Shown: one piece after another, positions 1-64,000 of the stretch | Layout: the number at the start of each line of letters is the position of its first letter | Position numbering within the stretch: the first letter of the stretch is position 1 | Source of the DNA: Streptococcus oralis | GTDB taxonomy: Bacteria; Bacillota; Bacilli; Lactobacillales; Streptococcaceae | Reading direction: 5' to 3' | DNA: 64,000 nucleotides | Assembly (NCBI GenBank): GCA_905370255.1 | Contig: CAJPKC010000002.1 | Coordinates: 42,829-106,828 of the forward strand | Made by a program: the position numbers and the translations under genes | The notes under the pieces: generated by a model | Told to the model about the DNA's origin: nothing | The model's input: only the letters and a program-made list of their open reading frames with translations | Databases searched by the model: none

Positions 1-1689
1 ATCGGTAACTATGATGATCTGTATAAAGCAAATACGGAATTGAATCATGCTGAAAGTCAAATTCGAGGACGTATGTCTAAGAAACAAGAAGCCCGTGCTG
101 ATTTGATGAAAACACGTGAAGGTAAACGTGCTGAATTAGAAGCGGCTAAGCGAAGTCAATCACAAGTTGAAGGTCGTTTGGCTAATGCGATGCAAGTTCG
201 CGATAAAGCACAAGTTGCGTTGGAAGAAGCTGTTGCAGGTGGTAATCAACCAACAATTGATGCCGCACGTGCTCGTTTAAGTGATGCTAATGGTAATGTC
301 GCTAAGTTTGAACAACAATCTCAAGATGCGCAAAGCGAAGTCAGTGTCGCTCAAAAAGGTGTTGATGATGTAGATGCGCAATTGGACGCAAACAATGAAG
401 CTATTGCGGCTGATGATGCTGAACTTGATACAATTCGAAGCAATCGTGTGTTGGTTCGTCGTGCTGCGAAGCACTTAGCTCGTAAGAGCGGTTTCCAATC
501 GAATGTCGCTGGCGAAGTGCAACAAGTAACTTTGGCTGATGGTTCAAGAGGTACTGCGAAAGTCTTTAAGGGTGATCCTGATAGAGCATTTAGTGATTTG
601 ACTAAATTGCGAAATTCTATGATTGAAGGTCAAGCACTTGAATCGCAATACAAATCTATGAAAGAATCTGATCCGGTTGGTGCTCAAAGAATCTATCAAC
701 AGCTTCAACAAAATAATCAACAACGTGCTTCTTCGGTACAAAATCTCGCTCAAATGGGATTCGATGTACAAAATATGACAACCCTTGATCAAGTGAATGA
801 GGTTGGACAAGCGTTCGAGCAAGAATTCAATACTGTATCGGGTGGTCAAGGAAGCGTTGTTGTATCAGGCAATACTCAAGCGCGTTCAATCACACCGTAC
901 GGCCGTACGGTTAAAGCTCCTGTTGAAGGCGTTAAACCTGAATTGTATACGCCTTATAATGAGGCTCCGGCGCCATTTGTTAATGGTCGTCAACAACAAG
1001 TGGCATCGCTTTATAATAATAGTGGTCCTGGAAATGTCGTACAGATGCCGACACGAACAGTGACTGCAACGAGTGGTCCGCAAAGTAATGATACGCGACG
1101 TACGATTAGAGCTACACAAGAAACTCGAATTGTTAGCGGTGATCCATCGGTAGGTGTTGATCATTTAGATGTTATTTCTGAAGAACATGTAACGCATGAA
1201 TCTGTCGGTGGCGGTGGTCCGCGTAGAACGATTGTGAATCAAGTCCAAGGTTCACGTGTTGTTCAAGGACAACCTTCTGTACAGAGTCAATCTCCGATTA
1301 TGAATCCGGTGTCAGGTGGTGTTTTAGGTGGTGGATATTCCGGACCAGCGCCTATTCAATCACAAGCGTCAGGACCTCGTAATTTGGGAACTACGACTCT
1401 TACAACAGATACAACTGAATTTGTTCAGGGCGCATCTAATGATACTCGTCGAACAGTTCGTCGTAATAACAATGTACGAGTTCAAGAACGGGCTCCTCAA
1501 GCAACAGATACTATCGAGGTTCACGATGAAGGATTTGTTCAATATGAACAATCTCAACCGCAATCTCGACGTACTGTTGTCCGTACAACGAATGGACAAC
1601 CTAAACGTCCAGTACAGCGTCCAGGTGTAACGTATGGTCCTAATAATAAGGTTCAGCCTGCACCATTGTCTCGTAAACCTAAAAAGTGA
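1..1689 (+). CDS. Coiled-coil protein with repeated RRT motifs, 5' end missing
   Basis: The reading frame is open from base 1, so the gene starts upstream of the window; the TTG at 40 is probably not the true start. The visible part is about 562 residues with no membrane segment. The first 150 residues are rich in Ala, Glu, Gln and Lys with heptad-like spacing, which suggests a long coiled coil. The second half is Gln/Ser/Pro-rich low complexity carrying four spaced copies of an RRT element, two of them as NDTRRT followed by I or V. It lies directly upstream of the pilin-like gene in the conjugation block, so a cytoplasmic or tail domain of a transfer-channel protein (VirB6/TrsL type) is possible, but that is inference from position. 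The family is not recognised. Gene end is certain; function is not. Confidence 0.75.
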   Translation: MGNYDDLYKANTELNHAESQIRGRMSKKQEARADLMKTREGKRAELEAAKRSQSQVEGRLANAMQVRDKAQVALEEAVAGGNQPTIDAARARLSDANGNVAKFEQQSQDAQSEVSVAQKGVDDVDAQLDANNEAIAADDAELDTIRSNRVLVRRAAKHLARKSGFQSNVAGEVQQVTLADGSRGTAKVFKGDPDRAFSDLTKLRNSMIEGQALESQYKSMKESDPVGAQRIYQQLQQNNQQRASSVQNLAQMGFDVQNMTTLDQVNEVGQAFEQEFNTVSGGQGSVVVSGNTQARSITPYGRTVKAPVEGVKPELYTPYNEAPAPFVNGRQQQVASLYNNSGPGNVVQMPTRTVTATSGPQSNDTRRTIRATQETRIVSGDPSVGVDHLDVISEEHVTHESVGGGGPRRTIVNQVQGSRVVQGQPSVQSQSPIMNPVSGGVLGGGYSGPAPIQSQASGPRNLGTTTLTTDTTEFVQGASNDTRRTVRRNNNVRVQERAPQATDTIEVHDEGFVQYEQSQPQSRRTVVRTTNGQPKRPVQRPGVTYGPNNKVQPAPLSRKPKK

Positions 1690-1712
1690 TGAAAATTTTC
1701 ATCACTTTTTTT
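1686..1712 (+). terminator. Intrinsic terminator
   Basis: A perfect 20-bp palindrome (1686-1705, GTGATGAA arms) is followed by eight T. It overlaps the TGA stop of the upstream gene and ends that transcript just before the pilin promoter. Confidence 0.85.
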
Positions 1713-1721
1713 TCGCACCTC

Positions 1722-1750
1722 TTGACAAACGATTTCATATTTGCTAAACT
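1722..1750 (+). promoter_or_regulatory. Sigma-A promoter for the pilin-like gene
   Basis: TTGACA at 1722-1727, a 17-bp spacer ending in TGC, and TAAACT at 1745-1750. It is the only promoter seen between the terminator and the leader ORF plus pilin-like gene. Confidence 0.65.
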
Positions 1751-1797
1751 TATTATTGTAAAAACTTGCCCGAAAATAATTAACGAAGGAGAATATT

Positions 1798-1851
1798 ATG
1801 GATCTCAATAGGAGGGCAGGCGAGATTCATGGTAGATCATTAGTCCAATGA
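1798..1851 (+). CDS. 17-codon leader ORF overlapping the pilin-like gene
   Basis: An AAGGAG ribosome site about 6 nt upstream serves ATG 1798. The ORF encodes 17 residues (MDLNRRAGEIHGRSLVQ) and its TGA stop at 1849-1851 overlaps the ATG of the next gene (ATGA). The pilin-like gene has no good ribosome site of its own: an internal AGGAGG lies 33 nt before its start. The arrangement therefore suggests translational coupling, with ribosomes finishing the leader and restarting on the pilin. The peptide itself has no recognisable motif. It could also be an unimportant fortuitous ORF. Confidence 0.45.
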   Translation: MDLNRRAGEIHGRSLVQ

Positions 1852-2234
1852 ATTCATTATTGACTAGCATTTACACCGAGCTTCCTGTCGGTGCGTGGGA
1901 TTTGACGTCATTCCTTACAAATGCCTATAAACAAGTTGGCGAATGGGGTAAACTTTTGCTAATGCTCTTGGGTATTATCTTGATCGTTGTATCAGGTGTT
2001 AAGATCTGGCGTAACTTCACAAGCGAAAGCGCACAACGTCAACCTCGTTGGGGTATGACTATTTGCGGATTGCTCGTAGGTGGTGCTCTCTCTATTTCAT
2101 CAGGTTGGACACTCTTGAACGATATCGCTCAAGGTGGTCAAAAGACTATCCAAGATTTGGGTGGTGGTGCTATTGTATTCAGTAATATTGTGGCACATCC
2201 CGCTGAAGCTATTCGTGCTTTGATTAGCTTCTAA
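1848..2234 (+). CDS. VirB2/TrbC-like pilin or small two-helix transfer membrane protein
   Basis: 128 residues with two hydrophobic segments, about residues 35-53 (LLLMLLGIILIVVSGV) and 67-85, separated by a short basic loop (residues 54-68). Two helices with a short positive loop and small size fit VirB2-type major pilins of type IV secretion systems, which are also found in Gram-positive conjugative elements. There is no classical cleavable signal peptide, but the N-terminal 25 residues could be removed. It is the first full gene of the transfer block and has its own promoter and terminator, as expected for a structural protein needed in many copies. Translation probably depends on the overlapping leader ORF. 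The family call rests on topology and context only. Confidence 0.6.
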   Translation: MNSLLTSIYTELPVGAWDLTSFLTNAYKQVGEWGKLLLMLLGIILIVVSGVKIWRNFTSESAQRQPRWGMTICGLLVGGALSISSGWTLLNDIAQGGQKTIQDLGGGAIVFSNIVAHPAEAIRALISF

Positions 2235-2253
2235 TAGTTAGTACGGGATTGAA

Positions 2254-2282
2254 AGGCTAGGTGAAGACCTAGTCTTTTTTTT
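2254..2282 (+). terminator. Intrinsic terminator
   Basis: Nine-bp stem with one G-U pair (2254-2262 with 2267-2275), GAAG loop, then a run of T. It makes the pilin-like gene a separate transcription unit. Confidence 0.85.
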
Positions 2283-2283
2283 G

Positions 2284-2312
2284 TTGTGAAGTTGGAATAT
2301 TTGTGATATAAT
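2284..2312 (+). promoter_or_regulatory. Sigma-A promoter, extended -10
   Basis: TTGTGA at 2284-2289, 17-bp spacer ending TGA, TATAAT at 2307-2312. An AGAAAGG ribosome site follows before ATG 2344. Confidence 0.75.
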
Positions 2313-2343
2313 AGGTCTATGACAAAACAGAAAGGGTTTTAAT

Positions 2344-3768
2344 ATGGCTTTTTGGAATAAGGGTATGACCGATGGTGGTGAAGATACCCGTAAGAATAAG
2401 TTAGATAAAGAATTTGACAAAGAAGCGGCCCGTGAAGAACGATTACGTAAATTTAAGATGGGTCAGCACAATATTATTGAGCGACAACTTGTAACGTTGG
2501 GTATTGCGTTAGGTGTTACGATTGTTGGGATTTCTATCTCAGCAAATGGTATGATTAAGAAAAATAGCCAGACGTTATCAACAAAAGCAATTTATACGGA
2601 GCAAGCAGAGTATTCTAAAAACTCAGCGGTTAAGGCGAAAGTTGTATCCGTTAACCGTTCAAAAGATGGAAAAACGGCATACTTGCTATTTTATTTTGAA
2701 CAACCTGACCAAGTATCGCAGGATGCTCGGAATTATAAGGTTTTCTTGTCTGCATTTAATGATCGATTAAAAACAACACCTGTTGGAAATATGTTCGTGT
2801 TTGGTTCAACAGGCTATATGGGTGTTCGAATTCATGATGAAGCCGGTATTCCGAACCAAGTGTTAGATATTACGATTCGTTCTGAGAAAGACGTAGCTAC
2901 ATCTAAACAGGATAATGAGAAAGCAACTCTTGAGAACGGATACGGTGAAACGTTTAGAAAATACAATCAGATTCGTTTTTATGCGAACTTTGGCGCGAAG
3001 AAAGCAACGGTTGTGGATTTAGCGAACGATGCATCGCCATCTGAAATGTATTATCAGTTAGTCGGTAAAGAAGAAGATAAGAAATTGTTGGCTGAGTATG
3101 ACGAAGAAGTTGCTTCTATCAAGACGCAATTGGCTCGTATTGAAGAATATCAAACACGTATTGCCGATCGCGGTTATGATGTGCCAGAACTTCCAGAAGT
3201 ATTCCGTGATATGAAAGTTACAGCCGATGGTCTTGAAACAACCGCTGTGGTTCCTGGTGGGTATAACTTGAAAGCCGGATCTACGCTTCGTGATGGTTAT
3301 TTGAAACAGTTGATTACAGGCGATATTGATGAAGACGATATTTCTAATTTGTTGGCTGTCAAGTCAGCTGAAACGAGTGGTTCGTTAACGAAGCAAGTTC
3401 AGAAGTCAGATGGTACGTATGAAACCGTTGAGGTTAATATTGATAAATCTAAATTGAAAGGCTTAGCGACAGTTGGTAATGACGTACAGTCTTCACTTCA
3501 GATTCGTACTTTGAAGAAAACAGGTAGCGATCAAACGCTTGAGTTGAGCGCTGTTCAATCCGATTTGAACTCGTCTACGGAAATGGCTGTTGCGAAAGAC
3601 GCTGAACAATTGAGTCAAGCGTATCAAGCGCTGTTCCAATCGTTGCAAAAGGTTCAGGTTACGATTAACCGTAAACGTGTTGCTTTGGATGAAGGAATGT
3701 TATCACAAAAAACTCTTTATACTCAAACATCTGGTGCGAAGACATTTAATGTTTGGCAACAAAAATAA
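2344..3768 (+). CDS. Single-pass membrane protein of the transfer block, unrecognised
   Basis: 474 residues. A very charged N-terminal cytoplasmic part (residues 1-48) is followed by one membrane segment (about 49-70) and a large extracytoplasmic part with an alpha/beta character to residue 230, an acidic helical stretch around 240-275, and a C-terminal region rich in charged residues. The layout (short cytoplasmic tail, one helix, soluble outer domain) is that of assembly proteins in type IV secretion systems. No motif identifies a specific family. It has its own promoter and a terminator after it, and stands between the pilin-like gene and the first VirB8-like pair, so a structural role in the mating channel is the most reasonable inference. 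Confidence 0.7.
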   Translation: MAFWNKGMTDGGEDTRKNKLDKEFDKEAAREERLRKFKMGQHNIIERQLVTLGIALGVTIVGISISANGMIKKNSQTLSTKAIYTEQAEYSKNSAVKAKVVSVNRSKDGKTAYLLFYFEQPDQVSQDARNYKVFLSAFNDRLKTTPVGNMFVFGSTGYMGVRIHDEAGIPNQVLDITIRSEKDVATSKQDNEKATLENGYGETFRKYNQIRFYANFGAKKATVVDLANDASPSEMYYQLVGKEEDKKLLAEYDEEVASIKTQLARIEEYQTRIADRGYDVPELPEVFRDMKVTADGLETTAVVPGGYNLKAGSTLRDGYLKQLITGDIDEDDISNLLAVKSAETSGSLTKQVQKSDGTYETVEVNIDKSKLKGLATVGNDVQSSLQIRTLKKTGSDQTLELSAVQSDLNSSTEMAVAKDAEQLSQAYQALFQSLQKVQVTINRKRVALDEGMLSQKTLYTQTSGAKTFNVWQQK

Positions 3769-3772
3769 GAAT

Positions 3773-3797
3773 AAGCCCGTTCAATTCGGGCTTTTTT
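3773..3797 (+). terminator. Intrinsic terminator
   Basis: AAGCCCG and CGGGCTT arms (3773-3779, 3787-3793) followed by T residues. Confidence 0.85.
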
Positions 3798-3826
3798 GAG
3801 ACTTTTTGTAGATTTTGTGATATAAT
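3796..3826 (+). promoter_or_regulatory. Extended -10 promoter for the first VirB8-like operon
   Basis: TATAAT at 3821-3826 preceded by TGTGA gives a strong extended -10. The best -35 (TTGAGA at 3796-3801) has a long 19-bp spacer and overlaps the T-run of the previous terminator. Drives 3857-7134. Confidence 0.65.
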
Positions 3827-3856
3827 TGATATAGTCAATTGCAGAAAGGAACGATT

Positions 3857-4564
3857 ATGGCAAAATTGTCAAAAGAAAAGAAACTAAAATATGGTGATCG
3901 TAACCATTTGGTTTCTATTAAAACAAAATCAGGTAAAGAAATCGGTGGCGGTTTTTTTGATTGGTTGTTACCTCGATGGTCAGTTGTACCTGTTACGATT
4001 GGTGTTTTGATGATAGCGGGTAGTGTGACGAGTAATATACTACAAAATAAAGTGGTTGAATCTCGTAATGAACAGCTTGTTGCTAAGATTAAAACGGCAA
4101 AAGCCGAATTAAAACGTGAAAAGAAATCAGTCAAACCTAGTGTGATTTATAAAGATGTTGCGGTTCAGACTCATAATGCGGGTGCAACGGGTAAAGCTGT
4201 TGCTGAGAGTATGATGACCGTTACGAAGAAACAAGATGTTTCCACGAGAGCTTCTGTGTCGGATGATGATGCGGTTAAAGCTACGAATGTTTTGATGAAG
4301 TCTTTGGATAAGAGCGCGTCTGAGTGGTCTAAGGTTAAATCGTGGTTGAAGAGACCTGATTGGACGTTAACGTTTGAGTCAGATGTTCCGTTTGAGGGTA
4401 CGGATGTTCAAACAATGTTTACGATTAAGGACGGTTCTGGAAAAACTGTAGGTTATGTTCTTGCGAAGTATGATGCTGTCGAAGATTTGTTTACGAATGT
4501 CAAAACTGTATACGTAAAAGATGTTCGTGATTTGAAATTGGATGGGGGAACTAAGCATGAATAA
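3857..4564 (+). CDS. VirB8/TcpC-like channel protein, copy 1
   Basis: 235 residues from ATG 3857, which sits 6 nt after AAAGGA; an upstream in-frame start at 3839 lacks a ribosome site. Basic cytoplasmic N-terminus, one membrane helix at about residues 40-60, a short coiled coil, then a C-terminal domain with the segment WLKRPDWTLTFES and an alternating beta pattern typical of NTF2-like VirB8/TcpC domains. The C-terminal domain is clearly related to that of the gene at 7247 (WIKLPTWTIEFKS). In Gram-positive conjugation such proteins are bitopic scaffold components of the mating channel. It overlaps the next gene by 8 nt. The VirB8 assignment is by topology and paralogy, without a search. Confidence 0.6.
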   Translation: MAKLSKEKKLKYGDRNHLVSIKTKSGKEIGGGFFDWLLPRWSVVPVTIGVLMIAGSVTSNILQNKVVESRNEQLVAKIKTAKAELKREKKSVKPSVIYKDVAVQTHNAGATGKAVAESMMTVTKKQDVSTRASVSDDDAVKATNVLMKSLDKSASEWSKVKSWLKRPDWTLTFESDVPFEGTDVQTMFTIKDGSGKTVGYVLAKYDAVEDLFTNVKTVYVKDVRDLKLDGGTKHE

Positions 4565-5150
4565 GTATAAGAATTTGATTAAGAACGTTCTGGTTACGAT
4601 TGTGACAATGTTTGTTACGTGGATTTCGTTATTGCTGATTAGTGTGTTTTTAGCGGGTCCGTCGAAGTTGAATTCACAGTTGAAAGATATGTATGCTTCT
4701 GTGCGAAATCAGATTGTTGATGCGCGCGGTGTATCGCATTCGAAAAAGACAGAGACTAAGAAAAACATTAAAGGTGTTTCGACTGATATTTTTGAAGACG
4801 ATTCAAAACAAGCTGAAAAGGCGTTTAAGTCATATTTGACAATTGATTCGGCTAAGGATTACACCGATGTTAAAAAACTTGTAACGAATCAGTTTACATC
4901 CGAATCGAATTTTGTTAAAATGTTTTTTGAAAGCGATACATTTACGAACAAAATGTCGTTTAAATCATTGGATGTTATTATGAAATCGTGGTCTGAAGAC
5001 GGATCTGTTGCGTATAATGGTATTTTAAGCTATACTGTTAATGGTAAAGAGCATCGTCGATTGGTTACATTTACTATGTTTTATAACACGGATGATCGTA
5101 CTAGTCGTGATTTGAAAGATGTTCAAGTAAATGATGCTGAATTTATGTAG
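4557..5150 (+). CDS. Single-pass transfer protein, partner of VirB8-like copy 1
   Basis: 197 residues from ATG 4557, which overlaps the stop of the previous gene and is preceded by GGGGG; the longer frame from 4542 has no ribosome site. One N-terminal membrane helix (about residues 10-33), a basic-helical linker containing KNIKGVS, then a compact alpha/beta domain with mixed strands that could also be NTF2-like. It is a paralog of the gene at 7966, which shows KNIQGVS at the matching place. Always paired with a VirB8-like gene here, it is likely to form a complex with it at the membrane. Exact function is unknown. Confidence 0.6.
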   Translation: MNKYKNLIKNVLVTIVTMFVTWISLLLISVFLAGPSKLNSQLKDMYASVRNQIVDARGVSHSKKTETKKNIKGVSTDIFEDDSKQAEKAFKSYLTIDSAKDYTDVKKLVTNQFTSESNFVKMFFESDTFTNKMSFKSLDVIMKSWSEDGSVAYNGILSYTVNGKEHRRLVTFTMFYNTDDRTSRDLKDVQVNDAEFM

Positions 5151-5163
5151 AAAGGCGTAGGGT

Positions 5164-7134
5164 ATGGCTGAAGATAAAGAATTGAAAGGATCTATTCAAG
5201 GAAATGAATCTCCGCAGAATTCGCCAAAAGAACCGAAGTCATCGATTGAAAAAGCAGGTGACGAATTAAAGGAACAAGCGAAGTCGGATCCAAAATTAAA
5301 AGATCCGGGTGGTAAAGGTCTTGATAGAGATCAACCAGAACCTCCTTCGTTGAAGGATGCGTTCAAGAAAAACCCAAACGATGATGGCGGTAAAGGTCTT
5401 CTTGGTAAAGCTAAGGGTGGCGGAAAAGGTTCGAAAAATGATTCTCCCGAAGATGCTTTAAAAGGAAAACTGCAAGATACTGGTAAGAAGATAGCAAAAG
5501 AAGCGGCAAAACCTGCGGGTAAAGCGGGAGCTGCGACTCTCGGTGGTAATATCTTTATGGGTGCGATGAATCAAGCGGCTACAGCGTCGGTTGGTTTGTT
5601 CGCTGCTATTCTCGGATTTATTGTCGACATGGTTGTCGGTATCGTTGGTTTTGTTGGTGGTCTGATTATGGGACTTCTGACGTTTACTTGGCAGATGGTT
5701 GTCATGGCTGTGTCTGGGACAATTGCTATTATTAGTGTTGTTGTGATGATTATCGCACAAAGTAATCAGGTGCAACGTGCTCGTGCGGCTGACGAAGCGT
5801 TCAGATGTAATGATGCTAATGTGGAGAATCGCGCGAAACAAAAGATTTCTGCGGCTAAAAAAGGCGAGTTATCTGCTGAAGATCAAGCACGTGTCGATGA
5901 AAACTCTAAGAAAACACTTTCTGTTTTGACAAAATACGGATTGGATGAAACGCAAATTGCGGCTGTTTTGGGGGCTTGGGATTCAGAATCAAGTATTCAA
6001 CCGAAACGTTATGAAACGGACTATATTGTTAAAGAAAAATATGACCAATTAGATAAAGATGGTCCTACCGCTGAATCATTAGTAGGCGGTTGGGGTGCGT
6101 TTCTTGCAATGTACAACGGTACCGGTCTTAATGAGAGCGGTTATCTTCATGAAGGTAAACATTATATCGGGGTGGGTCTTGGTCAATGGACAGGTCCTCG
6201 TGCGAAACAATTATGGGACTTTTCTAAGTCGATTAAAAAATCGATGTTCGACATGGATACTCAGTTGGCGTTTATGATCAGTGATAACGATAGTGGTAAA
6301 TCTCGATTGGATGCGTATAAAGAAGCGTCTAAAGGTAAATCTGTGGATGAAGCTACTGCGTTGTTCTTAGCAATGTGGGAGGGTGTGCCTGGTAATAAAC
6401 TAGCCGCTCGACAACAGGCCGCCGCTGAACGTTTGATTGCGATTAAGAAGATGGATAAAGATGAAGCATATGCCGCGTCAATCTTATCTCTTGCAAACGT
6501 TAAAGCCTCTGCGGCAAATAGTAAACAGTCTAAATTGAATGAAAAAGATGACTGTGGTGTTGCTCTTAAGGATAGTGGTGCTGTTGATTATGCTGAAGAT
6601 GGTACTGGTGAATTTCCTGCTGGTATTACTGGTATTTCTTGGACGCCTGATACATTGCCGAAAGAACTTAAACCATTTGCGCATGATCCGAAAGCGTTAG
6701 GTTTGTCATGGGGTAGTTCTAAAGGGTGGTATTCCGGATCGGGTCAATGTGTAGACTTGTCTGAGTCGGTTGCCGGTTGTTTATGGAAGGGCGCCCCTAT
6801 GCATCTTCCGGGTAACGGTGATTCGTCTGCGGCTAGTGCAGCGGCTGCGTTTGGTACAAAGGTTTCAAGCGATCCTATTAAATCGGGGGCTGTATTTACG
6901 TCTCCTGAGAATGCGCAATATGGACATACTGGGATTGTCGCTCATATTTTCAAAAATCGTGATATTTTAATTCTGGAACAAAACTATGATGTGTTATCTG
7001 GTATTAATGCCGGTAAACCAAACACGTGGGATTGGCGTTATGTGAAGAAAAGTCAATATGAGTCTCAACATTGGAAATTCGCGGCTCCTAAAGACGGTAA
7101 AGCTGATTGGTCTGGTAAGAAGACTAAGAAGTAA
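5164..7134 (+). CDS. Bifunctional peptidoglycan hydrolase (lysozyme-like plus CHAP), VirB1/CwlT-like
   Basis: 656 residues. Residues 1-130 are a disordered, Lys/Asp/Pro/Gly-rich cytoplasmic part. A long hydrophobic stretch at about 140-200 holds two membrane helices. Residues about 245-420 form a phage-tail-lysozyme-like domain (AAVLGAWDSESSIQP, GVGLGQWTG). Residues about 510-640 form a CHAP amidase/endopeptidase domain with the catalytic Cys in GQCVDL, the His in YGHTGIV and a following EQNY. Two-domain wall hydrolases of this kind (CwlT, TcpG, PrgK) open the peptidoglycan so the conjugation channel can cross the wall. It lies between the two VirB8-like pairs, 13 nt after the first pair, with an AAAGG ribosome site. 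Confidence in the domains is high. Confidence 0.88.
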   Translation: MAEDKELKGSIQGNESPQNSPKEPKSSIEKAGDELKEQAKSDPKLKDPGGKGLDRDQPEPPSLKDAFKKNPNDDGGKGLLGKAKGGGKGSKNDSPEDALKGKLQDTGKKIAKEAAKPAGKAGAATLGGNIFMGAMNQAATASVGLFAAILGFIVDMVVGIVGFVGGLIMGLLTFTWQMVVMAVSGTIAIISVVVMIIAQSNQVQRARAADEAFRCNDANVENRAKQKISAAKKGELSAEDQARVDENSKKTLSVLTKYGLDETQIAAVLGAWDSESSIQPKRYETDYIVKEKYDQLDKDGPTAESLVGGWGAFLAMYNGTGLNESGYLHEGKHYIGVGLGQWTGPRAKQLWDFSKSIKKSMFDMDTQLAFMISDNDSGKSRLDAYKEASKGKSVDEATALFLAMWEGVPGNKLAARQQAAAERLIAIKKMDKDEAYAASILSLANVKASAANSKQSKLNEKDDCGVALKDSGAVDYAEDGTGEFPAGITGISWTPDTLPKELKPFAHDPKALGLSWGSSKGWYSGSGQCVDLSESVAGCLWKGAPMHLPGNGDSSAASAAAAFGTKVSSDPIKSGAVFTSPENAQYGHTGIVAHIFKNRDILILEQNYDVLSGINAGKPNTWDWRYVKKSQYESQHWKFAAPKDGKADWSGKKTKK

Positions 7135-7140
7135 TATAAG

Positions 7141-7166
7141 AGCCTATAAATTTTATAGGCTTTTTC
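7141..7166 (+). terminator. Intrinsic terminator
   Basis: AGCCTATAA and TTATAGGCT arms (7141-7161) followed by TTTTC. Ends the operon that includes the wall hydrolase. Confidence 0.8.
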
Positions 7167-7184
7167 TTTAAAAGTGATTCTAAA

Positions 7185-7215
7185 TTGAGCATTTTTAAAG
7201 TTTTTATGATATAAT
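7185..7215 (+). promoter_or_regulatory. Extended -10 promoter for the second VirB8-like pair
   Basis: TATAAT at 7210-7215 with TGA directly upstream. The possible -35 TTGAGC (7185-7190) is spaced 19 bp, the same long spacing as at the promoter of the paralogous pair (3796-3826). Confidence 0.6.
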
Positions 7216-7246
7216 ACAAATATGTTTAAATGAAAGGAATCTTTCA

Positions 7247-7966
7247 ATGGTTAAAAAAGATAAATCGGGGGATAAACCATCTTTTAAAGAAGCTTTTAAT
7301 AGCACACGAAACAAGTTAACCCCTCATACTAAAAAAGGTAATACTTATGGTGAGGTTGTTGCTGGCGGGTTATCTCGAAATTGGGCAATTATCCCTAGTA
7401 TTATTGCAATAGCTGTTGCCGGTGTTGTCGCATTAAATTCGCAATCGGCTATTAATACGAAAACTCAGCAAATTACGCAAATTGAATCTAAAATTGAGGG
7501 TTTGCAATCCAAGTTGGACTCGGCTCGTAATGGTAGTAAAGAAAAGGTTGTCAAAAAGACAATTGATGTCAAAATGAATAATGCTACAGCGGCTGGTAAA
7601 AAAGTCATTGATTTGGAAACAGAATTGATGAAATCGTTGGATTTGACGATTATCGGCGAAGATTCTCCTCTTGATGTAAAACATGTAACGAAAGTGAGTG
7701 AGGATCTTCGTTCTATGACGGGTATGAATGAGACTGAAGTTTTTGCGACATGGATCAAGCTTCCAACGTGGACAATCGAGTTCAAGTCGGTTGTTTCTTA
7801 TGAAGGTAATGAAATTCCGTCATTGTTCATTCTTAAAGATGATAAGGGTGAGCTGATGGGTCTTGTTACGGCTGTGTATCATGCAGATACGGATTCGTTC
7901 TCAAATGTGAATGTAACGTATACTACAGCTGGTGATGCTGTTAACTATAATCGAGGTGGTCGCTAA
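7247..7966 (+). CDS. VirB8/TcpC-like channel protein, copy 2
   Basis: 239 residues. Basic N-terminal cytoplasmic part, membrane helix at about residues 45-65 (IIPSIIAIAVAGVVAL), coiled-coil stalk to about 105, then a C-terminal domain matching that of the 3857 gene: WIKLPTWTIEFKS, a beta strand ending SLFILKDDKG, and a final strand with the pattern VTAVYHADTDSFSNV. AAAGGA lies 8 nt before the start. The TAATG overlap with the next gene reproduces the gene-pair layout of copy 1, so the pair arose by duplication. A second copy would allow a hetero-oligomeric membrane scaffold. Confidence 0.6.
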   Translation: MVKKDKSGDKPSFKEAFNSTRNKLTPHTKKGNTYGEVVAGGLSRNWAIIPSIIAIAVAGVVALNSQSAINTKTQQITQIESKIEGLQSKLDSARNGSKEKVVKKTIDVKMNNATAAGKKVIDLETELMKSLDLTIIGEDSPLDVKHVTKVSEDLRSMTGMNETEVFATWIKLPTWTIEFKSVVSYEGNEIPSLFILKDDKGELMGLVTAVYHADTDSFSNVNVTYTTAGDAVNYNRGGR

Positions 7967-8625
7967 TGAAAAGAAATACAATCAATACAATTATTTTGAC
8001 TGGCGCGGCTGTTATTAGTGCTAGTTTGATCGGATTTTCTGTAGTAACTGCGTCGCAAATGGATACGAAATATAGTCGTTTACAATCCGAATATAAAACG
8101 ATGCAGACTGAAATTGCACGTAATCGTAAAGAAAATGTAAAAGTTGTAACTGAGACCGAGAAAAATATTCAGGGTGTCTCTAATCAACAACTTAAAGAAG
8201 ATAAACGTCAAGCGAGTATTTATTTTGCACCAGCGTTCACATGGACGTCCGGTAATGAATATGATGCAACACGCAAGTCTTATATCGATAAACTTGGAAC
8301 TGATTCGCAATTTGTGCAGAATTATTTAAAAGAAAATATTCGAATTGAAGTTGCGAATAAGAATCTTAAAAACAATGATATCGACATTCAAGGTTTGAAA
8401 TCAAACTTTGAAGAAATGGTGCTTTATCCAACAACGTGGAAGCCAGATGGTACTATTACGTATGTTGGTGTTATTAAGTATTATGTGTTTAAGAACGAAT
8501 CTGATTTGAATGATAAAACAGGACTTCTTAAATCGAAAGCTGTTGTTGAATTTACTATGTCTGGTGCTAATGCGAAAGATCGTCAAATTTCTGATGTGAA
8601 AGCATACGCTGGATCTCTCGAATAA
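7966..8625 (+). CDS. Single-pass transfer protein, partner of VirB8-like copy 2
   Basis: 219 residues; the ATG overlaps the TAA of the previous gene (TAATG). N-terminal membrane helix at about residues 8-28, heptad-rich stalk, KNIQGVS motif shared with the 4557 gene, then an alpha/beta domain. Longer than its paralog by about 22 residues, mostly inside the C-terminal domain. Same inferred role as the 4557 gene. Followed after 26 nt by another membrane-protein gene in the same transcript. Confidence 0.6.
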   Translation: MKRNTINTIILTGAAVISASLIGFSVVTASQMDTKYSRLQSEYKTMQTEIARNRKENVKVVTETEKNIQGVSNQQLKEDKRQASIYFAPAFTWTSGNEYDATRKSYIDKLGTDSQFVQNYLKENIRIEVANKNLKNNDIDIQGLKSNFEEMVLYPTTWKPDGTITYVGVIKYYVFKNESDLNDKTGLLKSKAVVEFTMSGANAKDRQISDVKAYAGSLE

Positions 8626-8651
8626 TAGAAAGGAAAGGGACTTCAATATCT

Positions 8652-8960
8652 ATGAACGTAACATTTTTTGACACACATCCACGAACTAAATTAATTTATT
8701 ACACTCTTGCATTTTTCACATCAATTATTGTGTGGATTGCCGCAATTTTCTCAGTAAGTGCATCGTCTTATGTTTTGATTATTGGAACGGGTGGTAATGC
8801 CGTATTGATGTTAGGGCTTGGAATTGTTTCGCTATTGCCGTTGAGTTTATTGATGACGATGTTTGCATACAATGGTATTAAAAAGCGTGGTGATCGAATG
8901 GTTTCTGCTTATAAATCAGAATGGTCAGAATTTAGAAAACGTCGTGCTGAAAAAAAGTAA
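8652..8960 (+). CDS. Small two-helix membrane protein (PrgI/VirB3-like size)
   Basis: 102 residues with hydrophobic segments at about 16-36 and 47-75 and a basic C-terminal tail rich in Arg and Lys. The size, two-helix topology and position at the end of the transfer-channel genes are compatible with a PrgI/VirB3 type subunit. There is no diagnostic motif. GAAAGG lies upstream of ATG 8652. No VirB4-type ATPase gene occurs in this window, so it may lie beyond the left edge. Confidence 0.55.
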   Translation: MNVTFFDTHPRTKLIYYTLAFFTSIIVWIAAIFSVSASSYVLIIGTGGNAVLMLGLGIVSLLPLSLLMTMFAYNGIKKRGDRMVSAYKSEWSEFRKRRAEKK

Positions 8961-8970
8961 AAAATAGGTC

Positions 8971-9000
8971 TTGACATTTTTAGTTGAAAAGATATACAAT
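8971..9000 (+). promoter_or_regulatory. Sigma-A promoter of the SSB-like gene
   Basis: Consensus TTGACA (8971-8976), 18-bp spacer, TACAAT (8995-9000). The -10 is overlapped by the left arm of a long hairpin. Confidence 0.7.
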
Positions 9001-9029
9001 AATAGCGTAGTGAATACTACGCTATTATT
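8998..9029 (+). promoter_or_regulatory. Perfect inverted repeat at the transcription start of the SSB-like gene
   Basis: Fourteen-bp arms (8998-9011 and 9016-9029) around a GAAT loop. It begins inside the -10 and would place a strong stem at the very 5' end of the mRNA, or act as an operator. A second small hairpin (CGGTTT/AAACCG, 9037-9053) follows before the ribosome site. There is no T-run, so it is not a terminator. Confidence 0.65.
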
Positions 9030-9093
9030 TCTTTGCCGGTTTAAAGGAAACCGTGCACGCGGCTTTTTCCAGTCGTAAATGAAAGGAAAACAA

Positions 9094-9675
9094 ATGGCAG
9101 ATTTTCGTGGTAAATCCTATAAGGATGTTCGATTGTATGTGGTTGACAAGCCAATTTTTGAGATCAAAAAGCAAGGTGAACCGACAGGACGTTATTGGAT
9201 GAATATTTCCGCAGCGAACGATAAGTTTGAAAACGAGAAAGATTTTATTGATCGTCCATCGCTCGGATATGGTCGTCCATATCAAGATAAAAACGGTGAA
9301 ACGCAGTATGATCATTCTATGGCATACAGTAAATCACAACTCGATCGAATTGCATCCGCAGTTGGGCTAGATCCAGAGAACTATGATGTTCAAGAGCTTC
9401 GTGGGAAAACCTTCCGTGGTGATTTGATGCAAGCGTCATCTAAATCACAAAAAGGTTTGATCGTGAACACTAGTAAGATGCTTAAAGCAGATGAACCTTT
9501 GGATAAAGCAGCTCATGATGCGAATACAGCTCGTGCGGCAGAATTGAGACCTGAACGTGACGCAGAAATTAAAGCGAAAGTACAGGAAGCATCTGAAAAA
9601 GCACCAGCTCCCGAAGTACAACAAGAAGCTGAATCTCAAGGTCTTGAGATCTCTGATGATGATCTTCCGTTCTAA
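9094..9675 (+). CDS. SSB-like single-strand DNA-binding protein with acidic C-terminal tip
   Basis: 193 residues from ATG 9094, placed 7 nt after AAAGGA; the in-frame ATG 9079 precedes that site. The N-terminal 125 residues form a beta-rich domain (KDVRLYVVDKPIF, RYWMNISAANDKF). A Glu/Ala/Gln-rich linker follows, and the protein ends in ISDDDLPF, the acidic tip by which bacterial SSB recruits partner proteins. The overall plan, folded domain, flexible linker and DDDLPF tip, is that of SSB, although the N-domain lacks an obvious classical SSB sequence signature. The same domain occurs twice in the next gene. Probably coats transferred or replicating single strands. A highly divergent OB fold is the leading explanation. 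Confidence 0.7.
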   Translation: MADFRGKSYKDVRLYVVDKPIFEIKKQGEPTGRYWMNISAANDKFENEKDFIDRPSLGYGRPYQDKNGETQYDHSMAYSKSQLDRIASAVGLDPENYDVQELRGKTFRGDLMQASSKSQKGLIVNTSKMLKADEPLDKAAHDANTARAAELRPERDAEIKAKVQEASEKAPAPEVQQEAESQGLEISDDDLPF

Positions 9676-9693
9676 GTTGTACGGTTTGCTATG

Positions 9694-9722
9694 AAGGCAG
9701 ATGAAAATCTGCCTTTCTTTTT
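9694..9722 (+). terminator. Intrinsic terminator
   Basis: AAGGCAGAT and ATCTGCCTT arms around a GAAA tetraloop (9694-9715), then TCTTTTTT. Partial readthrough into 9742 is likely, since no promoter is seen between. Confidence 0.85.
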
Positions 9723-9741
9723 TAAGTAAAGGATTAAAATC

Positions 9742-11601
9742 ATGGTTTATTTAACACAAAGACAAACAATGGTTCCGCAACGTATGTTTGTATCAAGTAT
9801 TATTGCGGAAAAAGATGAAAATGGAAATGTGATTCCTGATATGTATCGTATGGAATTAACAATGGCGAATGATTTAGAGGGTCGTGTTGTTAATCCTGTG
9901 TTGAATTCGAATGTTGATGATTCAGCGTCGATCTATTCAAAAGATGAATTAGTTGAATTGGCTGAGAATTTGGGGATCGATTTCGATGGTTCGAATATTA
10001 ATGATTTAGAAGAAGCTCTTTATCGTGATAACTATGTGTTTGACGCTGAATTGTTGACTGTTAGTGACCCGACTAAAGGTCGCTTGTCTTATCATATTGA
10101 TACGGCTCGTGTAAAAGAATCTGAACAACTGTTTGATTATAATGCACATCTCAAAAACACTTCAGAGTTGAATCAAGAATATATGCGTATGACACAAGAT
10201 CCAAATAGTGTTTTGTATGCTGTGAATAAGCTTCGGTTAAGTGATTATGTTTCGTCTAGTAAAGCGAACGATTTAGAATCTATCTTTTATGCTGAGCGTG
10301 CGTTTCGAGATGGTGATGCTACGTATGCTGATGCTCGACCGTTAGATGTAGTGAATCGGTTATCTGACAAGATCACGGTTAAAAGTAGTGATTTCACAAT
10401 GTTCCGTGTATTCTCGAGCAATGAAGCGAAACAAATTAATGAAAGTAAAGTTCCGTTTGAGAAAGCGCTCGAAGATGAAGGGATCACATTAACGGCGGCT
10501 GATTATGAACCTCCTATTGAAGAACGGGAACATGATCCCTATTCTGTTGTCGATATTGATGATCTTGAGATTCCTAAAATGGAATACTTGGAACCTGAAA
10601 TTCCGTCAGATGAAGAAATGGCTCGCTTGGAAGGTCGTGAAGACGAAGAACTCGAACGAGAACGTTTACATCACGAAGACGATGAAATCCCTGTAGCTTT
10701 AAAACAAGAAGTTTCTGAAGAAAAAGCTGAAGAAGAGGTCGAACAATTACCTCGTGATGACGAAGGTTTGCTTAAAGAAACAGGTGATCTAGAACCGTTT
10801 GATCGTAAAGATAAACGTATGTTTATAGATGGTGTTCCCGTAAAAGTTGTAACGGGACAGTCTGGCGAAACTCGGTATAATATTCCGCTCACGATGGCGA
10901 ACGATAAACATGATCCATTAACAGCTTATGTTAAACCAAAACTGAACACCGCTAATCAATGGTATGGTCAAAACGATATGGATCGTATTGCAAACGTTAC
11001 ACACGTTCCTGTTGATTATGTGATGGAGGATTTCGATAAGAAAGCATTATCGGCTGATGTTATTCGTAATGAAAAAGGTGAGTATCGTATGAATACTCGT
11101 ACGTTGAAGCATGTTGATGATTTTGATTATGATAAACATGTGAAAGTTACGAAAGAAACACAATCATTGTACGAATTATGGAGTAATGCGCTTAATTCGA
11201 CAGGTAAAGCGTTGAAAGCAACAGCTAAAGATGCAATGTTCCGGGCTTATCAATTGAAAGAGCGTTTTGGTGAATGGCGTCATAACATTAAAGATGAATA
11301 TGATGAATGGTCTCTCCACCAAGAAGGACGTCAAAAGACAAAACTGAAAGACAAGGTTTTGAATTTGAAAGAAGATTTGAGTGCGTGGTCGCGTGGTCAA
11401 GATGAATCACAAGGTTTTAAAACTCGATCTGAGCGTTATAAACAAACGAAAATGACGTCTAAATTTATGTCTAAGCTTGAAGCCGCTTATTGGAATCGTG
11501 CGCAGGGTATTGCGAATAAGTTTGGTTTTTCTTCTAAAGAAATCAATACACCTGAACAAACAAATCCGACTAAACGAAATGATTATGATTTAGGTTTGTA
11601 A
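9742..11601 (+). CDS. Large protein with two SSB-like-family domains and a basic helical tail
   Basis: 619 residues; AAAGGA 8 nt before ATG 9742. Two regions repeat the domain of the upstream SSB-like protein: residues about 10-145 (MYRMELTMAND) and about 355-470 (RYNIPLTMANDK, then MNTRTLKHVDDFDYDKH). Between them is a strongly acidic stretch (about 255-350). The last 150 residues are helical and rich in Lys, Arg, Trp and Gln. Two nucleic-acid-binding-type domains plus a basic tail fit a single-strand DNA-organising factor, but the function is inferred only from the shared domain. It has no acidic tip, unlike its two neighbours. Confidence 0.65.
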   Translation: MVYLTQRQTMVPQRMFVSSIIAEKDENGNVIPDMYRMELTMANDLEGRVVNPVLNSNVDDSASIYSKDELVELAENLGIDFDGSNINDLEEALYRDNYVFDAELLTVSDPTKGRLSYHIDTARVKESEQLFDYNAHLKNTSELNQEYMRMTQDPNSVLYAVNKLRLSDYVSSSKANDLESIFYAERAFRDGDATYADARPLDVVNRLSDKITVKSSDFTMFRVFSSNEAKQINESKVPFEKALEDEGITLTAADYEPPIEEREHDPYSVVDIDDLEIPKMEYLEPEIPSDEEMARLEGREDEELERERLHHEDDEIPVALKQEVSEEKAEEEVEQLPRDDEGLLKETGDLEPFDRKDKRMFIDGVPVKVVTGQSGETRYNIPLTMANDKHDPLTAYVKPKLNTANQWYGQNDMDRIANVTHVPVDYVMEDFDKKALSADVIRNEKGEYRMNTRTLKHVDDFDYDKHVKVTKETQSLYELWSNALNSTGKALKATAKDAMFRAYQLKERFGEWRHNIKDEYDEWSLHQEGRQKTKLKDKVLNLKEDLSAWSRGQDESQGFKTRSERYKQTKMTSKFMSKLEAAYWNRAQGIANKFGFSSKEINTPEQTNPTKRNDYDLGL

Positions 11602-11614
11602 TCGACTTAAAATA

Positions 11615-11643
11615 TTGTCATTTTAAGAAAAAAATGATATAAT
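11615..11643 (+). promoter_or_regulatory. Sigma-A promoter with palindrome over the -35
   Basis: TTGTCA (11615-11620), 17-bp spacer ending TGA, TATAAT (11638-11643). The -35 lies inside an inverted repeat, CTTAAAAT (11606-11613) with ATTTTAAG (11620-11627), a possible operator. Confidence 0.75.
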
Positions 11644-11680
11644 AGACCTGCTATTAAATAATAAGTATATGAGGTATCAA

Positions 11681-12679
11681 ATGGAAACACTTGGACATCA
11701 CGTTAATACTTCAAAAGGACGTGAAATTTTACGAACATTTGGTGGTCTCTTAACCACTGAACAAATTAAAACAGACACTGAATTTCAGGTAAAATCAACT
11801 AAGCTTCGAATTCCTGGTCAGAAAGACATGGATGGTCGTATTCGTCGTCCATATCTTGACATGGATGTTGAAGTGACGGGTATGGTTGTTAATAACGAAG
11901 GCTCGTCTGATGCTGTTCATTTTCCGAAACAAGACCGTTCTAAAATGCGTTATCGTTACGAATTGGATGATCATGAACTTCAAGATTTGATTAGTCGTGG
12001 AATGTATCGTGATCGTAGTTTCGAACGCGATTTGGCACACGTATTCTATAATCAACCGTTTATCGATCGTACAAATGTAACAGTTCATACTACTAAAGTT
12101 AATTATGACGGTATTGCTGTTCCGTATGTCCTGGTTGATAATGTGGATACATTGCTTGTTGACTATGCGGAAAGTCGTGAAAATCAACAAGTTCGATCTG
12201 GTTTCAGTGTTGCGTTTGACGATGCAATGTTGATGATTGATAAAGCGGATCAATTGGCTATTACGACAGCTCATAACGCTAAAGCGTTTGATGGTGTGGA
12301 TTCTGAATTTGAAAGCGATCGTACAGTCGCGTTGACTCAATTGCTTGATGGAACGGAAGACTATGCTGATCAATACAATATCGAATCTACTGGCTTTGAT
12401 GAAACACCTGAAGACGAAGTTGTTGAAGATCAACCTGTTATCGAAGATCCTATTTTGTCACACGACGTTAATAAATTGAGTGAATCACTCGATCTTCCAG
12501 AAGAGCTTCCTGTTGAGGAACCTGTAGTGGAACAACCTAAAGAAGATGTTGTTGAAGATGCGGAACCTGAGCATAAGAAGACTTTGAAAGAGCGTTTGGC
12601 TGAAATGGAATCTGAGAAACAAGAAAATGTTTCACGTGAAACAGATGAAAATGTTCTTGATGACGATTTTGAATTTTAG
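11681..12679 (+). CDS. DNA-processing protein with an SSB-type acidic tip (DDDFEF), unrecognised
   Basis: 332 residues from ATG 11681, which has GAGGT 5 nt upstream; ATG 11669 has no ribosome site. Residues 1-200 look folded and beta-rich with Asp- and Arg-containing loops. From about 225 on the chain is acidic and Pro/Val/Glu-rich, with a short Lys-rich stretch, and it ends in ENVLDDDFEF. The ending resembles the SSB tip (DDD, hydrophobic, Phe last). Together with the SSB-like gene upstream this suggests competition for, or delivery to, the same partner proteins. The folded part was not recognised. Own promoter and terminator. Confidence 0.65.
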   Translation: METLGHHVNTSKGREILRTFGGLLTTEQIKTDTEFQVKSTKLRIPGQKDMDGRIRRPYLDMDVEVTGMVVNNEGSSDAVHFPKQDRSKMRYRYELDDHELQDLISRGMYRDRSFERDLAHVFYNQPFIDRTNVTVHTTKVNYDGIAVPYVLVDNVDTLLVDYAESRENQQVRSGFSVAFDDAMLMIDKADQLAITTAHNAKAFDGVDSEFESDRTVALTQLLDGTEDYADQYNIESTGFDETPEDEVVEDQPVIEDPILSHDVNKLSESLDLPEELPVEEPVVEQPKEDVVEDAEPEHKKTLKERLAEMESEKQENVSRETDENVLDDDFEF

Positions 12680-12685
12680 TTAGAA

Positions 12686-12713
12686 AAGAACGATTAAGTT
12701 CGTTCTTTTTTTT
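12686..12713 (+). terminator. Intrinsic terminator
   Basis: AAGAACGA (12686-12693) and TCGTTCTT (12700-12707) arms followed by a T-run. Confidence 0.85.
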
Positions 12714-12735
12714 AGAATAGAAAGGGCAACTTACT

Positions 12736-14928
12736 TTGAAACGAGACATTGTTATTTCCAATCATTTCACGACAAAACGTTCTGATGGTACGGCTACGAG
12801 GGGTGCGACACCCGGTCAATTTGTAACTCGATATATGAGTCGTGATGAAAAAGGAGCGACTGAGCCATTAGCACCGTTTATGCTTGATGCGGAGGATACG
12901 TATAACAAAGGTACAAAACGCTATTATGCTCGAGAAGAAGAGATTGAGGGTATTAAAGCGGAAACGTTAGATCATGACGGTTTAGAAATTAAACGACGTT
13001 TTAAAAAGATAGACGGTCTTGGCGGTCGTGCTTTTGGTTCTCGTAATTTATCCTTGTCGGATAGAGAATTAAAAGAAGAGTCTAATAAGATTCAGCAAGC
13101 GTTTGATGAAAATCACGCGGTACAATTAATGGTGATTTCTTTTTCTGAGAAGTTTTTGCGCGAATATGATGTATTAGATGATGATTTTGTATATAAAGGA
13201 GATGGGTCGTATCGTAATAATTATGATCAGATGAAACTGCGTATGGCTATTACGCGAGGTGTGTCTGATATGACCGATGTCGGTGGTTATGCGAATCCTG
13301 TTTGGGTCGGTACGCTTCAGGTAGATACGTCACACTTGCACTGTCACTTAGCTTTGTGCGATACCGAATTTTCTGATGCTCGTACGCGAGAGGGTGGCGA
13401 CGACCGTGGTAAGATTTGGGATGCTGAAAAATCTGCAATGAGACACGGTATCGCTCGTCAATTAGATTTGATGCGAGGATATTCGTTCCATCACAAGGGT
13501 ACGCAAAAAGATCAAGAAAACGTTTTAGCCTTTGTTAAAGATGTGGACTTTCACGAAGCATCGTATAATAGAGAACTTCAACTAGTTATGGGATCATTGC
13601 CTGAAGATAAAACGCTATGGAGCACTCAGTCGACAGATACGTCTATGAAATACCCTAACGAAGTCGCGCGCGGTTTTGTACAGCGCCTCTATAATGATTA
13701 TCCTGAACAGACCGGTTATCGCGAAGCTTATGACCGAATTGTTTTTATGGCGGACGATGAATCTTTTGTTGAGAACGGTCGTAAGGAACTGATCGATCGT
13801 GGTGTGAATGCACTGTACAGACAAATTGCGCAAGTTGATGATGGTGAGGTTTCTGTTAAGACGGATCTATTGCGAGTGCAATCAATGGATGATGATAGTT
13901 TGAAACGTGCAATCGTGGCACGTGGCGATCGCTTTGAAGAATTCGATCCGTACGGATTCGAGCTTCGTACGCGAGCTTATACTGGACGGATTCGTAAGCA
14001 TGTGCGTGAAGTGGAATCGCAAGCGAAGAACTTGATCGAGTATAATAATAGTGCGCACACGGACGACGCATCTCGCATGGGCGCCTATTATGCAACTGAA
14101 CTGAGATACCATGCCGAAACAGCTGATAAGTATCGCTCGTTCTTTGCCTGGAATGTGAAGCGTGATAAAGAAGTTCGTGATAAGTATAACGCAGTCGAAG
14201 ATACGTATACGATGCTTCGTGAGCGAAACAACTTATACGACAGTCCTATCGAAAACGTTGTAGAGAAATACGGCTATGATTCTGTACAGATTGCGCGCAA
14301 GAATCAGGACGAATTTAACGCACGTGTACAACTTGATACGAATGTGACAGATGCTTCTTTATTGTTTACGACGTCCGGTCGACGTGTTTATCGGGAGCAT
14401 ACTCGTGAGTTAGCGCGTCAGTATCGCATGCAAAATCAAACGTACGCTGTTTCTGCCTATGCAGGCGGTCAGTTGTCGGCTCCGATGCTTGTCGAGACAC
14501 TAAACAATGGGAATACAGCCCCGTATGCGCCACAAGCAATGAGCGATATGTATTCTAAAGAGTATTTTAACGAAGTTAAAGCACATGATTTGCATGATTT
14601 AGATGTGGATTATTATGGGCAGTCATCTGTTGGGTTTACGCGACAGGTTGTTGAGCAGTTTGCTGACCAGTACAATAGGCGCCTGGAATCGTACGTGGGC
14701 GCTCGCGATTACTTGGAAGAGACTGATCAAAGTCTTGAGAGTATTCGTACGACTGAGCGCGATTTGTATCGTATGCGAGACACTGTGGAGAAACTCTATG
14801 ACGGTGAGTTTGAAGTGCCTGAATTGGTATTCGATGAAGCTAAGAAAAAGAAGCAGTTAGAGGAAACGATTACGCTCGATACCAATATTCAAGTGCTAGA
14901 ATCTTTACATGAAGAACTTAGTTTGTAA
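12736..14928 (+). CDS. Conjugative relaxase, MobP2-like
   Basis: 730 residues. TTG at 12736 is the start: AAAGGG lies 9 nt upstream and no ATG is better placed. The N-terminal domain has the tyrosine of QFVTRYMSR near residue 33 and, at residues 196-208, VDTSHLHCHLALC, with His200, His202 and His204 forming the three-histidine metal site of HUH relaxases. The remaining 450 residues are helical and charged. Relaxases nick oriT, stay bound to the 5' end and pilot the strand into the recipient. The unusual TTG start may keep expression low. No clear oriT was identified nearby: the gap upstream holds only a terminator. The P2 subfamily is a memory-based guess; relaxase identity is strong. Confidence 0.82.
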   Translation: MKRDIVISNHFTTKRSDGTATRGATPGQFVTRYMSRDEKGATEPLAPFMLDAEDTYNKGTKRYYAREEEIEGIKAETLDHDGLEIKRRFKKIDGLGGRAFGSRNLSLSDRELKEESNKIQQAFDENHAVQLMVISFSEKFLREYDVLDDDFVYKGDGSYRNNYDQMKLRMAITRGVSDMTDVGGYANPVWVGTLQVDTSHLHCHLALCDTEFSDARTREGGDDRGKIWDAEKSAMRHGIARQLDLMRGYSFHHKGTQKDQENVLAFVKDVDFHEASYNRELQLVMGSLPEDKTLWSTQSTDTSMKYPNEVARGFVQRLYNDYPEQTGYREAYDRIVFMADDESFVENGRKELIDRGVNALYRQIAQVDDGEVSVKTDLLRVQSMDDDSLKRAIVARGDRFEEFDPYGFELRTRAYTGRIRKHVREVESQAKNLIEYNNSAHTDDASRMGAYYATELRYHAETADKYRSFFAWNVKRDKEVRDKYNAVEDTYTMLRERNNLYDSPIENVVEKYGYDSVQIARKNQDEFNARVQLDTNVTDASLLFTTSGRRVYREHTRELARQYRMQNQTYAVSAYAGGQLSAPMLVETLNNGNTAPYAPQAMSDMYSKEYFNEVKAHDLHDLDVDYYGQSSVGFTRQVVEQFADQYNRRLESYVGARDYLEETDQSLESIRTTERDLYRMRDTVEKLYDGEFEVPELVFDEAKKKKQLEETITLDTNIQVLESLHEELSL

Positions 14929-14945
14929 AAAATATTGTCAAATTG

Positions 14946-14972
14946 GCGAAAACTTTTGCGTTTTCGCTTTTT
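14946..14972 (+). terminator. Intrinsic terminator overlapping the next promoter
   Basis: GCGAAAAC (14946-14953) and GTTTTCGC (14960-14967) arms, then TTTTT. The loop and right arm contain the -35 of the next gene. Confidence 0.8.
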
Positions 14973-14984
14973 ATTTGATATAAT
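14956..14984 (+). promoter_or_regulatory. Extended -10 promoter for 15025-20036
   Basis: TTGCGT (14956-14961), 17-bp spacer ending TGA, TATAAT (14979-14984). It is embedded in the relaxase terminator. Confidence 0.75.
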
Positions 14985-15024
14985 GGGTGCATAGATTAAA
15001 AATAAACAGAAGGGATCTCACTAA

Positions 15025-15651
15025 ATGAAATACAATCCCGCGGTTCGAAAGAATATTCTTTTGCAAGAAATGACCGCTTATACTAACCAAGAAAACGTTG
15101 CTTTTACTGAAGCGTTGGCGGCTGTAGAGCAACTTGACGATAACACAAACGATGAACTCGCACAAGCACTTGTTGCATTTATGCGTTCACTTGTTCATGA
15201 TAATATTGCTCGTTCAAACCAAGTACGTAATGCTTTGAACACGTTCTTTGATGAAACAGGTGAGTTTGATGAAGATACTTATCTTTTGTTCAAACCGTAT
15301 GAAGTTGTTGAGCCTAAAGAGGAGCCTGTAGTCGAAACTCAAGAACATGTTGTTGAAGAAAAAGAAGTGCCTGTCGTTGAAGAAGACGAACCGGTTGCTG
15401 ATGAAGAACCAGTGAGCGAATCTGAAGAACAAGTTCAAGACGAAGTTGTTGAGTCTGAAGAAGAAGTGGTTCCGACAGACGTTTCTGAAGAAGATGCTGA
15501 AGTCTTGGCTACTTTGCCAGAAGATGATGAGGCTGAAACCGAAGAAGTTGACGTAATTGGTGATGTTTTTGGTACGTCTGAAGAAGAATTGAAAACTCGC
15601 GATCGTGCTGAAGCGTTGAGCGCTGAAATCGAATTACCAGATTCGTTGTAA
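15025..15651 (+). CDS. Acidic protein with disordered tail, unrecognised
   Basis: 208 residues. Residues 1-95 are predicted helical. Residues 96-185 are an extremely acidic Glu/Val/Pro-rich stretch with EEV/EEP repeats and no folded character. A short final helix follows. First gene of an operon with the AAA+ protein (11-nt gap) and the coiled-coil membrane protein. The long acidic tail resembles those in the 9742, 11681 and 17724 proteins, so it may be a general feature of this element's DNA-processing proteins. No function can be assigned. Confidence 0.6.
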   Translation: MKYNPAVRKNILLQEMTAYTNQENVAFTEALAAVEQLDDNTNDELAQALVAFMRSLVHDNIARSNQVRNALNTFFDETGEFDEDTYLLFKPYEVVEPKEEPVVETQEHVVEEKEVPVVEEDEPVADEEPVSESEEQVQDEVVESEEEVVPTDVSEEDAEVLATLPEDDEAETEEVDVIGDVFGTSEEELKTRDRAEALSAEIELPDSL

Positions 15652-15662
15652 AGGGTGGTGCT

Positions 15663-17669
15663 ATGGATCGTTTTGAATTAGAAGAACATCTATTAGGCCA
15701 GGAACAAACAGTTGAACGTGTATCGGACAAAGGAGAGCGTAAAACACAAACGGAATACGTTTTTCCTATGTTACGTGACTATGCGAAACCATTGACACCG
15801 TTGACATTTCCTGTTGAGGGGCGTGATCATGAAATCGGATTGATTCAAGAAACGTTTGCTCGTGCGTCTGTGTCAAATATCTTCTTACGAGGTCCAGCCG
15901 GGGTTGGTAAAACGACTTTGGTTCGGGCGATGATCAAAGAAGATAAAAATCGTCTTTACTTTGAAGTGGATCTTCCAAAGATGACCGCTGTTGAATCAAG
16001 TGGTGAAGATGTAAACTCTGTTATTGCACGACGTATGCAGGCTATGCTTGACGAAGTTAAAGAATTCGGTCGACGAGCTCGGGCGATTTTAGCGTCTGAG
16101 GGTGTTAAAGAGATGATTGATATTGTGTTATTCATTGATGAGTTTCACTTACTATTTCAATTGTCACCTGCAGCGGTTGAAGCAATGAAACCCGACTTAG
16201 CGGATTCTGTTAAACGGAATATTCGTGTAGTTGGGGCGACAACGAATGATGAGTATTATAAGTATCGTATTGATGATAACTTGCCATTCATTGAACGTTT
16301 TGTTTCAATTCAATTGTTCCCACCTAATGATACTCAAGTTATTGAAATCTTGAAAGGCTCTGCAAATGATGCGATTGCTCGAGATTTTACGTTGAAAGAT
16401 AAATTTAGAAACAAAGGTATCTATTCACAAATTGTTGAGTATACAAACCGATATATTCCGGCATCAAGTCAACCGCGTAAAGCATTGATGATGTTGGATT
16501 CACTTATCGGTGCGGCTCGTTATCGTAATGTTCCAGTTACTCGAAAACTACTAGCTGAAAAGATTTACGATTTAGTTGGTGTAAATGTTGCAATTAACGT
16601 TGATGGTCAACAAATTAAGTCACAATTATCTGATCGAGTATACGACCAGGATTTAGCGATTGATGCGATTGAACGTTATCTTCAATTAGTCGTTGCCGAC
16701 TTGTATGATAAGTCTCGACCTATGGCTTCGTTCTTATTTACGGGTGCCAGCGGGGTCGGTAAAACGGAATTAGCAAAAGCTTTAGCCTTTGTAATGTTCG
16801 GTAAAGATGATGCGATGATTCGTTTTAATATGTCAGAGTACTCTGAAGAACATCGTGTAACGGCTTTACGTGAAGAACTAGCACGACAAATCGATATTAA
16901 GCCATTCTCAATTCTTCTACTGGACGAAATTGAGAAAGCTCATCCGTCTTGTACACGTTTGTTGCTTCAAATTTTGGACGATGGTGAATTATCTGACCAA
17001 AACGGACGTTTGAAATCGTTTAAGAATACAATTATTATTTCGACAACTAACGTCGGTGCTGATGTGTATTCTGAGATCGCTCCGTATTTGAAAGGTCGTG
17101 GATCATCTACAGCAATGGCTTTGTTGAAATACAAACCGTTGATTTTGAAAGCGTTACGTGACAGCAAGTCGTTCCCGAATGAGTTGATTAACCGTTACAA
17201 TGCGGTAATTCCATTTACGCCACTACAAAATGAAACGAAATTGAAGATTGCTCATAAGAAATTAAAAGATCTTCGTCAAGATGTTTTCTATAAACACGGA
17301 TATGATTTGCGTGTTGGTGCTGAAGTTGCGACATGGCTCGTTTATCAAAAAGGTGGCGGTGTTGCTACAGAAGATGGTGGTGCTCGTGGTATTGTGCGTG
17401 CGTTGGATGATGATTTCAAGACAGCAATCGCCCGGGCTATCAATAATGGTGAAGCGTTAGAAGGCAAACTATATGCGGCTGTTGACCCTGAACCGGATCA
17501 ACCAGATCCAGATCGTAAACGGGATATGGCATTTACGGATGACTTCCATAAAGAAGATATCTCTAAAGTGTTTGTCGGTGATATGGTGTATGCTACGGCG
17601 CTTTCAGCGAAGAACAAAGACGCTATTACAAGATGGCATGAAAAACAAAGAAATAATAAGTACAAATGA
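15663..17669 (+). CDS. Class I Clp-type AAA+ ATPase with two nucleotide-binding domains
   Basis: 668 residues. First ATPase domain: Walker A GPAGVGKT at 77-84, Walker B LFIDEF near 157-162. Second: GASGVGKT near 360-367, Walker B LLLDEIEKA near 418-426, followed by LLLQILDDGELSDQNG, and NRYN around 504, matching the ClpB/ClpC signature and arginine-finger region. It lacks the N-terminal Clp-N repeats, and the gap between domains is too short for a ClpB-style coiled middle domain. No ClpP-binding loop was recognised. Family members use ATP to thread or remodel protein chains. Placed between relaxase and coupling protein, it might unfold or remodel relaxase or single-strand-binding complexes for transfer, which is inference. 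AAGGGTGG ribosome site. Confidence 0.85.
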   Translation: MDRFELEEHLLGQEQTVERVSDKGERKTQTEYVFPMLRDYAKPLTPLTFPVEGRDHEIGLIQETFARASVSNIFLRGPAGVGKTTLVRAMIKEDKNRLYFEVDLPKMTAVESSGEDVNSVIARRMQAMLDEVKEFGRRARAILASEGVKEMIDIVLFIDEFHLLFQLSPAAVEAMKPDLADSVKRNIRVVGATTNDEYYKYRIDDNLPFIERFVSIQLFPPNDTQVIEILKGSANDAIARDFTLKDKFRNKGIYSQIVEYTNRYIPASSQPRKALMMLDSLIGAARYRNVPVTRKLLAEKIYDLVGVNVAINVDGQQIKSQLSDRVYDQDLAIDAIERYLQLVVADLYDKSRPMASFLFTGASGVGKTELAKALAFVMFGKDDAMIRFNMSEYSEEHRVTALREELARQIDIKPFSILLLDEIEKAHPSCTRLLLQILDDGELSDQNGRLKSFKNTIIISTTNVGADVYSEIAPYLKGRGSSTAMALLKYKPLILKALRDSKSFPNELINRYNAVIPFTPLQNETKLKIAHKKLKDLRQDVFYKHGYDLRVGAEVATWLVYQKGGGVATEDGGARGIVRALDDDFKTAIARAINNGEALEGKLYAAVDPEPDQPDPDRKRDMAFTDDFHKEDISKVFVGDMVYATALSAKNKDAITRWHEKQRNNKYK

Positions 17670-17723
17670 AAGGAATAGATTTATCAATATCTGTATTGCA
17701 TGAATCTTGGGTAAAATAGACCA

Positions 17724-20036
17724 ATGGCGGTATTTGGTAAGAAAAGTTTGTTTGCGCAATTACAATTTAATGAAACGGTTGCGGAGACGGTATACGATAA
17801 CATTAAGGAATTGTATAACGATTCCGATCAACGAGGCGCAATTGTTGAGTATACGGATGGTGATCATAAGAACTATGTCATCATCGCAATGTTAGCTGAT
17901 GACTTAGAAGCAGCTTTCGGTAAGAAGTATAAGAAAAATGAGGAAGTTGGTTCTTTCTCAGCTTCTATTAACGATGGACTGATTCAAGCAGTTCTTGTTG
18001 AAGGAGATTTTGAATCAGGAACCTTGGCGTTGATTCCAACAACAGATACGTTGGCGGATATGACTGAATGGTCATTTATCGAAAAAACGCCAATGCACAT
18101 CGCAGTCGTAACTCCTGATTTTAACGCTAAAGATGGTGTAATTCTTTTGTCTGATACGGTTACTTTGAACGAATTGACAAATATTCGTAATGGACACATG
18201 ACCATTAAAATCAAAAACGATGAAGAGGGCGTACCTGATGAAGCGGAAATCATCAATCTTCATGAAGTTAAAGATGAACCTGTTTCTCGTGTAGAAGAAA
18301 CGGTTGAAGAATCTGATGATTTGGGTTACGATCCTGATACGGCTTATGATCCAGATCAAGAATACGACCCTGATTCCGATTACGACGAAGTTGAATCTGT
18401 TGAAGAGTATTCAGAAGACCCAGTGTATGAAGAATCTCAATATGAGGGTGAACCTGTTTACGAAGATCCTGTTGACTACAACGATACTGTGGATTACAAC
18501 GAACCTAGCTATGAACAACCGATGTTTGATCCAGAGCAAGACTTTGACCCACAAGCATCCGTTGTAGAACAAGTTCCCGTTGCTCAACCAGACGTTGAAA
18601 ACTTAGTGGATATTCAAGAAGAATTGATTAAACAATTGAATTCGGATTCGCTTGATATTGAAGTATCAGATGAAGAATTCTATAAAGTATTTGGTCAAGA
18701 TAATCACTCTGTAGAGTTATTCAATGAACAACCTAATGATCCGAATAATCACTTGGATCAACACGTTGCGCAAATGGCGAGTGTTGCAAATACAAGAATT
18801 CTTCGTTATTTAGATGAACGCACAAATACACTTGCAAGCGAATATGTGTTAGCGCTTCGTACGTATGCTGATAAGCTTACGAAAACACTTGATTATCATG
18901 ATGGTAATACGGAAGCGGGTCAAAAATACAACGACATTAAAGCGGAACGCGATCGTATTATTCAAACCATTTATATGGAGCACGAAGCTAAAAAAGACGA
19001 AATTCAACGCGAATACGATGCTCGTAAAGATAAATTTATTGAGGAACGTAAGCTTCAAGCGGAACGCGAATTTGATGATGAAAATCGTGCACAATTAGCT
19101 AAAGATCTTGAATTGGATACGGCTAAACTTGAGCTTGAAGGTCAAGATTATGAGTCTAAAGGTCTTCGTGAATTGCATACTCGTCGTCGTGATGTAGCTC
19201 GTGTATTCATGGAACGTGCGACTACGAACTTGTTGATGCACTATCGTGATGAAATGGCGAAAGTTTATAAAGGTGTGAAAGAGTTGGCGCTTAGTGAAAG
19301 CAACCACATCAATCGTTACATCGAACAAAACTTCGCGTCAGAAGTTATGCGCGCAAATGCGATTCAAAAACAATTGGATATGCAAGCTGATCTTACAGCG
19401 TTGCAAGATAAGTTTAGCGCACAATTGCTTGAAAAGAATGCTGAAATTGAGGCAATTCGTGATAAAGCTGCTTCTGATTATAAAGCTCTTGAAGAGAAAT
19501 CATCATTTAATCTTAGCGATCTTAAAAAAGAATTGCAAGCTGAACTCGATGCTGAACGTGCGGTTAACAAAGAGCTCCGTGCATCACTTGATCGTATGAC
19601 GGAGAAATTTGAAACTCTTGATGAGAAGAAAGAAGAAGAATATCGTCATCGTCTTAAAGTCTCAGACGACCGTGCTGAAGCTCTTGAACGTCGTATGGAC
19701 GCTCGTGAAAAAGACATCATCGTTGCAAATCGTAATCGTTGGATTGTCGCGGCACTGGCAGCACTCGCAACAGCTATCGGTGGCGTGATGATTACAGCTT
19801 ATGTGATGAATCAAGCACAAGCAACTAACAATCATTCAGTTGAAACTCAAATTACTCAATTGAAACGTGATTTGGAAGATGCGAAGAAAGATGCACAAAC
19901 AGCTAAGACTGAAGCGAACAACGCTAAAACCGAAAGCAATACCAAACAAGCTCAAATTGATAGTTTGACGAAAGCTCTCGGTGAACGTGCAAATCAAGCA
20001 CAACCAAACGGGCAAAATCAAACAGCCCAACCCTAA
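17724..20036 (+). CDS. Long coiled-coil membrane-anchored protein
   Basis: 770 residues. N-terminal folded domain to about residue 180; an acidic, Tyr/Asp/Pro-rich repetitive region (about 190-290) with multiple YDPD and VEYxE-like units; a long coiled coil rich in Glu, Lys, Ala and Arg (about 350-660); one membrane helix at about 672-692 (IVAALAALATAIGGVMI); and a short Gln/Asn-rich end with a final heptad segment. The topology, a large cytoplasmic rod tethered by a C-terminal helix, suggests a membrane-linked scaffold, perhaps linking the AAA+ protein or DNA complex to the channel. No family was recognised. The ribosome site is weak. Last gene before a structured terminator. Confidence 0.65.
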   Translation: MAVFGKKSLFAQLQFNETVAETVYDNIKELYNDSDQRGAIVEYTDGDHKNYVIIAMLADDLEAAFGKKYKKNEEVGSFSASINDGLIQAVLVEGDFESGTLALIPTTDTLADMTEWSFIEKTPMHIAVVTPDFNAKDGVILLSDTVTLNELTNIRNGHMTIKIKNDEEGVPDEAEIINLHEVKDEPVSRVEETVEESDDLGYDPDTAYDPDQEYDPDSDYDEVESVEEYSEDPVYEESQYEGEPVYEDPVDYNDTVDYNEPSYEQPMFDPEQDFDPQASVVEQVPVAQPDVENLVDIQEELIKQLNSDSLDIEVSDEEFYKVFGQDNHSVELFNEQPNDPNNHLDQHVAQMASVANTRILRYLDERTNTLASEYVLALRTYADKLTKTLDYHDGNTEAGQKYNDIKAERDRIIQTIYMEHEAKKDEIQREYDARKDKFIEERKLQAEREFDDENRAQLAKDLELDTAKLELEGQDYESKGLRELHTRRRDVARVFMERATTNLLMHYRDEMAKVYKGVKELALSESNHINRYIEQNFASEVMRANAIQKQLDMQADLTALQDKFSAQLLEKNAEIEAIRDKAASDYKALEEKSSFNLSDLKKELQAELDAERAVNKELRASLDRMTEKFETLDEKKEEEYRHRLKVSDDRAEALERRMDAREKDIIVANRNRWIVAALAALATAIGGVMITAYVMNQAQATNNHSVETQITQLKRDLEDAKKDAQTAKTEANNAKTESNTKQAQIDSLTKALGERANQAQPNGQNQTAQP

Positions 20037-20040
20037 TTCA

Positions 20041-20118
20041 AAAACACTGCCCAAAACACTAGCTGGACACAAATGAGTTCAGAAAAACACTAGCTATCTG
20101 GGCGGTGTTTTTTTTTGC
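20041..20118 (+). terminator. Long-stem terminator with duplicated motif in its loop
   Basis: Arms 20041-20053 and 20099-20111 form 13 pairs (one T-G), followed by T. The 45-nt loop contains AAAACACTAGCT twice (20053-20064 and 20084-20095). Much larger than the other terminators here, except the one at 22040. Confidence 0.7.
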
Positions 20119-20143
20119 AAGTAAAGGTCAAAAGTGTTATAAT
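20115..20143 (+). promoter_or_regulatory. Extended -10 promoter giving a probable leaderless mRNA
   Basis: TTGCAA (20115-20120), 17-bp spacer ending TGT, TATAAT (20138-20143). Initiation 7 nt downstream would fall on the ATG at 20150. Confidence 0.7.
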
Positions 20144-20149
20144 AGATCT

Positions 20150-22015
20150 ATGAAAAGAACGAATGAATATGTAAAAGTTCCAAATGGAACGATGTTTTTC
20201 CCTAAGGTTTACTTAACAAAAGAAGAAATCACAAATATGTATGTATACGGACACGTGCGACCTAGTTGGTTTAAATTAGTTCTCGTGGACGATTCCGGGC
20301 TCGATGAAATTATAGCTCTAAACAAGTCTCTGAGAGCTTCTAAGGGCGAGGCATATAATCAGCTTGTCGCTTTCTCAAACGCTCGCTATGACGAAATGAG
20401 AGCCGATTTAGAACGTTTTGCGAATGGTTCTTTAGATTTGATGGATTTGTCTGTAAAATATTGGATTTATTTTAAGGACGCTCGAAAATTGTTTAAAGAT
20501 GTTTTGATCGATGTTGATGTTGATTTCTTTTGGAAACAACATAAAAAGCACAGTCAAAAAGAAACAACGATGCGAATCTATGGCGTAGAGCACACGACGC
20601 AGTTGGAATCTAATCAAGAACTACGTAAACAAACGACTCGACAAAAATATGGTGTCGATAATGTGATGCAGTTGGATTCTATTAAGCAAAAACAAAAAGA
20701 TACTATGCTTGCGAAATATGGAGCTGATCACAATTTTAAATTATCGGATACGGTACAGTCGTGGAATAAGCATGTGTATGAAACTTTAAAAGATGAATGG
20801 TCTGATGTTTTTGTGAAGTTGGGTGTTACGTCCGCACAAGATATAGCGTCTGTTTTAAACTTAAAAAGACGATCTTTTGTTTTATATGGCGACGACGAAT
20901 CAGCACTGATCTTTTTGTTAGAAGCGTGGGCGAAGATCAAAGGCGAACCCGTTGCTTATCCAACAAATGCGATGTTTCGATTAAATATGACGTTTACGAG
21001 TCCGTGGTTGACACTTTATAGTAAACGTGGTTTAGTTTCGGTTCCGGATGCGTTTTTGAATCAGTCTGCGTCACGTTATGAGCAAATGGTTGCGAATTAC
21101 TTAGACGAACTCGGTGTCGATTATGTAGCGAATCATCGTAAGCTATTAAACGGATTAGAACTTGATTTTTATATTCCGTCTAAGAACCTCGCAATCGAAG
21201 TCAATCAGAACGTCACACACAATAGTAATCGTTATGCGACGAATCCTGAGCGAACTTGTCACGGACACGTGCAAGAGGCTTCGTATCATTATAATAAGTA
21301 CAAGTCAGCTTCAGCGAAGGGTATTACATTGATTCACTTGTACGGCTACGATTTAGATCCCGTAGTATTCAACACGCGCACGAAAACACGCATTAAGCAA
21401 CTTGTGAGTGGCTATTCTGTCCGATTATTTGCGAGAAACACTGTGATTAAAAAGGCCACGAAGCAAGCGGACAAGAAAAGAGCACGCGATTTTCTTAATG
21501 AATATCACGTGCAAGGTGCGAGTAGAGCATCTGTTTATTATCTAGTTTATAATGATTCTAATTTAGTGGCGGTTGCGTCTTTTGATATGAATAATCGTAA
21601 CTTTGAATCTGAATTGAAACGTTTGTGCGTTAAGCCTGATGTGCAAATTGTGGGATTAACGTCGAAGATTATTGCTCGTTTCTTTAAAGATTACGATGTC
21701 GAAGAACTTTACAGTTATTCTGATAATAATCTAGGTAACGGTTTATCTTATCAGAAAGCTGGTGGGATTTTGGTCAAGGAAACAGGTCCGTCACTCTTGT
21801 TTAGTTCCTGGACAGATCCGACAGATGTGTATTCGTGGCAGATTGCTACACCGTGGGGCGCGCGCGAAGGCTTGCTGTCGAATTATGGTCAGTTTGATTC
21901 ACAAGAAGATATTGACCGTTTTGTCGAGACAGAATTGTCGCACCGGACAGACGATAAGAAGGGCTATGACAGAATCTATACAGCTGGTTCTAAGCTGTGG
22001 TTATTTAAACGATGA
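20150..22015 (+). CDS. Free-standing nuclease: KYGV repeats, Vsr-like nuclease, acetyltransferase-like tail
   Basis: 621 residues from ATG 20150, which lies only 6 nt after the -10, so the mRNA is probably leaderless. Residues about 140-195 hold tandem KYGV-type repeats (IYGVEHTTQLES, KYGVDNVMQLDS, KYGADHNFKLSD) as seen in phage DNA-binding/endonuclease proteins. Residues about 325-420 look like a Vsr/PD-(D/E)XK fold: YEQMVANYLDELGVDY, LELDFYIP, LAIEVNQN, then HYNKYKSASAKGITLIHLY. Residues about 445-580 resemble a GNAT-like domain. The C-terminal two thirds align with the gene at 26014 on the other strand. With own promoter and terminator between unrelated transfer genes, it behaves like a mobile homing-type nuclease gene. 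The Asn in IEVN at the usual Lys position is odd for PD-(D/E)XK but seen in Vsr-like homing enzymes. Confidence 0.65.
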   Translation: MKRTNEYVKVPNGTMFFPKVYLTKEEITNMYVYGHVRPSWFKLVLVDDSGLDEIIALNKSLRASKGEAYNQLVAFSNARYDEMRADLERFANGSLDLMDLSVKYWIYFKDARKLFKDVLIDVDVDFFWKQHKKHSQKETTMRIYGVEHTTQLESNQELRKQTTRQKYGVDNVMQLDSIKQKQKDTMLAKYGADHNFKLSDTVQSWNKHVYETLKDEWSDVFVKLGVTSAQDIASVLNLKRRSFVLYGDDESALIFLLEAWAKIKGEPVAYPTNAMFRLNMTFTSPWLTLYSKRGLVSVPDAFLNQSASRYEQMVANYLDELGVDYVANHRKLLNGLELDFYIPSKNLAIEVNQNVTHNSNRYATNPERTCHGHVQEASYHYNKYKSASAKGITLIHLYGYDLDPVVFNTRTKTRIKQLVSGYSVRLFARNTVIKKATKQADKKRARDFLNEYHVQGASRASVYYLVYNDSNLVAVASFDMNNRNFESELKRLCVKPDVQIVGLTSKIIARFFKDYDVEELYSYSDNNLGNGLSYQKAGGILVKETGPSLLFSSWTDPTDVYSWQIATPWGAREGLLSNYGQFDSQEDIDRFVETELSHRTDDKKGYDRIYTAGSKLWLFKR

Positions 22016-22017
22016 GT

Positions 22018-22091
22018 CTTTTGCGAGGCTCGCAAAAGCGCAGGTTTGTGCGAAATCGGTGACGAAACTCGCAGAAATCTGCTCTTTTTTT
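22018..22091 (+). terminator. Tandem stem-loops ending the nuclease gene
   Basis: A perfect 9-bp hairpin (CTTTTGCGA/TCGCAAAAG, 22018-22038) is followed by a long hairpin: GCAGGTTT (22040-22047) with AAATCTGC (22075-22082), inner TGCGA/TCGCA, then TCTTTTTTTT. Confidence 0.7.
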
Positions 22092-22107
22092 TGTAATTGT
22101 TTTATGA

Positions 22108-22113
22108 TATAAT
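22108..22113 (+). promoter_or_regulatory. Extended -10 promoter of the coupling protein gene
   Basis: TATGATATAAT with TATAAT at 22108-22113. No good -35 at the right distance; the extended -10 must dominate. Confidence 0.6.
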
Positions 22114-22142
22114 ATGTTTATTAGACAGAAAGGACTATTCTA

Positions 22143-25100
22143 ATGGGGAAATTTAAAAATCCATTAAAAGTGAAACCTCAAACAGGTTATCAAAAAATGA
22201 AAAGTCTCCCGGTCGATCAGTATGGTAAATATCGAGATCGTATCAATAGCCAACAAGCAGCTCGTAAGATTCGAAATACGCAAGGCTACGATTCGTCAAA
22301 GGTGTTTGGTTTGGTTGGCGGAATCGGGACATTTATTTCAGGCTTAGGCGCTACGTGGGTAGTTTCGGTCATGTATCGAGCGATCAACGGGATGATGAAT
22401 GGTAAAGGTTCATCTGCATTATCATCGGCGTCCATGTCGTTACCGTGGTGGGCGTGGCCTGTCAATCTATTAGTAGGGACTATGGTCGGATTTATCGTTT
22501 ACGATAAATTCAAGCGGAAACAGAGCACAGATCGTATTTTAGATGAAGACGGTCAACTGAACGATTATACGTCAGACGGTCACGTTATGTATAAAGAAGA
22601 AATTGTAGAACGTTTTCCAGTTTTTCCTGACCGTGGCGCTCATAGTAGTGTGAAGCCGTCAGCTATTCTAAGCCATGCCTTTTTATCGAATAAAGGTGTT
22701 CCTGCGGTTATGATGACGAAACGTTATACGGCTGATGTCATTGTTCCAAACGAGGATGATCCTGAAGATTTTGAGATTTTCTATGAAGGTGAAGAGGTTC
22801 TTGATAGCGAAGGTAATCCGATTCTTGAGAAGAAACCGATGATCGATATGGATAAGGGTGGCGAAGTTTTTGATAAAATTAGTATTTTCGAAGGCAACCC
22901 TCAACGTGTATTTGATCACGCAAAAGAATTGGTGTTTGATAGCGAAGGAAAAGCTCGAGGCGACGACCAATCAGCTCCGTATAAGTCATTGATCGATATG
23001 ATGAACAATGATTGGGAGATTCCAGCTTATGAACGACAACGTCCAACAGGTGTCTATTTTGTTGATACGGCGCCGGTAAACGTTATGATTTTGGCTATCA
23101 CTCGTGCCGGAAAAGGACAAACATATATCGAAGCGCTTCTTGATATGTGGACTCGGGAAAAACGACAATGGAATATTGTAAACAATGACCCTAAAGGAGA
23201 ACTTCTTGTTAAGTTCTATGTGCGGGCAACTATTCGCGGATATGACATTGTACAGTTTAACTTGATCAATCCTATGAAGACCGATATCTTCAATCCTCTT
23301 GGTTATGCGGTAGAAGCTGCGCGTGAAGGACGTATGGAGAAAGTTGCTGAGTATTTGACCAACTTGTCTTCTGTATTTTTCCCTAAAGATGGTGGTGAGG
23401 ATCCTGTATGGCCGCAATCAGCGTCAGCCGCGTTTGAACGTACTTGTCTTGCGCTTATTGACTTCTATCGAGAAGAAGAAATGGAAATGCGTCGTCGGGC
23501 AGAACTTGACGGACGTAACGTTCACTTGCTCGATGCGGAAATCAATAATATGTGGGGTAAAGTTACTCTATATAACGTGTTCAAGATGTTCTCAAGTTTG
23601 GTTTCTAAGAAAGAAACAGACCCGATGAAGACATGGGTTAAAGAAGAAGACAAGCCACCGACGGTTATTAACGATGAGACGGGTGAAGAAGTTCTCGATC
23701 CATCTGTTAAGCCAACTGAAAAAGTGTTGCTCGACTTGTTCTTTGATGCGACAGAAGCGTTGCCGAAGAACCGTATGCGTGACCTTTTGGACTCATCTAA
23801 TAAGACCTTGAAATCGATGATGCAAAGTGAAAAAATGCTTAGTTCTGTATACGGAATCGCTACAGCATCAATGCGTTTCTTCACCGACCCAACGATTATT
23901 GCCTTGACTTCAGGTACAGCTTCTCAGAACTTTGACATTGAATCACTGTCATTCCCACGTCGGGTGGCGGTTCGATTCACATCTGAGTGGATGGCTCGTT
24001 ATAAATACGCTGGTAAGTTGGTTCGTTGGTCTGCATGGACGGATGATACTTTTACAGAAGAATTAGATCCAAAACTTTTCGGACATTCATTTAATATCGG
24101 TCGTGATGGTTGGGTTCATTACGCCTTTGATGGTAAATTCGAAGGGCGTGATGGCTATATTAAGATGGAAATTGTCAATCCTGATAATAATGTTCCGATG
24201 AAGATTTTCTATTTTAAAGCTCGTCTTGATTATTTGACTCGACTCGACGGTAAGTCTTTCATCAAGAATCCTGTTACGAAAGAGAAGATTCTTCGAAATG
24301 GTACTTTGACGGAATTGCGCCCAGTTAAAGATAAAGAAGGTCGTCGTAAGTTTGTTCCTCGTAATACTATGATTAAGAAAACAGTTAAAGACTTCCGTAA
24401 CTATAGTGAAGGTGGACGCAATCTACGAGATAAGGAAATTGAAGTTCATGCGTTTTCTGATTTGAAACTGCGGTATACGGACAAACCTAAGTTCGTAAAC
24501 TTTATTACACCTCCGCATTTGACAGCCTATGCTCGTTTGATTTTGATCTTGATTAAACAGGTTACAGACTCTGCGTTTTCTAGTGCGTATTTAACGAAAG
24601 CCAATCAAAAACCACTTTATGGTACGAACTATATGCTCGATGAGTTGGGTAACTTGCAGTCTGACGGTCACGGTATCAATGACTTGGAAACACTTCTTTC
24701 TATCGGTTTGTCTGCCGATCAACGTTTCCACTTGATTCTGCAAACACTCCAACAGCTTGAAGCCGTTTATGGTGGTGATAAGAACAAGATTATCTCTGGT
24801 AACTCGAACGATTTGATCTTCTTGAAATCAAATGACGTAACCATGATTGATGATTTGGTTGCGGTTGCCGGTAAACGCCACGTTGAACGCGTGAATAGCT
24901 TGACGGTTTCTGAAAATACTCAATCGCGAGTTCAAAAGACAGATGGTCGTATTTCGAAAACGAAAACGGTGCTTGAAGAAGATGTTATCTCTCGAAATGA
25001 ATTCTTGCGATTGGATAAATTTGGTGCGATTGTGATGCGTGCGGGTGATGATCCTATTTATAACTATGGAGCATCATCATTACCGCCAGTGTTTGCAATG

Positions 25101-25991
25101 CAAAACGATACGATTCAAGAGCCTGGTGTAGAATATACGCTCCAAACCATTCCAACCATGTCTTCTGTGTTGGAATTTGATCCTGAAAAGAATCAGCCGA
25201 ACTTTTATGCGATGCTTGAAAAACGTTTGTCGCAAGCTCGTTTGGTTGAGGAAATGGAACGCAAGTATCGTGGAGCATATGGTTACAGTCAGCACGATAT
25301 CGACATTATGGATGCTGATGAGTATGCGCGTGACATTATGGATGCTGTCAACGATGAGCTTTATGAAATTGAACAAGATTATTTAGCTCAACACGAATTA
25401 GATGATGAAATGTCATCAACGGGTGATACGTCTGTTATGTATGAAAACATTGCTCGTGAACGTGAAGCTTCGATCACTGTCAACGTTGATTACGAAAAAG
25501 CTGTGACTAAGGCTGAAAAAGAATTAGTTCCAGATTATCGTGAAAAAATCTATGCTGGCGGAATGGTTAGTCGTGATATGTTGATTAGTCCGCACGGTAA
25601 AGGTTATACGGGCGGTACCGGTATCGATTCAACGATTATTGAAGCCGTGCTCAAGACTAAATCACAATTTATGAGTGATACGAAGTTCCGTTGGGATGAC
25701 GATAAACAAATCTTGTCAAGTTCATCGGGTATTCGATATGTGAGCTACGATCCATCGGTTAAAGAGTACGAAAAGAGTGCTCAAGACCCTAATTCGAAAG
25801 TCTACATGGAAGCCACGGATGGTCTTGCTCTTGAGGGATACCGCGTCGAACCTGAGTTCTACGAATATCTTGCGAAGTTAGATTCTTGGGAGTCTATCGC
25901 AGGCGGTTCGTTCGATAAGACGGTTCGAGATATCTGTAATCGTCGTGAAAATACGATTGATACGGATGCTCCTGAAGACGAAGAATTCTAA
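22143..25991 (+). CDS. VirD4/TraG-type coupling ATPase (T4CP)
   Basis: 1282 residues, roughly twice the usual T4CP length. Two membrane helices at about 58-80 and 100-118. Walker A region LAITRAGKGQT at 317-327 (the GKG form is typical of TraG/VirD4), then NNDPKGEL and IFNPLGY, both characteristic of the family; Walker B MLDELGNLQ from residue 831. The ATPase core is split by a long insertion of about 300 residues between these halves, and a 350-residue C-terminal extension follows. T4CPs form a hexameric pump that receives the relaxase-DNA complex and feeds it to the channel. AGAAAGGA lies 9 nt before ATG 22143. Long T4CPs may carry extra substrate-recognition domains. Confidence 0.9.
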   Translation: MGKFKNPLKVKPQTGYQKMKSLPVDQYGKYRDRINSQQAARKIRNTQGYDSSKVFGLVGGIGTFISGLGATWVVSVMYRAINGMMNGKGSSALSSASMSLPWWAWPVNLLVGTMVGFIVYDKFKRKQSTDRILDEDGQLNDYTSDGHVMYKEEIVERFPVFPDRGAHSSVKPSAILSHAFLSNKGVPAVMMTKRYTADVIVPNEDDPEDFEIFYEGEEVLDSEGNPILEKKPMIDMDKGGEVFDKISIFEGNPQRVFDHAKELVFDSEGKARGDDQSAPYKSLIDMMNNDWEIPAYERQRPTGVYFVDTAPVNVMILAITRAGKGQTYIEALLDMWTREKRQWNIVNNDPKGELLVKFYVRATIRGYDIVQFNLINPMKTDIFNPLGYAVEAAREGRMEKVAEYLTNLSSVFFPKDGGEDPVWPQSASAAFERTCLALIDFYREEEMEMRRRAELDGRNVHLLDAEINNMWGKVTLYNVFKMFSSLVSKKETDPMKTWVKEEDKPPTVINDETGEEVLDPSVKPTEKVLLDLFFDATEALPKNRMRDLLDSSNKTLKSMMQSEKMLSSVYGIATASMRFFTDPTIIALTSGTASQNFDIESLSFPRRVAVRFTSEWMARYKYAGKLVRWSAWTDDTFTEELDPKLFGHSFNIGRDGWVHYAFDGKFEGRDGYIKMEIVNPDNNVPMKIFYFKARLDYLTRLDGKSFIKNPVTKEKILRNGTLTELRPVKDKEGRRKFVPRNTMIKKTVKDFRNYSEGGRNLRDKEIEVHAFSDLKLRYTDKPKFVNFITPPHLTAYARLILILIKQVTDSAFSSAYLTKANQKPLYGTNYMLDELGNLQSDGHGINDLETLLSIGLSADQRFHLILQTLQQLEAVYGGDKNKIISGNSNDLIFLKSNDVTMIDDLVAVAGKRHVERVNSLTVSENTQSRVQKTDGRISKTKTVLEEDVISRNEFLRLDKFGAIVMRAGDDPIYNYGASSLPPVFAMQNDTIQEPGVEYTLQTIPTMSSVLEFDPEKNQPNFYAMLEKRLSQARLVEEMERKYRGAYGYSQHDIDIMDADEYARDIMDAVNDELYEIEQDYLAQHELDDEMSSTGDTSVMYENIAREREASITVNVDYEKAVTKAEKELVPDYREKIYAGGMVSRDMLISPHGKGYTGGTGIDSTIIEAVLKTKSQFMSDTKFRWDDDKQILSSSSGIRYVSYDPSVKEYEKSAQDPNSKVYMEATDGLALEGYRVEPEFYEYLAKLDSWESIAGGSFDKTVRDICNRRENTIDTDAPEDEEF

Positions 25992-25995
25992 AAAG

Positions 25996-26025
25996 AAAAA
26001 CTCTAGCGAAATGCTAGAGTTTTTT
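25996..26025. terminator. Bidirectional terminator between convergent genes
   Basis: ACTCTAGC/GCTAGAGT stem with A-run before and T-run after (25996-26024). It serves the coupling gene on + and the nuclease gene on -, whose stop codon lies inside it. Confidence 0.85.
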
Positions 26026-27570
26026 AATGTAGCGAAGACTTCCTGCGTCGTACACGCGATAGTAATTTCGACTGCGCATGATTTCAATTTCGCTTAAGTT
26101 GCTATCAAAACCTTCTCGCACGAGTTTCTTTTTCGTTGTCTCATAGCGAGTTTTGCAATCGAATGTGTTACGCTGAACCCATACGTAATTAGGTGGCGTT
26201 ATTCCGTCTAGAATAAAACCAGAGCGTTCGTATATGTTGGACACCGTAAAGCGCTTATTGAGATCCATGTATGTGACGAGCGTTTCACCGTTGTTTGTAT
26301 AGTTTTTGGTGAAGTGCTTCAATAGCTTATCAAAGGCACCGTGCACGATATAGTGCGGATTGACACAATATCGGTATAGTTCCCACGTATGAGATGTAAA
26401 TCTCGATTTTCCACACGTGAGCACGGCTATTAATTCGTCACCGTGGTACATACCGAAACGGTGAAGTGCGCTTTGATCTGCACCTTGGAAATGATAACGA
26501 TTCAGAAATTTTTGAGAGGTTTTCTTGTCAATTTCTTTAACGATGCACTTGCGAGCACCGATTTTGGGTTTGTTTTCGGTGAGTGTTTGGATTCGTGTTT
26601 CGAGCGCTTTTAGCTTTTGAGTGCTCTGTAAGTCAGAATCGTAAATGTGGACGAGTGCGATCTTGTCTTTTAGTGCTTGTTGAGATTTGGCTTGATGGTA
26701 GTTTTTATCCGTGAAGCCCCATTTTGGATCATCGATGGTATGCGTCGATATGGGATTTACTTCGATGCCGAGGTTGTGATCGGGAAGCCAAATATCGATT
26801 TCCTGCTTGTTGGTTAAGAGATCACGTCGATTTAGTTGGTACTCAATATTGTTATCTTGTAAGATTTTCAGTACCGTTGCAACTTGGTTGGATGTACTTG
26901 TGGGTTTTACGAGATGATTGAGCTCATACGTGTTGAAATACCAAGACACGGTCGCGGGTGCGATATGGAGGTACTGTGCGAGATTACTTTTCGACGGTAC
27001 TTCTTGGTGTTCGTTTATGTAATTGCGAATAGCGTTTAGGTAGCGAAGTCTGGTGGATTTTGCTTTACCGTGTAACTTCTCAGCGTCGATAAAGGCTTGA
27101 TCGAGTTCTGATAAGTCATCTGTGAATTGTTTTTGGTAATGATGTTTCACCATTAATCGCTTCAGATTTTCTATTCGGATGCCGTATTTGCTCGCGACAG
27201 TGACTTTGGCGATGCCTTTATCGAGGTCTGTCACGATGCTCGGCCAAAGCTCATCGTGTTTTCGTTCAAAATGCCTATGGACGTTTTCGCCACGAGTCCA
27301 TGTCACGCCTTCTTTTGTGAGGAGTCGTGAGATGACGCCATGACTGACTTGAAAGTGTTTTGCTATCTCGTTGATTGTATAGCCATCTTGATAGAGGTTC
27401 TGTATGGTTTGTGGATCGAGATTTAGTGGTTGTTTTTCAATACCTAAATCTTTCAAGTATCTCGATACAGTGGCTGTCGATAGCTTTGTTTCGCGAGCGA
27501 TTTCTTTTAAGGTTTTCTTTTGCGCGCGTAGCTTGCGCAACTCGCTCGCGAGGTTCTCTGTAAGTGGCAT
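26014..27570 (-). CDS. HTH-Vsr-like nuclease with acetyltransferase-like tail, paralog of the 20150 gene
   Basis: 518 residues. N-terminal part has at least two helix-turn-helix units (TLKEIARETKLSTATVSRYL, then INEIAKHFQVSHGVISRLL) and a third HTH-like segment near residue 205. Residues about 240-320 carry the Vsr-like nuclease pattern: NRRDLLTNKQEIDIWLPDHN, LGIEVNPISTHT, and ALKDKIALVHIYDSDL. Residues about 340-460 match the acetyltransferase-like tail of the 20150 protein (FLNRYHFQGADQSALHRFGM). DNA recognition differs between the two, HTH units here and KYGV repeats there, so the nuclease-tail module has been combined with different binding modules. AGAAAGGACGATC ribosome site. Likely a free-standing mobile endonuclease gene. 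Confidence 0.65.
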   Translation of the reverse strand: MPLTENLASELRKLRAQKKTLKEIARETKLSTATVSRYLKDLGIEKQPLNLDPQTIQNLYQDGYTINEIAKHFQVSHGVISRLLTKEGVTWTRGENVHRHFERKHDELWPSIVTDLDKGIAKVTVASKYGIRIENLKRLMVKHHYQKQFTDDLSELDQAFIDAEKLHGKAKSTRLRYLNAIRNYINEHQEVPSKSNLAQYLHIAPATVSWYFNTYELNHLVKPTSTSNQVATVLKILQDNNIEYQLNRRDLLTNKQEIDIWLPDHNLGIEVNPISTHTIDDPKWGFTDKNYHQAKSQQALKDKIALVHIYDSDLQSTQKLKALETRIQTLTENKPKIGARKCIVKEIDKKTSQKFLNRYHFQGADQSALHRFGMYHGDELIAVLTCGKSRFTSHTWELYRYCVNPHYIVHGAFDKLLKHFTKNYTNNGETLVTYMDLNKRFTVSNIYERSGFILDGITPPNYVWVQRNTFDCKTRYETTKKKLVREGFDSNLSEIEIMRSRNYYRVYDAGSLRYIKKL

Positions 27571-27607
27571 GTGATCGTCCTTTCTATATAGTTATTTCTA
27601 CATTGTT

Positions 27608-27636
27608 ATTCTATCATAAAATTCGCTTACGTTCCA
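27608..27636 (-). promoter_or_regulatory. Promoter of the 26014 nuclease gene
   Basis: On the - strand TGGAAC (27631-27636), 17-bp spacer ending TGA, TAGAAT (27608-27613). Weak -35 with an extended -10. Confidence 0.5.
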
Positions 27637-27671
27637 TTATGGCACGAAACTTGTTCGTGCATTTTGGGGTG

Positions 27672-27700
27672 TTGCGTTTGAGAGATCTTTGTGGTATAAT
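27672..27700 (+). promoter_or_regulatory. Extended -10 promoter of the GbpC/Spa-type surface protein
   Basis: TTGCGT (27672-27677), 17-bp spacer ending TGG, TATAAT (27695-27700). Confidence 0.75.
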
Positions 27701-27737
27701 CTTTTTATATTATTCTTGAAAGGAATCTTTTGAAGTA

Positions 27738-30122
27738 ATGAAGAAGAATTTATTTAAAGTAACTACTTGTGCGATGCTCGCTACAACTGCGTTCGGTTTC
27801 GCGGCTCCTCTTGCGCAACCTTTGAATGTTTTCGCGGACGAAGTCGTTGCAAATGCTACTAATGCGAAATCTTATGCGGAACTCGTGGACGAGGCTCGTA
27901 AAGCGGGTATTCAAGTTACGGAACTGCCTGAAAAAGTCTTTACAAATAAAGCTGATTATGACAAGCATGTAAGTGAACAAATTAAAATTTTGGAAGATGC
28001 GATTGCGCGTCAAGGATCGGTTGATACTACGAATTCTAAAGCTAAAGAAGCATTAGAAAAATATAATGCGGAGTTAAAAGCTTATAATGAGCAAATGGAC
28101 GCTCGTAAAAAAGCGATTGCTGAATATCCGACTAAGAAAAAAGATTATGAAGCGAAATCGGCAACATATGAAGCTGAGAAAAAAGCATATGAAGCTAAAT
28201 TAGCTGAATATAATAAAGCTCTTGACGAAGCGACTAAAAACGCTAAAAAAGATGGTTATTTGAGTCAACCTGAAAGTCAAGATTTGATTTTCAAACGTGA
28301 GCCAAATGCGAAATTGTCTGTTTCAGGTAATACAATTTATTTGGATGCTGCTGATGCTGTAGGTGGTATGGGCGTTATTAACGCTTCTGCGGGGCGTCAT
28401 ATTGCCGCGGGTCATCAACGCAATACGATTCAATGGCAAACTGTAAATAATCCAGGTGCGGTTGGTGGTGGATCTGGTGAATCCGGTCAAACGCAAGCGA
28501 CTGTTCTTGGTTTAGAACAAGGTAAGACAACTACCGTTATATATGACGGTCTTCAAAACTCTACGTTCAAGGGTCGTAAGATTTCTAAAGTTGTTTATGA
28601 TTATACACTTGAAAGCTCACCTTCAAATGATAATACAGTGACAGCGGTTGTTTATCAAGACCCAACGATTACGATTTACTTCGGTACAAATCGTGATAAA
28701 CAAGGTGTTGATACGAAGATTCGTATGAAAGCTACTTTCTATTATGAAGATGGGTCTAAAGTTAATTTGGCTGATGGTAGCGCTTTGTTTAGTTTTGCAA
28801 GTTTGAACTATACGAACCAAGGTTTTAACGAACAAGAATATGTTGGTGTAACGGATTCGATTCAACCTATTCAAATTACAGGTTCATCTATTGTGTATAA
28901 AGATGGCAAACTCGGTGCGACATCTTCTAATAACACGAAGAGCGAAGGTTCTAAGTTTGAACGTGGTGAGTGGGATTCGACGGCTGATAATCCAAATTCT
29001 TACTATGGTGCGGGTGCTGCAAAAGCAACAGCTAAAGCGTCCGCTGGTTCTGTAGAATTTATTATTGGTAACCATCCAACAGCAAATCCTGCGCGTGGAA
29101 CTCAACGTCAGTGGTTCCAGTTTAATTCTGAAGTGCGTTCAAATACGCTTCCTCCAAAACCGCAGGTTCCTGTTCCGTTTAATGGTGAAGTTCCACAAGA
29201 TCCCTCTAAGACGCCAGAGCCTAAGAAACCAGAAGCACCAAAACCTGTTGATGGATCACCTTTGGCTGTTCAAGTAACACCGGGTCGTTTGCAAGAACCT
29301 GAAAAACCGGCTGATCCTGAAAAACCTGCTGAAAAAGTGATTACGAAACACATCGATATCACAACCGGAAAAGAAATTTCTAAACAAGAAGACGGTAAAC
29401 AGCCTAAGAAAGATATTCCTGGTTATGAATTCGTTGAAACGAAAGACGAAGGTGGAAACACAATCCACTATTATAAGCCAGTCGAAAAACCTGCTGAAAA
29501 AGTGATTACGAAACATATCGACATCACGACTGGAAAAGAAATCTCTAAACAAGAAGATGGTAAACAACCTAAGAAAGATATTCCAGGTTATGAATTCGTT
29601 GAAACGAAAGACGAAGGTGGAAACACAATCCACTATTATAAACCAGTCGAAAAACCTGCTGAAAAAGTGATTACGAAACATATCGACATCACGACTGGAA
29701 AAGAAATCTCTAAACAAGAAGATGGTAAACAACCTAAGAAGGATATTCCAGGTTATGAATTCGTTGAAACGAAAGACGAAGGTGGAAACACAGTTCACTA
29801 CTACAAACCCGTCGAAAAGCCTTCTGAGAAAGTAATTACGAAACACATCGATATCACAACCGGAAAAGAAATTTCTAAACAAGAAGATGGTAAACAACCT
29901 AAGAAAGATATTCTCGGTTATGAATTCGTTGAAACGAAAGACGAAGGTGGAAATACGATCCACTATTATAAGCCAGTTGAAAAGAAAGAAACACCTAAAG
30001 AATTGCCTAAGACAAGTGAACAATCTAAACAACGTACAACTGCTGTTCTTGGATTGTTGTCAGTTGTAGGTCTTGGTGGTCTTGCAACTTACTTTGGTCT
30101 TCGTAAACGTAACGAAAACTAA
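27738..30122 (+). CDS. LPKTS wall-anchored adhesin with GbpC/Spa-like domain
   Basis: 794 residues. Signal peptide about 1-34 ending VFADE. Residues about 95-175 are a Tyr/Glu/Lys/Ala-rich helix like the A-region of antigen I/II proteins. Residues about 190-475 look like the GbpC/Spa variable domain (TITIYFGTNRD, IRMKATFYYEDG, NPNSYYGAG), a lectin-like fold that binds glucan or salivary glycoproteins. A Pro-rich linker leads to four 55-residue repeats starting EKVITKHIDITTGKEI. The end is ELPKTSEQSKQRTTAV, a hydrophobic helix and RKRNEN: a sortase signal with Ser in place of Gly. Expected on the cell surface. Its repeats and 3' end closely match the gene at 40251. Confidence 0.85.
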   Translation: MKKNLFKVTTCAMLATTAFGFAAPLAQPLNVFADEVVANATNAKSYAELVDEARKAGIQVTELPEKVFTNKADYDKHVSEQIKILEDAIARQGSVDTTNSKAKEALEKYNAELKAYNEQMDARKKAIAEYPTKKKDYEAKSATYEAEKKAYEAKLAEYNKALDEATKNAKKDGYLSQPESQDLIFKREPNAKLSVSGNTIYLDAADAVGGMGVINASAGRHIAAGHQRNTIQWQTVNNPGAVGGGSGESGQTQATVLGLEQGKTTTVIYDGLQNSTFKGRKISKVVYDYTLESSPSNDNTVTAVVYQDPTITIYFGTNRDKQGVDTKIRMKATFYYEDGSKVNLADGSALFSFASLNYTNQGFNEQEYVGVTDSIQPIQITGSSIVYKDGKLGATSSNNTKSEGSKFERGEWDSTADNPNSYYGAGAAKATAKASAGSVEFIIGNHPTANPARGTQRQWFQFNSEVRSNTLPPKPQVPVPFNGEVPQDPSKTPEPKKPEAPKPVDGSPLAVQVTPGRLQEPEKPADPEKPAEKVITKHIDITTGKEISKQEDGKQPKKDIPGYEFVETKDEGGNTIHYYKPVEKPAEKVITKHIDITTGKEISKQEDGKQPKKDIPGYEFVETKDEGGNTIHYYKPVEKPAEKVITKHIDITTGKEISKQEDGKQPKKDIPGYEFVETKDEGGNTVHYYKPVEKPSEKVITKHIDITTGKEISKQEDGKQPKKDILGYEFVETKDEGGNTIHYYKPVEKKETPKELPKTSEQSKQRTTAVLGLLSVVGLGGLATYFGLRKRNEN
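29331..29990 (+). repeat. Four tandem 165-bp repeats
   Basis: Units begin at 29331, 29496, 29661 and 29826 and each encode 55 residues (EKVITKHIDITTGKEI...YYKPVEKPA). They are nearly identical to the three units at 41688-42182. Confidence 0.9.
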
Positions 30123-30130
30123 AAAAAAAT

Positions 30131-30160
30131 AAAAGATACTCGTAAGAGTATCTTTTTTAA
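30131..30160. terminator. Bidirectional terminator
   Basis: AAAAGATACTC (30131-30141), GTAA, GAGTATCTTTT (30146-30156) with A and T runs either side. It ends the adhesin on + and flotillin on -. Almost the same hairpin follows the paralog at 42323. Confidence 0.85.
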
Positions 30161-31615
30161 TTATTCGTGATCGAATGGCACGTCTGTGTTTTCGACGACA
30201 TCTGCTTGTGCGCGTCCCATTGCACGACCTGTAAGAGTTGCTTGAATGAGATCTTTGATGTCAAGACCCATACCGTTGGTGATTTGGTTCATTGATGTCA
30301 TGATGTCTCCGACCATTTTACCAGAGTTGCCTTCACCGTACATTGTGATCCTATCAACGTTTGAAAGTGGAGCTGCAACGTTCTTAGCAATTTCAGGCAA
30401 GACGTTAACGAGCATTTCTGTGATAGCGGCTTCACCGTATTTTTTCATGGCTTCAGCTTTCTTGTCGAGACCTTCAGCTTCAGCGTCAAGTTTCATACGA
30501 ATAGCTTCGGCTTCGGCTTTACCTTTAGCTTCAATACCTTTTGCTTCTTCTTCAGCTTGACGACGACTTGCTTCAGCGCGACGTTCTTGAGCTTCGGCTT
30601 CTTTTTGTGTTTCGAAGAGTTCGGCTTCAGCTGCTTTTTGACGACGAATCAATTCAGCTTCGGCGTTACGTTCAGCTGCGTATTTTTGTGCATCGGCTTC
30701 AGCCTCAACGCTGGCCGCAAGAGCTTGACGTTTAACGGCAACTTCACGCTCTTTGACTTTAGCTTCTTGTTCTTGACGGGCAATTTCGGCTTCAGCGGTT
30801 TCAATTTCGATTGATTTACGTTGAATTTGAGCTTGAATGTTGTACGCAGCTTCGGCTTTAGCTCGTTCTGTGTCCGATTCAACTTTAAGAGCCGCTTGTC
30901 GTTTAGCTAGTTCTGTGTTCTTTTCAGCGATTTCAAGTTCGGCTTTGACGCGAGCGTCATTGGCAAGTTTATTTGAAACAGCTTGTTGTTCTTGAACTTC
31001 TTGGGTTGCTTTTGCTTTAGCAATAGCGGCATCTTTTTTGATAGTTTCTGTGTTGTCTACACCGAGATTATCAATAACACCGTTTGCATCAGAAAGTCCT
31101 TGGATGTTGAAGGCAACAATTTCGAGACCCATTTCTTCAAGGTCTTTGGTTGCGTTTGCTTGAACGTTTTCTGAGAATACAGCGCGATTTGTGACGATAT
31201 CTTCCAATTTCATTTGGCCGATGATGGCGCGTAAGTGTCCTTCAAGTGTATCGCGAACTTCGTCTGCAATTTCAGATGTGTCTTTATATAAGAAGTTACG
31301 AGTTGCTGCTTTAAAGAGTTCTTCTTTATCGATTCCGATACGAACTTTTACAGCTGCATCAACTTTGATGTTGATGTAGTTGTTTGTTGGTACGAAATCA
31401 GCAGTACGAACATCGACAGAGATCATTGAAGCCGTCATGACGTCTACGCGTTCAATTAATGGAATTTTCCATCCAGTTTTACCGTGAATCGTACGCTGAC
31501 CCCACGGTCCAGATACGACTTTGATTTGTCCGGGACTTGCTGATACAAATCCTGATGCGATGATTGTTCCGATAATCAGAACGAGGATTCCGATTACGAT
31601 CCATGTGATAGGCAT
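30161..31615 (-). CDS. Flotillin-like SPFH membrane-scaffold protein
   Basis: 484 residues. One N-terminal membrane segment (residues 3-25, WIVIGILVLIIGTII), the flotillin start SPGQIKVVSGPWGQRTIHG, an SPFH domain to about 190, then a long Ala/Glu-rich coiled coil with repeated EAEA units (about 200-400) and a C-terminal oligomerisation region ending in MGRAQADVVENTD. Flotillins organise membrane microdomains and influence secretion and cell-wall machinery. The length fits family members (about 480-510). It lies on the opposite strand between two surface-protein genes. A role in positioning sortase, secretion or conjugation complexes is plausible but inferred. AAAGGAATATATTCTT precedes the ATG. 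Confidence 0.9.
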   Translation of the reverse strand: MPITWIVIGILVLIIGTIIASGFVSASPGQIKVVSGPWGQRTIHGKTGWKIPLIERVDVMTASMISVDVRTADFVPTNNYINIKVDAAVKVRIGIDKEELFKAATRNFLYKDTSEIADEVRDTLEGHLRAIIGQMKLEDIVTNRAVFSENVQANATKDLEEMGLEIVAFNIQGLSDANGVIDNLGVDNTETIKKDAAIAKAKATQEVQEQQAVSNKLANDARVKAELEIAEKNTELAKRQAALKVESDTERAKAEAAYNIQAQIQRKSIEIETAEAEIARQEQEAKVKEREVAVKRQALAASVEAEADAQKYAAERNAEAELIRRQKAAEAELFETQKEAEAQERRAEASRRQAEEEAKGIEAKGKAEAEAIRMKLDAEAEGLDKKAEAMKKYGEAAITEMLVNVLPEIAKNVAAPLSNVDRITMYGEGNSGKMVGDIMTSMNQITNGMGLDIKDLIQATLTGRAMGRAQADVVENTDVPFDHE

Positions 31616-31659
31616 AAGAATATATTCCTTTCAAATAATAAATTTCTAATTAGTTAATG

Positions 31660-31687
31660 TTCGTTGGCTAGGCCAACGAATTTTTTT
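31660..31687 (+). other. Strong hairpin with T-run in the divergent intergenic region
   Basis: TTCGTTGGC (31660-31668), TAG, GCCAACGAA (31672-31680), then seven T on the + strand. For the flotillin transcript on - it is a 5'-UTR hairpin without a T-run. On + it would stop antisense transcription out of flotillin before the adhesin promoter. Confidence 0.6.
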
Positions 31688-31692
31688 AAGGC

Positions 31693-31721
31693 TTGTGTTT
31701 ATAATTTTAATGTGATATAAT
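31693..31721 (+). promoter_or_regulatory. Extended -10 promoter of the double-vWA adhesin
   Basis: TTGTGT (31693-31698), 17-bp spacer ending TGA, TATAAT (31716-31721). It overlaps the opposing flotillin promoter. Confidence 0.75.
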
Positions 31722-31732
31722 GTGACTGTTAA
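31704..31732 (-). promoter_or_regulatory. Promoter of the flotillin-like gene
   Basis: On - : TTAACA (31727-31732), 17-bp spacer, TAAAAT (31704-31709). Overlaps the adhesin promoter over almost its whole length. Confidence 0.5.
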
Positions 31733-31762
31733 GAAATTTTTAAGTAAAGGACTCAATATAAT

Positions 31763-34700
31763 ATGTTAAAAGAAACATTTAGTATGCGTAAAATTGGGAA
31801 ACATTTGGTTAATGTTTCTATGTTAGGTCTTGCTGTAGCTCCTATTGCTGGTTCAGCGTTAGCGCCCGTTACTGTTTTGGCGGCTGAGCAAACTGGTCGA
31901 AAGGTTGAGAAGATTCCTTTTAAAACTGAAACTAAAGAAGATCCGACTCTTCCAAAAGGTGAAAAGAAAGTCATTCAAAAAGGTGTTGAGGGTGAAAAAG
32001 AAATTGTGACTACAACGCCAACTGAATCACAATCTAGTCGTAAACCGGTTGATGTTATTGTTCCTTATGATGTTTCAGGGTCTACTTATGGCGGTACATC
32101 TGAACTTGATCATTTGGAAGCTGTTGCTAAACAAGGTGCGGATGATACTCGTTATTTGATTATTGGTTATGATGAAGGAAACACTCCTGATGGATTTGCT
32201 TTGCGCAAGGTTATTAAAGGTGATACTGATAGTCAAACTAAAACATCTGGTGCGAGAATTTCTAAGGTTACACGATTCCTTTCTAAGCAAGAAATTTTGA
32301 CATTTGTTAAGAAAGTTCGTGAATTATTACCGGCTTCTCATCAGGATGGTTCTTGGTCTTGGGATAAGGCTATGAAAGCTTTGAATTATTACGATCCACA
32401 ATATATGGAAGCTGATGGTACGTCTAAAGATATTGGAACACCGTATGAAGAGATTTTTGAAAAAGGTCGTGATAAAAATAGAGCGGTCGGTATTTTGTGG
32501 TTTACTGATGATTGGGAAGGTTGGGAAAAATATGACACTAGCTTTTTCGATTGGGCACAAAAGAATCATGCTGATCAATTTTTAACGGTTGTTTATGGTG
32601 GAACTAATTCATTGTCATATAACACGTTGACTAAGGCTGGTCAAAAAGAAATTTTGACTACGGCTGGAAAAGATCAAACCGCTTTAGCTAAAGAAATTGC
32701 TGATAAGTTCACTAAACTTGTGACAATTACAACTCCGGGTAAACCTGTGACGACTGAAAAAGTTATTAAAGAACCCGTAAATGAAATTATTGCGATTGAT
32801 ACTAAAGAAGCAGAACCTGTGAAACCGGCAGAACCGACTAAACGGACTGAAGAAATTCCATTTAAGACTGAAACTAAAGAAGATCCAACTCTTCCAGAAG
32901 GTGAGAAGAAAGTCGTTCAAAAAGGGGAAAAGGGTCTTCGTGAGTTTACAACGACACCCGATGTTACCGGTAATGTGACAGGTAAGGTTGATTTTGATAT
33001 TAAAGCGGGAACATCTACATCAAAAGAGAGTACGCGCAAACCGGTCGATCTATTAGCGATTATTGATACTTCTAGTTCTATGGTTAATAATTTCGGTCGA
33101 GCTCTTGATTCAACATTAGCTCTTGTAAAATCTTTGAATGATGATGATCAAATTACATTTGCGCATTATGGTTTTAACAGCACCGATACTTATAACACGG
33201 GTAATCGTCCAGCGAATGCAGGTGCTATCGGAGCTAGTAATAAGTCATATCAAGGGGCTATGACGTCGCCTATGTCTAAGAAAGACGCTATTGCTTATCT
33301 TGAAAAAGCTAAACAATTCAAAGTGACAGCGGCTGGTGTTCATTTGGATGAATTCATTGCGGATATGAAAAAACAAGGTGTTAAGTTCCGTGAGGACGAA
33401 AATAAGAATTATCAAGACATCTATATGGAGCATCATAAAGCGGACAGCACCGTTTCAGTCATTCAATTCACAGATGGTTGGATGGATACAGAAGATATCG
33501 ATAAAGATTTTGCAGCATGGGCTACTAAAAACGCTAAAACATTTATGACTGTTTCGTATAAGAATGATGCAGGTGCTAATGGTGGACCAACTGATCAGTC
33601 TGTTCGTAAAATGACAGAAGCCGGTCATAAAAATATTTATGATGAGCGTAAAGAAGCAATTGATAATAATAAAATTATTAAACAATTTGAATCAACGGCT
33701 ACTGAAAAAGTTACGGTCACCAAGCAAGATGTCAATATTGATGTTACGTTAACTATTCCAAAAGATGCCAAATTGGAATCAGCTGAATTAGTCACTCCAA
33801 ACGGTCCTGTTAAAATGGATATCAAGGATAATGTGGCAGTATATTCCGGCAAGAAAGTTGCGGATGGTCATTATTCATTGACATATAAGGTATCAAGTGG
33901 TAATGGTGATGTAAAAGTTGTTGTTACTAAAGACGGTAAGGAATTGGTTTCTAAGTCTGATAAATTAACAACTACAAAAGGATCTTCCACAGATAAGATT
34001 ATTAAACAACCTGTCAATGAAATTATTCATATTGGTACTAAAGGTTCTAAATCTGACGTAACTGAAAAGAAAGTACCTTTTGAAACAATTAAGAAAGATG
34101 ATCCGACTCTTGAAGAAGGACAAGAAAAAGTTGTCCAAGAAGGTGTTGAAGGTGTGATCAAAGTCACAACTACTTATGAAACTCAAAAGGGTGAAAAAGT
34201 TAAAGGTTCTGAGAAAGTAACGGAAGAAAAAGTAACTGATAAGGTCGATAAAATTATCGCTGTCGGTACTAAAGGTTCTAAATCTGAAGTGACTGAGAAG
34301 AAAGTACCTTTCGAAACAATCTATAAACAAGATCCAACACTTAAAAAAGGTGAAGAAAAAGTTCTTCAAGAAGGTGTTGAAGGTTTGATTAAGGTTACGA
34401 CTATTTATGAAACTCAAAAAGGTAAAAAAGTAGATGGTTCTGAAAAAGTAACTGAAGAAGCAGTCACTGAAAAAGTTGATAAGATCGTGGCTCAAGGTAC
34501 AATGGAAAAACGTAAAGTTCGTTACCGTGTTGTCGATAGTAAAGGCCAAGAACTTGTCAAACAAACAGATGTCATGGAAGCTTACCAAGATGAAGAGTAC
34601 AAGGTTGAAACGCCAAAATTAGACGGTTATCGTCTTGAGCTTGCGAAAGATAGTGTACCTGCAACTGGTAAAGTTGCTGACCGTGATGTGTTGGTGACCT

Positions 34701-35086
34701 TCGTGGCTGTGAAGATCGGTAAACCTGTAACGTTGAAATTTGTTGATGAATCTGGATCTGAAATCGCTGAGAAGAAAGTATTGACTGGCGAAAACGTTGA
34801 AGTAGATACTGAGTTTACTGGTGAAGCTCCTGAAACAATCGAAAAAGATGGTGTTAAATACGCCTTTGTTGGAATCAAACAAACTGGTTCTAAAGAACGT
34901 AAGGTTTCAGGTAAAGTAACGGACCAAGAACAAGTCATCGAAGCTGTGTATGCGAAACCAAAAGAACTACCTAAGACTAGTGAACAAGCTAAACAACGCA
35001 ATACTGCGATTATCGCACTGTTGTCAGTTGTAGGGCTTGGTGGTTTAGCGACTTACTTAGGTCTTCGTAAACGTGATGAGAAATAA
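31763..35086 (+). CDS. LPKTS wall-anchored adhesin with two von Willebrand A domains
   Basis: 1107 residues. Signal peptide about 1-41 (cleavage near VLAAEQ). First vWA-like domain about 85-315 with a MIDAS-type DVSGS (103-107); second about 420-640 with DTSSS (435-439), both followed by a strand ending WFTDDW or QFTDGW. vWA domains with DxSxS bind ligands through a metal ion. G5-like modules (VPFETI..DPTL.EG..KVVQEG) come after residue 760 and also between the vWA domains, then a MucBP-like part and ELPKTSEQAKQRNTAI with hydrophobic helix and RKRDEK. Predicted cell-wall protein that binds host or bacterial surfaces. The ribosome site AAAGGA is about 12 nt from ATG 31763. Confidence 0.85.
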   Translation: MLKETFSMRKIGKHLVNVSMLGLAVAPIAGSALAPVTVLAAEQTGRKVEKIPFKTETKEDPTLPKGEKKVIQKGVEGEKEIVTTTPTESQSSRKPVDVIVPYDVSGSTYGGTSELDHLEAVAKQGADDTRYLIIGYDEGNTPDGFALRKVIKGDTDSQTKTSGARISKVTRFLSKQEILTFVKKVRELLPASHQDGSWSWDKAMKALNYYDPQYMEADGTSKDIGTPYEEIFEKGRDKNRAVGILWFTDDWEGWEKYDTSFFDWAQKNHADQFLTVVYGGTNSLSYNTLTKAGQKEILTTAGKDQTALAKEIADKFTKLVTITTPGKPVTTEKVIKEPVNEIIAIDTKEAEPVKPAEPTKRTEEIPFKTETKEDPTLPEGEKKVVQKGEKGLREFTTTPDVTGNVTGKVDFDIKAGTSTSKESTRKPVDLLAIIDTSSSMVNNFGRALDSTLALVKSLNDDDQITFAHYGFNSTDTYNTGNRPANAGAIGASNKSYQGAMTSPMSKKDAIAYLEKAKQFKVTAAGVHLDEFIADMKKQGVKFREDENKNYQDIYMEHHKADSTVSVIQFTDGWMDTEDIDKDFAAWATKNAKTFMTVSYKNDAGANGGPTDQSVRKMTEAGHKNIYDERKEAIDNNKIIKQFESTATEKVTVTKQDVNIDVTLTIPKDAKLESAELVTPNGPVKMDIKDNVAVYSGKKVADGHYSLTYKVSSGNGDVKVVVTKDGKELVSKSDKLTTTKGSSTDKIIKQPVNEIIHIGTKGSKSDVTEKKVPFETIKKDDPTLEEGQEKVVQEGVEGVIKVTTTYETQKGEKVKGSEKVTEEKVTDKVDKIIAVGTKGSKSEVTEKKVPFETIYKQDPTLKKGEEKVLQEGVEGLIKVTTIYETQKGKKVDGSEKVTEEAVTEKVDKIVAQGTMEKRKVRYRVVDSKGQELVKQTDVMEAYQDEEYKVETPKLDGYRLELAKDSVPATGKVADRDVLVTFVAVKIGKPVTLKFVDESGSEIAEKKVLTGENVEVDTEFTGEAPETIEKDGVKYAFVGIKQTGSKERKVSGKVTDQEQVIEAVYAKPKELPKTSEQAKQRNTAIIALLSVVGLGGLATYLGLRKRDEK

Positions 35087-35094
35087 TCATCTTT

Positions 35095-35122
35095 AAAAGA
35101 AGCTCGTTTGAGCTTCTTTTTT
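35095..35122 (+). terminator. Intrinsic terminator
   Basis: AAAAGAAGCTC, GTTT, GAGCTTCTTTT followed by T. An almost identical copy follows the next adhesin at 39634, in keeping with duplication of gene 3' ends. Confidence 0.85.
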
Positions 35123-35126
35123 GAAC

Positions 35127-35161
35127 AAAAAAAAAAGACGAACTCTTACGAGTTCGTCTTT
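35127..35161 (-). terminator. Terminator of the small LPKTS protein
   Basis: AAAGACGAACTC/GAGTTCGTCTTT stem with a long A-run on +, that is a T-run on - . Ends the gene at 35169-35660. Confidence 0.85.
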
Positions 35162-35168
35162 GCTGTAA

Positions 35169-35660
35169 TTATTTTACAGCTGAAGTTTTAGGCAATTGTT
35201 TTGGAGTTGTTTTGCCTTGTGGAAGATTCTTTTCAGCTTCTTTAGCTTTGTTTACATCTTCATTGATGTTTTTCTTGTCTTCCGGTTTCTTAGTGTCAGT
35301 TGGTTTGTTTCCATCTTTTTGATCGTCCAAACGTACTGATGGGTTTCCGTCAGTTCCTTTGTCAAGACCGTGTTCTTTGATGAATTTTTCTTCTTCAGAT
35401 GGAGCAAAGATTTCTTCTTTTTCTTTATCTGTCAAAGGAGATTCTTGGTTAGTATCAATGACACCGAGACCATATTTAGTAAGATCGGCTTTACCATCTT
35501 TCAATTCAGCACCTGGACGAACGTTACCGTTTTCGTCTTTAACAAGTGCAAAACCTTGATCAAAGCCTGCAAATGTGTAAGTTGCAGCAGATACTGTTGT
35601 TGCAACAGTGACAGTAGCTGCAAGAGCGGCAGCTGACGCTAAGATAGTTTTTAATTTCAT
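35169..35660 (-). CDS. Small secreted protein with truncated LPKTS signal
   Basis: 163 residues from ATG 35660, which follows AAGGTG; the GTG 12 nt upstream is less likely. Signal peptide about 1-26 (ATVTVATTVSAATYT). The mature part is Lys/Asp/Glu/Pro-rich and low complexity. It ends KQLPKTSAVK and stops: the hydrophobic helix and positive tail of a sorting signal are missing, and a terminator follows at once, so no remnant is visible in other frames. It may be a released protein, a decoy sortase substrate, or the remains of an anchored protein. Transcribed from a near-consensus promoter with an operator-like repeat, so it is probably expressed strongly under some condition. Confidence 0.75.
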   Translation of the reverse strand: MKLKTILASAAALAATVTVATTVSAATYTFAGFDQGFALVKDENGNVRPGAELKDGKADLTKYGLGVIDTNQESPLTDKEKEEIFAPSEEEKFIKEHGLDKGTDGNPSVRLDDQKDGNKPTDTKKPEDKKNINEDVNKAKEAEKNLPQGKTTPKQLPKTSAVK

Positions 35661-35699
35661 AATTAAAATCACCTTCTATTAATTATTTTTGATATATGC

Positions 35700-35728
35700 A
35701 TTATAGCACATAATAAAGAATGTGTCAA
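35700..35728 (-). promoter_or_regulatory. Near-consensus extended -10 promoter
   Basis: On - : TTGACA (35723-35728), 17-bp spacer ending TGC, TATAAT (35700-35705). The strongest promoter by sequence in this island. Confidence 0.85.
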
Positions 35729-35742
35729 CAAACGGTTGACAC
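35722..35742. promoter_or_regulatory. Operator-like inverted repeat over the -35
   Basis: GTGTCAAC (35722-35729), AAACG, GTTGACAC (35735-35742): perfect 8-bp arms covering the -35 of the small LPKTS gene. A repressor bound here would block polymerase. Confidence 0.6.
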
Positions 35743-35764
35743 TTTTTCGAAATTTATGGGATTA

Positions 35765-35793
35765 TTGCGTAAAAAAGAATCTTATGATATAAT
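35765..35793 (+). promoter_or_regulatory. Extended -10 promoter of the G5-repeat adhesin
   Basis: TTGCGT (35765-35770), 17-bp spacer ending TGA, TATAAT (35788-35793). Confidence 0.8.
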
Positions 35794-35830
35794 GTAATCG
35801 AATTAATTAAATTACTGAAGGGTGATTCAA

Positions 35831-38800
35831 ATGTTAAAAGAAACTTTTAAAATGCGCAAGATTGGAAAACATTTAGTGAATGTTTCTATGCTTAGTTTGG
35901 CGATTGCGCCTGTTGTTGTTAGTGGCGTTCAACCCGCGTTCGCTGAAGAACGTGTGGCGAATGCTGAAACGGCTTATCCAACGAAAATCGAAAACGACAT
36001 GACGCCATCGAATACACCTGATGCCAAGGGTACTTATAATAGTCAGATTAAAAGTATTGAGCTTGTGTCTCAATCGGGTAATGCGTATCGTTATAAAGTG
36101 ACATTGCATGATGGTTATTCGATTCCGGAGGGTGGTATTTTACGTTTCAATACGAATATTGCACAGGATGCATTATCATTAGATTCTAGTAATGTTTTGA
36201 ATAGTGCTGGTTCTGTTATTGGTGGATTGAATACAGTTCGTATGCGAAGCGAAGCATCGATTGACACCGAGCTTAAATTTAATGATATTCAAACGGCGTC
36301 AGAGTATAGTTCATTGTGGAAATCGTTGACATCTAAAGATTATGCGGTATTTGATGCTATTGAGTTTACGTCAAAGGATTTGTTTTCAAAAACGAATACT
36401 AATCGTAGTTTTGAATTTGTTGTTAATGTGCGATCTTATTATAAGTATGGATCGGGATCTAATGGGTATAAACCTTTGTCGTATGTGGATAAACCTGCGA
36501 GTTTTGATTTATTGTTTCCGGATCGCACGTTTAGAACGGGCGTTGGATTAGGCGATAAGTATGTAAAATCGGGTGAAGTTCGTACTGTTCTTTCTACTAA
36601 GGATATTACGACAATCGGGTCTAAACCATTTACATATGATACATACGGTGATCAACTTGTGCGATCGTCAATTGATTCTGATGCGAATAAACCACAATGG
36701 ATTGAATCTTATTTTGGTTTGCGGAATGGTTTTATTTATACACTTTCATCGCATAGCGGTCAAAATGTGCAAGAAGGGTCTAACAAGGCACTTTATTTGA
36801 AGACGGGTGATGTTATTCGGTATAAGATACCTGATGTTCTTTCGCTGAAATACAAAAAGGGTGTTTCTGTGGGTGATTCTTTATCGTTAATCGTTAAAGA
36901 AACAACGCCGTCTTCTTATGTTGAGAAGAAAAATCGATTTTCCGATACAACTGATTATAAGGTTTTTGAACGAGTGCGTGAATCAGCAAAAGAATCGAAT
37001 GTTTCTTTTAAGTTAACTAAATTAGAAGATTCGCTTATTGAAGGTGTTGTCGAGCAGGATGTGTATATTAATCCGAAAACGGAAGTCGAGGTGTATTTGC
37101 CGTTTACTGATAATAAAGCGCTGAGCGGCATTGTTGATAAAGTTGGATTAAATCGATCTATTACAAGTGCTTTGACAACGGATGATCTTAAGACGTTCAC
37201 GGAATCGTCTGATCCTGAATTCAGTAAACGTTATAATGATACGGGTGTTTCTGTTGTTCGAGATGGTTCTGTTTTGGGAAAATCTAACAATATGTCTCTT
37301 TTCTTTAGAAAAAATAGAAATGTCGCAGTGGGTGATCAAACAAATGGTACAGTAAAAGTTAAATATGTTGATGAATCGGGTGCTGAAATTCCGGGTAATC
37401 CAATTGAAACAATCGCTGAAAATAAACCGTGGTACGAGCAAGTTACAATCACTCCTAAAGAGATTGCCGGTTATAAATTTGTAAAAGCTGATAAAGATTT
37501 GAAATTGGCTGTGGGTACGGGTGAAAATATTGTAACGTTAACTTATTCTCGGAATGTCACCTATATTCCCGATCCGAAATATAATGCTGGTGAAAAAGTT
37601 CCAGATCCTGATGATCCGTCTAGAATTCATGTAGGTACGAAGCCGAAAGTTGTTGAAGAGGAAATTCCTTTTAAAGAGGAAGTTCGTGAAAATCCTAAAT
37701 TGCCGAAAGGAATTGAAAATGTAATTCAAGAAGGCGAAAAAGGTAAAAAGACAACGACAACTACTTATACTGTTGATCCGAAAACAGGTGATGTTACACC
37801 ATCTGAAAAAGTAACAACTAAAGATCCTAAGAATCGCATTATTGAACGCGGTACTGGCGAAGATAAAGATGGTGATCTGATTGTGAATTACATTCCAGAT
37901 CCTGAAAACGAACCCGGTAAACAAACGATTGTCGACGAAGGTAAAAAACCTAAATTGGATGTCACTGGAAAAGTTAAGGATCCTGGTAAACCAAAAGTAA
38001 TCAAAGTCGGTACGAAGCCGAAAGTAGTTGAAGAGGAAATTCCTTTTAAAGAGGAGGTTCGTGAAAATCCGAAATTGCCAAAAGGAACAGAAAATGTGAT
38101 TCAAGAAGGTGAAAAAGGTAAGAAAACGACGACAACTACTTATACTTTAGATGAAAAGACTGGTAAAGTCACATCATCCGAAAAAGTAACGACTAAAGAG
38201 CCTAAGAACCGCATTATTGAACGTGGTACTGGTGAAGATAAAGACGGTGATTTAATCGTGAATTATATTCCAGATCCTGAAAACGAGCCTGGTAAACAGA
38301 CTATTGTTGATGAAGGTAAGAAACCGAAACGTGATGTTACTGGAAAAGTTAAAGATCCCGGTAAGCCTAAAGTAATTAAGGTTGGTACGAAACCGAAAGT
38401 TGTTGAAGAGGACATTCCTTTTAAAGAGGAAGTTCGAGAAAATCCTAAGTTGCCTAAAGGAACGGAATTCGTAATTCAAGAAGGTGAAAAAGGTAAAAAG
38501 AAAACAACAACAACTTATACATTGGATCCGAAAACAGGTAAGGTGACGTCTGAGGATAAAGTTGAAACTAAAGATCCGAAGAATCGTATTATTGAGCGTG
38601 GTACGGGAGAAGACGTTGACGGTGAAATCGTTGTAACGTATATTCCAGATCCTGAAAATGATCCTGGTAAACAAACGGTTGTTGACGAAGGATCTAAACC
38701 TAAATTAGATGTTACGGGTAAAGTTACAGATCCAGGTAAGCCTAAGGTTATTAAGGTTGGTACGAAACCGAAAGTTGTTGAAGAGGAAATTCCTTTTAAA

Positions 38801-39625
38801 GAGGAAGTTCGTGAAAATCCTAAGTTGCCTAAAGGAACTGAAAATGTAATCCAAGAAGGTGAAAAAGGTAAAAAGACAACTACAACGACTTATACGATGG
38901 ATCCGAAGACTGGTGAAGTGAAACCAACTGAAAAAGTAACAACTAAAGATCCTAAGAATCGTATTGTTGAACGTGGTACCGGTGAAAATAAAGATGGTGA
39001 TTTGATCGTGAAATACATTCCTGATCCTGAAGAAGAGCCTGGTAAACAAACAGTTGTTGATGAAGGTAAAAAGCCTAAATTTGATGTAACTGGAAAAGAA
39101 ATTGATCCTGGTTCTCCTAAAGTAATCAAAGTAGGTACGAAGCCGAAAGTTGTTGAAGAGGAAGTGCCGTTTAAAGAGGAAGTTCGTGAAAACCCTGAAT
39201 TACCTGAAGGTGAGCGAAAAGTTGTTCAAGAAGGTCAAGCTGGTAAGAAAACAACGACTACGACATATACTTTAGACGAAAAGACAGGTAAAGTTAAAGA
39301 ATCAACTATTGAAAAAGTGGATGAGCCTAAAGTTCAAATTGTAGAAGTTGGTACTAAGAAACCTGAAGTTCCAAAAGAAGAGCCTAAAGTGGAAACGCCT
39401 AAGACTACGGAAACTCCTAAAAAAGAGGAACCTAAAGTTGAAGAACCTAAGGCTGAGCAACCGAAGACAACGGAAGAACCTAAAGCCAAAGAAACACCTA
39501 AGCAACTACCTAAGACTAGTGAACAAGCGAAACAACGTAATACTGCGATTGTTGCATTATTGTCAGTTGTAGGACTTGGTGGTTTAGCGACTTATCTAGG
39601 TCTTCGCAAACGTGATGAAAAATAA
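35831..39625 (+). CDS. LPKTS wall-anchored adhesin with five G5-type repeats
   Basis: 1264 residues from ATG 35831, 5 nt after GAAGGGTGA. Signal peptide about 1-38. Residues about 45-480 form a large N-terminal region with no recognised motif, probably the ligand-binding head. About 495-570 is MucBP-like (VKVKYVDESGAEI). Then come five modules of about 125 residues, each with a G5-like core (EEIPFKEEVRENPKLPKG, VIQEGEKGKKTTTTTYT) and a spacer (YIPDPENEPGKQ), like the G5-E stalks of staphylococcal SasG/Aap. A Pro/Glu/Lys wall-spanning stretch precedes QLPKTSEQAKQRNTAI. G5-E stalks are long rods that can self-associate with zinc in biofilms; that behaviour is not shown here. Confidence 0.85.
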   Translation: MLKETFKMRKIGKHLVNVSMLSLAIAPVVVSGVQPAFAEERVANAETAYPTKIENDMTPSNTPDAKGTYNSQIKSIELVSQSGNAYRYKVTLHDGYSIPEGGILRFNTNIAQDALSLDSSNVLNSAGSVIGGLNTVRMRSEASIDTELKFNDIQTASEYSSLWKSLTSKDYAVFDAIEFTSKDLFSKTNTNRSFEFVVNVRSYYKYGSGSNGYKPLSYVDKPASFDLLFPDRTFRTGVGLGDKYVKSGEVRTVLSTKDITTIGSKPFTYDTYGDQLVRSSIDSDANKPQWIESYFGLRNGFIYTLSSHSGQNVQEGSNKALYLKTGDVIRYKIPDVLSLKYKKGVSVGDSLSLIVKETTPSSYVEKKNRFSDTTDYKVFERVRESAKESNVSFKLTKLEDSLIEGVVEQDVYINPKTEVEVYLPFTDNKALSGIVDKVGLNRSITSALTTDDLKTFTESSDPEFSKRYNDTGVSVVRDGSVLGKSNNMSLFFRKNRNVAVGDQTNGTVKVKYVDESGAEIPGNPIETIAENKPWYEQVTITPKEIAGYKFVKADKDLKLAVGTGENIVTLTYSRNVTYIPDPKYNAGEKVPDPDDPSRIHVGTKPKVVEEEIPFKEEVRENPKLPKGIENVIQEGEKGKKTTTTTYTVDPKTGDVTPSEKVTTKDPKNRIIERGTGEDKDGDLIVNYIPDPENEPGKQTIVDEGKKPKLDVTGKVKDPGKPKVIKVGTKPKVVEEEIPFKEEVRENPKLPKGTENVIQEGEKGKKTTTTTYTLDEKTGKVTSSEKVTTKEPKNRIIERGTGEDKDGDLIVNYIPDPENEPGKQTIVDEGKKPKRDVTGKVKDPGKPKVIKVGTKPKVVEEDIPFKEEVRENPKLPKGTEFVIQEGEKGKKKTTTTYTLDPKTGKVTSEDKVETKDPKNRIIERGTGEDVDGEIVVTYIPDPENDPGKQTVVDEGSKPKLDVTGKVTDPGKPKVIKVGTKPKVVEEEIPFKEEVRENPKLPKGTENVIQEGEKGKKTTTTTYTMDPKTGEVKPTEKVTTKDPKNRIVERGTGENKDGDLIVKYIPDPEEEPGKQTVVDEGKKPKFDVTGKEIDPGSPKVIKVGTKPKVVEEEVPFKEEVRENPELPEGERKVVQEGQAGKKTTTTTYTLDEKTGKVKESTIEKVDEPKVQIVEVGTKKPEVPKEEPKVETPKTTETPKKEEPKVEEPKAEQPKTTEEPKAKETPKQLPKTSEQAKQRNTAIVALLSVVGLGGLATYLGLRKRDEK
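37634..39350 (+). repeat. Five tandem 375-bp repeats (last one shorter)
   Basis: The unit start GGTACGAA(G/A)CCGAAAGT occurs at 37634, 38009, 38384, 38759 and 39134, exactly 375 bp apart. The fixed period and high similarity indicate recent unequal recombination. Confidence 0.9.
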
Positions 39626-39633
39626 TCATCTTT

Positions 39634-39661
39634 AAAAGAAGCTCGTTTGAGCTTCTTTTTT
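39634..39661 (+). terminator. Intrinsic terminator
   Basis: Same stem as 35095-35122, followed by T. Confidence 0.85.
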
Positions 39662-39689
39662 TGCATTTTTCGATAAAGTTTGCTATAAT
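39661..39689 (+). promoter_or_regulatory. Extended -10 promoter of the RuvC-like gene
   Basis: TTGCAT (39661-39666), 17-bp spacer ending TGC, TATAAT (39684-39689). Confidence 0.75.
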
Positions 39690-39711
39690 GATGATATCGG
39701 AGGAAATTTTA

Positions 39712-40182
39712 ATGACAAGAATTCTATCAATTGATCCGTCCAGTAATCGTATTAGTACATCAACTACAGGTATTGTCTTGTTAGATAATACCAAATTGAT
39801 TAATTATTGGGTTGTACCATACGGCGTGGATAATTTTAGTGACTGGTGGCGGACTATCGGTGTGACAATTGATTATGATATTGCTATTGTAGAAAAATTC
39901 ATTGTTCGTCAAGGTAATAGTGCACGTGATAATTCCGTTGTTCAGACGGTTGAGATTATTAAGAAATTAGTACCGAATATTGTAGAGCAAGCTAATATGG
40001 GATACGGGACAGATGTTCCGGATAGTGTATTACGTGCGTGTGGTTTGTGGAAGTTCGATAAATCGCATCACCAAGATGTTCGTGCAGCTGCTCGTTTGGC
40101 GTTGTTCTATGCAATGCGCAACGATATGCAAGAAATCGTGAATGAGATTGGCGATCGTGTTTATGAATACGAATATTCGTAA
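39712..40182 (+). CDS. RuvC/RNase H-fold Holliday-junction resolvase-like protein
   Basis: 156 residues from ATG 39712, 8 nt after GGAGG; upstream in-frame codons have no ribosome site. The RuvC pattern is present: ILSIDPSSN with Asp8 near the N-terminus, a strand ending IAIVEKF with Glu61, and KSHHQDVRAAARLALFYA with His119/His120 and Asp122. Length suits the short RuvC forms of phages and plasmids. Such enzymes cut four-way or branched DNA in recombination and replication. It is a lone gene with its own promoter between two adhesin genes rich in long repeats, so it may act on recombination intermediates of the element. Confidence in the fold is good; substrate is unknown. Confidence 0.75.
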   Translation: MTRILSIDPSSNRISTSTTGIVLLDNTKLINYWVVPYGVDNFSDWWRTIGVTIDYDIAIVEKFIVRQGNSARDNSVVQTVEIIKKLVPNIVEQANMGYGTDVPDSVLRACGLWKFDKSHHQDVRAAARLALFYAMRNDMQEIVNEIGDRVYEYEYS

Positions 40183-40185
40183 TAG

Positions 40186-40214
40186 TTGATTTCGCAAAAT
40201 TTTAATGTTATAAT
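40186..40214 (+). promoter_or_regulatory. Extended -10 promoter of the 40251 adhesin
   Basis: TTGATT (40186-40191), 17-bp spacer ending TGT, TATAAT (40209-40214). Confidence 0.75.
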
Positions 40215-40250
40215 GATTTTATCAATTACATATTAAAGAAGGATTTTTAT

Positions 40251-42314
40251 ATGAAAAATAAATTGTTTAAAACAATGACGCACGTAATGCTTATTACGAC
40301 GGGTATTGGGTTCATTGCACCGTTGGCGCAACCGTTATCTGTGTTTGCTGAAGAAAAAACTGAGGTTAAATCTGAATCGTTGGATCTTACGAAAGCCATT
40401 GACGATGCAAAAGCGTTAGGCGTTTCTGTTAAAACGGGTGAAACAAAATTGTTTCAATCTCGTGAAGAGTTAGATGCTTATGTCAAAGATACTATTGCGA
40501 AATTGAAAGACGCTTCAGCTAAAGCAGTTGAACTTAAAAAAGTTCGTGGTCAAGAAGATGAAGCGTATAAAAAAGCTAAAGCCGAATACGACAAGGCTTT
40601 GGATCAATATAACAAAGATAAAGCTGAATATGATAAGAAGTTGAAATCGTACACTGAAGGTCTTGCTAAATTCCAGAAGGATCAGCAAGATTTGACGAAA
40701 CGTAATGATATTTTGTCTAGCAAAGATGGCATTGTTGTCTACGGTAAGTACGATGAAGCGAATAAAGGATCTGTTAAATACTTCGGTCAGATTGGTGTAG
40801 GATTGTCAGACTACAATAAATATCCGAACTTGTCATTTGTTAAAGACGGCGACTATATTGGCTATCACGATGATTCAGTTATTACTGATGTGAAAGTTAA
40901 GAAAGCTGTCTATAATAATTCGAATTCTGGTGATCGCACTTGGTTGAACGCGAATGATTATACTAAAGGTGATTCGTTCAAACTTACGAATGTTGCGACT
41001 ACAACTGATGGTGTTAAGCTCGACATGATTGTCACATTCAGAGAAAGCTTCAATCCGCTTTTGACAGAACCTGGAATCAATGATCAGAAATACGGAAACT
41101 TCTCGTTCCATAAGTTCGGCACAGAAGGTGCTATCAACGTTGATGCTCGTAACTCTGATAATAGTGATCTAGATTTTAAATTTGTAGATCAAAAGACGGG
41201 TAAGCCAGTAGAACTATTGACTGCTAATATTGAATCAGACTTAGATAACTATCAGTCTTCACTGTTAGAATATTCTACTATTAAATCTGCAATCACATTG
41301 ATTCCTCAAGGATCTGAATCTGAATTGCAGGGTGGTGCAGTAGTTTCGAAGTTTAATGAAGGTGTCGATAACGCTAATGCGATTCCGAAAGGTTCGTTCG
41401 TTTCAGTCGGTATCGGAGATACAATTCGTCATCAATTTAGACCGAATACGACTTTAGATCGTGCTAAACTCGCAAATCATCTTCTTACGACATGGAATCA
41501 GTCTAAAACTACTGGCGATATTGACATCTATAAGAAAGCCGGCTACACATATCAATTGTTTGGTAAATCGGCGGCTGTTAATCTGAACGTCTTTAAAGAA
41601 AAGAAACCTGTCGAACCAAAAGCACCGACGGCACCGTCTCCTGTAAAATCAAGTGGTCAAGATATTTCTATTGATGTTTTTGATGCTCGGATGGTGATTA
41701 CGAAATACATCGATATTACAACCGGAAAAGAAATTTCTAAGCAAGAAGATGGTAAACAACCTAAGAAAGATATTCCGGGATATGAATTCGTTGAGACGAA
41801 GGATGAAGGCGGAAATACAATTCACTACTACAAACCTGTAGAAAAGCCTGCCGAAAAAGTGATTACGAAACACATCGATATTACAACCGGAAAAGAAATT
41901 TCTAAACAAGAAGACGGTAAACAGCCTAAGAAAGATATTCCGGGATATGAATTCGTTGAGACGAAGGACGAAGGCGGAAACACTATTCACTACTACAAAC
42001 CTGTAGAAAAACCTGCTGAGAAAGTGATCACGAAACATATCGATATCACAACCGGAAAAGAAATTTCTAAGCAAGAAGATGGTAAACAACCTAAGAAGGA
42101 TATTCCAGGTTATGAATTCGTTGAAACGAAGGATGAAGGTGGAAACACTATTCACTACTACAAACCAGTAGAAAAGAAAGAAACACCAAAAGAACTACCT
42201 AAGACTAGTGAGCAAGCTAAACAACGTAATACTGCGATTGTCGTATTATTGTCAGTTGTAGGGCTCGGTGGTTTGGCTACTTATTTAGGTCTTCGCAAAC
42301 GTGATGAAAAATAA
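40251..42314 (+). CDS. LPKTS wall-anchored surface protein, mosaic paralog of the 27738 gene
   Basis: 687 residues. The signal peptide (KNKLFKTMTHVMLITT...FAEE) is homologous to that of the 27738 protein, as are the helical Tyr/Lys/Asp stretch at about 100-150, the three 55-residue repeats before the C-terminus, the LPKTSEQ signal and the terminator. The central domain (about 155-480) differs: it lacks the GbpC-type motifs (although SFSFHKFG-like strands suggest a beta fold) and was not recognised. So the two genes share both ends but carry different heads, as expected for adhesins diversified by recombination. Predicted wall-anchored. Confidence 0.82.
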   Translation: MKNKLFKTMTHVMLITTGIGFIAPLAQPLSVFAEEKTEVKSESLDLTKAIDDAKALGVSVKTGETKLFQSREELDAYVKDTIAKLKDASAKAVELKKVRGQEDEAYKKAKAEYDKALDQYNKDKAEYDKKLKSYTEGLAKFQKDQQDLTKRNDILSSKDGIVVYGKYDEANKGSVKYFGQIGVGLSDYNKYPNLSFVKDGDYIGYHDDSVITDVKVKKAVYNNSNSGDRTWLNANDYTKGDSFKLTNVATTTDGVKLDMIVTFRESFNPLLTEPGINDQKYGNFSFHKFGTEGAINVDARNSDNSDLDFKFVDQKTGKPVELLTANIESDLDNYQSSLLEYSTIKSAITLIPQGSESELQGGAVVSKFNEGVDNANAIPKGSFVSVGIGDTIRHQFRPNTTLDRAKLANHLLTTWNQSKTTGDIDIYKKAGYTYQLFGKSAAVNLNVFKEKKPVEPKAPTAPSPVKSSGQDISIDVFDARMVITKYIDITTGKEISKQEDGKQPKKDIPGYEFVETKDEGGNTIHYYKPVEKPAEKVITKHIDITTGKEISKQEDGKQPKKDIPGYEFVETKDEGGNTIHYYKPVEKPAEKVITKHIDITTGKEISKQEDGKQPKKDIPGYEFVETKDEGGNTIHYYKPVEKKETPKELPKTSEQAKQRNTAIVVLLSVVGLGGLATYLGLRKRDEK
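41688..42182 (+). repeat. Three tandem 165-bp repeats
   Basis: Units start at about 41688, 41853 and 42018 and encode the same 55-residue module as 29331-29990. Same orientation, about 12.4 kb apart. Confidence 0.9.
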
Positions 42315-42322
42315 AAAAAAAT

Positions 42323-42350
42323 AAAAGATACTCTTACGAGTATCTTTTTT
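42323..42350. terminator. Bidirectional terminator
   Basis: AAAAGATACTC, TTAC, GAGTATCTTTT. Ends the adhesin on + and the 59-residue gene on -. Confidence 0.85.
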
Positions 42351-42528
42351 AGTTATGTTCGGCTACGATAGCTGCTGGGTAAAATTCGAAAATACGTGAC
42401 ATGCCCGTGTTGTTGTAGACGCCACGATAACGTGTATTTCCTTGTTCGTCTACGAATTCGGATGTGATTTTAACGGGAATTACTTCGCCTGTATTTTCAA
42501 GTTTTAGTGTGATTTGTTTATTTGTCAT
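42349..42528 (-). CDS. Small 59-residue protein, unrecognised
   Basis: 59 residues starting MTNKQITLKLENTGEV and ending YPAAIVAEHN. AGAAAGGAC lies 6 nt upstream of ATG 42528, and a strong promoter precedes it. The sequence looks like a small all-beta domain. It is transcribed divergently from the RNA-polymerase-like gene with only 171 nt between starts, so it could be a small regulator of that locus. No DNA-binding motif is visible and no function is assigned. Confidence 0.7.
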   Translation of the reverse strand: MTNKQITLKLENTGEVIPVKITSEFVDEQGNTRYRGVYNNTGMSRIFEFYPAAIVAEHN

Positions 42529-42566
42529 TATTATTGTCCTTTCTAGTTTTTTTTTCTCAATTGTCT

Positions 42567-42594
42567 ATTATATCATATATCTATTATGTGTCAA
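42567..42594 (-). promoter_or_regulatory. Strong extended -10 promoter of the 59-residue gene
   Basis: On - : TTGACA (42589-42594), 16-bp spacer ending TGA, TATAAT (42567-42572). Confidence 0.8.
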
Positions 42595-42608
42595 CTTTTT
42601 TAGGGTAC

Positions 42609-42638
42609 TTGCATTTTTATTTTCAATTTTGATATAAT
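42609..42638 (+). promoter_or_regulatory. Extended -10 promoter of the RNA-polymerase-like gene
   Basis: TTGCAT (42609-42614), 18-bp spacer ending TGA, TATAAT (42633-42638). So the element's polymerase gene is itself read by host sigma-A polymerase. Confidence 0.75.
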
Positions 42639-42662
42639 AAAAGCATACATAAAATAAAACGA

Positions 42663-42681
42663 ACTCGATTTTAGATCGAGT
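42663..42681 (+). promoter_or_regulatory. 5'-UTR hairpin just before the polymerase ribosome site
   Basis: ACTCGAT (42663-42669), TTTAG loop, ATCGAGT (42675-42681). It ends 2 nt before AGAAAGTGAG. No T-run; possibly translational control or mRNA protection. Confidence 0.5.
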
Positions 42682-42699
42682 CAGAAAGTGAGAATAAAT

Positions 42700-45600
42700 A
42701 TGGAATATGCATTTATCCCTCAACTTGAGCGGGAATATCTTTGGGTGCGTTCTATGCAAGATGCACGTGCGAAGATGGGTCTTCAGCCTTTATCTCCTTC
42801 GAAACTTCGTCGCTTGGCGAACGAGGTTCGTGAGATTAAAGGTTCGGAATTTGGTTTAGAGTCTTATGATGCAGTTGTTCAGCAATTGTTGATTCAAGAT
42901 GAACAAATTGATTCATCTATTAATGTTGCTCAAATTTTTAATAGAGAAAATCTATTAAATGATTGGGGTGTTGCTATTAAGGAATTTCGTAAGACAGCTG
43001 CGCCGATTGAAGACGGTAATGGAAATGTTATTGACTTGACAACGATTCCAGTTACGGCTATCAATGAAGATTATGGTCAATATTTGAATGATGGTAATAT
43101 TGATAATGCTGTTTTTTATGTGAATCGTGCAGATTACGCCAAATTTATTGATGCTAAATCTAATGGTAATTCGGTTGATAATATTCTTCCACGCGCTGTT
43201 GTGAATTTGGATGATGAGTTTGTTCGGCCAACTCGTAAGTTGAGTCGTGAAGGTAAAACTAAAGTAGCTCGTCCAGATATGCCGACTGAAGAGGTCTATA
43301 CTGTTTATGGTTGGAATGGTCGTAAGTTAGAAAACGGTGAAGTAGAGCCGGGTCTTAAAGATATGATGGATACGCTCATCAGTAAAGAAGATCGTGCTAT
43401 TATGTCTCGAGTGTTTAGCGATACAGAAATTCGTTCTGACCGTGCTCAATACATTGTGAATATGTTCAATGAGCTTCGTAAAAATGGTTATGATGTTTCT
43501 GTTCAAGAACCATTATCATATCTTGGCGATGTGGCTCAATTGAATGTGCGTATTGATAACAATACAGTTCTTCGTTTGTATGACGAATCTAATCCTGAAT
43601 ATGTTGGACGCGTACAAACACCAACACGTATGTATTATTGGCAAGCGGAAGGTAAAGGTAAAGCGATTCTTGAGGAATTGAATAGTACATTTGCACCATC
43701 TGTACAAGATTCGATGCGTTTGTTGGACGCGGTTACAGGTCGTACAGTCTCTACATTGTCTCAACACCGTTATTCTCGAAACAATGGTCGTGCGGATGAC
43801 ACATTGGCTGAATTCAATAAGAATACGAATGGTGCGGCATATTCAAACTATCGCTTTACAGATATTACGCTAGATCATCCAACGGCGACTGAGGTTGTTG
43901 ATGGTGTTGAACGTCCTGTGCGATATAATGTTTATAGTGCACCTCGTGGAAATAGTGCGAAATCAGTATCATTTGAATCAAAAGATGCCGCAACCGAGTT
44001 TTTGAAACGTCAAATTGATTTGGCGACTGTTGCTTATAGGGATAGTATTAAGTTTGATGAATTGTCTGAAGCCGCTGTAGTTGTTGAGCAGGCTCGTGAG
44101 ATTTTGGATAATCGTGCTTATACGAATGATCAAAAGAAAGAAGCTCGTGCTTTGTTAGAAGAGGCAAACGCGCATGTAGAGCACTTGTTTGATAATCGTT
44201 ATAGTTTATCTCAATCTGAGTTGTTCGATGATATGGTTCAAATTCGTCATTATATGGCGCATCCTGAAGTCTACAATGCTACTCGTAAGTTTGAGTTGAC
44301 ATCTATTCCTGATGAAGATGTTAAGTTGGAATTGGAAGACTTTATTAAGGCTTCGGCTGATGGGTTCACTGATCCAGAACAGGCGCTTGAAGAATTGCAT
44401 AAAGTCTTTATTGCGACACATCTTGGTGATTTCGAAAATGGATTCAATCCTGCAATTGTAGCAGAACTTGGTGCGGATGAAAATCGTCCACGTTTGAGTT
44501 ATGCTGTTGAAGCAGCTATTAAACGTTCAGGTTATGATCAATCTAAATTGATCGGTAATGAAATGGCTGTGGATCGTTTGCGAGATCGTATGATTGAGTT
44601 TGATCCTGAAACTGCTCGTAGTCTTGCGGATGTGTTGGCTTCTGATCCAGAACAAAAGGAATATCAAACGAAAGCGATGTTGCGTGTTCAAGAACATTTG
44701 GACGTAGATAATATTTCGAACGTTGATATTCAAATTGACGATAATGGTGTTATTCAGTATTCATATGACCGTCCAAATATTTTCGGCAAAGATGGTTCGA
44801 CTCAACGAATGACTAACCAAATTGGTCAAGTATTTAACGAAGACGAATACGGTATTATTCAAACTAAATTTGTAGCGTCTGAATCATTTGGTTTCGTTCC
44901 GGGTTATGAAGCGTATTTTGTACCGGGTGAAACGCATAAGATTGTGGCTGGTTTAGAGACTGATGATGAACGTCGTGCACGTTTGCGTTTACGTTCTTAT
45001 GAGCAAGCTATTATGGCTGAAATTGATAAGAACATGGTTGAACAAATGCAGGGTGCTTATCTAGGTGGTCGTGGTGATGACCGTTATGATAACTTTGTAG
45101 ATACCATGGGCGCATCATCACTCAATAAGGTTTATCGTAGTCAGTTGCAAGGTTTCAAATTAGATCCTGATTATACGAAACGGTTCTTGGAACTTCGGTC
45201 TGAAGATGAATTGAAAGCCAATATTCGCACACTTCGTAATCGTGTTCGTTTCCCTAACCGTTATGGTGATATTTCAGGTACGAACTTTGACGATTATGTT
45301 CAACAAGATGGTTTCAACGAAGCTAAATTGGTCGGTGAAAACCTTCGTGTGGTTGATCCTAAGTGGAATAACATTTTTGATCCTTATATGTTGGGTTCTG
45401 GTAAGAACCAAGGGGTTGAACGTTACTTAGTTGATGGTGCGGTTGTTAATGCTGACGGAACGGTTAAAGCGTCTGATGGTTGGGAAAATCCATTTACGGG
45501 TAAATTGGAACGTGACCGTGTAGCAATGACAAAACAAGAATCATTCAAATATATTGATTCTATGCCGAGTGACCGTCAAATGATGGCAACCAAGCAAGCT

Positions 45601-48531
45601 CTTGTGGCACTTCAGGTAACAGAACCTGTAGGAGTTGCGTTTATGAACTTCGGTGGTTGGACATATGATGACGGTATGGTTATTTCGAAAGAATATGCTG
45701 AGAAATATCAAGTACCTGTTTATGAAGATGAAAACGGAGCAATGCGTGCGCAACGTAAAGGTGACAAGCAATCTGACTTCGGTTCAAATAAAGGGGTTGC
45801 CAATCTTATTATTGACCGTAATATGAGTGAGGAAGAAGCTCGTGCGCAAGGTATTTGGAAAGAAGTTCAATTCTTTAAAGCAAATCCTGAGTTGGATGTT
45901 GTAATGGGTCCTTATGCAACACTTTCTCGTAATAATATGTCTGTATTGAAACAAGCACGTGATACGAAAACGATTGATCTGGTCGATCCTCTTCGCGGTG
46001 AAGTTAAACCGAATGGTATTGGGTTCATGCCAATGATGATTACGGATATGACGGTTGATAAGAAATCACACGTTTATGACAAATCGGATGTTGCTAAAGG
46101 TAAAGGTCGTTCGGTTTCAACATTGTTGATGTTGAACTTGCAAGCACTTGGTGCGAAAGGCATCATCAACGAAGTTTATGGTAACAACGTAACACCGTGG
46201 ACTGACTTGCGTGAATATGCGTTGGTTCAAGGGGTTGATATTGATCATGATGGTAATTTGAAAATGGGATATCATCCGCAAGAAGGTGAAGAGCGTCTTC
46301 ATTTTAAAGTTGATCCAAATAAATCAGCCGATGATTTCATGAAAGAAATCGCGAATAATGGTGGTATTTTGAACTTGCCATTCCCGTTGATTAATAACCG
46401 ATTGAACAATATTCTTATTACTGGTGAAAACCCACGTTTACTTAAAGGTTATGATGTTCGTTCATTTACTCGTGATGAAAATGGTGAATTTGGTATTCCT
46501 GTGTTATCAGGGGCGTTACGTCGTTCTACTGAAATGATGGACGGTTCGACTGCGACTCATGATGTGACTGATCACTATATTGAAATTTATAAACGTGCCG
46601 CATCTTATATTGAAGTATCTGATAAGATTAAAGAACTTCAAGCAAATGGTGGTGATGAAGCTGAAATTGCTAAGTTAAAGAGCCAACAAACTAAGTTATG
46701 GCAAAATGCACAACGTTATTATGAACGTATTCAAACGGATACTGCGCCGAAGATTGATGGTCCAGGTGCGAATGGTAAGCATTCTTTGATTCGTGATAAG
46801 ATTACGTCTAAACGTATGAATAATTCAGCGACACTTGTTGCGTGTGCTGATCCGCGTCTTGGTGTAAATCAAATTGCGATTTCAAGAGAAACGGCTGAGA
46901 AAATGGGTCTTGAAGAAGGATCTAAAGTTCTTGGTTGGCGCGACCCTACGTGGCGCACAGGTGCTGTTCGTAGTTTTGAAATCACGATCGATGATAGTGT
47001 TACTGGTTTTGCAATGAATCCACTTATGGATAAATCGCATGATGGAGACTTTGACGGTGATGCGTATGGTTTTGTTGCATTGAAATCTGAAGAAGCTCTT
47101 AAAGAATTAGATACGTTATTGTCGCATGAAGCTAATATTTTGAACTATGGTGACGGTCAAGTTGAAATTGATGGTGAAAAGTATTATCCGTTGTTTGTGA
47201 ATGACGGCATGGACGTTGCTTCAAGCAGTCATGCTTTTAAAGAAAATGGCAAAGATGATCCAGAAGAACTTCGTAAGAAAGCAACCATTATGGCAAATGA
47301 CCCATCAGTTGATCGTAAAGAAATTCTTAATGTTTTGAATGAATATGTTCATACGGCTTTGCGCAGTGATGAAAACTTTGCAACGGATTATGTTGATTTG
47401 ACCGATAGTCAAACGGTTATGACAAGTCTTGGTAAGATTGTCAATAAGAAAGCCAAAGGTAAAGCTAGTCATTTACTTGAGTGCGCTAAATATGAGGGTG
47501 CACAATTAGTTGGCGTTCAATTTGACACAGTAAATGTTAATGAACCAATTAATTATGTATCGAGCGATACGCATCAAGCCACGAACGTTGAAGTTGTTAC
47601 TGAATTGTTGGGTGATGTCAAAGAGGGAATGTTGATTGACGTATTAAATGTTGATGCGCCTGCTATTGAAACATTTGCGACGGATAAGGATCGTTTAGCT
47701 GTTCAATATGCGACTGCTACGAAATCTGATAATACAGGTCGTCCTGGTACTATGATGCAGGATGCAACGGCTGCTTTTCGTAATGAAGCGTTACGCGAGG
47801 CTATGGAGATTTTCTATAAACCTACCCAAATGACTCTTCAAATTAAACACAATGCCGTACAAGCTTATGACATTAATAAACAATTTAGCAATAATGGTAA
47901 CATTTCGCAATTGTTTATTAAAGGTCAAAATCCAGATAATGAACGCGCGTCAAATGGTATGAGTAAAGGTGCTCGTATTTCATCTAAAGAATGGATTGCG
48001 AAAGTAGGGTCTGAGCTTAAGTTGTTAGGTTTGGATTATAATGAGGAGCATCTTCAAGTTCTCGGTAAGGCTATGTCTAGAGAGAATGGCGATATGATGA
48101 CTTTGTCTGAAGCCTTTAACGAGAAAACATCGTATTTCAATAAATTATCATTTGGTGGTAGTGTTCGTAATAATTATACCTTGTATGATGATTCTAATAC
48201 GAAAATGGGTGGTGTCGCCGCGTTGTGCCACGGTGCGGTTATGAGCGAATGTCTTTTCAGAGACGAAAACGACATCGACCGTGCGGTTGTTCCAAATGCA
48301 ATTAAAGACAAGTCTGTTATTATGGCTCGTCCGGATGTTCTTGTTCAAAAACAAAATTCATTCGAAGAAATTAAGACTCGTTTGACAGAACTTGAACAAG
48401 ATGATCAACGTAAGTTGACAATTGATCGCGAAGTTGAGTCTGAAGTTGTAGTAGAAACACCAACTGTTAAAACGGTCACAACTCCAACAGTTGAAGTTGA
48501 AGCGGAGGATGATCATGACTTTAGTTTATAG
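42700..48531 (+). CDS. Single-chain beta/beta-prime-like DNA-dependent RNA polymerase
   Basis: 1943 residues from ATG 42700 (AGAAAGTGAG upstream). Residues 1 to about 940 are unrecognised. From about 955 on the order follows the C-terminal half of bacterial beta: DRQMMATKQALVAL (beta fork), FGGWTYDDGMVIS (984-996), GDKQSDFGSNKGV (1021-1033, like GDKxxxRHGNKGV), VMGPYATLSRNNMSV (1068 on, like VLNPLGVPSRMNIGQ), then a stretch from about 1134 like the beta C-terminus that ends in bacterial beta. It continues as beta-prime: ITSKRMNNSATLV (1368 on, like GKRVDxSGRSVI), RDPTWRTGAVRSFE (1414 on, like RxPTLHRxSIQAFE) and DGDFDGDAYG (1448-1457) with the catalytic DFDGD aspartates, then KAKGKASHLLECAKYEG (bridge-helix-like). 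An acidic tail closes it. All metal-binding Asp residues are present, so activity is expected. The template and promoters are unknown. Confidence 0.88.
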   Translation: MEYAFIPQLEREYLWVRSMQDARAKMGLQPLSPSKLRRLANEVREIKGSEFGLESYDAVVQQLLIQDEQIDSSINVAQIFNRENLLNDWGVAIKEFRKTAAPIEDGNGNVIDLTTIPVTAINEDYGQYLNDGNIDNAVFYVNRADYAKFIDAKSNGNSVDNILPRAVVNLDDEFVRPTRKLSREGKTKVARPDMPTEEVYTVYGWNGRKLENGEVEPGLKDMMDTLISKEDRAIMSRVFSDTEIRSDRAQYIVNMFNELRKNGYDVSVQEPLSYLGDVAQLNVRIDNNTVLRLYDESNPEYVGRVQTPTRMYYWQAEGKGKAILEELNSTFAPSVQDSMRLLDAVTGRTVSTLSQHRYSRNNGRADDTLAEFNKNTNGAAYSNYRFTDITLDHPTATEVVDGVERPVRYNVYSAPRGNSAKSVSFESKDAATEFLKRQIDLATVAYRDSIKFDELSEAAVVVEQAREILDNRAYTNDQKKEARALLEEANAHVEHLFDNRYSLSQSELFDDMVQIRHYMAHPEVYNATRKFELTSIPDEDVKLELEDFIKASADGFTDPEQALEELHKVFIATHLGDFENGFNPAIVAELGADENRPRLSYAVEAAIKRSGYDQSKLIGNEMAVDRLRDRMIEFDPETARSLADVLASDPEQKEYQTKAMLRVQEHLDVDNISNVDIQIDDNGVIQYSYDRPNIFGKDGSTQRMTNQIGQVFNEDEYGIIQTKFVASESFGFVPGYEAYFVPGETHKIVAGLETDDERRARLRLRSYEQAIMAEIDKNMVEQMQGAYLGGRGDDRYDNFVDTMGASSLNKVYRSQLQGFKLDPDYTKRFLELRSEDELKANIRTLRNRVRFPNRYGDISGTNFDDYVQQDGFNEAKLVGENLRVVDPKWNNIFDPYMLGSGKNQGVERYLVDGAVVNADGTVKASDGWENPFTGKLERDRVAMTKQESFKYIDSMPSDRQMMATKQALVALQVTEPVGVAFMNFGGWTYDDGMVISKEYAEKYQVPVYEDENGAMRAQRKGDKQSDFGSNKGVANLIIDRNMSEEEARAQGIWKEVQFFKANPELDVVMGPYATLSRNNMSVLKQARDTKTIDLVDPLRGEVKPNGIGFMPMMITDMTVDKKSHVYDKSDVAKGKGRSVSTLLMLNLQALGAKGIINEVYGNNVTPWTDLREYALVQGVDIDHDGNLKMGYHPQEGEERLHFKVDPNKSADDFMKEIANNGGILNLPFPLINNRLNNILITGENPRLLKGYDVRSFTRDENGEFGIPVLSGALRRSTEMMDGSTATHDVTDHYIEIYKRAASYIEVSDKIKELQANGGDEAEIAKLKSQQTKLWQNAQRYYERIQTDTAPKIDGPGANGKHSLIRDKITSKRMNNSATLVACADPRLGVNQIAISRETAEKMGLEEGSKVLGWRDPTWRTGAVRSFEITIDDSVTGFAMNPLMDKSHDGDFDGDAYGFVALKSEEALKELDTLLSHEANILNYGDGQVEIDGEKYYPLFVNDGMDVASSSHAFKENGKDDPEELRKKATIMANDPSVDRKEILNVLNEYVHTALRSDENFATDYVDLTDSQTVMTSLGKIVNKKAKGKASHLLECAKYEGAQLVGVQFDTVNVNEPINYVSSDTHQATNVEVVTELLGDVKEGMLIDVLNVDAPAIETFATDKDRLAVQYATATKSDNTGRPGTMMQDATAAFRNEALREAMEIFYKPTQMTLQIKHNAVQAYDINKQFSNNGNISQLFIKGQNPDNERASNGMSKGARISSKEWIAKVGSELKLLGLDYNEEHLQVLGKAMSRENGDMMTLSEAFNEKTSYFNKLSFGGSVRNNYTLYDDSNTKMGGVAALCHGAVMSECLFRDENDIDRAVVPNAIKDKSVIMARPDVLVQKQNSFEEIKTRLTELEQDDQRKLTIDREVESEVVVETPTVKTVTTPTVEVEAEDDHDFSL

Positions 48532-49378
48532 TTCTAAGAAAGATGTTCCGACAATGTGGAAGTTCATTGATTATTCCGAACGTCATTCGAAACAGAATGT
48601 TTTTGAGGGTAACGGAGGCTATCGCCTCCAATGCCCTGATATTGTTCGTGAAATTTCATCAGGTGAACGAGATCCGTTTGAGATTACCGTTATGGAATAT
48701 CGTCAACAAACTGCGGAACATTTTGATAAGATGTCTATGATTTATAATCAAATGAAGAATCATCCGAATGTTTATCATCAATTGTATATGCAAATTTATG
48801 ATAACGAGTTCAACTTGTATCCAAAAGGTTTCGAACCGCCTGCGATGGTGGCTCATTATCATTATTCAAATATGCTATATGACCAATTGTTGTTGCAGAA
48901 AATTGATGGCTGCTTAGAGGCGGGTTATATCAACGGAAATGATAAGATGGTTGATGCTCAGCCAACAATTGAAGCGAATTTGATGCATATTGGTGATATT
49001 GTTTGGGATGATTTAGAAGTATATGACTATTTGTCATCGGTGTCTAAAACGGTTTATTCCGATTATTTGGATTACAAATATAGTAGTCAGACCTTTAAAT
49101 ACAAAGATTTCAATATGCGTGTTGTTGATCATAATGCGAATGTGTTATCAATTGTTAATGACAATATGGCTTCGTTAGAGCCTTATCAATTACAACCAGG
49201 CGAATCCTATAACGAAGTAAAACGAATGTACAATCGCAAGTACTACGATATTTTGGAAGAACCGGTTGTTTCAAAAGAATTATTGAAGAATAAGGTTCAA
49301 ATCAATAAACGCTATCGTATGGCTCTAGATGGTGTTTTAAATAACGAAGGTGTTCGTTATAGTGAACCATCGTTGTAA
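48515..49378 (+). CDS. Unrecognised protein translationally coupled to the polymerase-like gene
   Basis: 287 residues from ATG 48515, which overlaps the end of the polymerase gene by 17 nt; GGAGG lies 7 nt upstream inside that gene. The sequence is Tyr/Asp/Asn/Met-rich and mostly helical, with no membrane segment or known motif. Overlapping, co-transcribed genes often encode partners, so a polymerase subunit, promoter-recognition factor or chaperone is a fair hypothesis, without support from sequence similarity. A terminator follows. Confidence 0.65.
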   Translation: MTLVYSSKKDVPTMWKFIDYSERHSKQNVFEGNGGYRLQCPDIVREISSGERDPFEITVMEYRQQTAEHFDKMSMIYNQMKNHPNVYHQLYMQIYDNEFNLYPKGFEPPAMVAHYHYSNMLYDQLLLQKIDGCLEAGYINGNDKMVDAQPTIEANLMHIGDIVWDDLEVYDYLSSVSKTVYSDYLDYKYSSQTFKYKDFNMRVVDHNANVLSIVNDNMASLEPYQLQPGESYNEVKRMYNRKYYDILEEPVVSKELLKNKVQINKRYRMALDGVLNNEGVRYSEPSL

Positions 49379-49383
49379 ATAAA

Positions 49384-49409
49384 AAAAGAGAAGCAATTGC
49401 TTCTCTTTT
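49384..49409 (+). terminator. Intrinsic terminator of the polymerase operon
   Basis: AAAAGAGAAGC, AATT, GCTTCTCTTTT. Confidence 0.85.
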
Positions 49410-49487
49410 AATTTGCGTTTAAATGGCTCTATTTTGACCCACATTGCGTTTTATTGAGTTGGTCGGTTGATTGTACCACCTTAGGTT

Positions 49488-49509
49488 AAAATCGCTTAGA
49501 AACGATTTT
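49488..49509 (-). terminator. Hairpin after the - strand small-gene cluster
   Basis: AAAATCG (49488-49494) and CGATTTT (49503-49509); on - the right arm runs into TTTTAACC. A modest terminator 6 nt after the stop at 49515. Confidence 0.5.
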
Positions 49510-49514
49510 AGAGG

Positions 49515-49889
49515 CTAATTTTGTGATGTGATATTTGAGCCGATTGTGTCGATACATTCGTCGATTGTTGATTCGCTATTTGTGAGTGGATTTAAGAGTG
49601 ATTCAATTTTAGCATATAGTTCGACACCAGTGTATGTGTTTATTGTATTAAACCAGTCTAAAACGTCTGTCTTAGTATAGGTTCCTTTTTTATTGAAGGT
49701 TGTGATACCTTGTAACCATTGGTCGAAAGCTTCAAATAGACGATCGTTATAGTTGACTTGAGCTAAAATGAAAACGGTGTCAATTTTGATAGCTCCGTAT
49801 TGTAGTTGTTTTAGTTCGTCTTGTGTGAACCATTTTAGCTTTTTAAGCGGAATGTATTGTTGTAATACTCGATGCGGTGTTTGTTGCAT
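49515..49889 (-). CDS. Small helical protein, unrecognised
   Basis: 124 residues, Gln/Leu/Thr-rich and mostly helical, beginning MQQTPHRVLQQYIPLKK. AGAAAGGA 5 nt before the ATG. Last gene of a four-gene - strand cluster; 12 nt after the stop of the next gene. No motif. Confidence 0.65.
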   Translation of the reverse strand: MQQTPHRVLQQYIPLKKLKWFTQDELKQLQYGAIKIDTVFILAQVNYNDRLFEAFDQWLQGITTFNKKGTYTKTDVLDWFNTINTYTGVELYAKIESLLNPLTNSESTIDECIDTIGSNITSQN

Positions 49890-49901
49890 GGGGTTCCTTT
49901 C

Positions 49902-50150
49902 TTATTTGTTTTCTTCGCTACGGAGTGTAACTAAGTAATCGGCAATGAGGAGGCCGTAGCGTTGCAGTTGCATGGTTGGAGTAGTTACAGGTTGCCACAT
50001 TACTTTATAGCCGGCTTGAGCGAATTCGTCATAGCGATCGTGCCCATCAGGAACGATGTCGACGACTTCAATGGTATCATTTGGGTCAAATTGTTCGAGT
50101 GTTTCAATAAGTTCTCGAACTGTGACGTTGTGATAATAATCTTGAGTCAT
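49902..50150 (-). CDS. Small acidic protein, unrecognised
   Basis: 82 residues with VRELIETLEQFDPNDTIEVVDI, a pattern of helix, turn and strand often seen in small phage proteins of unknown function (about 10 percent Asp). AAAGGA precedes the ATG. Stop and next gene's start are adjacent, so this is an operon with its neighbours. Confidence 0.65.
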   Translation of the reverse strand: MTQDYYHNVTVRELIETLEQFDPNDTIEVVDIVPDGHDRYDEFAQAGYKVMWQPVTTPTMQLQRYGLLIADYLVTLRSEENK

Positions 50151-50381
50151 TTATTTTTCCTTTTTGATATAATATTGTTCATATCCGAATGTTACAATGT
50201 AATCGTATTCGGGTATATTGGTTTCGTTTTCGAAAAGTTGGTGTAGTGTGTATACGCGGTATTTTTTATGACGTATACGAAACTTGTTGTTTGAATTTTT
50301 GTGAATTGCTGAAGGCGCAACATCATATAGTTGTGATAAAATTGCGATTTTTGGATCGGATGTGTATTGTTTATTTACCAT
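50151..50381 (-). CDS. Small basic protein, unrecognised
   Basis: 76 residues, Tyr/Lys/Ile-rich. Residues 10-50 (PKIAILSQLYDVAPSAIHK, then RHKKYRVYTLHQLF) could fold as a small DNA-binding helix-turn-helix-like unit, but this is not convincing. Starts 3 nt after the stop of the upstream gene and lacks a clear ribosome site, so translation is probably coupled. Confidence 0.6.
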   Translation of the reverse strand: MVNKQYTSDPKIAILSQLYDVAPSAIHKNSNNKFRIRHKKYRVYTLHQLFENETNIPEYDYIVTFGYEQYYIKKEK

Positions 50382-50384
50382 AGC

Positions 50385-50732
50385 TTAGACATATTTTAAT
50401 AATTTTGTGAAAGAGACAAATCCATTTTTCTCAGAATCGAAACAGTACCATTTTTGTGTTTTAGTGTTAAATACATAGGCGTAATCAGGTTTGTCTTTTT
50501 GATTAGCGATGAAATACTTGATAGAGTATCGCATTTCGTTATTTAGCAAGCGATCTTTCATTGGTTTGAATTGAGTGCTTGTTTCGTATGTTGTTAAAAG
50601 TTCATAGATTTTTGAGGGATTATTGTAATAGGTGTTTAGAATGGGATATGCTTTGTCAGGCGTTGTGTTTTCTGTAACGAGAGCGTAATTATATCCAGCT
50701 TGGTCTAAAATACCGATATAGGCTGTAGACAT
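50385..50732 (-). CDS. Small protein, unrecognised
   Basis: 115 residues starting MSTAYIGILDQAGYNYALVT, Tyr/Lys/Thr-rich, mixed alpha/beta. AGAAAGGAATTCC is upstream. First gene of the four-gene - strand cluster. The terminator of the surface-exclusion-like gene lies just upstream and no good promoter is seen, so expression may come from readthrough. Confidence 0.65.
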   Translation of the reverse strand: MSTAYIGILDQAGYNYALVTENTTPDKAYPILNTYYNNPSKIYELLTTYETSTQFKPMKDRLLNNEMRYSIKYFIANQKDKPDYAYVFNTKTQKWYCFDSEKNGFVSFTKLLKYV

Positions 50733-50761
50733 AGGAATTCCTTTCTATTAGATTTTTTTAC

Positions 50762-50793
50762 AAAAAAAAGAAAGACTGAGTTTCCTCAGTCTT
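50762..50793 (-). terminator. Terminator of the SEC10/PgrA-type gene
   Basis: AAGACTGAG (50772-50780), TTTC, CTCAGTCTT (50785-50793); on - the stem is followed by TTTC and a long T-run. Confidence 0.85.
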
Positions 50794-50799
50794 ATTTTA

Positions 50800-53469
50800 T
50801 TATTTTGATTCGCGTTTGCGTTTCAATCCAGCAAGACCTAGAGCCATCATAGCTACGCCCATAAGTCCAAGTGCACTTGCAGATTCACCAGTTGAAGGCA
50901 ATTCTTTAGTGCTTGCTTGTTTAGTTTGTTTAACTTGAGGTGTTGCTGGTGTGATTGCACCAGGTGTTACTGTCGCTGTTTTAGTTGTTGAGGTTGGGGT
51001 AGTTGTCTTGATTACTTTGTTTTGAGTAGATTCATGACGAACTGGTTCGTTGCGACGAGTTTCGTTTTCGTGTTTGATACGTTCTTGCTCACGACGAATT
51101 GTTTCTTCCAATTGCTTCGCTTGAACGAGTTTTTGGTAAGCTTCGAAGACACGTTTGTAATCTTCTTGAGACGCTTTTGCTTTCAATTTCAAAGCTTCGA
51201 GTTTTGCAATTTCAGTTTCAAGAGTTGCTTTGGCTTCAGCTGTTTTAGCTTTTGCTTCAGTCAATACTTTTTCAGCTTCAGCAAGTTTTACAGGTGCGTT
51301 CTTAAGCAATTCAAGATAATCTTTTGATTCTTTTACTGCTTGTTCAGCTGATTTGACAGCTTGTTTAGCACGTTCAACTTGAGCTTTAGCTTCAGTTGTT
51401 GCAAGACCTTTTGCTTTCAAATCGTTTTCAGCATCGATTGCTGATTTGAGAGCTACTTTAAGAGCTTCTTCTTGAGCAATCAATTTAGCTTTAGCGTCTT
51501 TCAATTCAGATTCGCGTTGTGCACGAACTTGTTGCAAGTTTGCAAGATTTGATTTAGCTGTTGCAAGTTCAGCTTTAGCTGTTTCAAGAGCTTTTGCAGT
51601 TTCAGTCACCTTAGCTTGTGCTGAAGGTGTTTGTTCTTTTACAGCAAGAGCGTCGTCGTATGCTTTTTGAGCTTTCGCGATAGCGTTTTGAGCGGCGTTC
51701 AATGCCGTTTGAGCATCAACTTGAGCTGATTTAGCAGAAGCAAGGTCGTTTTCAGCAGATTTAACGACTTGGTCAGCAGTTGCTTTCTTATCTTTAGCTG
51801 TTTGAAGAGCTTGTTCTTCTGCTTCAACAGATGATGTCAAAGATGCTTTGTATTCAGCGTCAGTGCTGATGTAGTCACCTTTGTCTTGGTTTGTTGGACG
51901 GTTTGTTGACAAGATGTGAACAGAACCTGAGCTTACGCTAAATCCGATACCTGTACCTTCAAGTGAAATCAAGTGTTTAGCGTGACCATTTGCTTGGTCG
52001 CCGTCAGCAAACATCATTTTGCGAATAACGTTTGCGATGTCTTGTTTCAAGTTCAACATGTTGTATCCGCCCATGTTTTCTTTGTGCCATTCAGGCAAAA
52101 GTCCACCGAGGGATTCAGCTGCGTTATACGGACGGAGAACTGAGTATTGGTGACCCCAGTTTTTAGCGAAGTTGAATTTGTCAGGTGTTCCGCCGTTGTC
52201 TGCGTAGAACTTAGAGTATCCACGCGCGATAGCGTCTGCAAATTCTTGACCACCAACTGTTAATTGGATTGGTGTGTGTGCTTTACCCGGTTCGCGTTGA
52301 GACCAGTATTGTTGGTTAAGGTCGTTCAACATTTGAGATACGAATTCAGCGATTTCTTTACGTTGAGCAGCTGTAAGGTTTTCAAGGTCAACTTTGTCTT
52401 TGTTTGTTCCAAGAGCTGTTTTGTTGTATGCATCCCAGTTAATTTCAGGTTGCAATTTCATGAATTCATCTGCATGAGAGATGAACCATGCGTAATCTTT
52501 AATGTCGTGTTTTGCGTATTCAGCCGGAATAACGATTTTACGGAGAGCTTCGTCTTGTTGCAATTTAGCAACTTTTTCTTGATAAGCCGCATTTGCAGCA
52601 TCGAGTGCTTTTTGAGCAGCATCAACTTCAGCTTGAGCGACACCGGCTTTAGCTTTTGTTTCAGCAAGAGCTTTTTCTTTAGCTTCTACGTTAGCTTTTG
52701 CAGATGCAAGGCTATCTTCGAGAGCTGGAATATTCTTTTCAGTGCGTTCTTTATCGAGAGTTGATTTTGTTTCATTAATTTTAGCTTGACGAGATGCGTC
52801 GAATTCTTTTGCACGAGTCAATTCATCTTGAGCTGCTTTGTGTGTTGATTCAGCATCTTTTGCTTTCAATTCAGATTTAGTTACAGCTTCTTGAGCTTTT
52901 GTTGGTGTAGTCGCTTCGTAAGCTTTTTCAGCGTCGTTTACTTTGTTTTGAGCATCTTTTACTTTAGCTTCTTCAGTTGCAACTTTTGAGTGTGCATCGT
53001 CAAGAGTTTGTTTTGATTTAGTTTCAGCGTCAGTTGCTTTTTGAACGCCTTCTTCCGCAGATTTAACACCATCATTAGCTGTTTTTACTTCAGTTTCTTT
53101 TGTTTTGACTGTTTCTTCAGCTTTAGCAATTGTTTCAGGAGTTGCTTTTTCAGCAGCTTCTTTTGTTTTTGCATAAGCTTCTGAAGCAGCATGTTCTTGA
53201 GTTTCAGCTTCTGTTGCCTTAGCGGTTGCGTCTTTTACGACTGTTTCTTGTTCAGAGACAGCTTTTGCAGTTTCGTCAGCTTTTGATTTTGCTTCATCCA
53301 CAGTTTTTTGAGTTACTTCTTGTGGTTGTGCTGTAGTTGTTACAGTGGTTTCAACTTGTGGTTGAGCGACAGGTGTTACGACTTCGTCGGCATGAACGGC
53401 ATTTGTAGCGGCAGTTGCTGCGAGAACAGTAGCACCAAGGGTAATTGTTTGTTTAGTAGATTTCTTCAT
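50800..53469 (-). CDS. SEC10/PgrA-type surface-exclusion protein with LPSTG anchor
   Basis: 889 residues. Signal peptide about 1-28 (NAVHADE). Long coiled coils rich in Ala/Lys/Glu at about 45-330 and 545-800 flank a central globular domain (about 340-540) with INWDAYNKTALG, WGHQYSVLRPYN, GHAKHLIS and FSVSSGSVHIL. The GHAKHLIS segment and the flanking stalks fit the SEC10/PgrA family, whose members in enterococcal and streptococcal plasmids (PrgA, Sea1) block redundant entry of the same element. The end is KELPSTGESASALGLMG, hydrophobic helix and KRKRESK, a canonical sortase A signal. It differs from the LPKTS endings of the other surface proteins here. Divergent in codon style from none of its neighbours as far as could be seen. 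Confidence 0.82.
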   Translation of the reverse strand: MKKSTKQTITLGATVLAATAATNAVHADEVVTPVAQPQVETTVTTTAQPQEVTQKTVDEAKSKADETAKAVSEQETVVKDATAKATEAETQEHAASEAYAKTKEAAEKATPETIAKAEETVKTKETEVKTANDGVKSAEEGVQKATDAETKSKQTLDDAHSKVATEEAKVKDAQNKVNDAEKAYEATTPTKAQEAVTKSELKAKDAESTHKAAQDELTRAKEFDASRQAKINETKSTLDKERTEKNIPALEDSLASAKANVEAKEKALAETKAKAGVAQAEVDAAQKALDAANAAYQEKVAKLQQDEALRKIVIPAEYAKHDIKDYAWFISHADEFMKLQPEINWDAYNKTALGTNKDKVDLENLTAAQRKEIAEFVSQMLNDLNQQYWSQREPGKAHTPIQLTVGGQEFADAIARGYSKFYADNGGTPDKFNFAKNWGHQYSVLRPYNAAESLGGLLPEWHKENMGGYNMLNLKQDIANVIRKMMFADGDQANGHAKHLISLEGTGIGFSVSSGSVHILSTNRPTNQDKGDYISTDAEYKASLTSSVEAEEQALQTAKDKKATADQVVKSAENDLASAKSAQVDAQTALNAAQNAIAKAQKAYDDALAVKEQTPSAQAKVTETAKALETAKAELATAKSNLANLQQVRAQRESELKDAKAKLIAQEEALKVALKSAIDAENDLKAKGLATTEAKAQVERAKQAVKSAEQAVKESKDYLELLKNAPVKLAEAEKVLTEAKAKTAEAKATLETEIAKLEALKLKAKASQEDYKRVFEAYQKLVQAKQLEETIRREQERIKHENETRRNEPVRHESTQNKVIKTTTPTSTTKTATVTPGAITPATPQVKQTKQASTKELPSTGESASALGLMGVAMMALGLAGLKRKRESK

Positions 53470-53516
53470 AGAGTTAATACTTCCTTTTTTATTAATTTAT
53501 TATCATAATACATCAC

Positions 53517-53538
53517 GGTAGGTGCGAAGGCACCTACC
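53517..53538 (-). other. Hairpin overlapping the Panacea-like gene end
   Basis: GGTAGGTGC (53517-53525), GAAG, GCACCTACC (53530-53538): perfect 9-bp stem around a tetraloop. It includes the stop codon of 53534-53944 and has no T-run, so it may be mRNA protection or a weak terminator. Confidence 0.6.
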
Positions 53539-53944
53539 TAGATTTTTTGTACAAAAATCGATAGAATTTTTGTAGTTCATTATTAGTGATAATATTTTTG
53601 AGTTTCTTTCGTTGCTTAGCCCAATTGTAGGGCTCGTCGGATTTGATAATCTCATAGAGCTCCGATGTTTTATAGTCTTTGTACGTTTCAAGAATCGATT
53701 CGTAAAGCCATTTGTTCTTGACAGATGGTTCTTCTGTAGGATAATCGAATTCGTTAAGTACAAAGTCCTTTTTAATCGTGGTTTCAGTGACGCCGTTCGG
53801 TGTCACTCTAAATTCAAGATCATCATCGTAATCACTAATGAGCGCACATGACCATGCATGGAAAAAATACATGTATGCCATTAGGCGTTTTGCATCCATT
53901 TGTTCGTTTGCAAGAAACCAATTAGCTGAGTTTGGATAGATCAT
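53534..53944 (-). CDS. Panacea/SocA (DUF4065)-like protein
   Basis: 136 residues. The opening (ANWFLANEQMDAKRLMAYMYFFHAWSCAL) and the later helix LYESILETYKDYKTSELYEIIKSDEPYNWAKQRKK follow the Panacea pattern of an early LxKLxYYxxGW-type helix and a late W-x-x-A motif. Panacea domains act as antitoxins paired with many kinds of small toxin, or as phage-encoded antagonists. No toxin-like gene is adjacent: its upstream neighbour is a nucleoside diphosphate kinase. So it may be an orphan that neutralises a host toxin. AAAGGA upstream; the end overlaps a hairpin. Confidence 0.6.
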   Translation of the reverse strand: MIYPNSANWFLANEQMDAKRLMAYMYFFHAWSCALISDYDDDLEFRVTPNGVTETTIKKDFVLNEFDYPTEEPSVKNKWLYESILETYKDYKTSELYEIIKSDEPYNWAKQRKKLKNIITNNELQKFYRFLYKKSR

Positions 53945-53977
53945 TACATTTGTCCTTTCGTGATTTCTAGTATATCA

Positions 53978-54424
53978 TTATTCAGATGTCGATACAAGTC
54001 CAAATTTAGGGAACCACAAATTAATTTCACGTTCAGCGTTCTCGATTGAGTCAGATCCGTGTACGAGATTTTTTAAAGTATTGCCCATTTGGTGCTTTTG
54101 ACCGTAATCACCTCGAATAGTACCTGGTTGCGCATTATCTGGATTGGTCGCACCCATGAGTTTGCGCCAATCCTCTATTGCATTTTCTTTTTCGAGAATA
54201 AGCGCAGTGATCGGTTGTGATGTCATATATTTAAGCAATGCCGGAAAGAAAGGTTTATCCACTAATTCGTTATAGTGTTTTGATAATAATTCTTTCGATG
54301 GATGTACAGTTTCCATTGCAAGAATAACGAAACCGTGTTGGTAAATCAATTCAATTAGTTTTAACGAAAGATTTTGTTCAATAACATCGGGTTTGAATAA
54401 AGCTAATGTTTTCTGTTTAGTCAT
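53978..54424 (-). CDS. ndk: Nucleoside diphosphate kinase
   Basis: 148 residues, normal Ndk length. KPDV at 11-14, the RKLMGATNPDNAQPGTIRGDYG segment of the family, and NLVHGSDSIENAEREI with the active-site His122. The enzyme moves the gamma phosphate from ATP to other nucleoside diphosphates, supplying NTPs and dNTPs through a phospho-His intermediate. In an operon with DNA ligase and a replicative helicase, it would feed element DNA synthesis or the element's RNA polymerase. AGAAAGGATACC precedes the ATG. Several streptococci lack a usual chromosomal copy as I recall, so it could matter to the host. Confidence 0.92.
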   Translation of the reverse strand: MTKQKTLALFKPDVIEQNLSLKLIELIYQHGFVILAMETVHPSKELLSKHYNELVDKPFFPALLKYMTSQPITALILEKENAIEDWRKLMGATNPDNAQPGTIRGDYGQKHQMGNTLKNLVHGSDSIENAEREINLWFPKFGLVSTSE

Positions 54425-54434
54425 GGTATCCTTT

Positions 54435-54623
54435 CTAATGCACAGAAAACGATTGGTATCCTAATGTGAAGAATAAGCCAATCGTTAAAACTGTGAGAAT
54501 GACTAACAAAATTGTTAGTATTTGCGTATGATTATCTCGATATTTGTCGCCAAAGATGAGATAGGCATAGAATACTATGAAGCCTAAACACCAAGGTATT
54601 AGTTGAAGTAGTACTAGATCCAT
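54435..54623 (-). CDS. Small two-helix membrane protein
   Basis: 62 residues from ATG 54623 (AAAGGA 9 nt upstream); a longer reading from TTG 54641 would place the ribosome site inside the gene. Two membrane helices at about 3-20 and 32-55 (LTILLVILTVLTIGLFF) with a short charged loop. Lies between the sortase-like and Ndk genes in the long operon. Function unknown. Confidence 0.6.
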   Translation of the reverse strand: MDLVLLQLIPWCLGFIVFYAYLIFGDKYRDNHTQILTILLVILTVLTIGLFFTLGYQSFSVH

Positions 54624-54644
54624 CTCTAGGCGTCCTTTCAAAGT

Positions 54645-55232
54645 TTATTTGGGTGAGGCAATCCATAGTTGCATGATGCCTCGTTCAGGTCTACAGAACT
54701 GGATTACGATACCTTCGTGATCGTCCATGTGATAGTATGTGTAGTCGACAACAGCTTGATTGACACCGTTTTGATGCACATTCATAGGCGTTTCTAAGAC
54801 ATCCGTAAAGACATACTCGCGCGAAGAACCTTGCGCGTCTGTTACTTGCACGGATTTCCCAACAGCAACATAGGCCGCGAGAGGACTCATTACGCCAGGA
54901 TTATGACCCGCCATGTATGTGACGAGACCGTCATTGTTGTTGAGAGCGTGCCATGCTTGGCCGATGAATCCTTGATTGATGTAATTTTGAAGATTCGGGC
55001 CACGATCTACGAAGAGATTTCCCGCTACGAGTTCCCCTACATGTAATTTTACACCGTCAAAGGCGAGCGTGTTTGGTTCAGGTTTTTCAACAGGTTTTAC
55101 TGTTGATTGTTTTTTTGCAAGTTTTACCGCATGATGCGTTGTTGGCGGAATTTGAACCTTTTTGTATTCGCCAGATGCATCGGGTGTTGTGATCAGTAGC
55201 GCTGTACTTAGCAGTAAGTTAAATAAAATCAT
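54645..55232 (-). CDS. Sortase-like transpeptidase
   Basis: 195 residues. N-terminal hydrophobic segment (2-18) serves as signal or anchor, then a Pro/Lys linker and a beta-rich domain. The catalytic triad pattern is visible: His110 in TYMAGHNPG, Cys180 in GIVIQFCRP and Arg184 in CRPERGIM. The His-Cys spacing (70 residues) and FxCxPxRG ending agree with sortases of the class E/F-like size. Sortases cleave LPXT-type signals and join the protein to lipid II. The element also encodes five LPKTS proteins, so a dedicated sortase is the natural reading. The ribosome site (AGAAAGG) is unusually far, about 20 nt, from ATG 55232. Confidence 0.75.
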   Translation of the reverse strand: MILFNLLLSTALLITTPDASGEYKKVQIPPTTHHAVKLAKKQSTVKPVEKPEPNTLAFDGVKLHVGELVAGNLFVDRGPNLQNYINQGFIGQAWHALNNNDGLVTYMAGHNPGVMSPLAAYVAVGKSVQVTDAQGSSREYVFTDVLETPMNVHQNGVNQAVVDYTYYHMDDHEGIVIQFCRPERGIMQLWIASPK

Positions 55233-55281
55233 AAAAGTTGTTGTAAAAGTTGCCTTTCTAGTTGGTTTGTGTGTGTCTTTG

Positions 55282-55352
55282 AAGTTAATCTACGTTGACA
55301 TCTTCAGAGTCGATTTACGGCGATATTCTTAAGATTAATCTACGTTGATGTC
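55282..55352 (-). repeat. Short duplication of the ligase gene end
   Basis: TTAATCTACGTTGA occurs at 55285-55298 and again at 55335-55348, 50 bp apart. The second is the ligase's last codons and stop; the first is an untranslated copy beyond it. Confidence 0.7.
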
Positions 55353-56627
55353 CTCGATCGTCTTATCATCGCGGAAACTTCGTACGACGGGGAATCGGAG
55401 CGATCGACCGCCGTTTTTGTTTTGAGTTTCTTCGAAGTATTGTACTTCGATGATTCGTCCGAGATAATCTTCTTGGTTGTTCCAGATATCTTCTCGTTGT
55501 TGTTCAGTCAGCCCAGATGCTACGTTGACAGTATTTTCGTCATCGAGTTGTACGATGAGTGATTTGAGACCGCCTCGGTTTTTGCCGTCAATGGCTTCTT
55601 CAAAACCAACAATCGGTAAATCCGCTGTATGCATCTTTTTCACTTTGAGAAGTCCTTTGACGCGTTTAGTTTCATATTTCGCATCAGGATCATTTAACAT
55701 AACACCTTCGAATCCATGCTCTGTTGCATAATCGCTCCATTTATGGATATCGTGTTTTGTTGTGCGCCCGAGTATTGGGATAACGCGGACAAGTTGTCCC
55801 GCAGTAAACGGTGTTAGATACAACTCGCGGCGCTCTTTATAGGAACGCTGAGAGATGCCTTGCTTGAACTCATCATATGGGAGAGCGTCAAAGATGTTGA
55901 ATCCGATGTTTTGGCACTCGCCATCTGCGGAGAGTTGCTGTCCGGTTTTTTGGAATCGTTCAACGCTTGTGAGATTGTCGTCAGTATCTTCTAAGAGAAG
56001 TTCACCATCGAAGACCATATGTCCGATGGTCTTGTCGAGAACGCTTTCGATGTCTGTTCTGAGTTCGGTAAGACCGTCGATTGCTTTTCCTTTACGTGTC
56101 TTAACGGAAATAACTTTACCTTTGTTTACTTCAACGACTGCTCGAAAACCATCTAGTTTTTGAGTGACGAAGAAGTAAGTATCATCGGAATAACCGTTGA
56201 TTTTTTTCTCATAAGGATAGGCAAGTTGTACGCTGAAGACTTCTATAAAGTTGTCGCCGAAGACTTTGTTTAACAGAGCGGCACCGACAGTGGTCGTCCA
56301 CGATTTTCCAATAATTTGTCGTAACACGTCTTGTGTAGGTTGGTCGTATTGGTTGATCGTGTACAGTGCCATTCCGACTTCATTTTCAGTACCTGTGTTA
56401 TGTACGAGCAAGTAATCGAGAAGCTCGCTAAAGGATAAGGTGTGGGGTATCGGTTCAATATTTTTTTGAAGTTTCTTCGTTGAAATGCCAACGACTTGAT
56501 TTGGATCGCCTAGAAAGTTCAAGACCCGTTTGATAGTAGGGTCTTGGATTGTTTCTAATAAGGCTGTTTTTTCAGAAATCTTAGACGTGGCTTTTAACTG
56601 TTCTAAAGTGTTTACTAAGTTTTTCAT
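55335..56627 (-). CDS. ATP-dependent DNA ligase
   Basis: 430 residues from ATG 56627, 2 nt after the stop of the upstream gene; a longer frame to 56654 would overlap it. Motif I TQKLDGFRAV with the adenylated Lys near residue 156, motif III MVFDGELLLED, motif IV GFEGVMLND, and motif V LLKVKKMH, in the usual order. The C-terminal OB-fold follows (ADLPIVGFEEAIDGK). Size and motif spacing resemble phage ATP-ligases rather than NAD-dependent bacterial LigA. Joins nicks in duplex DNA, for example after strand transfer or lagging-strand replication of the element. Confidence 0.92.
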   Translation of the reverse strand: MKNLVNTLEQLKATSKISEKTALLETIQDPTIKRVLNFLGDPNQVVGISTKKLQKNIEPIPHTLSFSELLDYLLVHNTGTENEVGMALYTINQYDQPTQDVLRQIIGKSWTTTVGAALLNKVFGDNFIEVFSVQLAYPYEKKINGYSDDTYFFVTQKLDGFRAVVEVNKGKVISVKTRKGKAIDGLTELRTDIESVLDKTIGHMVFDGELLLEDTDDNLTSVERFQKTGQQLSADGECQNIGFNIFDALPYDEFKQGISQRSYKERRELYLTPFTAGQLVRVIPILGRTTKHDIHKWSDYATEHGFEGVMLNDPDAKYETKRVKGLLKVKKMHTADLPIVGFEEAIDGKNRGGLKSLIVQLDDENTVNVASGLTEQQREDIWNNQEDYLGRIIEVQYFEETQNKNGGRSLRFPVVRSFRDDKTIEDINVD

Positions 56628-56629
56628 AT

Positions 56630-57154
56630 TTACACCGTTATAAAGTTGATCCAAGCGATATGTCCTGCCATGAATTGGAGGATGAGTTCGTTTTCGATAT
56701 CTTCATAAGAACCTAAGAACAAAGCTGATGCAAGTTCTGCGTCCATTAGTTGTTCGTCGGGATGAATGTTGATGAGTGGTTGTCCTTTTAGAGCATCAAA
56801 AATTGGATGATCAATATCAATTTCTGAGAAATCTTGGGAGAATGTATACACATTATCGTTCAACTGTGGTGGTTGATAAATATCTGCCAAGAATAGCCCT
56901 CCATCAACAGGGGTTCCTGTTTCGTCATATTGGACGCTCAATGCAATTTCATATGTGTGAACAATATCGTCATCGTGAGAGATAAGTACTCGTGTGCGAT
57001 CATGCACGACACGCCCCGCTAAGGACGCATCTTGAACATGATCTTTGAAGTACAAGTCGTGGATGCGCTGATATTGTGCGTTATCAAAAACATCGCCGGT
57101 TTCTAATTCAAAATCGCTTTCGATTAAATCATTTGTTGTTTTTTTGAGTTTCAT
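56630..57154 (-). CDS. Unrecognised protein of the replication operon
   Basis: 174 residues from ATG 57154, 6 nt after AGAAAG; the longer frame to 57205 would overlap the helicase gene. Mixed alpha/beta, acidic, with ISHDDDIVHTYEIALSVQYDE and a final helical part. No motif was recognised. It sits between the SF3 helicase and DNA ligase genes in the same transcript, so a role in replication is likely from context only. Confidence 0.6.
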   Translation of the reverse strand: MKLKKTTNDLIESDFELETGDVFDNAQYQRIHDLYFKDHVQDASLAGRVVHDRTRVLISHDDDIVHTYEIALSVQYDETGTPVDGGLFLADIYQPPQLNDNVYTFSQDFSEIDIDHPIFDALKGQPLINIHPDEQLMDAELASALFLGSYEDIENELILQFMAGHIAWINFITV

Positions 57155-57164
57155 ATAGGTCTTT

Positions 57165-58889
57165 CTAAGTTGTTTGTTTTTGCTTTCTGACAATGCCACG
57201 AACACGTGCAGGTCGAGGGAAAGCTCGTTTTAGTTCAAGGTCTTTACCCGAATAATTCTTATCGAAGAAATTAACAAGATTGTAATCCGTGATAAGAGGT
57301 TCGTCCGCGTCCATCATTGATCCTGTGTTAAAACTACTAGCACTGGTTGCGTGTGTTGCTTTGAATTCCCATTCGTCATCAGCAATTAGATACATTTGAA
57401 GATGACTCAAGAACGTTTTCTTTGAGAAATAACTTCCACGTTCGCCGCCGTGTTCGATGTTGAACCATGCTAGATATAAATCATACAAGAAGTTTGGTGG
57501 GAGTACGTCCCAACTGAATTGATTTTTAAATTCATTCCAAAATTCTACAGCTGAGTTATTATCTTCTTTGTACTGGTCTAATGCGATCTTTGAACGTTCG
57601 GGTGTTATAAACTCGTTGAAGTGTGGGAGCTCAAGTGCTGTTTTAAGAACGTATTCTAATACTTCTTGACGAGCAATATAGTCGTATTTGATATAAGCTC
57701 TTTCGCCTTTGCCTGTGAACGAATACAGGAACGGTACAATGATTAGACGTCGATAGAATGAGTCAGATTTATCACGTGTTTTTGGAAGACCATTCAACAT
57801 TTGAATGTTGATAGCTTTGATTTGAGCTGTAATTGGATCTTTATGTTTACGGTTAATCATGATGTCATCGCCCGTAATCATCGCCTTAAAGTCTTGTACG
57901 TCATCTAGATAGATGTCGACAGGGTTTTCGTCCGCAATATTAATTGTTTTACCAATCAGTTTAGCTTTCATGAATTCATGTTTAAAAGCAGGGATTGCAA
58001 GAGACGAGTAGTTGTCTTTACCGACAAGATTTTTAAGAAGTTGTCCGTATGTTCCTTTACCGTTGTTACCGACAGATGAGTAGAAGAATACAGCTTTGGC
58101 GTTGATTTGTCCAGGATTGATTGACCCCGCAATAATTTGCCAAAACAAATCATATGTGTCTTTATCGAATGCGTTTGACAATCCGCCTGCAATATCCGCT
58201 AACCATGATTCAACATCCCAATCTGTACCATCGTCATCATTGTGAATGACAATTTTAGATGCGCTCGGGTTGTAATTGGTTGCAATCTTTGTAGTTGTAA
58301 TATACTCAGGTCGAAACGGTTCTAACTGTTTTGTTTTTTTATTGTAGAGTCCGTTTCCTACAGGAACAATATTTGGATCATGTGTTTCAAGAGCGTAAGG
58401 TGCTGTTGAAAGAATCGCATTTTGATACGATTTAATTGCTGATAAGGTGCTATTTGCTTGAATATCATACAAAAGACTTTCGATGCGTGTTGGATCAAAA
58501 GTATATGTTCCTGCGCGTGGTCCGAAGTATTCATAAACCGCAATATCGCTTTCGGATGAATCGCGTGTTAGTGAAAGTCGAATTGTTGGGAAGTACACGT
58601 GGAAGAGCATCGTTAGTTCATCGATACGTGGTTTCATATTGTGTGCTTTTGAGTAATCCGGGTCTTTTCCGTTACGAATAGCTTCTTGCCCAATGTGGAC
58701 GCGGATTAGATTCGCAATAACATCTGTGATATGAACAATTAACTCGTTGTGATTTTGAACAGTAAAAGGTGTAGATAAGTTTGTTTGGACGTAGTCGAAA
58801 AATTCAAAGATATAGGGATCTAGCTCCTGACTATATCGCGGAATCTTATCGTGGATTATATTTAGGTTTGGAGTAATTGTTACGCTCAT
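57165..58889 (-). CDS. D5/SF3 replicative helicase (phage/plasmid primase P4-family C-terminal half)
   Basis: 574 residues from ATG 58889, which has GAGGTG 6 nt upstream; the apparent longer frame would start at a GTG inside that ribosome site. Residues about 200-260 match the D5-N region (WLADIAGGLS). Walker A GNNGKGT at 274-280, then NIADENP (Walker-B-like) and MLNGLPKTRDKSDSFYRRLIIVPF, which is the motif C and arginine-finger block typical of D5 helicases. The N-terminal 180 residues have no TOPRIM or zinc-finger primase signature, so priming may need another protein. SF3 hexamers open duplex DNA at origins. Lies 100 nt before an iteron region and downstream of a small repressor. Confidence 0.88.
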   Translation of the reverse strand: MSVTITPNLNIIHDKIPRYSQELDPYIFEFFDYVQTNLSTPFTVQNHNELIVHITDVIANLIRVHIGQEAIRNGKDPDYSKAHNMKPRIDELTMLFHVYFPTIRLSLTRDSSESDIAVYEYFGPRAGTYTFDPTRIESLLYDIQANSTLSAIKSYQNAILSTAPYALETHDPNIVPVGNGLYNKKTKQLEPFRPEYITTTKIATNYNPSASKIVIHNDDDGTDWDVESWLADIAGGLSNAFDKDTYDLFWQIIAGSINPGQINAKAVFFYSSVGNNGKGTYGQLLKNLVGKDNYSSLAIPAFKHEFMKAKLIGKTINIADENPVDIYLDDVQDFKAMITGDDIMINRKHKDPITAQIKAINIQMLNGLPKTRDKSDSFYRRLIIVPFLYSFTGKGERAYIKYDYIARQEVLEYVLKTALELPHFNEFITPERSKIALDQYKEDNNSAVEFWNEFKNQFSWDVLPPNFLYDLYLAWFNIEHGGERGSYFSKKTFLSHLQMYLIADDEWEFKATHATSASSFNTGSMMDADEPLITDYNLVNFFDKNYSGKDLELKRAFPRPARVRGIVRKQKQTT

Positions 58890-58899
58890 ATACATCACC

Positions 58900-59064
58900 T
58901 CATGATGAATGGCGTTCTACGTATTCCGCAATAGCCTCATTGATTAAATAGTTCAAACTGCGTGATTCGCGTTCACCGATCTCAACCATTTTTTTTCGAA
59001 GGGAGTCGTCGAAGCGAAGTAGAAATCGATACATATTTTTATCTTTATTTCGAAGTTGGTGCAT
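58900..59064 (-). CDS. Ribbon-helix-helix (Arc/CopG-like) repressor
   Basis: 54 residues: MHQLRNKDKNMYRFLLRF, DDSLRKKMVEIGERESRS and LNYLINEAIAEYVERHSS. A short N-terminal strand (YRFLLRF), a helix (DSLRKKMVEIGERE), a turn at SRS and a second helix with N-Y-x-x-x-E fit the Arc/CopG family, whose dimers bind palindromes through the paired strand. The promoter upstream has an 18-bp palindrome exactly between -35 and -10, so autorepression is the obvious inference. The TGA lies within the ribosome site of the helicase gene, so the two are co-transcribed and the protein probably sets copy number by controlling the helicase. Confidence 0.8.
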   Translation of the reverse strand: MHQLRNKDKNMYRFLLRFDDSLRKKMVEIGERESRSLNYLINEAIAEYVERHSS

Positions 59065-59106
59065 AGGTTAGAACCTGCTTTCTAATTAAGTTTTTCGCAT
59101 ATTGTA

Positions 59107-59135
59107 ATGATATCACAAACTTTAAAGTTTGTCAA
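59107..59135 (-). promoter_or_regulatory. Consensus promoter of the replication operon
   Basis: On - : TTGACA (59130-59135), 17-bp spacer ending TGA, TATCAT (59107-59112). Confidence 0.8.
59115..59132. promoter_or_regulatory. 18-bp perfect palindrome operator in the promoter spacer
   Basis: ACAAACTTTAAAGTTTGT reads the same on both strands and lies between the -35 and -10. It is the expected target for the repressor encoded just downstream. Confidence 0.75.
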
Positions 59136-59149
59136 CATTTTTTTACGAT

Positions 59150-59530
59150 TTTCTTTTGAATTTTTATTTTGGGTACAAAATCCTTCGGATCGGGTGTTTT
59201 ACCCACTTTTTGGATAACTGGGTACGACCTCAAAAGTCGAAGAAACGCTGTCGTTACGCGATTTGTGAGGTGCTTGCGGTTCATTTTTGACCCAAATACC
59301 CAGTTTACCCAGCAGTTTTAAAATTCATATATAGGGTATTTTCAAACTACATCATTTCATATACTTTGTTTCTTTATTTTTTTTAATAATATTATATATA
59401 AAGAAAATGGGTATTTGGGTATTTTGAAGCGAAATCGCGCGTCGTTACTGACTTTAGGGTGACCCAATAGGTATCCAATTCGGGGTTTTTCATATCCAAA
59501 GGGGTCTTCAAATACCCACTTTTTTTGTGA
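59150..59530. other. Candidate replication origin: TGGGTA iterons, AT-rich core and a DnaA-like box
   Basis: No gene is visible in this 470-bp gap. TGGGTA or its complement occurs eight times: 59170, 59200, 59219, 59297, 59306, 59408, 59416 and 59513, with AGGGTA at 59333. Two are direct GGGTATTT repeats (59409-59424). A very AT-rich stretch at about 59345-59400 lies inside the cluster. TTATCCAAA on the minus strand (59209-59217) is one base from a DnaA box. It is next to the SF3 helicase operon. Confidence 0.7.
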
Positions 59531-59537
59531 TTTTTAA

Positions 59538-60209
59538 TTAGAGAGCATGCATCTCAATTTCAGCTTCGAGTACTTGTTTATGTGTGGATTTCTTTCGACA
59601 CTGTTGGCGTTGAGTTCGAACGTTTTTTGCTTTTTTCGATTGAGCATAAATGATTGCGGTGTCGATATCTTCGTGTCGTTTTGTGTATTCTACTGAAATA
59701 TCGTTCAGTCGATTTGCGTAATATAATAAGTCGCTGGTTTCTTCGATTGAGAATAAATCAGATGTTAGAATGATAGCTTCGGGTGACGGAAGTTCGTATT
59801 GTTTCCAGGTTCTAAGAATGTGGTCTCCGAAGAATTTAGCATCATCTTTATGTAATTCGAGTTCGTCCAGAAGATATCGACATAATGGCATTTTTGTTAA
59901 TTTATCGGCCGCAAGAACATTAAGCCATCGATTGTAATACAAATCAATAATATGTTTTGGTGTTTGATTTGTAATAGCCACCGTTTTTCGATGTTCATCA
60001 AGATATGCTTTAAATTCACGAATTTCATCAGCTGTGAATAAATGTTTTGTTGACATGACGATGAGTTCGTCAGGTAGATTATTATCGAGATATGCAGTCT
60101 CAAATAATGTAAGAGCTTTTTTCCATGTTCGAGTTTTAAATACTTTTGATGGTTTTGTTGTTTCGAGAGCAGATTGGATTCTGCTATAGAATAATTCTTT
60201 TGGCGTCAT
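59538..60209 (-). CDS. Unrecognised protein next to the origin candidate, internal duplication
   Basis: 223 residues, Leu/Lys/Asp/Thr-rich and helical. Two related halves are visible: LPDELIVMSTKHLFTADEIREF (about 45-66) and LPSPEAIILTSDLFSIEETSDL (about 141-162). A basic C-terminal tail (KKAKNVRTQRQQCRKKS) precedes the end. TTGGAGA upstream. It lies directly between the iteron region and the small-RNA candidate, so an initiator, primase or copy-control role is possible, but no motif supports a specific one. Confidence 0.6.
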   Translation of the reverse strand: MTPKELFYSRIQSALETTKPSKVFKTRTWKKALTLFETAYLDNNLPDELIVMSTKHLFTADEIREFKAYLDEHRKTVAITNQTPKHIIDLYYNRWLNVLAADKLTKMPLCRYLLDELELHKDDAKFFGDHILRTWKQYELPSPEAIILTSDLFSIEETSDLLYYANRLNDISVEYTKRHEDIDTAIIYAQSKKAKNVRTQRQQCRKKSTHKQVLEAEIEMHAL

Positions 60210-60237
60210 TTTTGAATCTCCAATACGTTTTTATTAT

Positions 60238-60265
60238 TTGACATTAATATAATTTAGTGTATAAT
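60238..60265 (+). promoter_or_regulatory. Consensus promoter with no ORF downstream
   Basis: TTGACA (60238-60243), 16-bp spacer, TATAAT (60260-60265): perfect -35 and -10. Points into a gap between two - strand genes. Confidence 0.8.
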
Positions 60266-60271
60266 ATGCTT

Positions 60272-60369
60272 TGTAGAGTAATTTGGACAAAGGTCAAAGA
60301 TTGAACATTGGCGTAAGATGCTACGTACAGAACATCTTTGAAGAGATCTCGAGAGAGGTCTCTTTTTTT
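60272..60369 (+). ncRNA. Candidate 98-nt small RNA
   Basis: A consensus promoter, then about 98 nt, then a terminator: AGAGATC (60342-60348) with GGTCTCT (60357-60363, one G-U) and seven T. Inside are an AAGATG/CATCTT stem and no ORF with a ribosome site. The terminator is followed by the oppositely oriented terminator of the 60410 gene. Position beside the origin candidate suggests plasmid copy or transfer control; that is inference. Confidence 0.6.
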
Positions 60370-60380
60370 GAATATTAAAA

Positions 60381-60407
60381 AAGATGCATGGCTGAGCCAC
60401 ACATCTT
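60381..60407 (-). terminator. Terminator of the 60410 gene
   Basis: AAGATG (60381-60386) and CATCTT (60402-60407) with an inner TGGCT/AGCCA stem. On - it is followed by TTTTTTAATATT. Confidence 0.7.
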
Positions 60408-60409
60408 TA

Positions 60410-61618
60410 CTATAAATCAATGATGAATCGTGCAATTTCAAGAATTGCAGATGGTTGACCATTTGTGGAGAGATAAGCAGGTGATTGCTTATTCTGTACT
60501 ACGTTACTCAATAAATGCCATAACTCATTTGCTTTCGCAACATCGTTGTTTTGCAATTGCGTATTGGTGTTGCGACGGAAGAGATCTTCGATGTAAGCTG
60601 GATATTTAGCGGCAATCGAACTTGGTACAACTGTTTGTTTGAATTCGTTCAACTGAGCCTCTAGCAATTTAGCTTGTTTTTCAGCTTCGGCGCGAGCTTC
60701 TTCGGCACGACGTTGTTGTTCGGCTAGTGCTTGTTGAGCAAGAGCGTCTTTTTGCATTTGAGCAATTTTGCGTTGTTCTTCGAGACGTTGTGCTTCTTGT
60801 CGTTCTTTTTCTTGCTTTAATTGCAGTTCAGCTTGTTGACGTTCAAGAAGTTCTTTTTGGACACGAGCTTGTTCTTCTTCGTCATGTTGACGTTGTTTGT
60901 GGATTGGTCCGTTTGCGTTTACGTATTGTGTTGACGGATTTTGTTTAAACTCTTGCAAAAGTAGAGCTTGTTTAGAACCGTTTAAACCCCACGGATTTTC
61001 AATCATAAGAGTCAAAGCGGCGTCCATATCAGCAATGAGCGCACGAACGTTTTTCAAAACAGTTGACATAGCGGGTGATTGTTTAACAGCACCACTAATC
61101 AGCTTAGAGTTGTTGATTTTAAACTTAGAGAAGTCCGTCAATTCAGGCGCATATTGCTTGATGTTTGGATATTTGCTAAGTGTTTCCAAAAATACAGGTT
61201 CAACTTCAGCCCAACGTTTTTCTTTACGGCGATATTGCAATTCGTTTTTGATGATTTGCATATCGTCTTTTGCTTTCTTCAATTCGTCAAATCCATTATT
61301 TGAGAATGTTTCTGCTATTGTTGTTTGGATTGCTTCAGTTTGTTTTTTCAAGAAATTCTTTAAATCTTTTTGATCATCTTCGATGGTCTTTTTAATTTTA
61401 AGAACTTCTTCCAATTCTTTAGTCAAAGCAGTGATGGATTTTTCATCGTTTGTTTCCATGAATTTATCAGGATCGCTACGATAATCACTCAACAATTGTT
61501 GTACGTAAGTCGCTTTAGTTTTGACGGTATCTAGTTGTTTTTGAAGCTCAGGCGACGGAGTTAGCTGTGTGTTTACAGCTAACGTCGCGATGCTTGTTGA
61601 AATTTCATTTGCGGACAT
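60410..61618 (-). CDS. Coiled-coil protein, unrecognised (phage-like)
   Basis: 402 residues. N-terminal helical region (about 20-130), a central globular part (RRKEKRWAEVEPVFLETLSKYP, SKFKINNSKLISGAV) and a long Gln/Glu/Arg/Ala coiled coil (about 245-325), then a final helical domain. The central motifs resemble phage proteins with a DUF1351-like layout, but that is a weak memory match. Its promoter is inside the end of the helicase gene. A role in DNA recombination or replication is guessed from the helicase next door. Confidence 0.6.
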   Translation of the reverse strand: MSANEISTSIATLAVNTQLTPSPELQKQLDTVKTKATYVQQLLSDYRSDPDKFMETNDEKSITALTKELEEVLKIKKTIEDDQKDLKNFLKKQTEAIQTTIAETFSNNGFDELKKAKDDMQIIKNELQYRRKEKRWAEVEPVFLETLSKYPNIKQYAPELTDFSKFKINNSKLISGAVKQSPAMSTVLKNVRALIADMDAALTLMIENPWGLNGSKQALLLQEFKQNPSTQYVNANGPIHKQRQHDEEEQARVQKELLERQQAELQLKQEKERQEAQRLEEQRKIAQMQKDALAQQALAEQQRRAEEARAEAEKQAKLLEAQLNEFKQTVVPSSIAAKYPAYIEDLFRRNTNTQLQNNDVAKANELWHLLSNVVQNKQSPAYLSTNGQPSAILEIARFIIDL

Positions 61619-61651
61619 TTTGTAAAAGTGTTCCTTTCGTTATTTTCTTTA

Positions 61652-61681
61652 ATTATATCACGGTTGCAGTTCTTGTTTCAA
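61652..61681 (-). promoter_or_regulatory. Extended -10 promoter of the 60410 gene
   Basis: On - : TTGAAA (61676-61681), 18-bp spacer ending TGA, TATAAT (61652-61657). Overlaps the stop region of the helicase gene. Confidence 0.65.
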
Positions 61682-63955
61682 GAGTAGATTGGCTGTTTCC
61701 ATTGGGTATTCGAACATTGTGTGTTCAGAAATAAGCTTTTGCATAGGTCCAACGTTTACAATCAATTCAGAATTCTTGGCACGTGATAATGCTACGAAAT
61801 ACATGCGGAATAATTCTTGCAAGTTCGATCCTTGTGCGCTTTTCGTCTTAAATGCGTTATGGAAGACTACGACGTTATCGAACTCGAACCCTTTTACGCG
61901 ATGAATCGTCGATAGGACGATTTGTGCGTCCTTAACGTTTGGCGTTTCTTTAGATTGAAGATAATTGCTTGCGGAGATTTCTCGTTTTTCAACACGTACC
62001 ATGTATCCATACAAGTATGAACGGAGATTCGATACCTTGATTTTACGAGCCAGCAATTGATTCTTTAGATAAATCCATTGTGGTGACACGAAGAGTTGAT
62101 CAAGAGTTTCATTCATTTTTGATTGATAGAAAGCACGTTGTTTTTGAGAACGTGAACGATATGAGTTATCGACCGCATCTAGGAGAATACGACGAATGTC
62201 GTTGTTGATCGTTGGTGTTACAGCGAGCGATTTCAAGTCACTATTTCCACGAGCAAGAGCTGTTGTCCAAATTGCTGCAATACCTGCTTTATCTTGAACG
62301 AGCGATGTGATCGGAATGTTCAAGTTGTTATCAGCTAATACTTGTTCCAATGCTTGTCTAATAATCATCAATTCTTGACGAGTGTAGCCCACGAGAGCCA
62401 CTTGTTCACCATTTTTAAGTTTTGTGAGAACATAATTTTTGACTTTATCGTATTGGAATACATCTTTTAGTGCATCGTTATAGTCACTTGTTCCACGAAC
62501 ATTGATGTCTTGGATTTCAACGGCTTTCTTATAATCAGCCCAGGTAAGTGGTGTTTTATCGTTAGATTGCAATTGAATTTGCGCAATATCATTAGCGGAA
62601 ATAACTTTAAGAAATTCGTTAGCGTATGACAAAATTGCTTGTTTCGAACGATAGTTTGTTTCGAGTTTGTATGTCGCAAATACTTGAGATGCTTCAAGAG
62701 CGTTCATATAGCGAGGATCGCTGGAACGAAATTCATAAAGAGTTTGTGAACCGTCACCGACAATAAGAAGTTGAGCCTTGTTTTCGTTTACGAATTCAAG
62801 CAATAGGTTGTACTCGAATGTAGAGATATCTTGACTTTCATCGGTAATGATATAATTGATCTGACTGTATTCTTTTGGAATTGACAATTGACCGCCGCCG
62901 TTTGCCAAATGATGATGAATCATTACAGGTTCTAGTTCTAGAGTTGTCTGACCGATTGCATTCAAAATTGCTTCGATTGCGTTTTTGTATTTAGCGACGA
63001 GTGCGATTAGTTTAGCAGACAATTCGTTATGGTCAATCTTCTTGAAACTGATTTGGGATTGAACATAATTTTTTGTAATTGTTTTAAAGACGTCAATGAT
63101 TTGATCAAGTTGGTCTTGTGTGTAATTCTTGTTAGGATCTTCATCAGATGGAATGTTTTGGAAGACATTTGAGCTTAGATCTAACAATTTCAATGTGTTG
63201 TGCAAAGTCTCGATCGATACAAGTTCTTGACTTGGATATGTTTCACGGTAGATGTTATCGAACATACGCGCAAGTGTTTCTGATTGGATGTCTGGGAAGC
63301 GATCCTTAATGTTGTCAGCAGCTGCGTTTGTGAATGACAATACGAGGGCGTTGTTGAGATTTTCTTTTTGTTCTTGAAGATAACTTAATCGTCCTACAAC
63401 TGTGTGGCTTTTACCCGACCCTGCACCAGCTTGTGCAATAATCAATGGTTCTTTTGATAAGATGATTGCGCGTTGTTGTGGTGAATAGTCAGGGTTTGTT
63501 TGCCATTTTGCCTCAGTTGCTTGCCATTCAGGTGTTGTTGTATCTGGCTTATAGAGATTTGGTTTATTCGCACGAAGTTTTGAGATGTTCGATGCTAGAA
63601 GTACACGAATATTTTGTTTCAACAAATGTTCGAAGTATGCATTTGAAAGCAATGGTTTAAAGCGAAGCAATTGTTCGTAAATGTCCGTCATATCAGAAAT
63701 TGTAAAGAATGATTTATCTTTCTTATCAAAGTAGTTGACATGCGTCATTGTTCGTTTGAGAATATTGAACAATTGTTTCTCAGTCATGTTTGTGTGATTC
63801 GCATGGACAATATCGAAGAATTCTGTTAATTGTTTAACGCGATCTGTTGAAAGTTTGTCTGCGTGATATAGGATATTTGAATATACGCTTTGTGTTGCTT
63901 CGAGAGATTCTAAAGATGCATTGAATAGTTGTTTATCGACGTGTGATGTTGACAT
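61658..63955 (-). CDS. UvrD/PcrA-like superfamily 1 DNA helicase, 5' end uncertain
   Basis: 765 residues from ATG 63955. Q-like motif DYSPQQRAI, Walker A GAGSGKS (about residue 177-183), motif Ia LVLSFTNAAAD, Walker B ITDESQDIS, motif III VGDGSQTLYEFR, motif IV ETNYRSKQAI, motif V TIHRVKGFEFDNVVV and motif VI VALSRAKNSELI are all present in order: a 3'-5' SF1A helicase of the UvrD group. Its 150-residue N-terminal extension is not typical. The frame stays open to base 64000 without a stop, and neither ATG (63955, 63964) has a good ribosome site, so the true start may be outside the window. Likely used in element replication or repair. Confidence 0.85.
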   Translation of the reverse strand: MSTSHVDKQLFNASLESLEATQSVYSNILYHADKLSTDRVKQLTEFFDIVHANHTNMTEKQLFNILKRTMTHVNYFDKKDKSFFTISDMTDIYEQLLRFKPLLSNAYFEHLLKQNIRVLLASNISKLRANKPNLYKPDTTTPEWQATEAKWQTNPDYSPQQRAIILSKEPLIIAQAGAGSGKSHTVVGRLSYLQEQKENLNNALVLSFTNAAADNIKDRFPDIQSETLARMFDNIYRETYPSQELVSIETLHNTLKLLDLSSNVFQNIPSDEDPNKNYTQDQLDQIIDVFKTITKNYVQSQISFKKIDHNELSAKLIALVAKYKNAIEAILNAIGQTTLELEPVMIHHHLANGGGQLSIPKEYSQINYIITDESQDISTFEYNLLLEFVNENKAQLLIVGDGSQTLYEFRSSDPRYMNALEASQVFATYKLETNYRSKQAILSYANEFLKVISANDIAQIQLQSNDKTPLTWADYKKAVEIQDINVRGTSDYNDALKDVFQYDKVKNYVLTKLKNGEQVALVGYTRQELMIIRQALEQVLADNNLNIPITSLVQDKAGIAAIWTTALARGNSDLKSLAVTPTINNDIRRILLDAVDNSYRSRSQKQRAFYQSKMNETLDQLFVSPQWIYLKNQLLARKIKVSNLRSYLYGYMVRVEKREISASNYLQSKETPNVKDAQIVLSTIHRVKGFEFDNVVVFHNAFKTKSAQGSNLQELFRMYFVALSRAKNSELIVNVGPMQKLISEHTMFEYPMETANLLLKQELQP

Positions 63956-64000
63956 GATTTGCATAAGTCGAGTCGCAGTGGGTGCTGATACGATTAATGC

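Follow-up and report, generated by a model that had tools for sequence, protein, structure and literature searches.

The window, a 64,000-nucleotide stretch of DNA from Streptococcus oralis, carries a gene whose product, judged from its sequence and predicted structure, is probably a DNA-dependent RNA polymerase (RNAP) made as a single chain and capable of catalysis, that is a member of the transfer module in conjugative elements with a MobL relaxase and a T4SS coupling protein (T4CP), and that is dedicated to the conjugation cycle. Profile matches, fold comparisons and gene neighbourhood all support the proposal of an earlier note on this DNA that a single-chain beta/beta-prime RNAP is encoded on a conjugative element.

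Fold and catalytic residues of the chain

The polymerase gene (42700..48531, on the plus strand, as are all of its parts given below) starts with ATG, has an in-frame GTG 12 nt upstream of this start, and is open for 1943 residues with no internal stop, as first reported. The motifs on which the earlier note relied also lie where it placed them: GDKQSDFGSNKGV at residues 1021-1033, SRNN at 1076-1079, then KRMNNSATLV, RDPTWRTGAVRSFE, and DFDGD at 1450-1454. Searches with the single sequence barely reach a likeness to RNAP, since the Pfam model RNA_pol_Rpb1_2 matches the window protein at E 3.6e-5 (24.5 bits, slightly below its cut-off of 25.3), the RNA polymerase beta family of PHROGs at 0.0016, and the best PDB entry by phmmer at E 0.14. 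The profile of 50 aligned family sequences matches bacterial beta-prime/gamma at E 2.8e-19, and alignment of the family with single E. coli subunits by hhalign places residues 1015-1085 on RpoB 1057-1114 (E 1.6e-6) and residues 1265-1486 on RpoC 241-496 (E 3.6e-10); these are blocks of beta followed by blocks of beta-prime along the chain, in the order originally read from the motifs. The beta-barrel model PF00562 matches relatives of the window protein (P0012, E 1.1e-6, above its cut-off). In the predicted model both subunit folds superpose, and both barrels are backed by profile and superposition. TM-scores from Foldseek were low in the matches listed (0.13-0.35), and the best viral matches were subunits of large eukaryotic DNA viruses, which are uninformative on kinship.

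The chain can be divided into several parts. Residues 1-650 (42700..44649) are specific to the family and conserved within it, most highly at 251-350 and 551-650, and had no structural match among those listed when the whole-protein model was compared with known structures. They are followed by a compact beta-like part (residues 653-1119, 44656..46056) that superposes on beta; the view that the first half of the chain resembles nothing recognisable therefore holds for residues 1-650 and fails for 653-1119. Within the beta-like part, hhalign equates K1023 and K1031 of the barrel motif GDKQSDFGSNKGV (45760..45798) with E. coli K1065 and K1073, and R1077 of SRNN (45925..45936) corresponds to E. 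coli beta R1106. A compact beta-prime-like part (residues 1182-1840, 46243..48219) contains two long helices in the secondary structure of the model (1290-1315 and 1320-1353, 46567..46758) at the site of the beta-prime clamp helices, a region over which the hhalign register spans beta-prime 241-496. It continues with the catalytic DFDGD (47047..47061), equivalent to E. coli beta-prime D460/D462/D464, and with a probable start of the bridge helix (residues 1583-1600, KAKGK..., 47446..47499) that corresponds weakly to E. coli SGARGS.. (i-E 0.063 for the second stretch in hmmsearch; hhalign E 0.011). Further along is a trigger-loop-like motif, TQMTLQIKH1717 (residues 1706-1719, 47815..47856), recognised at the level of the motif and without alignment support, whose spacing matches that of E. 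coli TQLTMRTFH936. The C-terminal tail (residues 1841-1943, 48220..48528) has the acidic-hydrophobic end DDHDFSL.

To gauge the constancy of these residues we used an alignment (A2) of 50 rows, hand-picked for spread, with the window protein, 29 of 127 proteins (P0002-P0008, P0012-P0131) and 20 of 48 loci. K1023, K1031 and the catalytic triad are invariant in all 50 rows, as are Q1710, L1713, K1716 and H1717 of the trigger-loop-like motif, in sequences whose identity to the window protein falls to 27%; the catalytic aspartates are indeed intact, as the earlier note had said. A decayed or regulatory RNAP-like protein, one that would bind nucleic acid or RNAP without catalysis, could account for a similarity to RNAP that is only distant, but it would not be expected to hold the triad, the lysines and the trigger-loop-like Q and H constant across all rows, and we regard this reading as very improbable. 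Sequence and model together indicate that the single-chain polymerase has the RNAP fold with its catalytic set intact.

Kinship and distribution of the family

Comparison with E. coli RpoB/RpoC reveals the same two folds and two barrels, the catalytic K/K and DxDxD, the R/P before the triad, the weak bridge-helix match and a trigger-loop-like TQxx(M/L)xxxH. Unlike the separate chains of multisubunit cellular RNAP (msRNAP), however, beta and beta-prime lie on one ORF, about 1190 aa serve for both subunits against 2749, and a 650-aa N-terminal region has been added. In addition, beta 830-1056, a region of 227 residues in E. coli that includes the flap, has shrunk to 8 aa in the hhalign alignment; the spacing from A1000 to G1021 has a median of 19 aa and a maximum of 100 in the 50 rows.

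Among single-chain enzymes, the crAss-like RNAP of phage phi14:2 (2180 aa), which we take from its length to be the published enzyme (gp077), is likewise one large chain of similar length. It differs in being annotated as a phage virion structural protein, whereas the window has conjugation genes, and the family profile did not match the single phi14:2 sequence by hhalign (E 0.69). By sequence, then, the window polymerase is nearer to cellular msRNAP than to the crAss-like enzyme. YonO, described in part of PMC5467207 as an enzyme of ~100 kDa that transcribes the late genes of SP-beta, and as flap-less in part of PMC7824862, shares with the window protein a single chain, both catalytic barrels, the missing flap and a mobile-element setting. 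The window protein is about twice the size (1943 aa) and is set apart by YonO's own description, in which homology to msRNAP is undetectable beyond a few barrel residues and absent for the trigger loop (PMC5467207): its homology is wider, extending over beta-prime 241-496 with superposing subunit folds. A trigger-loop-like motif, at motif level and without alignment support, is seen in 50 of 50 rows.

Also similar by description are the NCgl1702-like RNAPs, which a passage in Iyer et al. 2021 (PMC7824862) places on mobile elements and describes as having no SBHM/flap insert in the beta barrel; that passage does not link them to conjugation. The window polymerase resembles them in mobile-element context and in the lack of the insert, and the family probably includes them, because, of 14 control genomes, that of C. 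glutamicum alone has MobL. In the portions of the literature consulted, we found no report of a two-barrel RNAP in conjugative elements, the sole trace being the sentence of Iyer et al. 2021. Of two papers that name relative plasmids, PMC4585213 uses 'RNA polymerase' once (for sigB) and PMC6458302 never; the passages of PMC5539076 (on CGP3 AlpC) consulted contain nothing on an element RNAP. Flap-less RNAPs of mobile elements were already known (Iyer 2021); what is new, so far as these partial sources go, is the polymerase's tie to conjugation, which we did not find in print.

The polymerase belongs to a large family and is not peculiar to a single element. With the Gordonia member as query, a search matched 476 clusters (E <= 1e-3), and the best 120 of these 476 all had E below 1e-163 and lengths of 1,389-2,169 aa. 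Seven near relatives in databases share 45-98% identity over 92-100% of the query, and 71 invariant columns are common to sixteen aligned members (twelve in alignment A1). By tblastn the polymerase occurs in 13 of 72,556 plasmid records (five from Lactococcus, five from Staphylococcus, and Gordonia, Streptomyces and Rhodococcus), in every one of which it is annotated as 'hypothetical protein'; three entries among the clusters listed name a 'DNA-directed RNA polymerase'. An alignment scan of 84,980 species genomes yielded at least 47 loci, 33 presumably from Actinomycetota and 14 from Bacillota as assigned from organism names, and this number is a lower bound because the scan was restricted to two peptide patterns. 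Single-sequence scans of viral and genome contigs gave no match, whereas the alignment scan did find loci.

A phage origin of the polymerase was considered and rejected: none of 50,697 phage records matches it, and the sole IMG/VR contig that does (L056, 87 kb), although classed as viral, looks like a conjugative element because it carries a T4CP, MobL and a D5-like protein along with the polymerase.

Some members depart from the common architecture. The polymerase of Gordonia plasmid pGKT2 (NC_018580 74348-75721) is annotated in an N-truncated form of 1487 aa, whose upstream part is matched at 99% identity by a relative of 1945 aa. A Lachnospiraceae member (locus L043, 7835-15313, 2492 aa) has an N-terminal DUF488-N3a domain (E 7e-14) and, near its C-terminus, a weak YpsA/SLOG match below the cut-off (E 3e-4). 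Two Oscillospiraceae loci (L054 and L055) have ORFs of 2773 and 2803 aa that are far more distant and were matched only at the DFDGD region; the L054 protein matches Pfam Rpb1_2 at 3.5e-6, and both loci have the same T4CP family.

The polymerase in the transfer module

The window contains, on the plus strand, a MobL relaxase (12736..14928; PF18555 1.3e-29), a Clp-type AAA ATPase of the module (15663..17669), a 770-aa module protein with relatives in Streptomyces, Gordonia and Rhodococcus modules (17724..20036), a T4CP of the VirD4/TraG family (22143..25991; PF02534 3.3e-20) that lies upstream of the polymerase in relatives, and the module's cell-wall hydrolase with tail lysozyme and CHAP domains, also with relatives in other modules (5164..7134). 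Beyond the polymerase are an ATP-dependent DNA ligase, a D5-type primase/helicase-like protein (57165-58898) and a UvrD helicase. The left edge of the window cuts through the transfer gene cluster; window 1-25000 had no near match in the plasmid collection, and Pfam recognised no VirB4-like ATPase in 32 window proteins, 10 proteins of a Staphylococcus plasmid (L062) and 2 of a Gordonia locus (L060). No RNA gene in the window scored above Rfam thresholds, and no tRNA was found. Inocle is a giant oral streptococcal element.

The T4CP and the polymerase are separated by cargo (26014..42314) that encodes GbpC, G5/MucBP and LPXTG proteins and Band7; SSSPR-51 is also found among the window's cargo genes, and together with GbpC and the LPXTG proteins it points to a Streptococcus host. 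The LPXTG cargo genes contain tandem 165-bp and 375-bp repeats (29172-29966, 41694-42158; 37574-39424), and the anchor tails of four cargo genes are alike, which suggests that this adhesin cargo is recombining. Elsewhere, a 198-aa protein with no Pfam match (9079-9675) ends in DDDLPF, which to us resembles the tails of SSB proteins.

The same neighbourhood recurs in relatives. We examined 56 loci by phmmer, with flanks of 10-12 kb at most, and found the polymerase in 54 (not in L054 and L055). Of the 56, 49 have the window's T4CP family nearby, 39 the AAA ATPase and 38 the 770-aa protein; where found, these genes run AAA - 770 - T4CP - RNAP. The polymerase usually follows the VirD4/TraG coupling protein, from which it is separated by 16 kb of cargo in the window and by two genes in Staphylococcus plasmids. 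No T4CP was found near the polymerase in seven of the 56 loci (L002, L021, L039, L040, L045, L050, L053), several of which have short upstream flanks; in L002 the T4CP lies ~33 kb from the polymerase on the same plasmid. Four annotated plasmids have MobL, AAA, T4CP and RNAP all in one module. In the Streptomyces plasmid NZ_CP109461 an RNA polymerase alpha subunit is annotated (L061 34402-35427; 96401-97426) ~27 kb from the single-chain polymerase.

Co-occurrence is reciprocal. A T4CP search of the plasmid collection gave 25 records (E <= 1e-30); all 12 plasmids with a close T4CP (E <= 1e-90) carry the polymerase, and the remaining 13 records come from Ligilactobacillus plasmids whose VirD4 is distant (E 1e-35 to 2e-39). 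Conversely, the T4CP is present in 12 of the 13 plasmids that carry the polymerase, the exception being Lactococcus NZ_CP122373. Among 295 genomes of the family to which one Arthrobacter genome belongs, three have the polymerase and the same three the T4CP, adjacent to it with gaps of about 170-275 bp. MobL was found in every one of the 30 genomes or records examined for it, drawn from 48 loci (partial matches only in G005), within 20 kb of the polymerase in all eight genomes with both positions listed, and in one of the 14 control genomes, that of C. glutamicum. Finally, protein distances of T4CP and polymerase are strongly correlated (Mantel r 0.935, with none of 2000 permutations as high) over 34 loci, taken from 44 as those in which both proteins were long enough, with near-identical ones dropped. 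Synteny and reciprocal co-occurrence place the polymerase in the transfer module, and together with the presence of MobL and the correlation of distances they indicate that it is a component and not a passenger.

Location in this module would also suit an enzyme that makes primers or other special RNA on the single-stranded transferred DNA rather than mRNA, and primases are transferred in other conjugative systems, according to part of PMC5512222. However, the window already has the D5-type primase/helicase-like protein, and the retained clamp-like and trigger-loop-like features would be better suited to processive elongation, so that we consider such a role unlikely.

Promoters, C-terminal tails and the site of action

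The polymerase gene is preceded by a host-type promoter (42609..42638, plus strand) with a weak -35 (TTGCAT), a spacing of 18 nt and an extended -10, TGATATAAT. We propose that host RNA polymerase would make the polymerase transcript from this sigma-A-type extended -10 promoter, and that the polymerase would then transcribe the element's own DNA in the cycle of transfer and establishment. Ahead of the gene, a leftward, minus-strand ORF of ~58 aa (42350-42594) has a perfect consensus promoter of its own (TTGACA-16-TATAAT, with TG before the latter).

The flap normally anchors sigma region 4. The region that holds the flap is missing here, and promoter recognition must therefore differ: without a flap, sigma region 4 would not be held in the usual way and recognition would follow other routes. 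It may be achieved through the polymerase's own 650-aa N-terminal region, through a partner, or through region 2 of host sigma on the clamp-like helices; residues 1-650 suggest themselves most readily, with region 2 of host sigma as a further candidate.

An enzyme with these properties could act in either cell. As a resident transcriptase of the donor, it would transcribe transfer or maintenance genes in the carrier cell without being transferred itself, like YonO or a phage late RNAP. This is the simplest use of an element-borne RNAP, with YonO's transcription of SP-beta late genes as a parallel (PMC5467207, in the part consulted), and the gene does lie inside the transfer cluster, with a conserved leader of its own in actinobacteria. 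In many actinobacterial loci among L011-L052 this leader, ~50 nt upstream of the polymerase gene, surrounds TATGATCTATACATAGTTATG and has a CTAT..ATAG near-palindrome; the alignment left out ten truncated, broken, short-flanked or distant loci and kept seven Bacillota or viral loci apart. A loose pattern describes 19 of 30 leaders, and a strict one has 13 matches in 829 kb, each of them ahead of the polymerase gene, against none in 10 shuffles. The motif is not repeated elsewhere in the 829 kb, which speaks against the donor reading, as does the failure to find a second, element-specific promoter class in the window, where the comparison cannot separate host from element promoters.

The window's host-type sites bear on this reading from both sides. 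There are 18 TGNTATAAT sites, with A at N in 13 of them, and 13 plus-strand sites are at gene starts, those of the T4CP and the polymerase among them (two lie inside over-long ORF calls), which argues against the donor reading. In its favour, the MobL, 619-aa and 770-aa genes have no TGNTATAAT site, and the gaps before them (54-66 nt) are without a good host-type promoter; these genes may be read through from upstream. Overall, we give action confined to the donor clearly less than an even chance. If the host enzyme transcribes the module, the polymerase may be needed on DNA newly arriving in the recipient, with which the host enzyme is not yet engaged.

We lean slightly to this second site of action, delivery to or use in the recipient, though tentatively and at odds still below even. 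There the polymerase would be a pilot enzyme that crosses the T4SS alongside the strand bound by the relaxase and makes RNA from the incoming DNA, a conjugation counterpart of phage virion RNAPs. Its link to T4CP and relaxase looks obligate, and the Lachnospiraceae member, with its DUF488-type domain and weak YpsA/SLOG match, resembles transferred polyvalent proteins in its multidomain build. Precedents for an early-acting polymerase that travels with DNA, in the part of PMC5512222 consulted, are the transferred primases TraC1/SogL and the virion RNAP of N4; the analogy is one we propose, the folds being unrelated (Toprim and T7-type RNAP), and that part names no two-barrel RNAP in conjugative elements.

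Delivery would also fit the conserved acidic-hydrophobic tail of the polymerase, to which the MobL tail is similar in the window and in one Staphylococcus plasmid. We scored tails with a position matrix built from 100 non-redundant, non-streptococcal polymerase tails; streptococcal P0001-P0008, L021, L039, L042, L045, L047 and L053 (truncated or broken frames) and the distant L054 and L055 were left out. In the window, the tails of w_619, w_336 and MobL take the top three places, in that order, among 42 (p 0.0003 for each against 18,881 internal 8-mers), and MobL ranks first of 38 in the Staphylococcus plasmid. The match is weak in Gordonia, where MobL ranks 5th of 29, and in Rhodococcus, where it ranks 3rd of 27, and MobL of the Streptomyces plasmid fails. 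In a wider test of 29 MobL tails, 23 of them non-redundant, the match was at chance level, with 4% above the top 5% of internal segments, which counts against the delivery reading; the 'preMobL' genes, which lie before MobL, score somewhat better (20% of 15). Because MobL tails are at chance in this test, a C-terminal export signal common to polymerase and MobL is unsupported in general, and we rejected it.

The usual view is that conjugation depends on the host's RNA polymerase in donor and recipient alike. Because distant polymerase genes sit in DNA-transfer clusters across two phyla, conjugation in such elements appears to bring a transcription apparatus of its own. The locking of the polymerase to coupling protein and relaxase in both phyla suggests that host RNAP is not the sole enzyme on which one large class of elements relies. 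As a natural RNAP with one chain, no flap and a trigger-loop-like motif, the enzyme may also help to ask which RNAP parts are essential, and many proteins so far annotated as 'hypothetical' acquire a function that can be tested. By analogy with the virion enzymes it is conceivable, if on balance doubtful, that the MobL/T4CP class across Actinomycetota and Bacillota sends an obligatory compact RNAP into the recipient, where incoming DNA would be transcribed before the host enzyme acts on it. This raises the direct question of whether RNA polymerases are delivered by type IV secretion, as primases are; if so, an element RNAP at work in the recipient would be the counterpart, in conjugation, of the virion RNA polymerases of phages.
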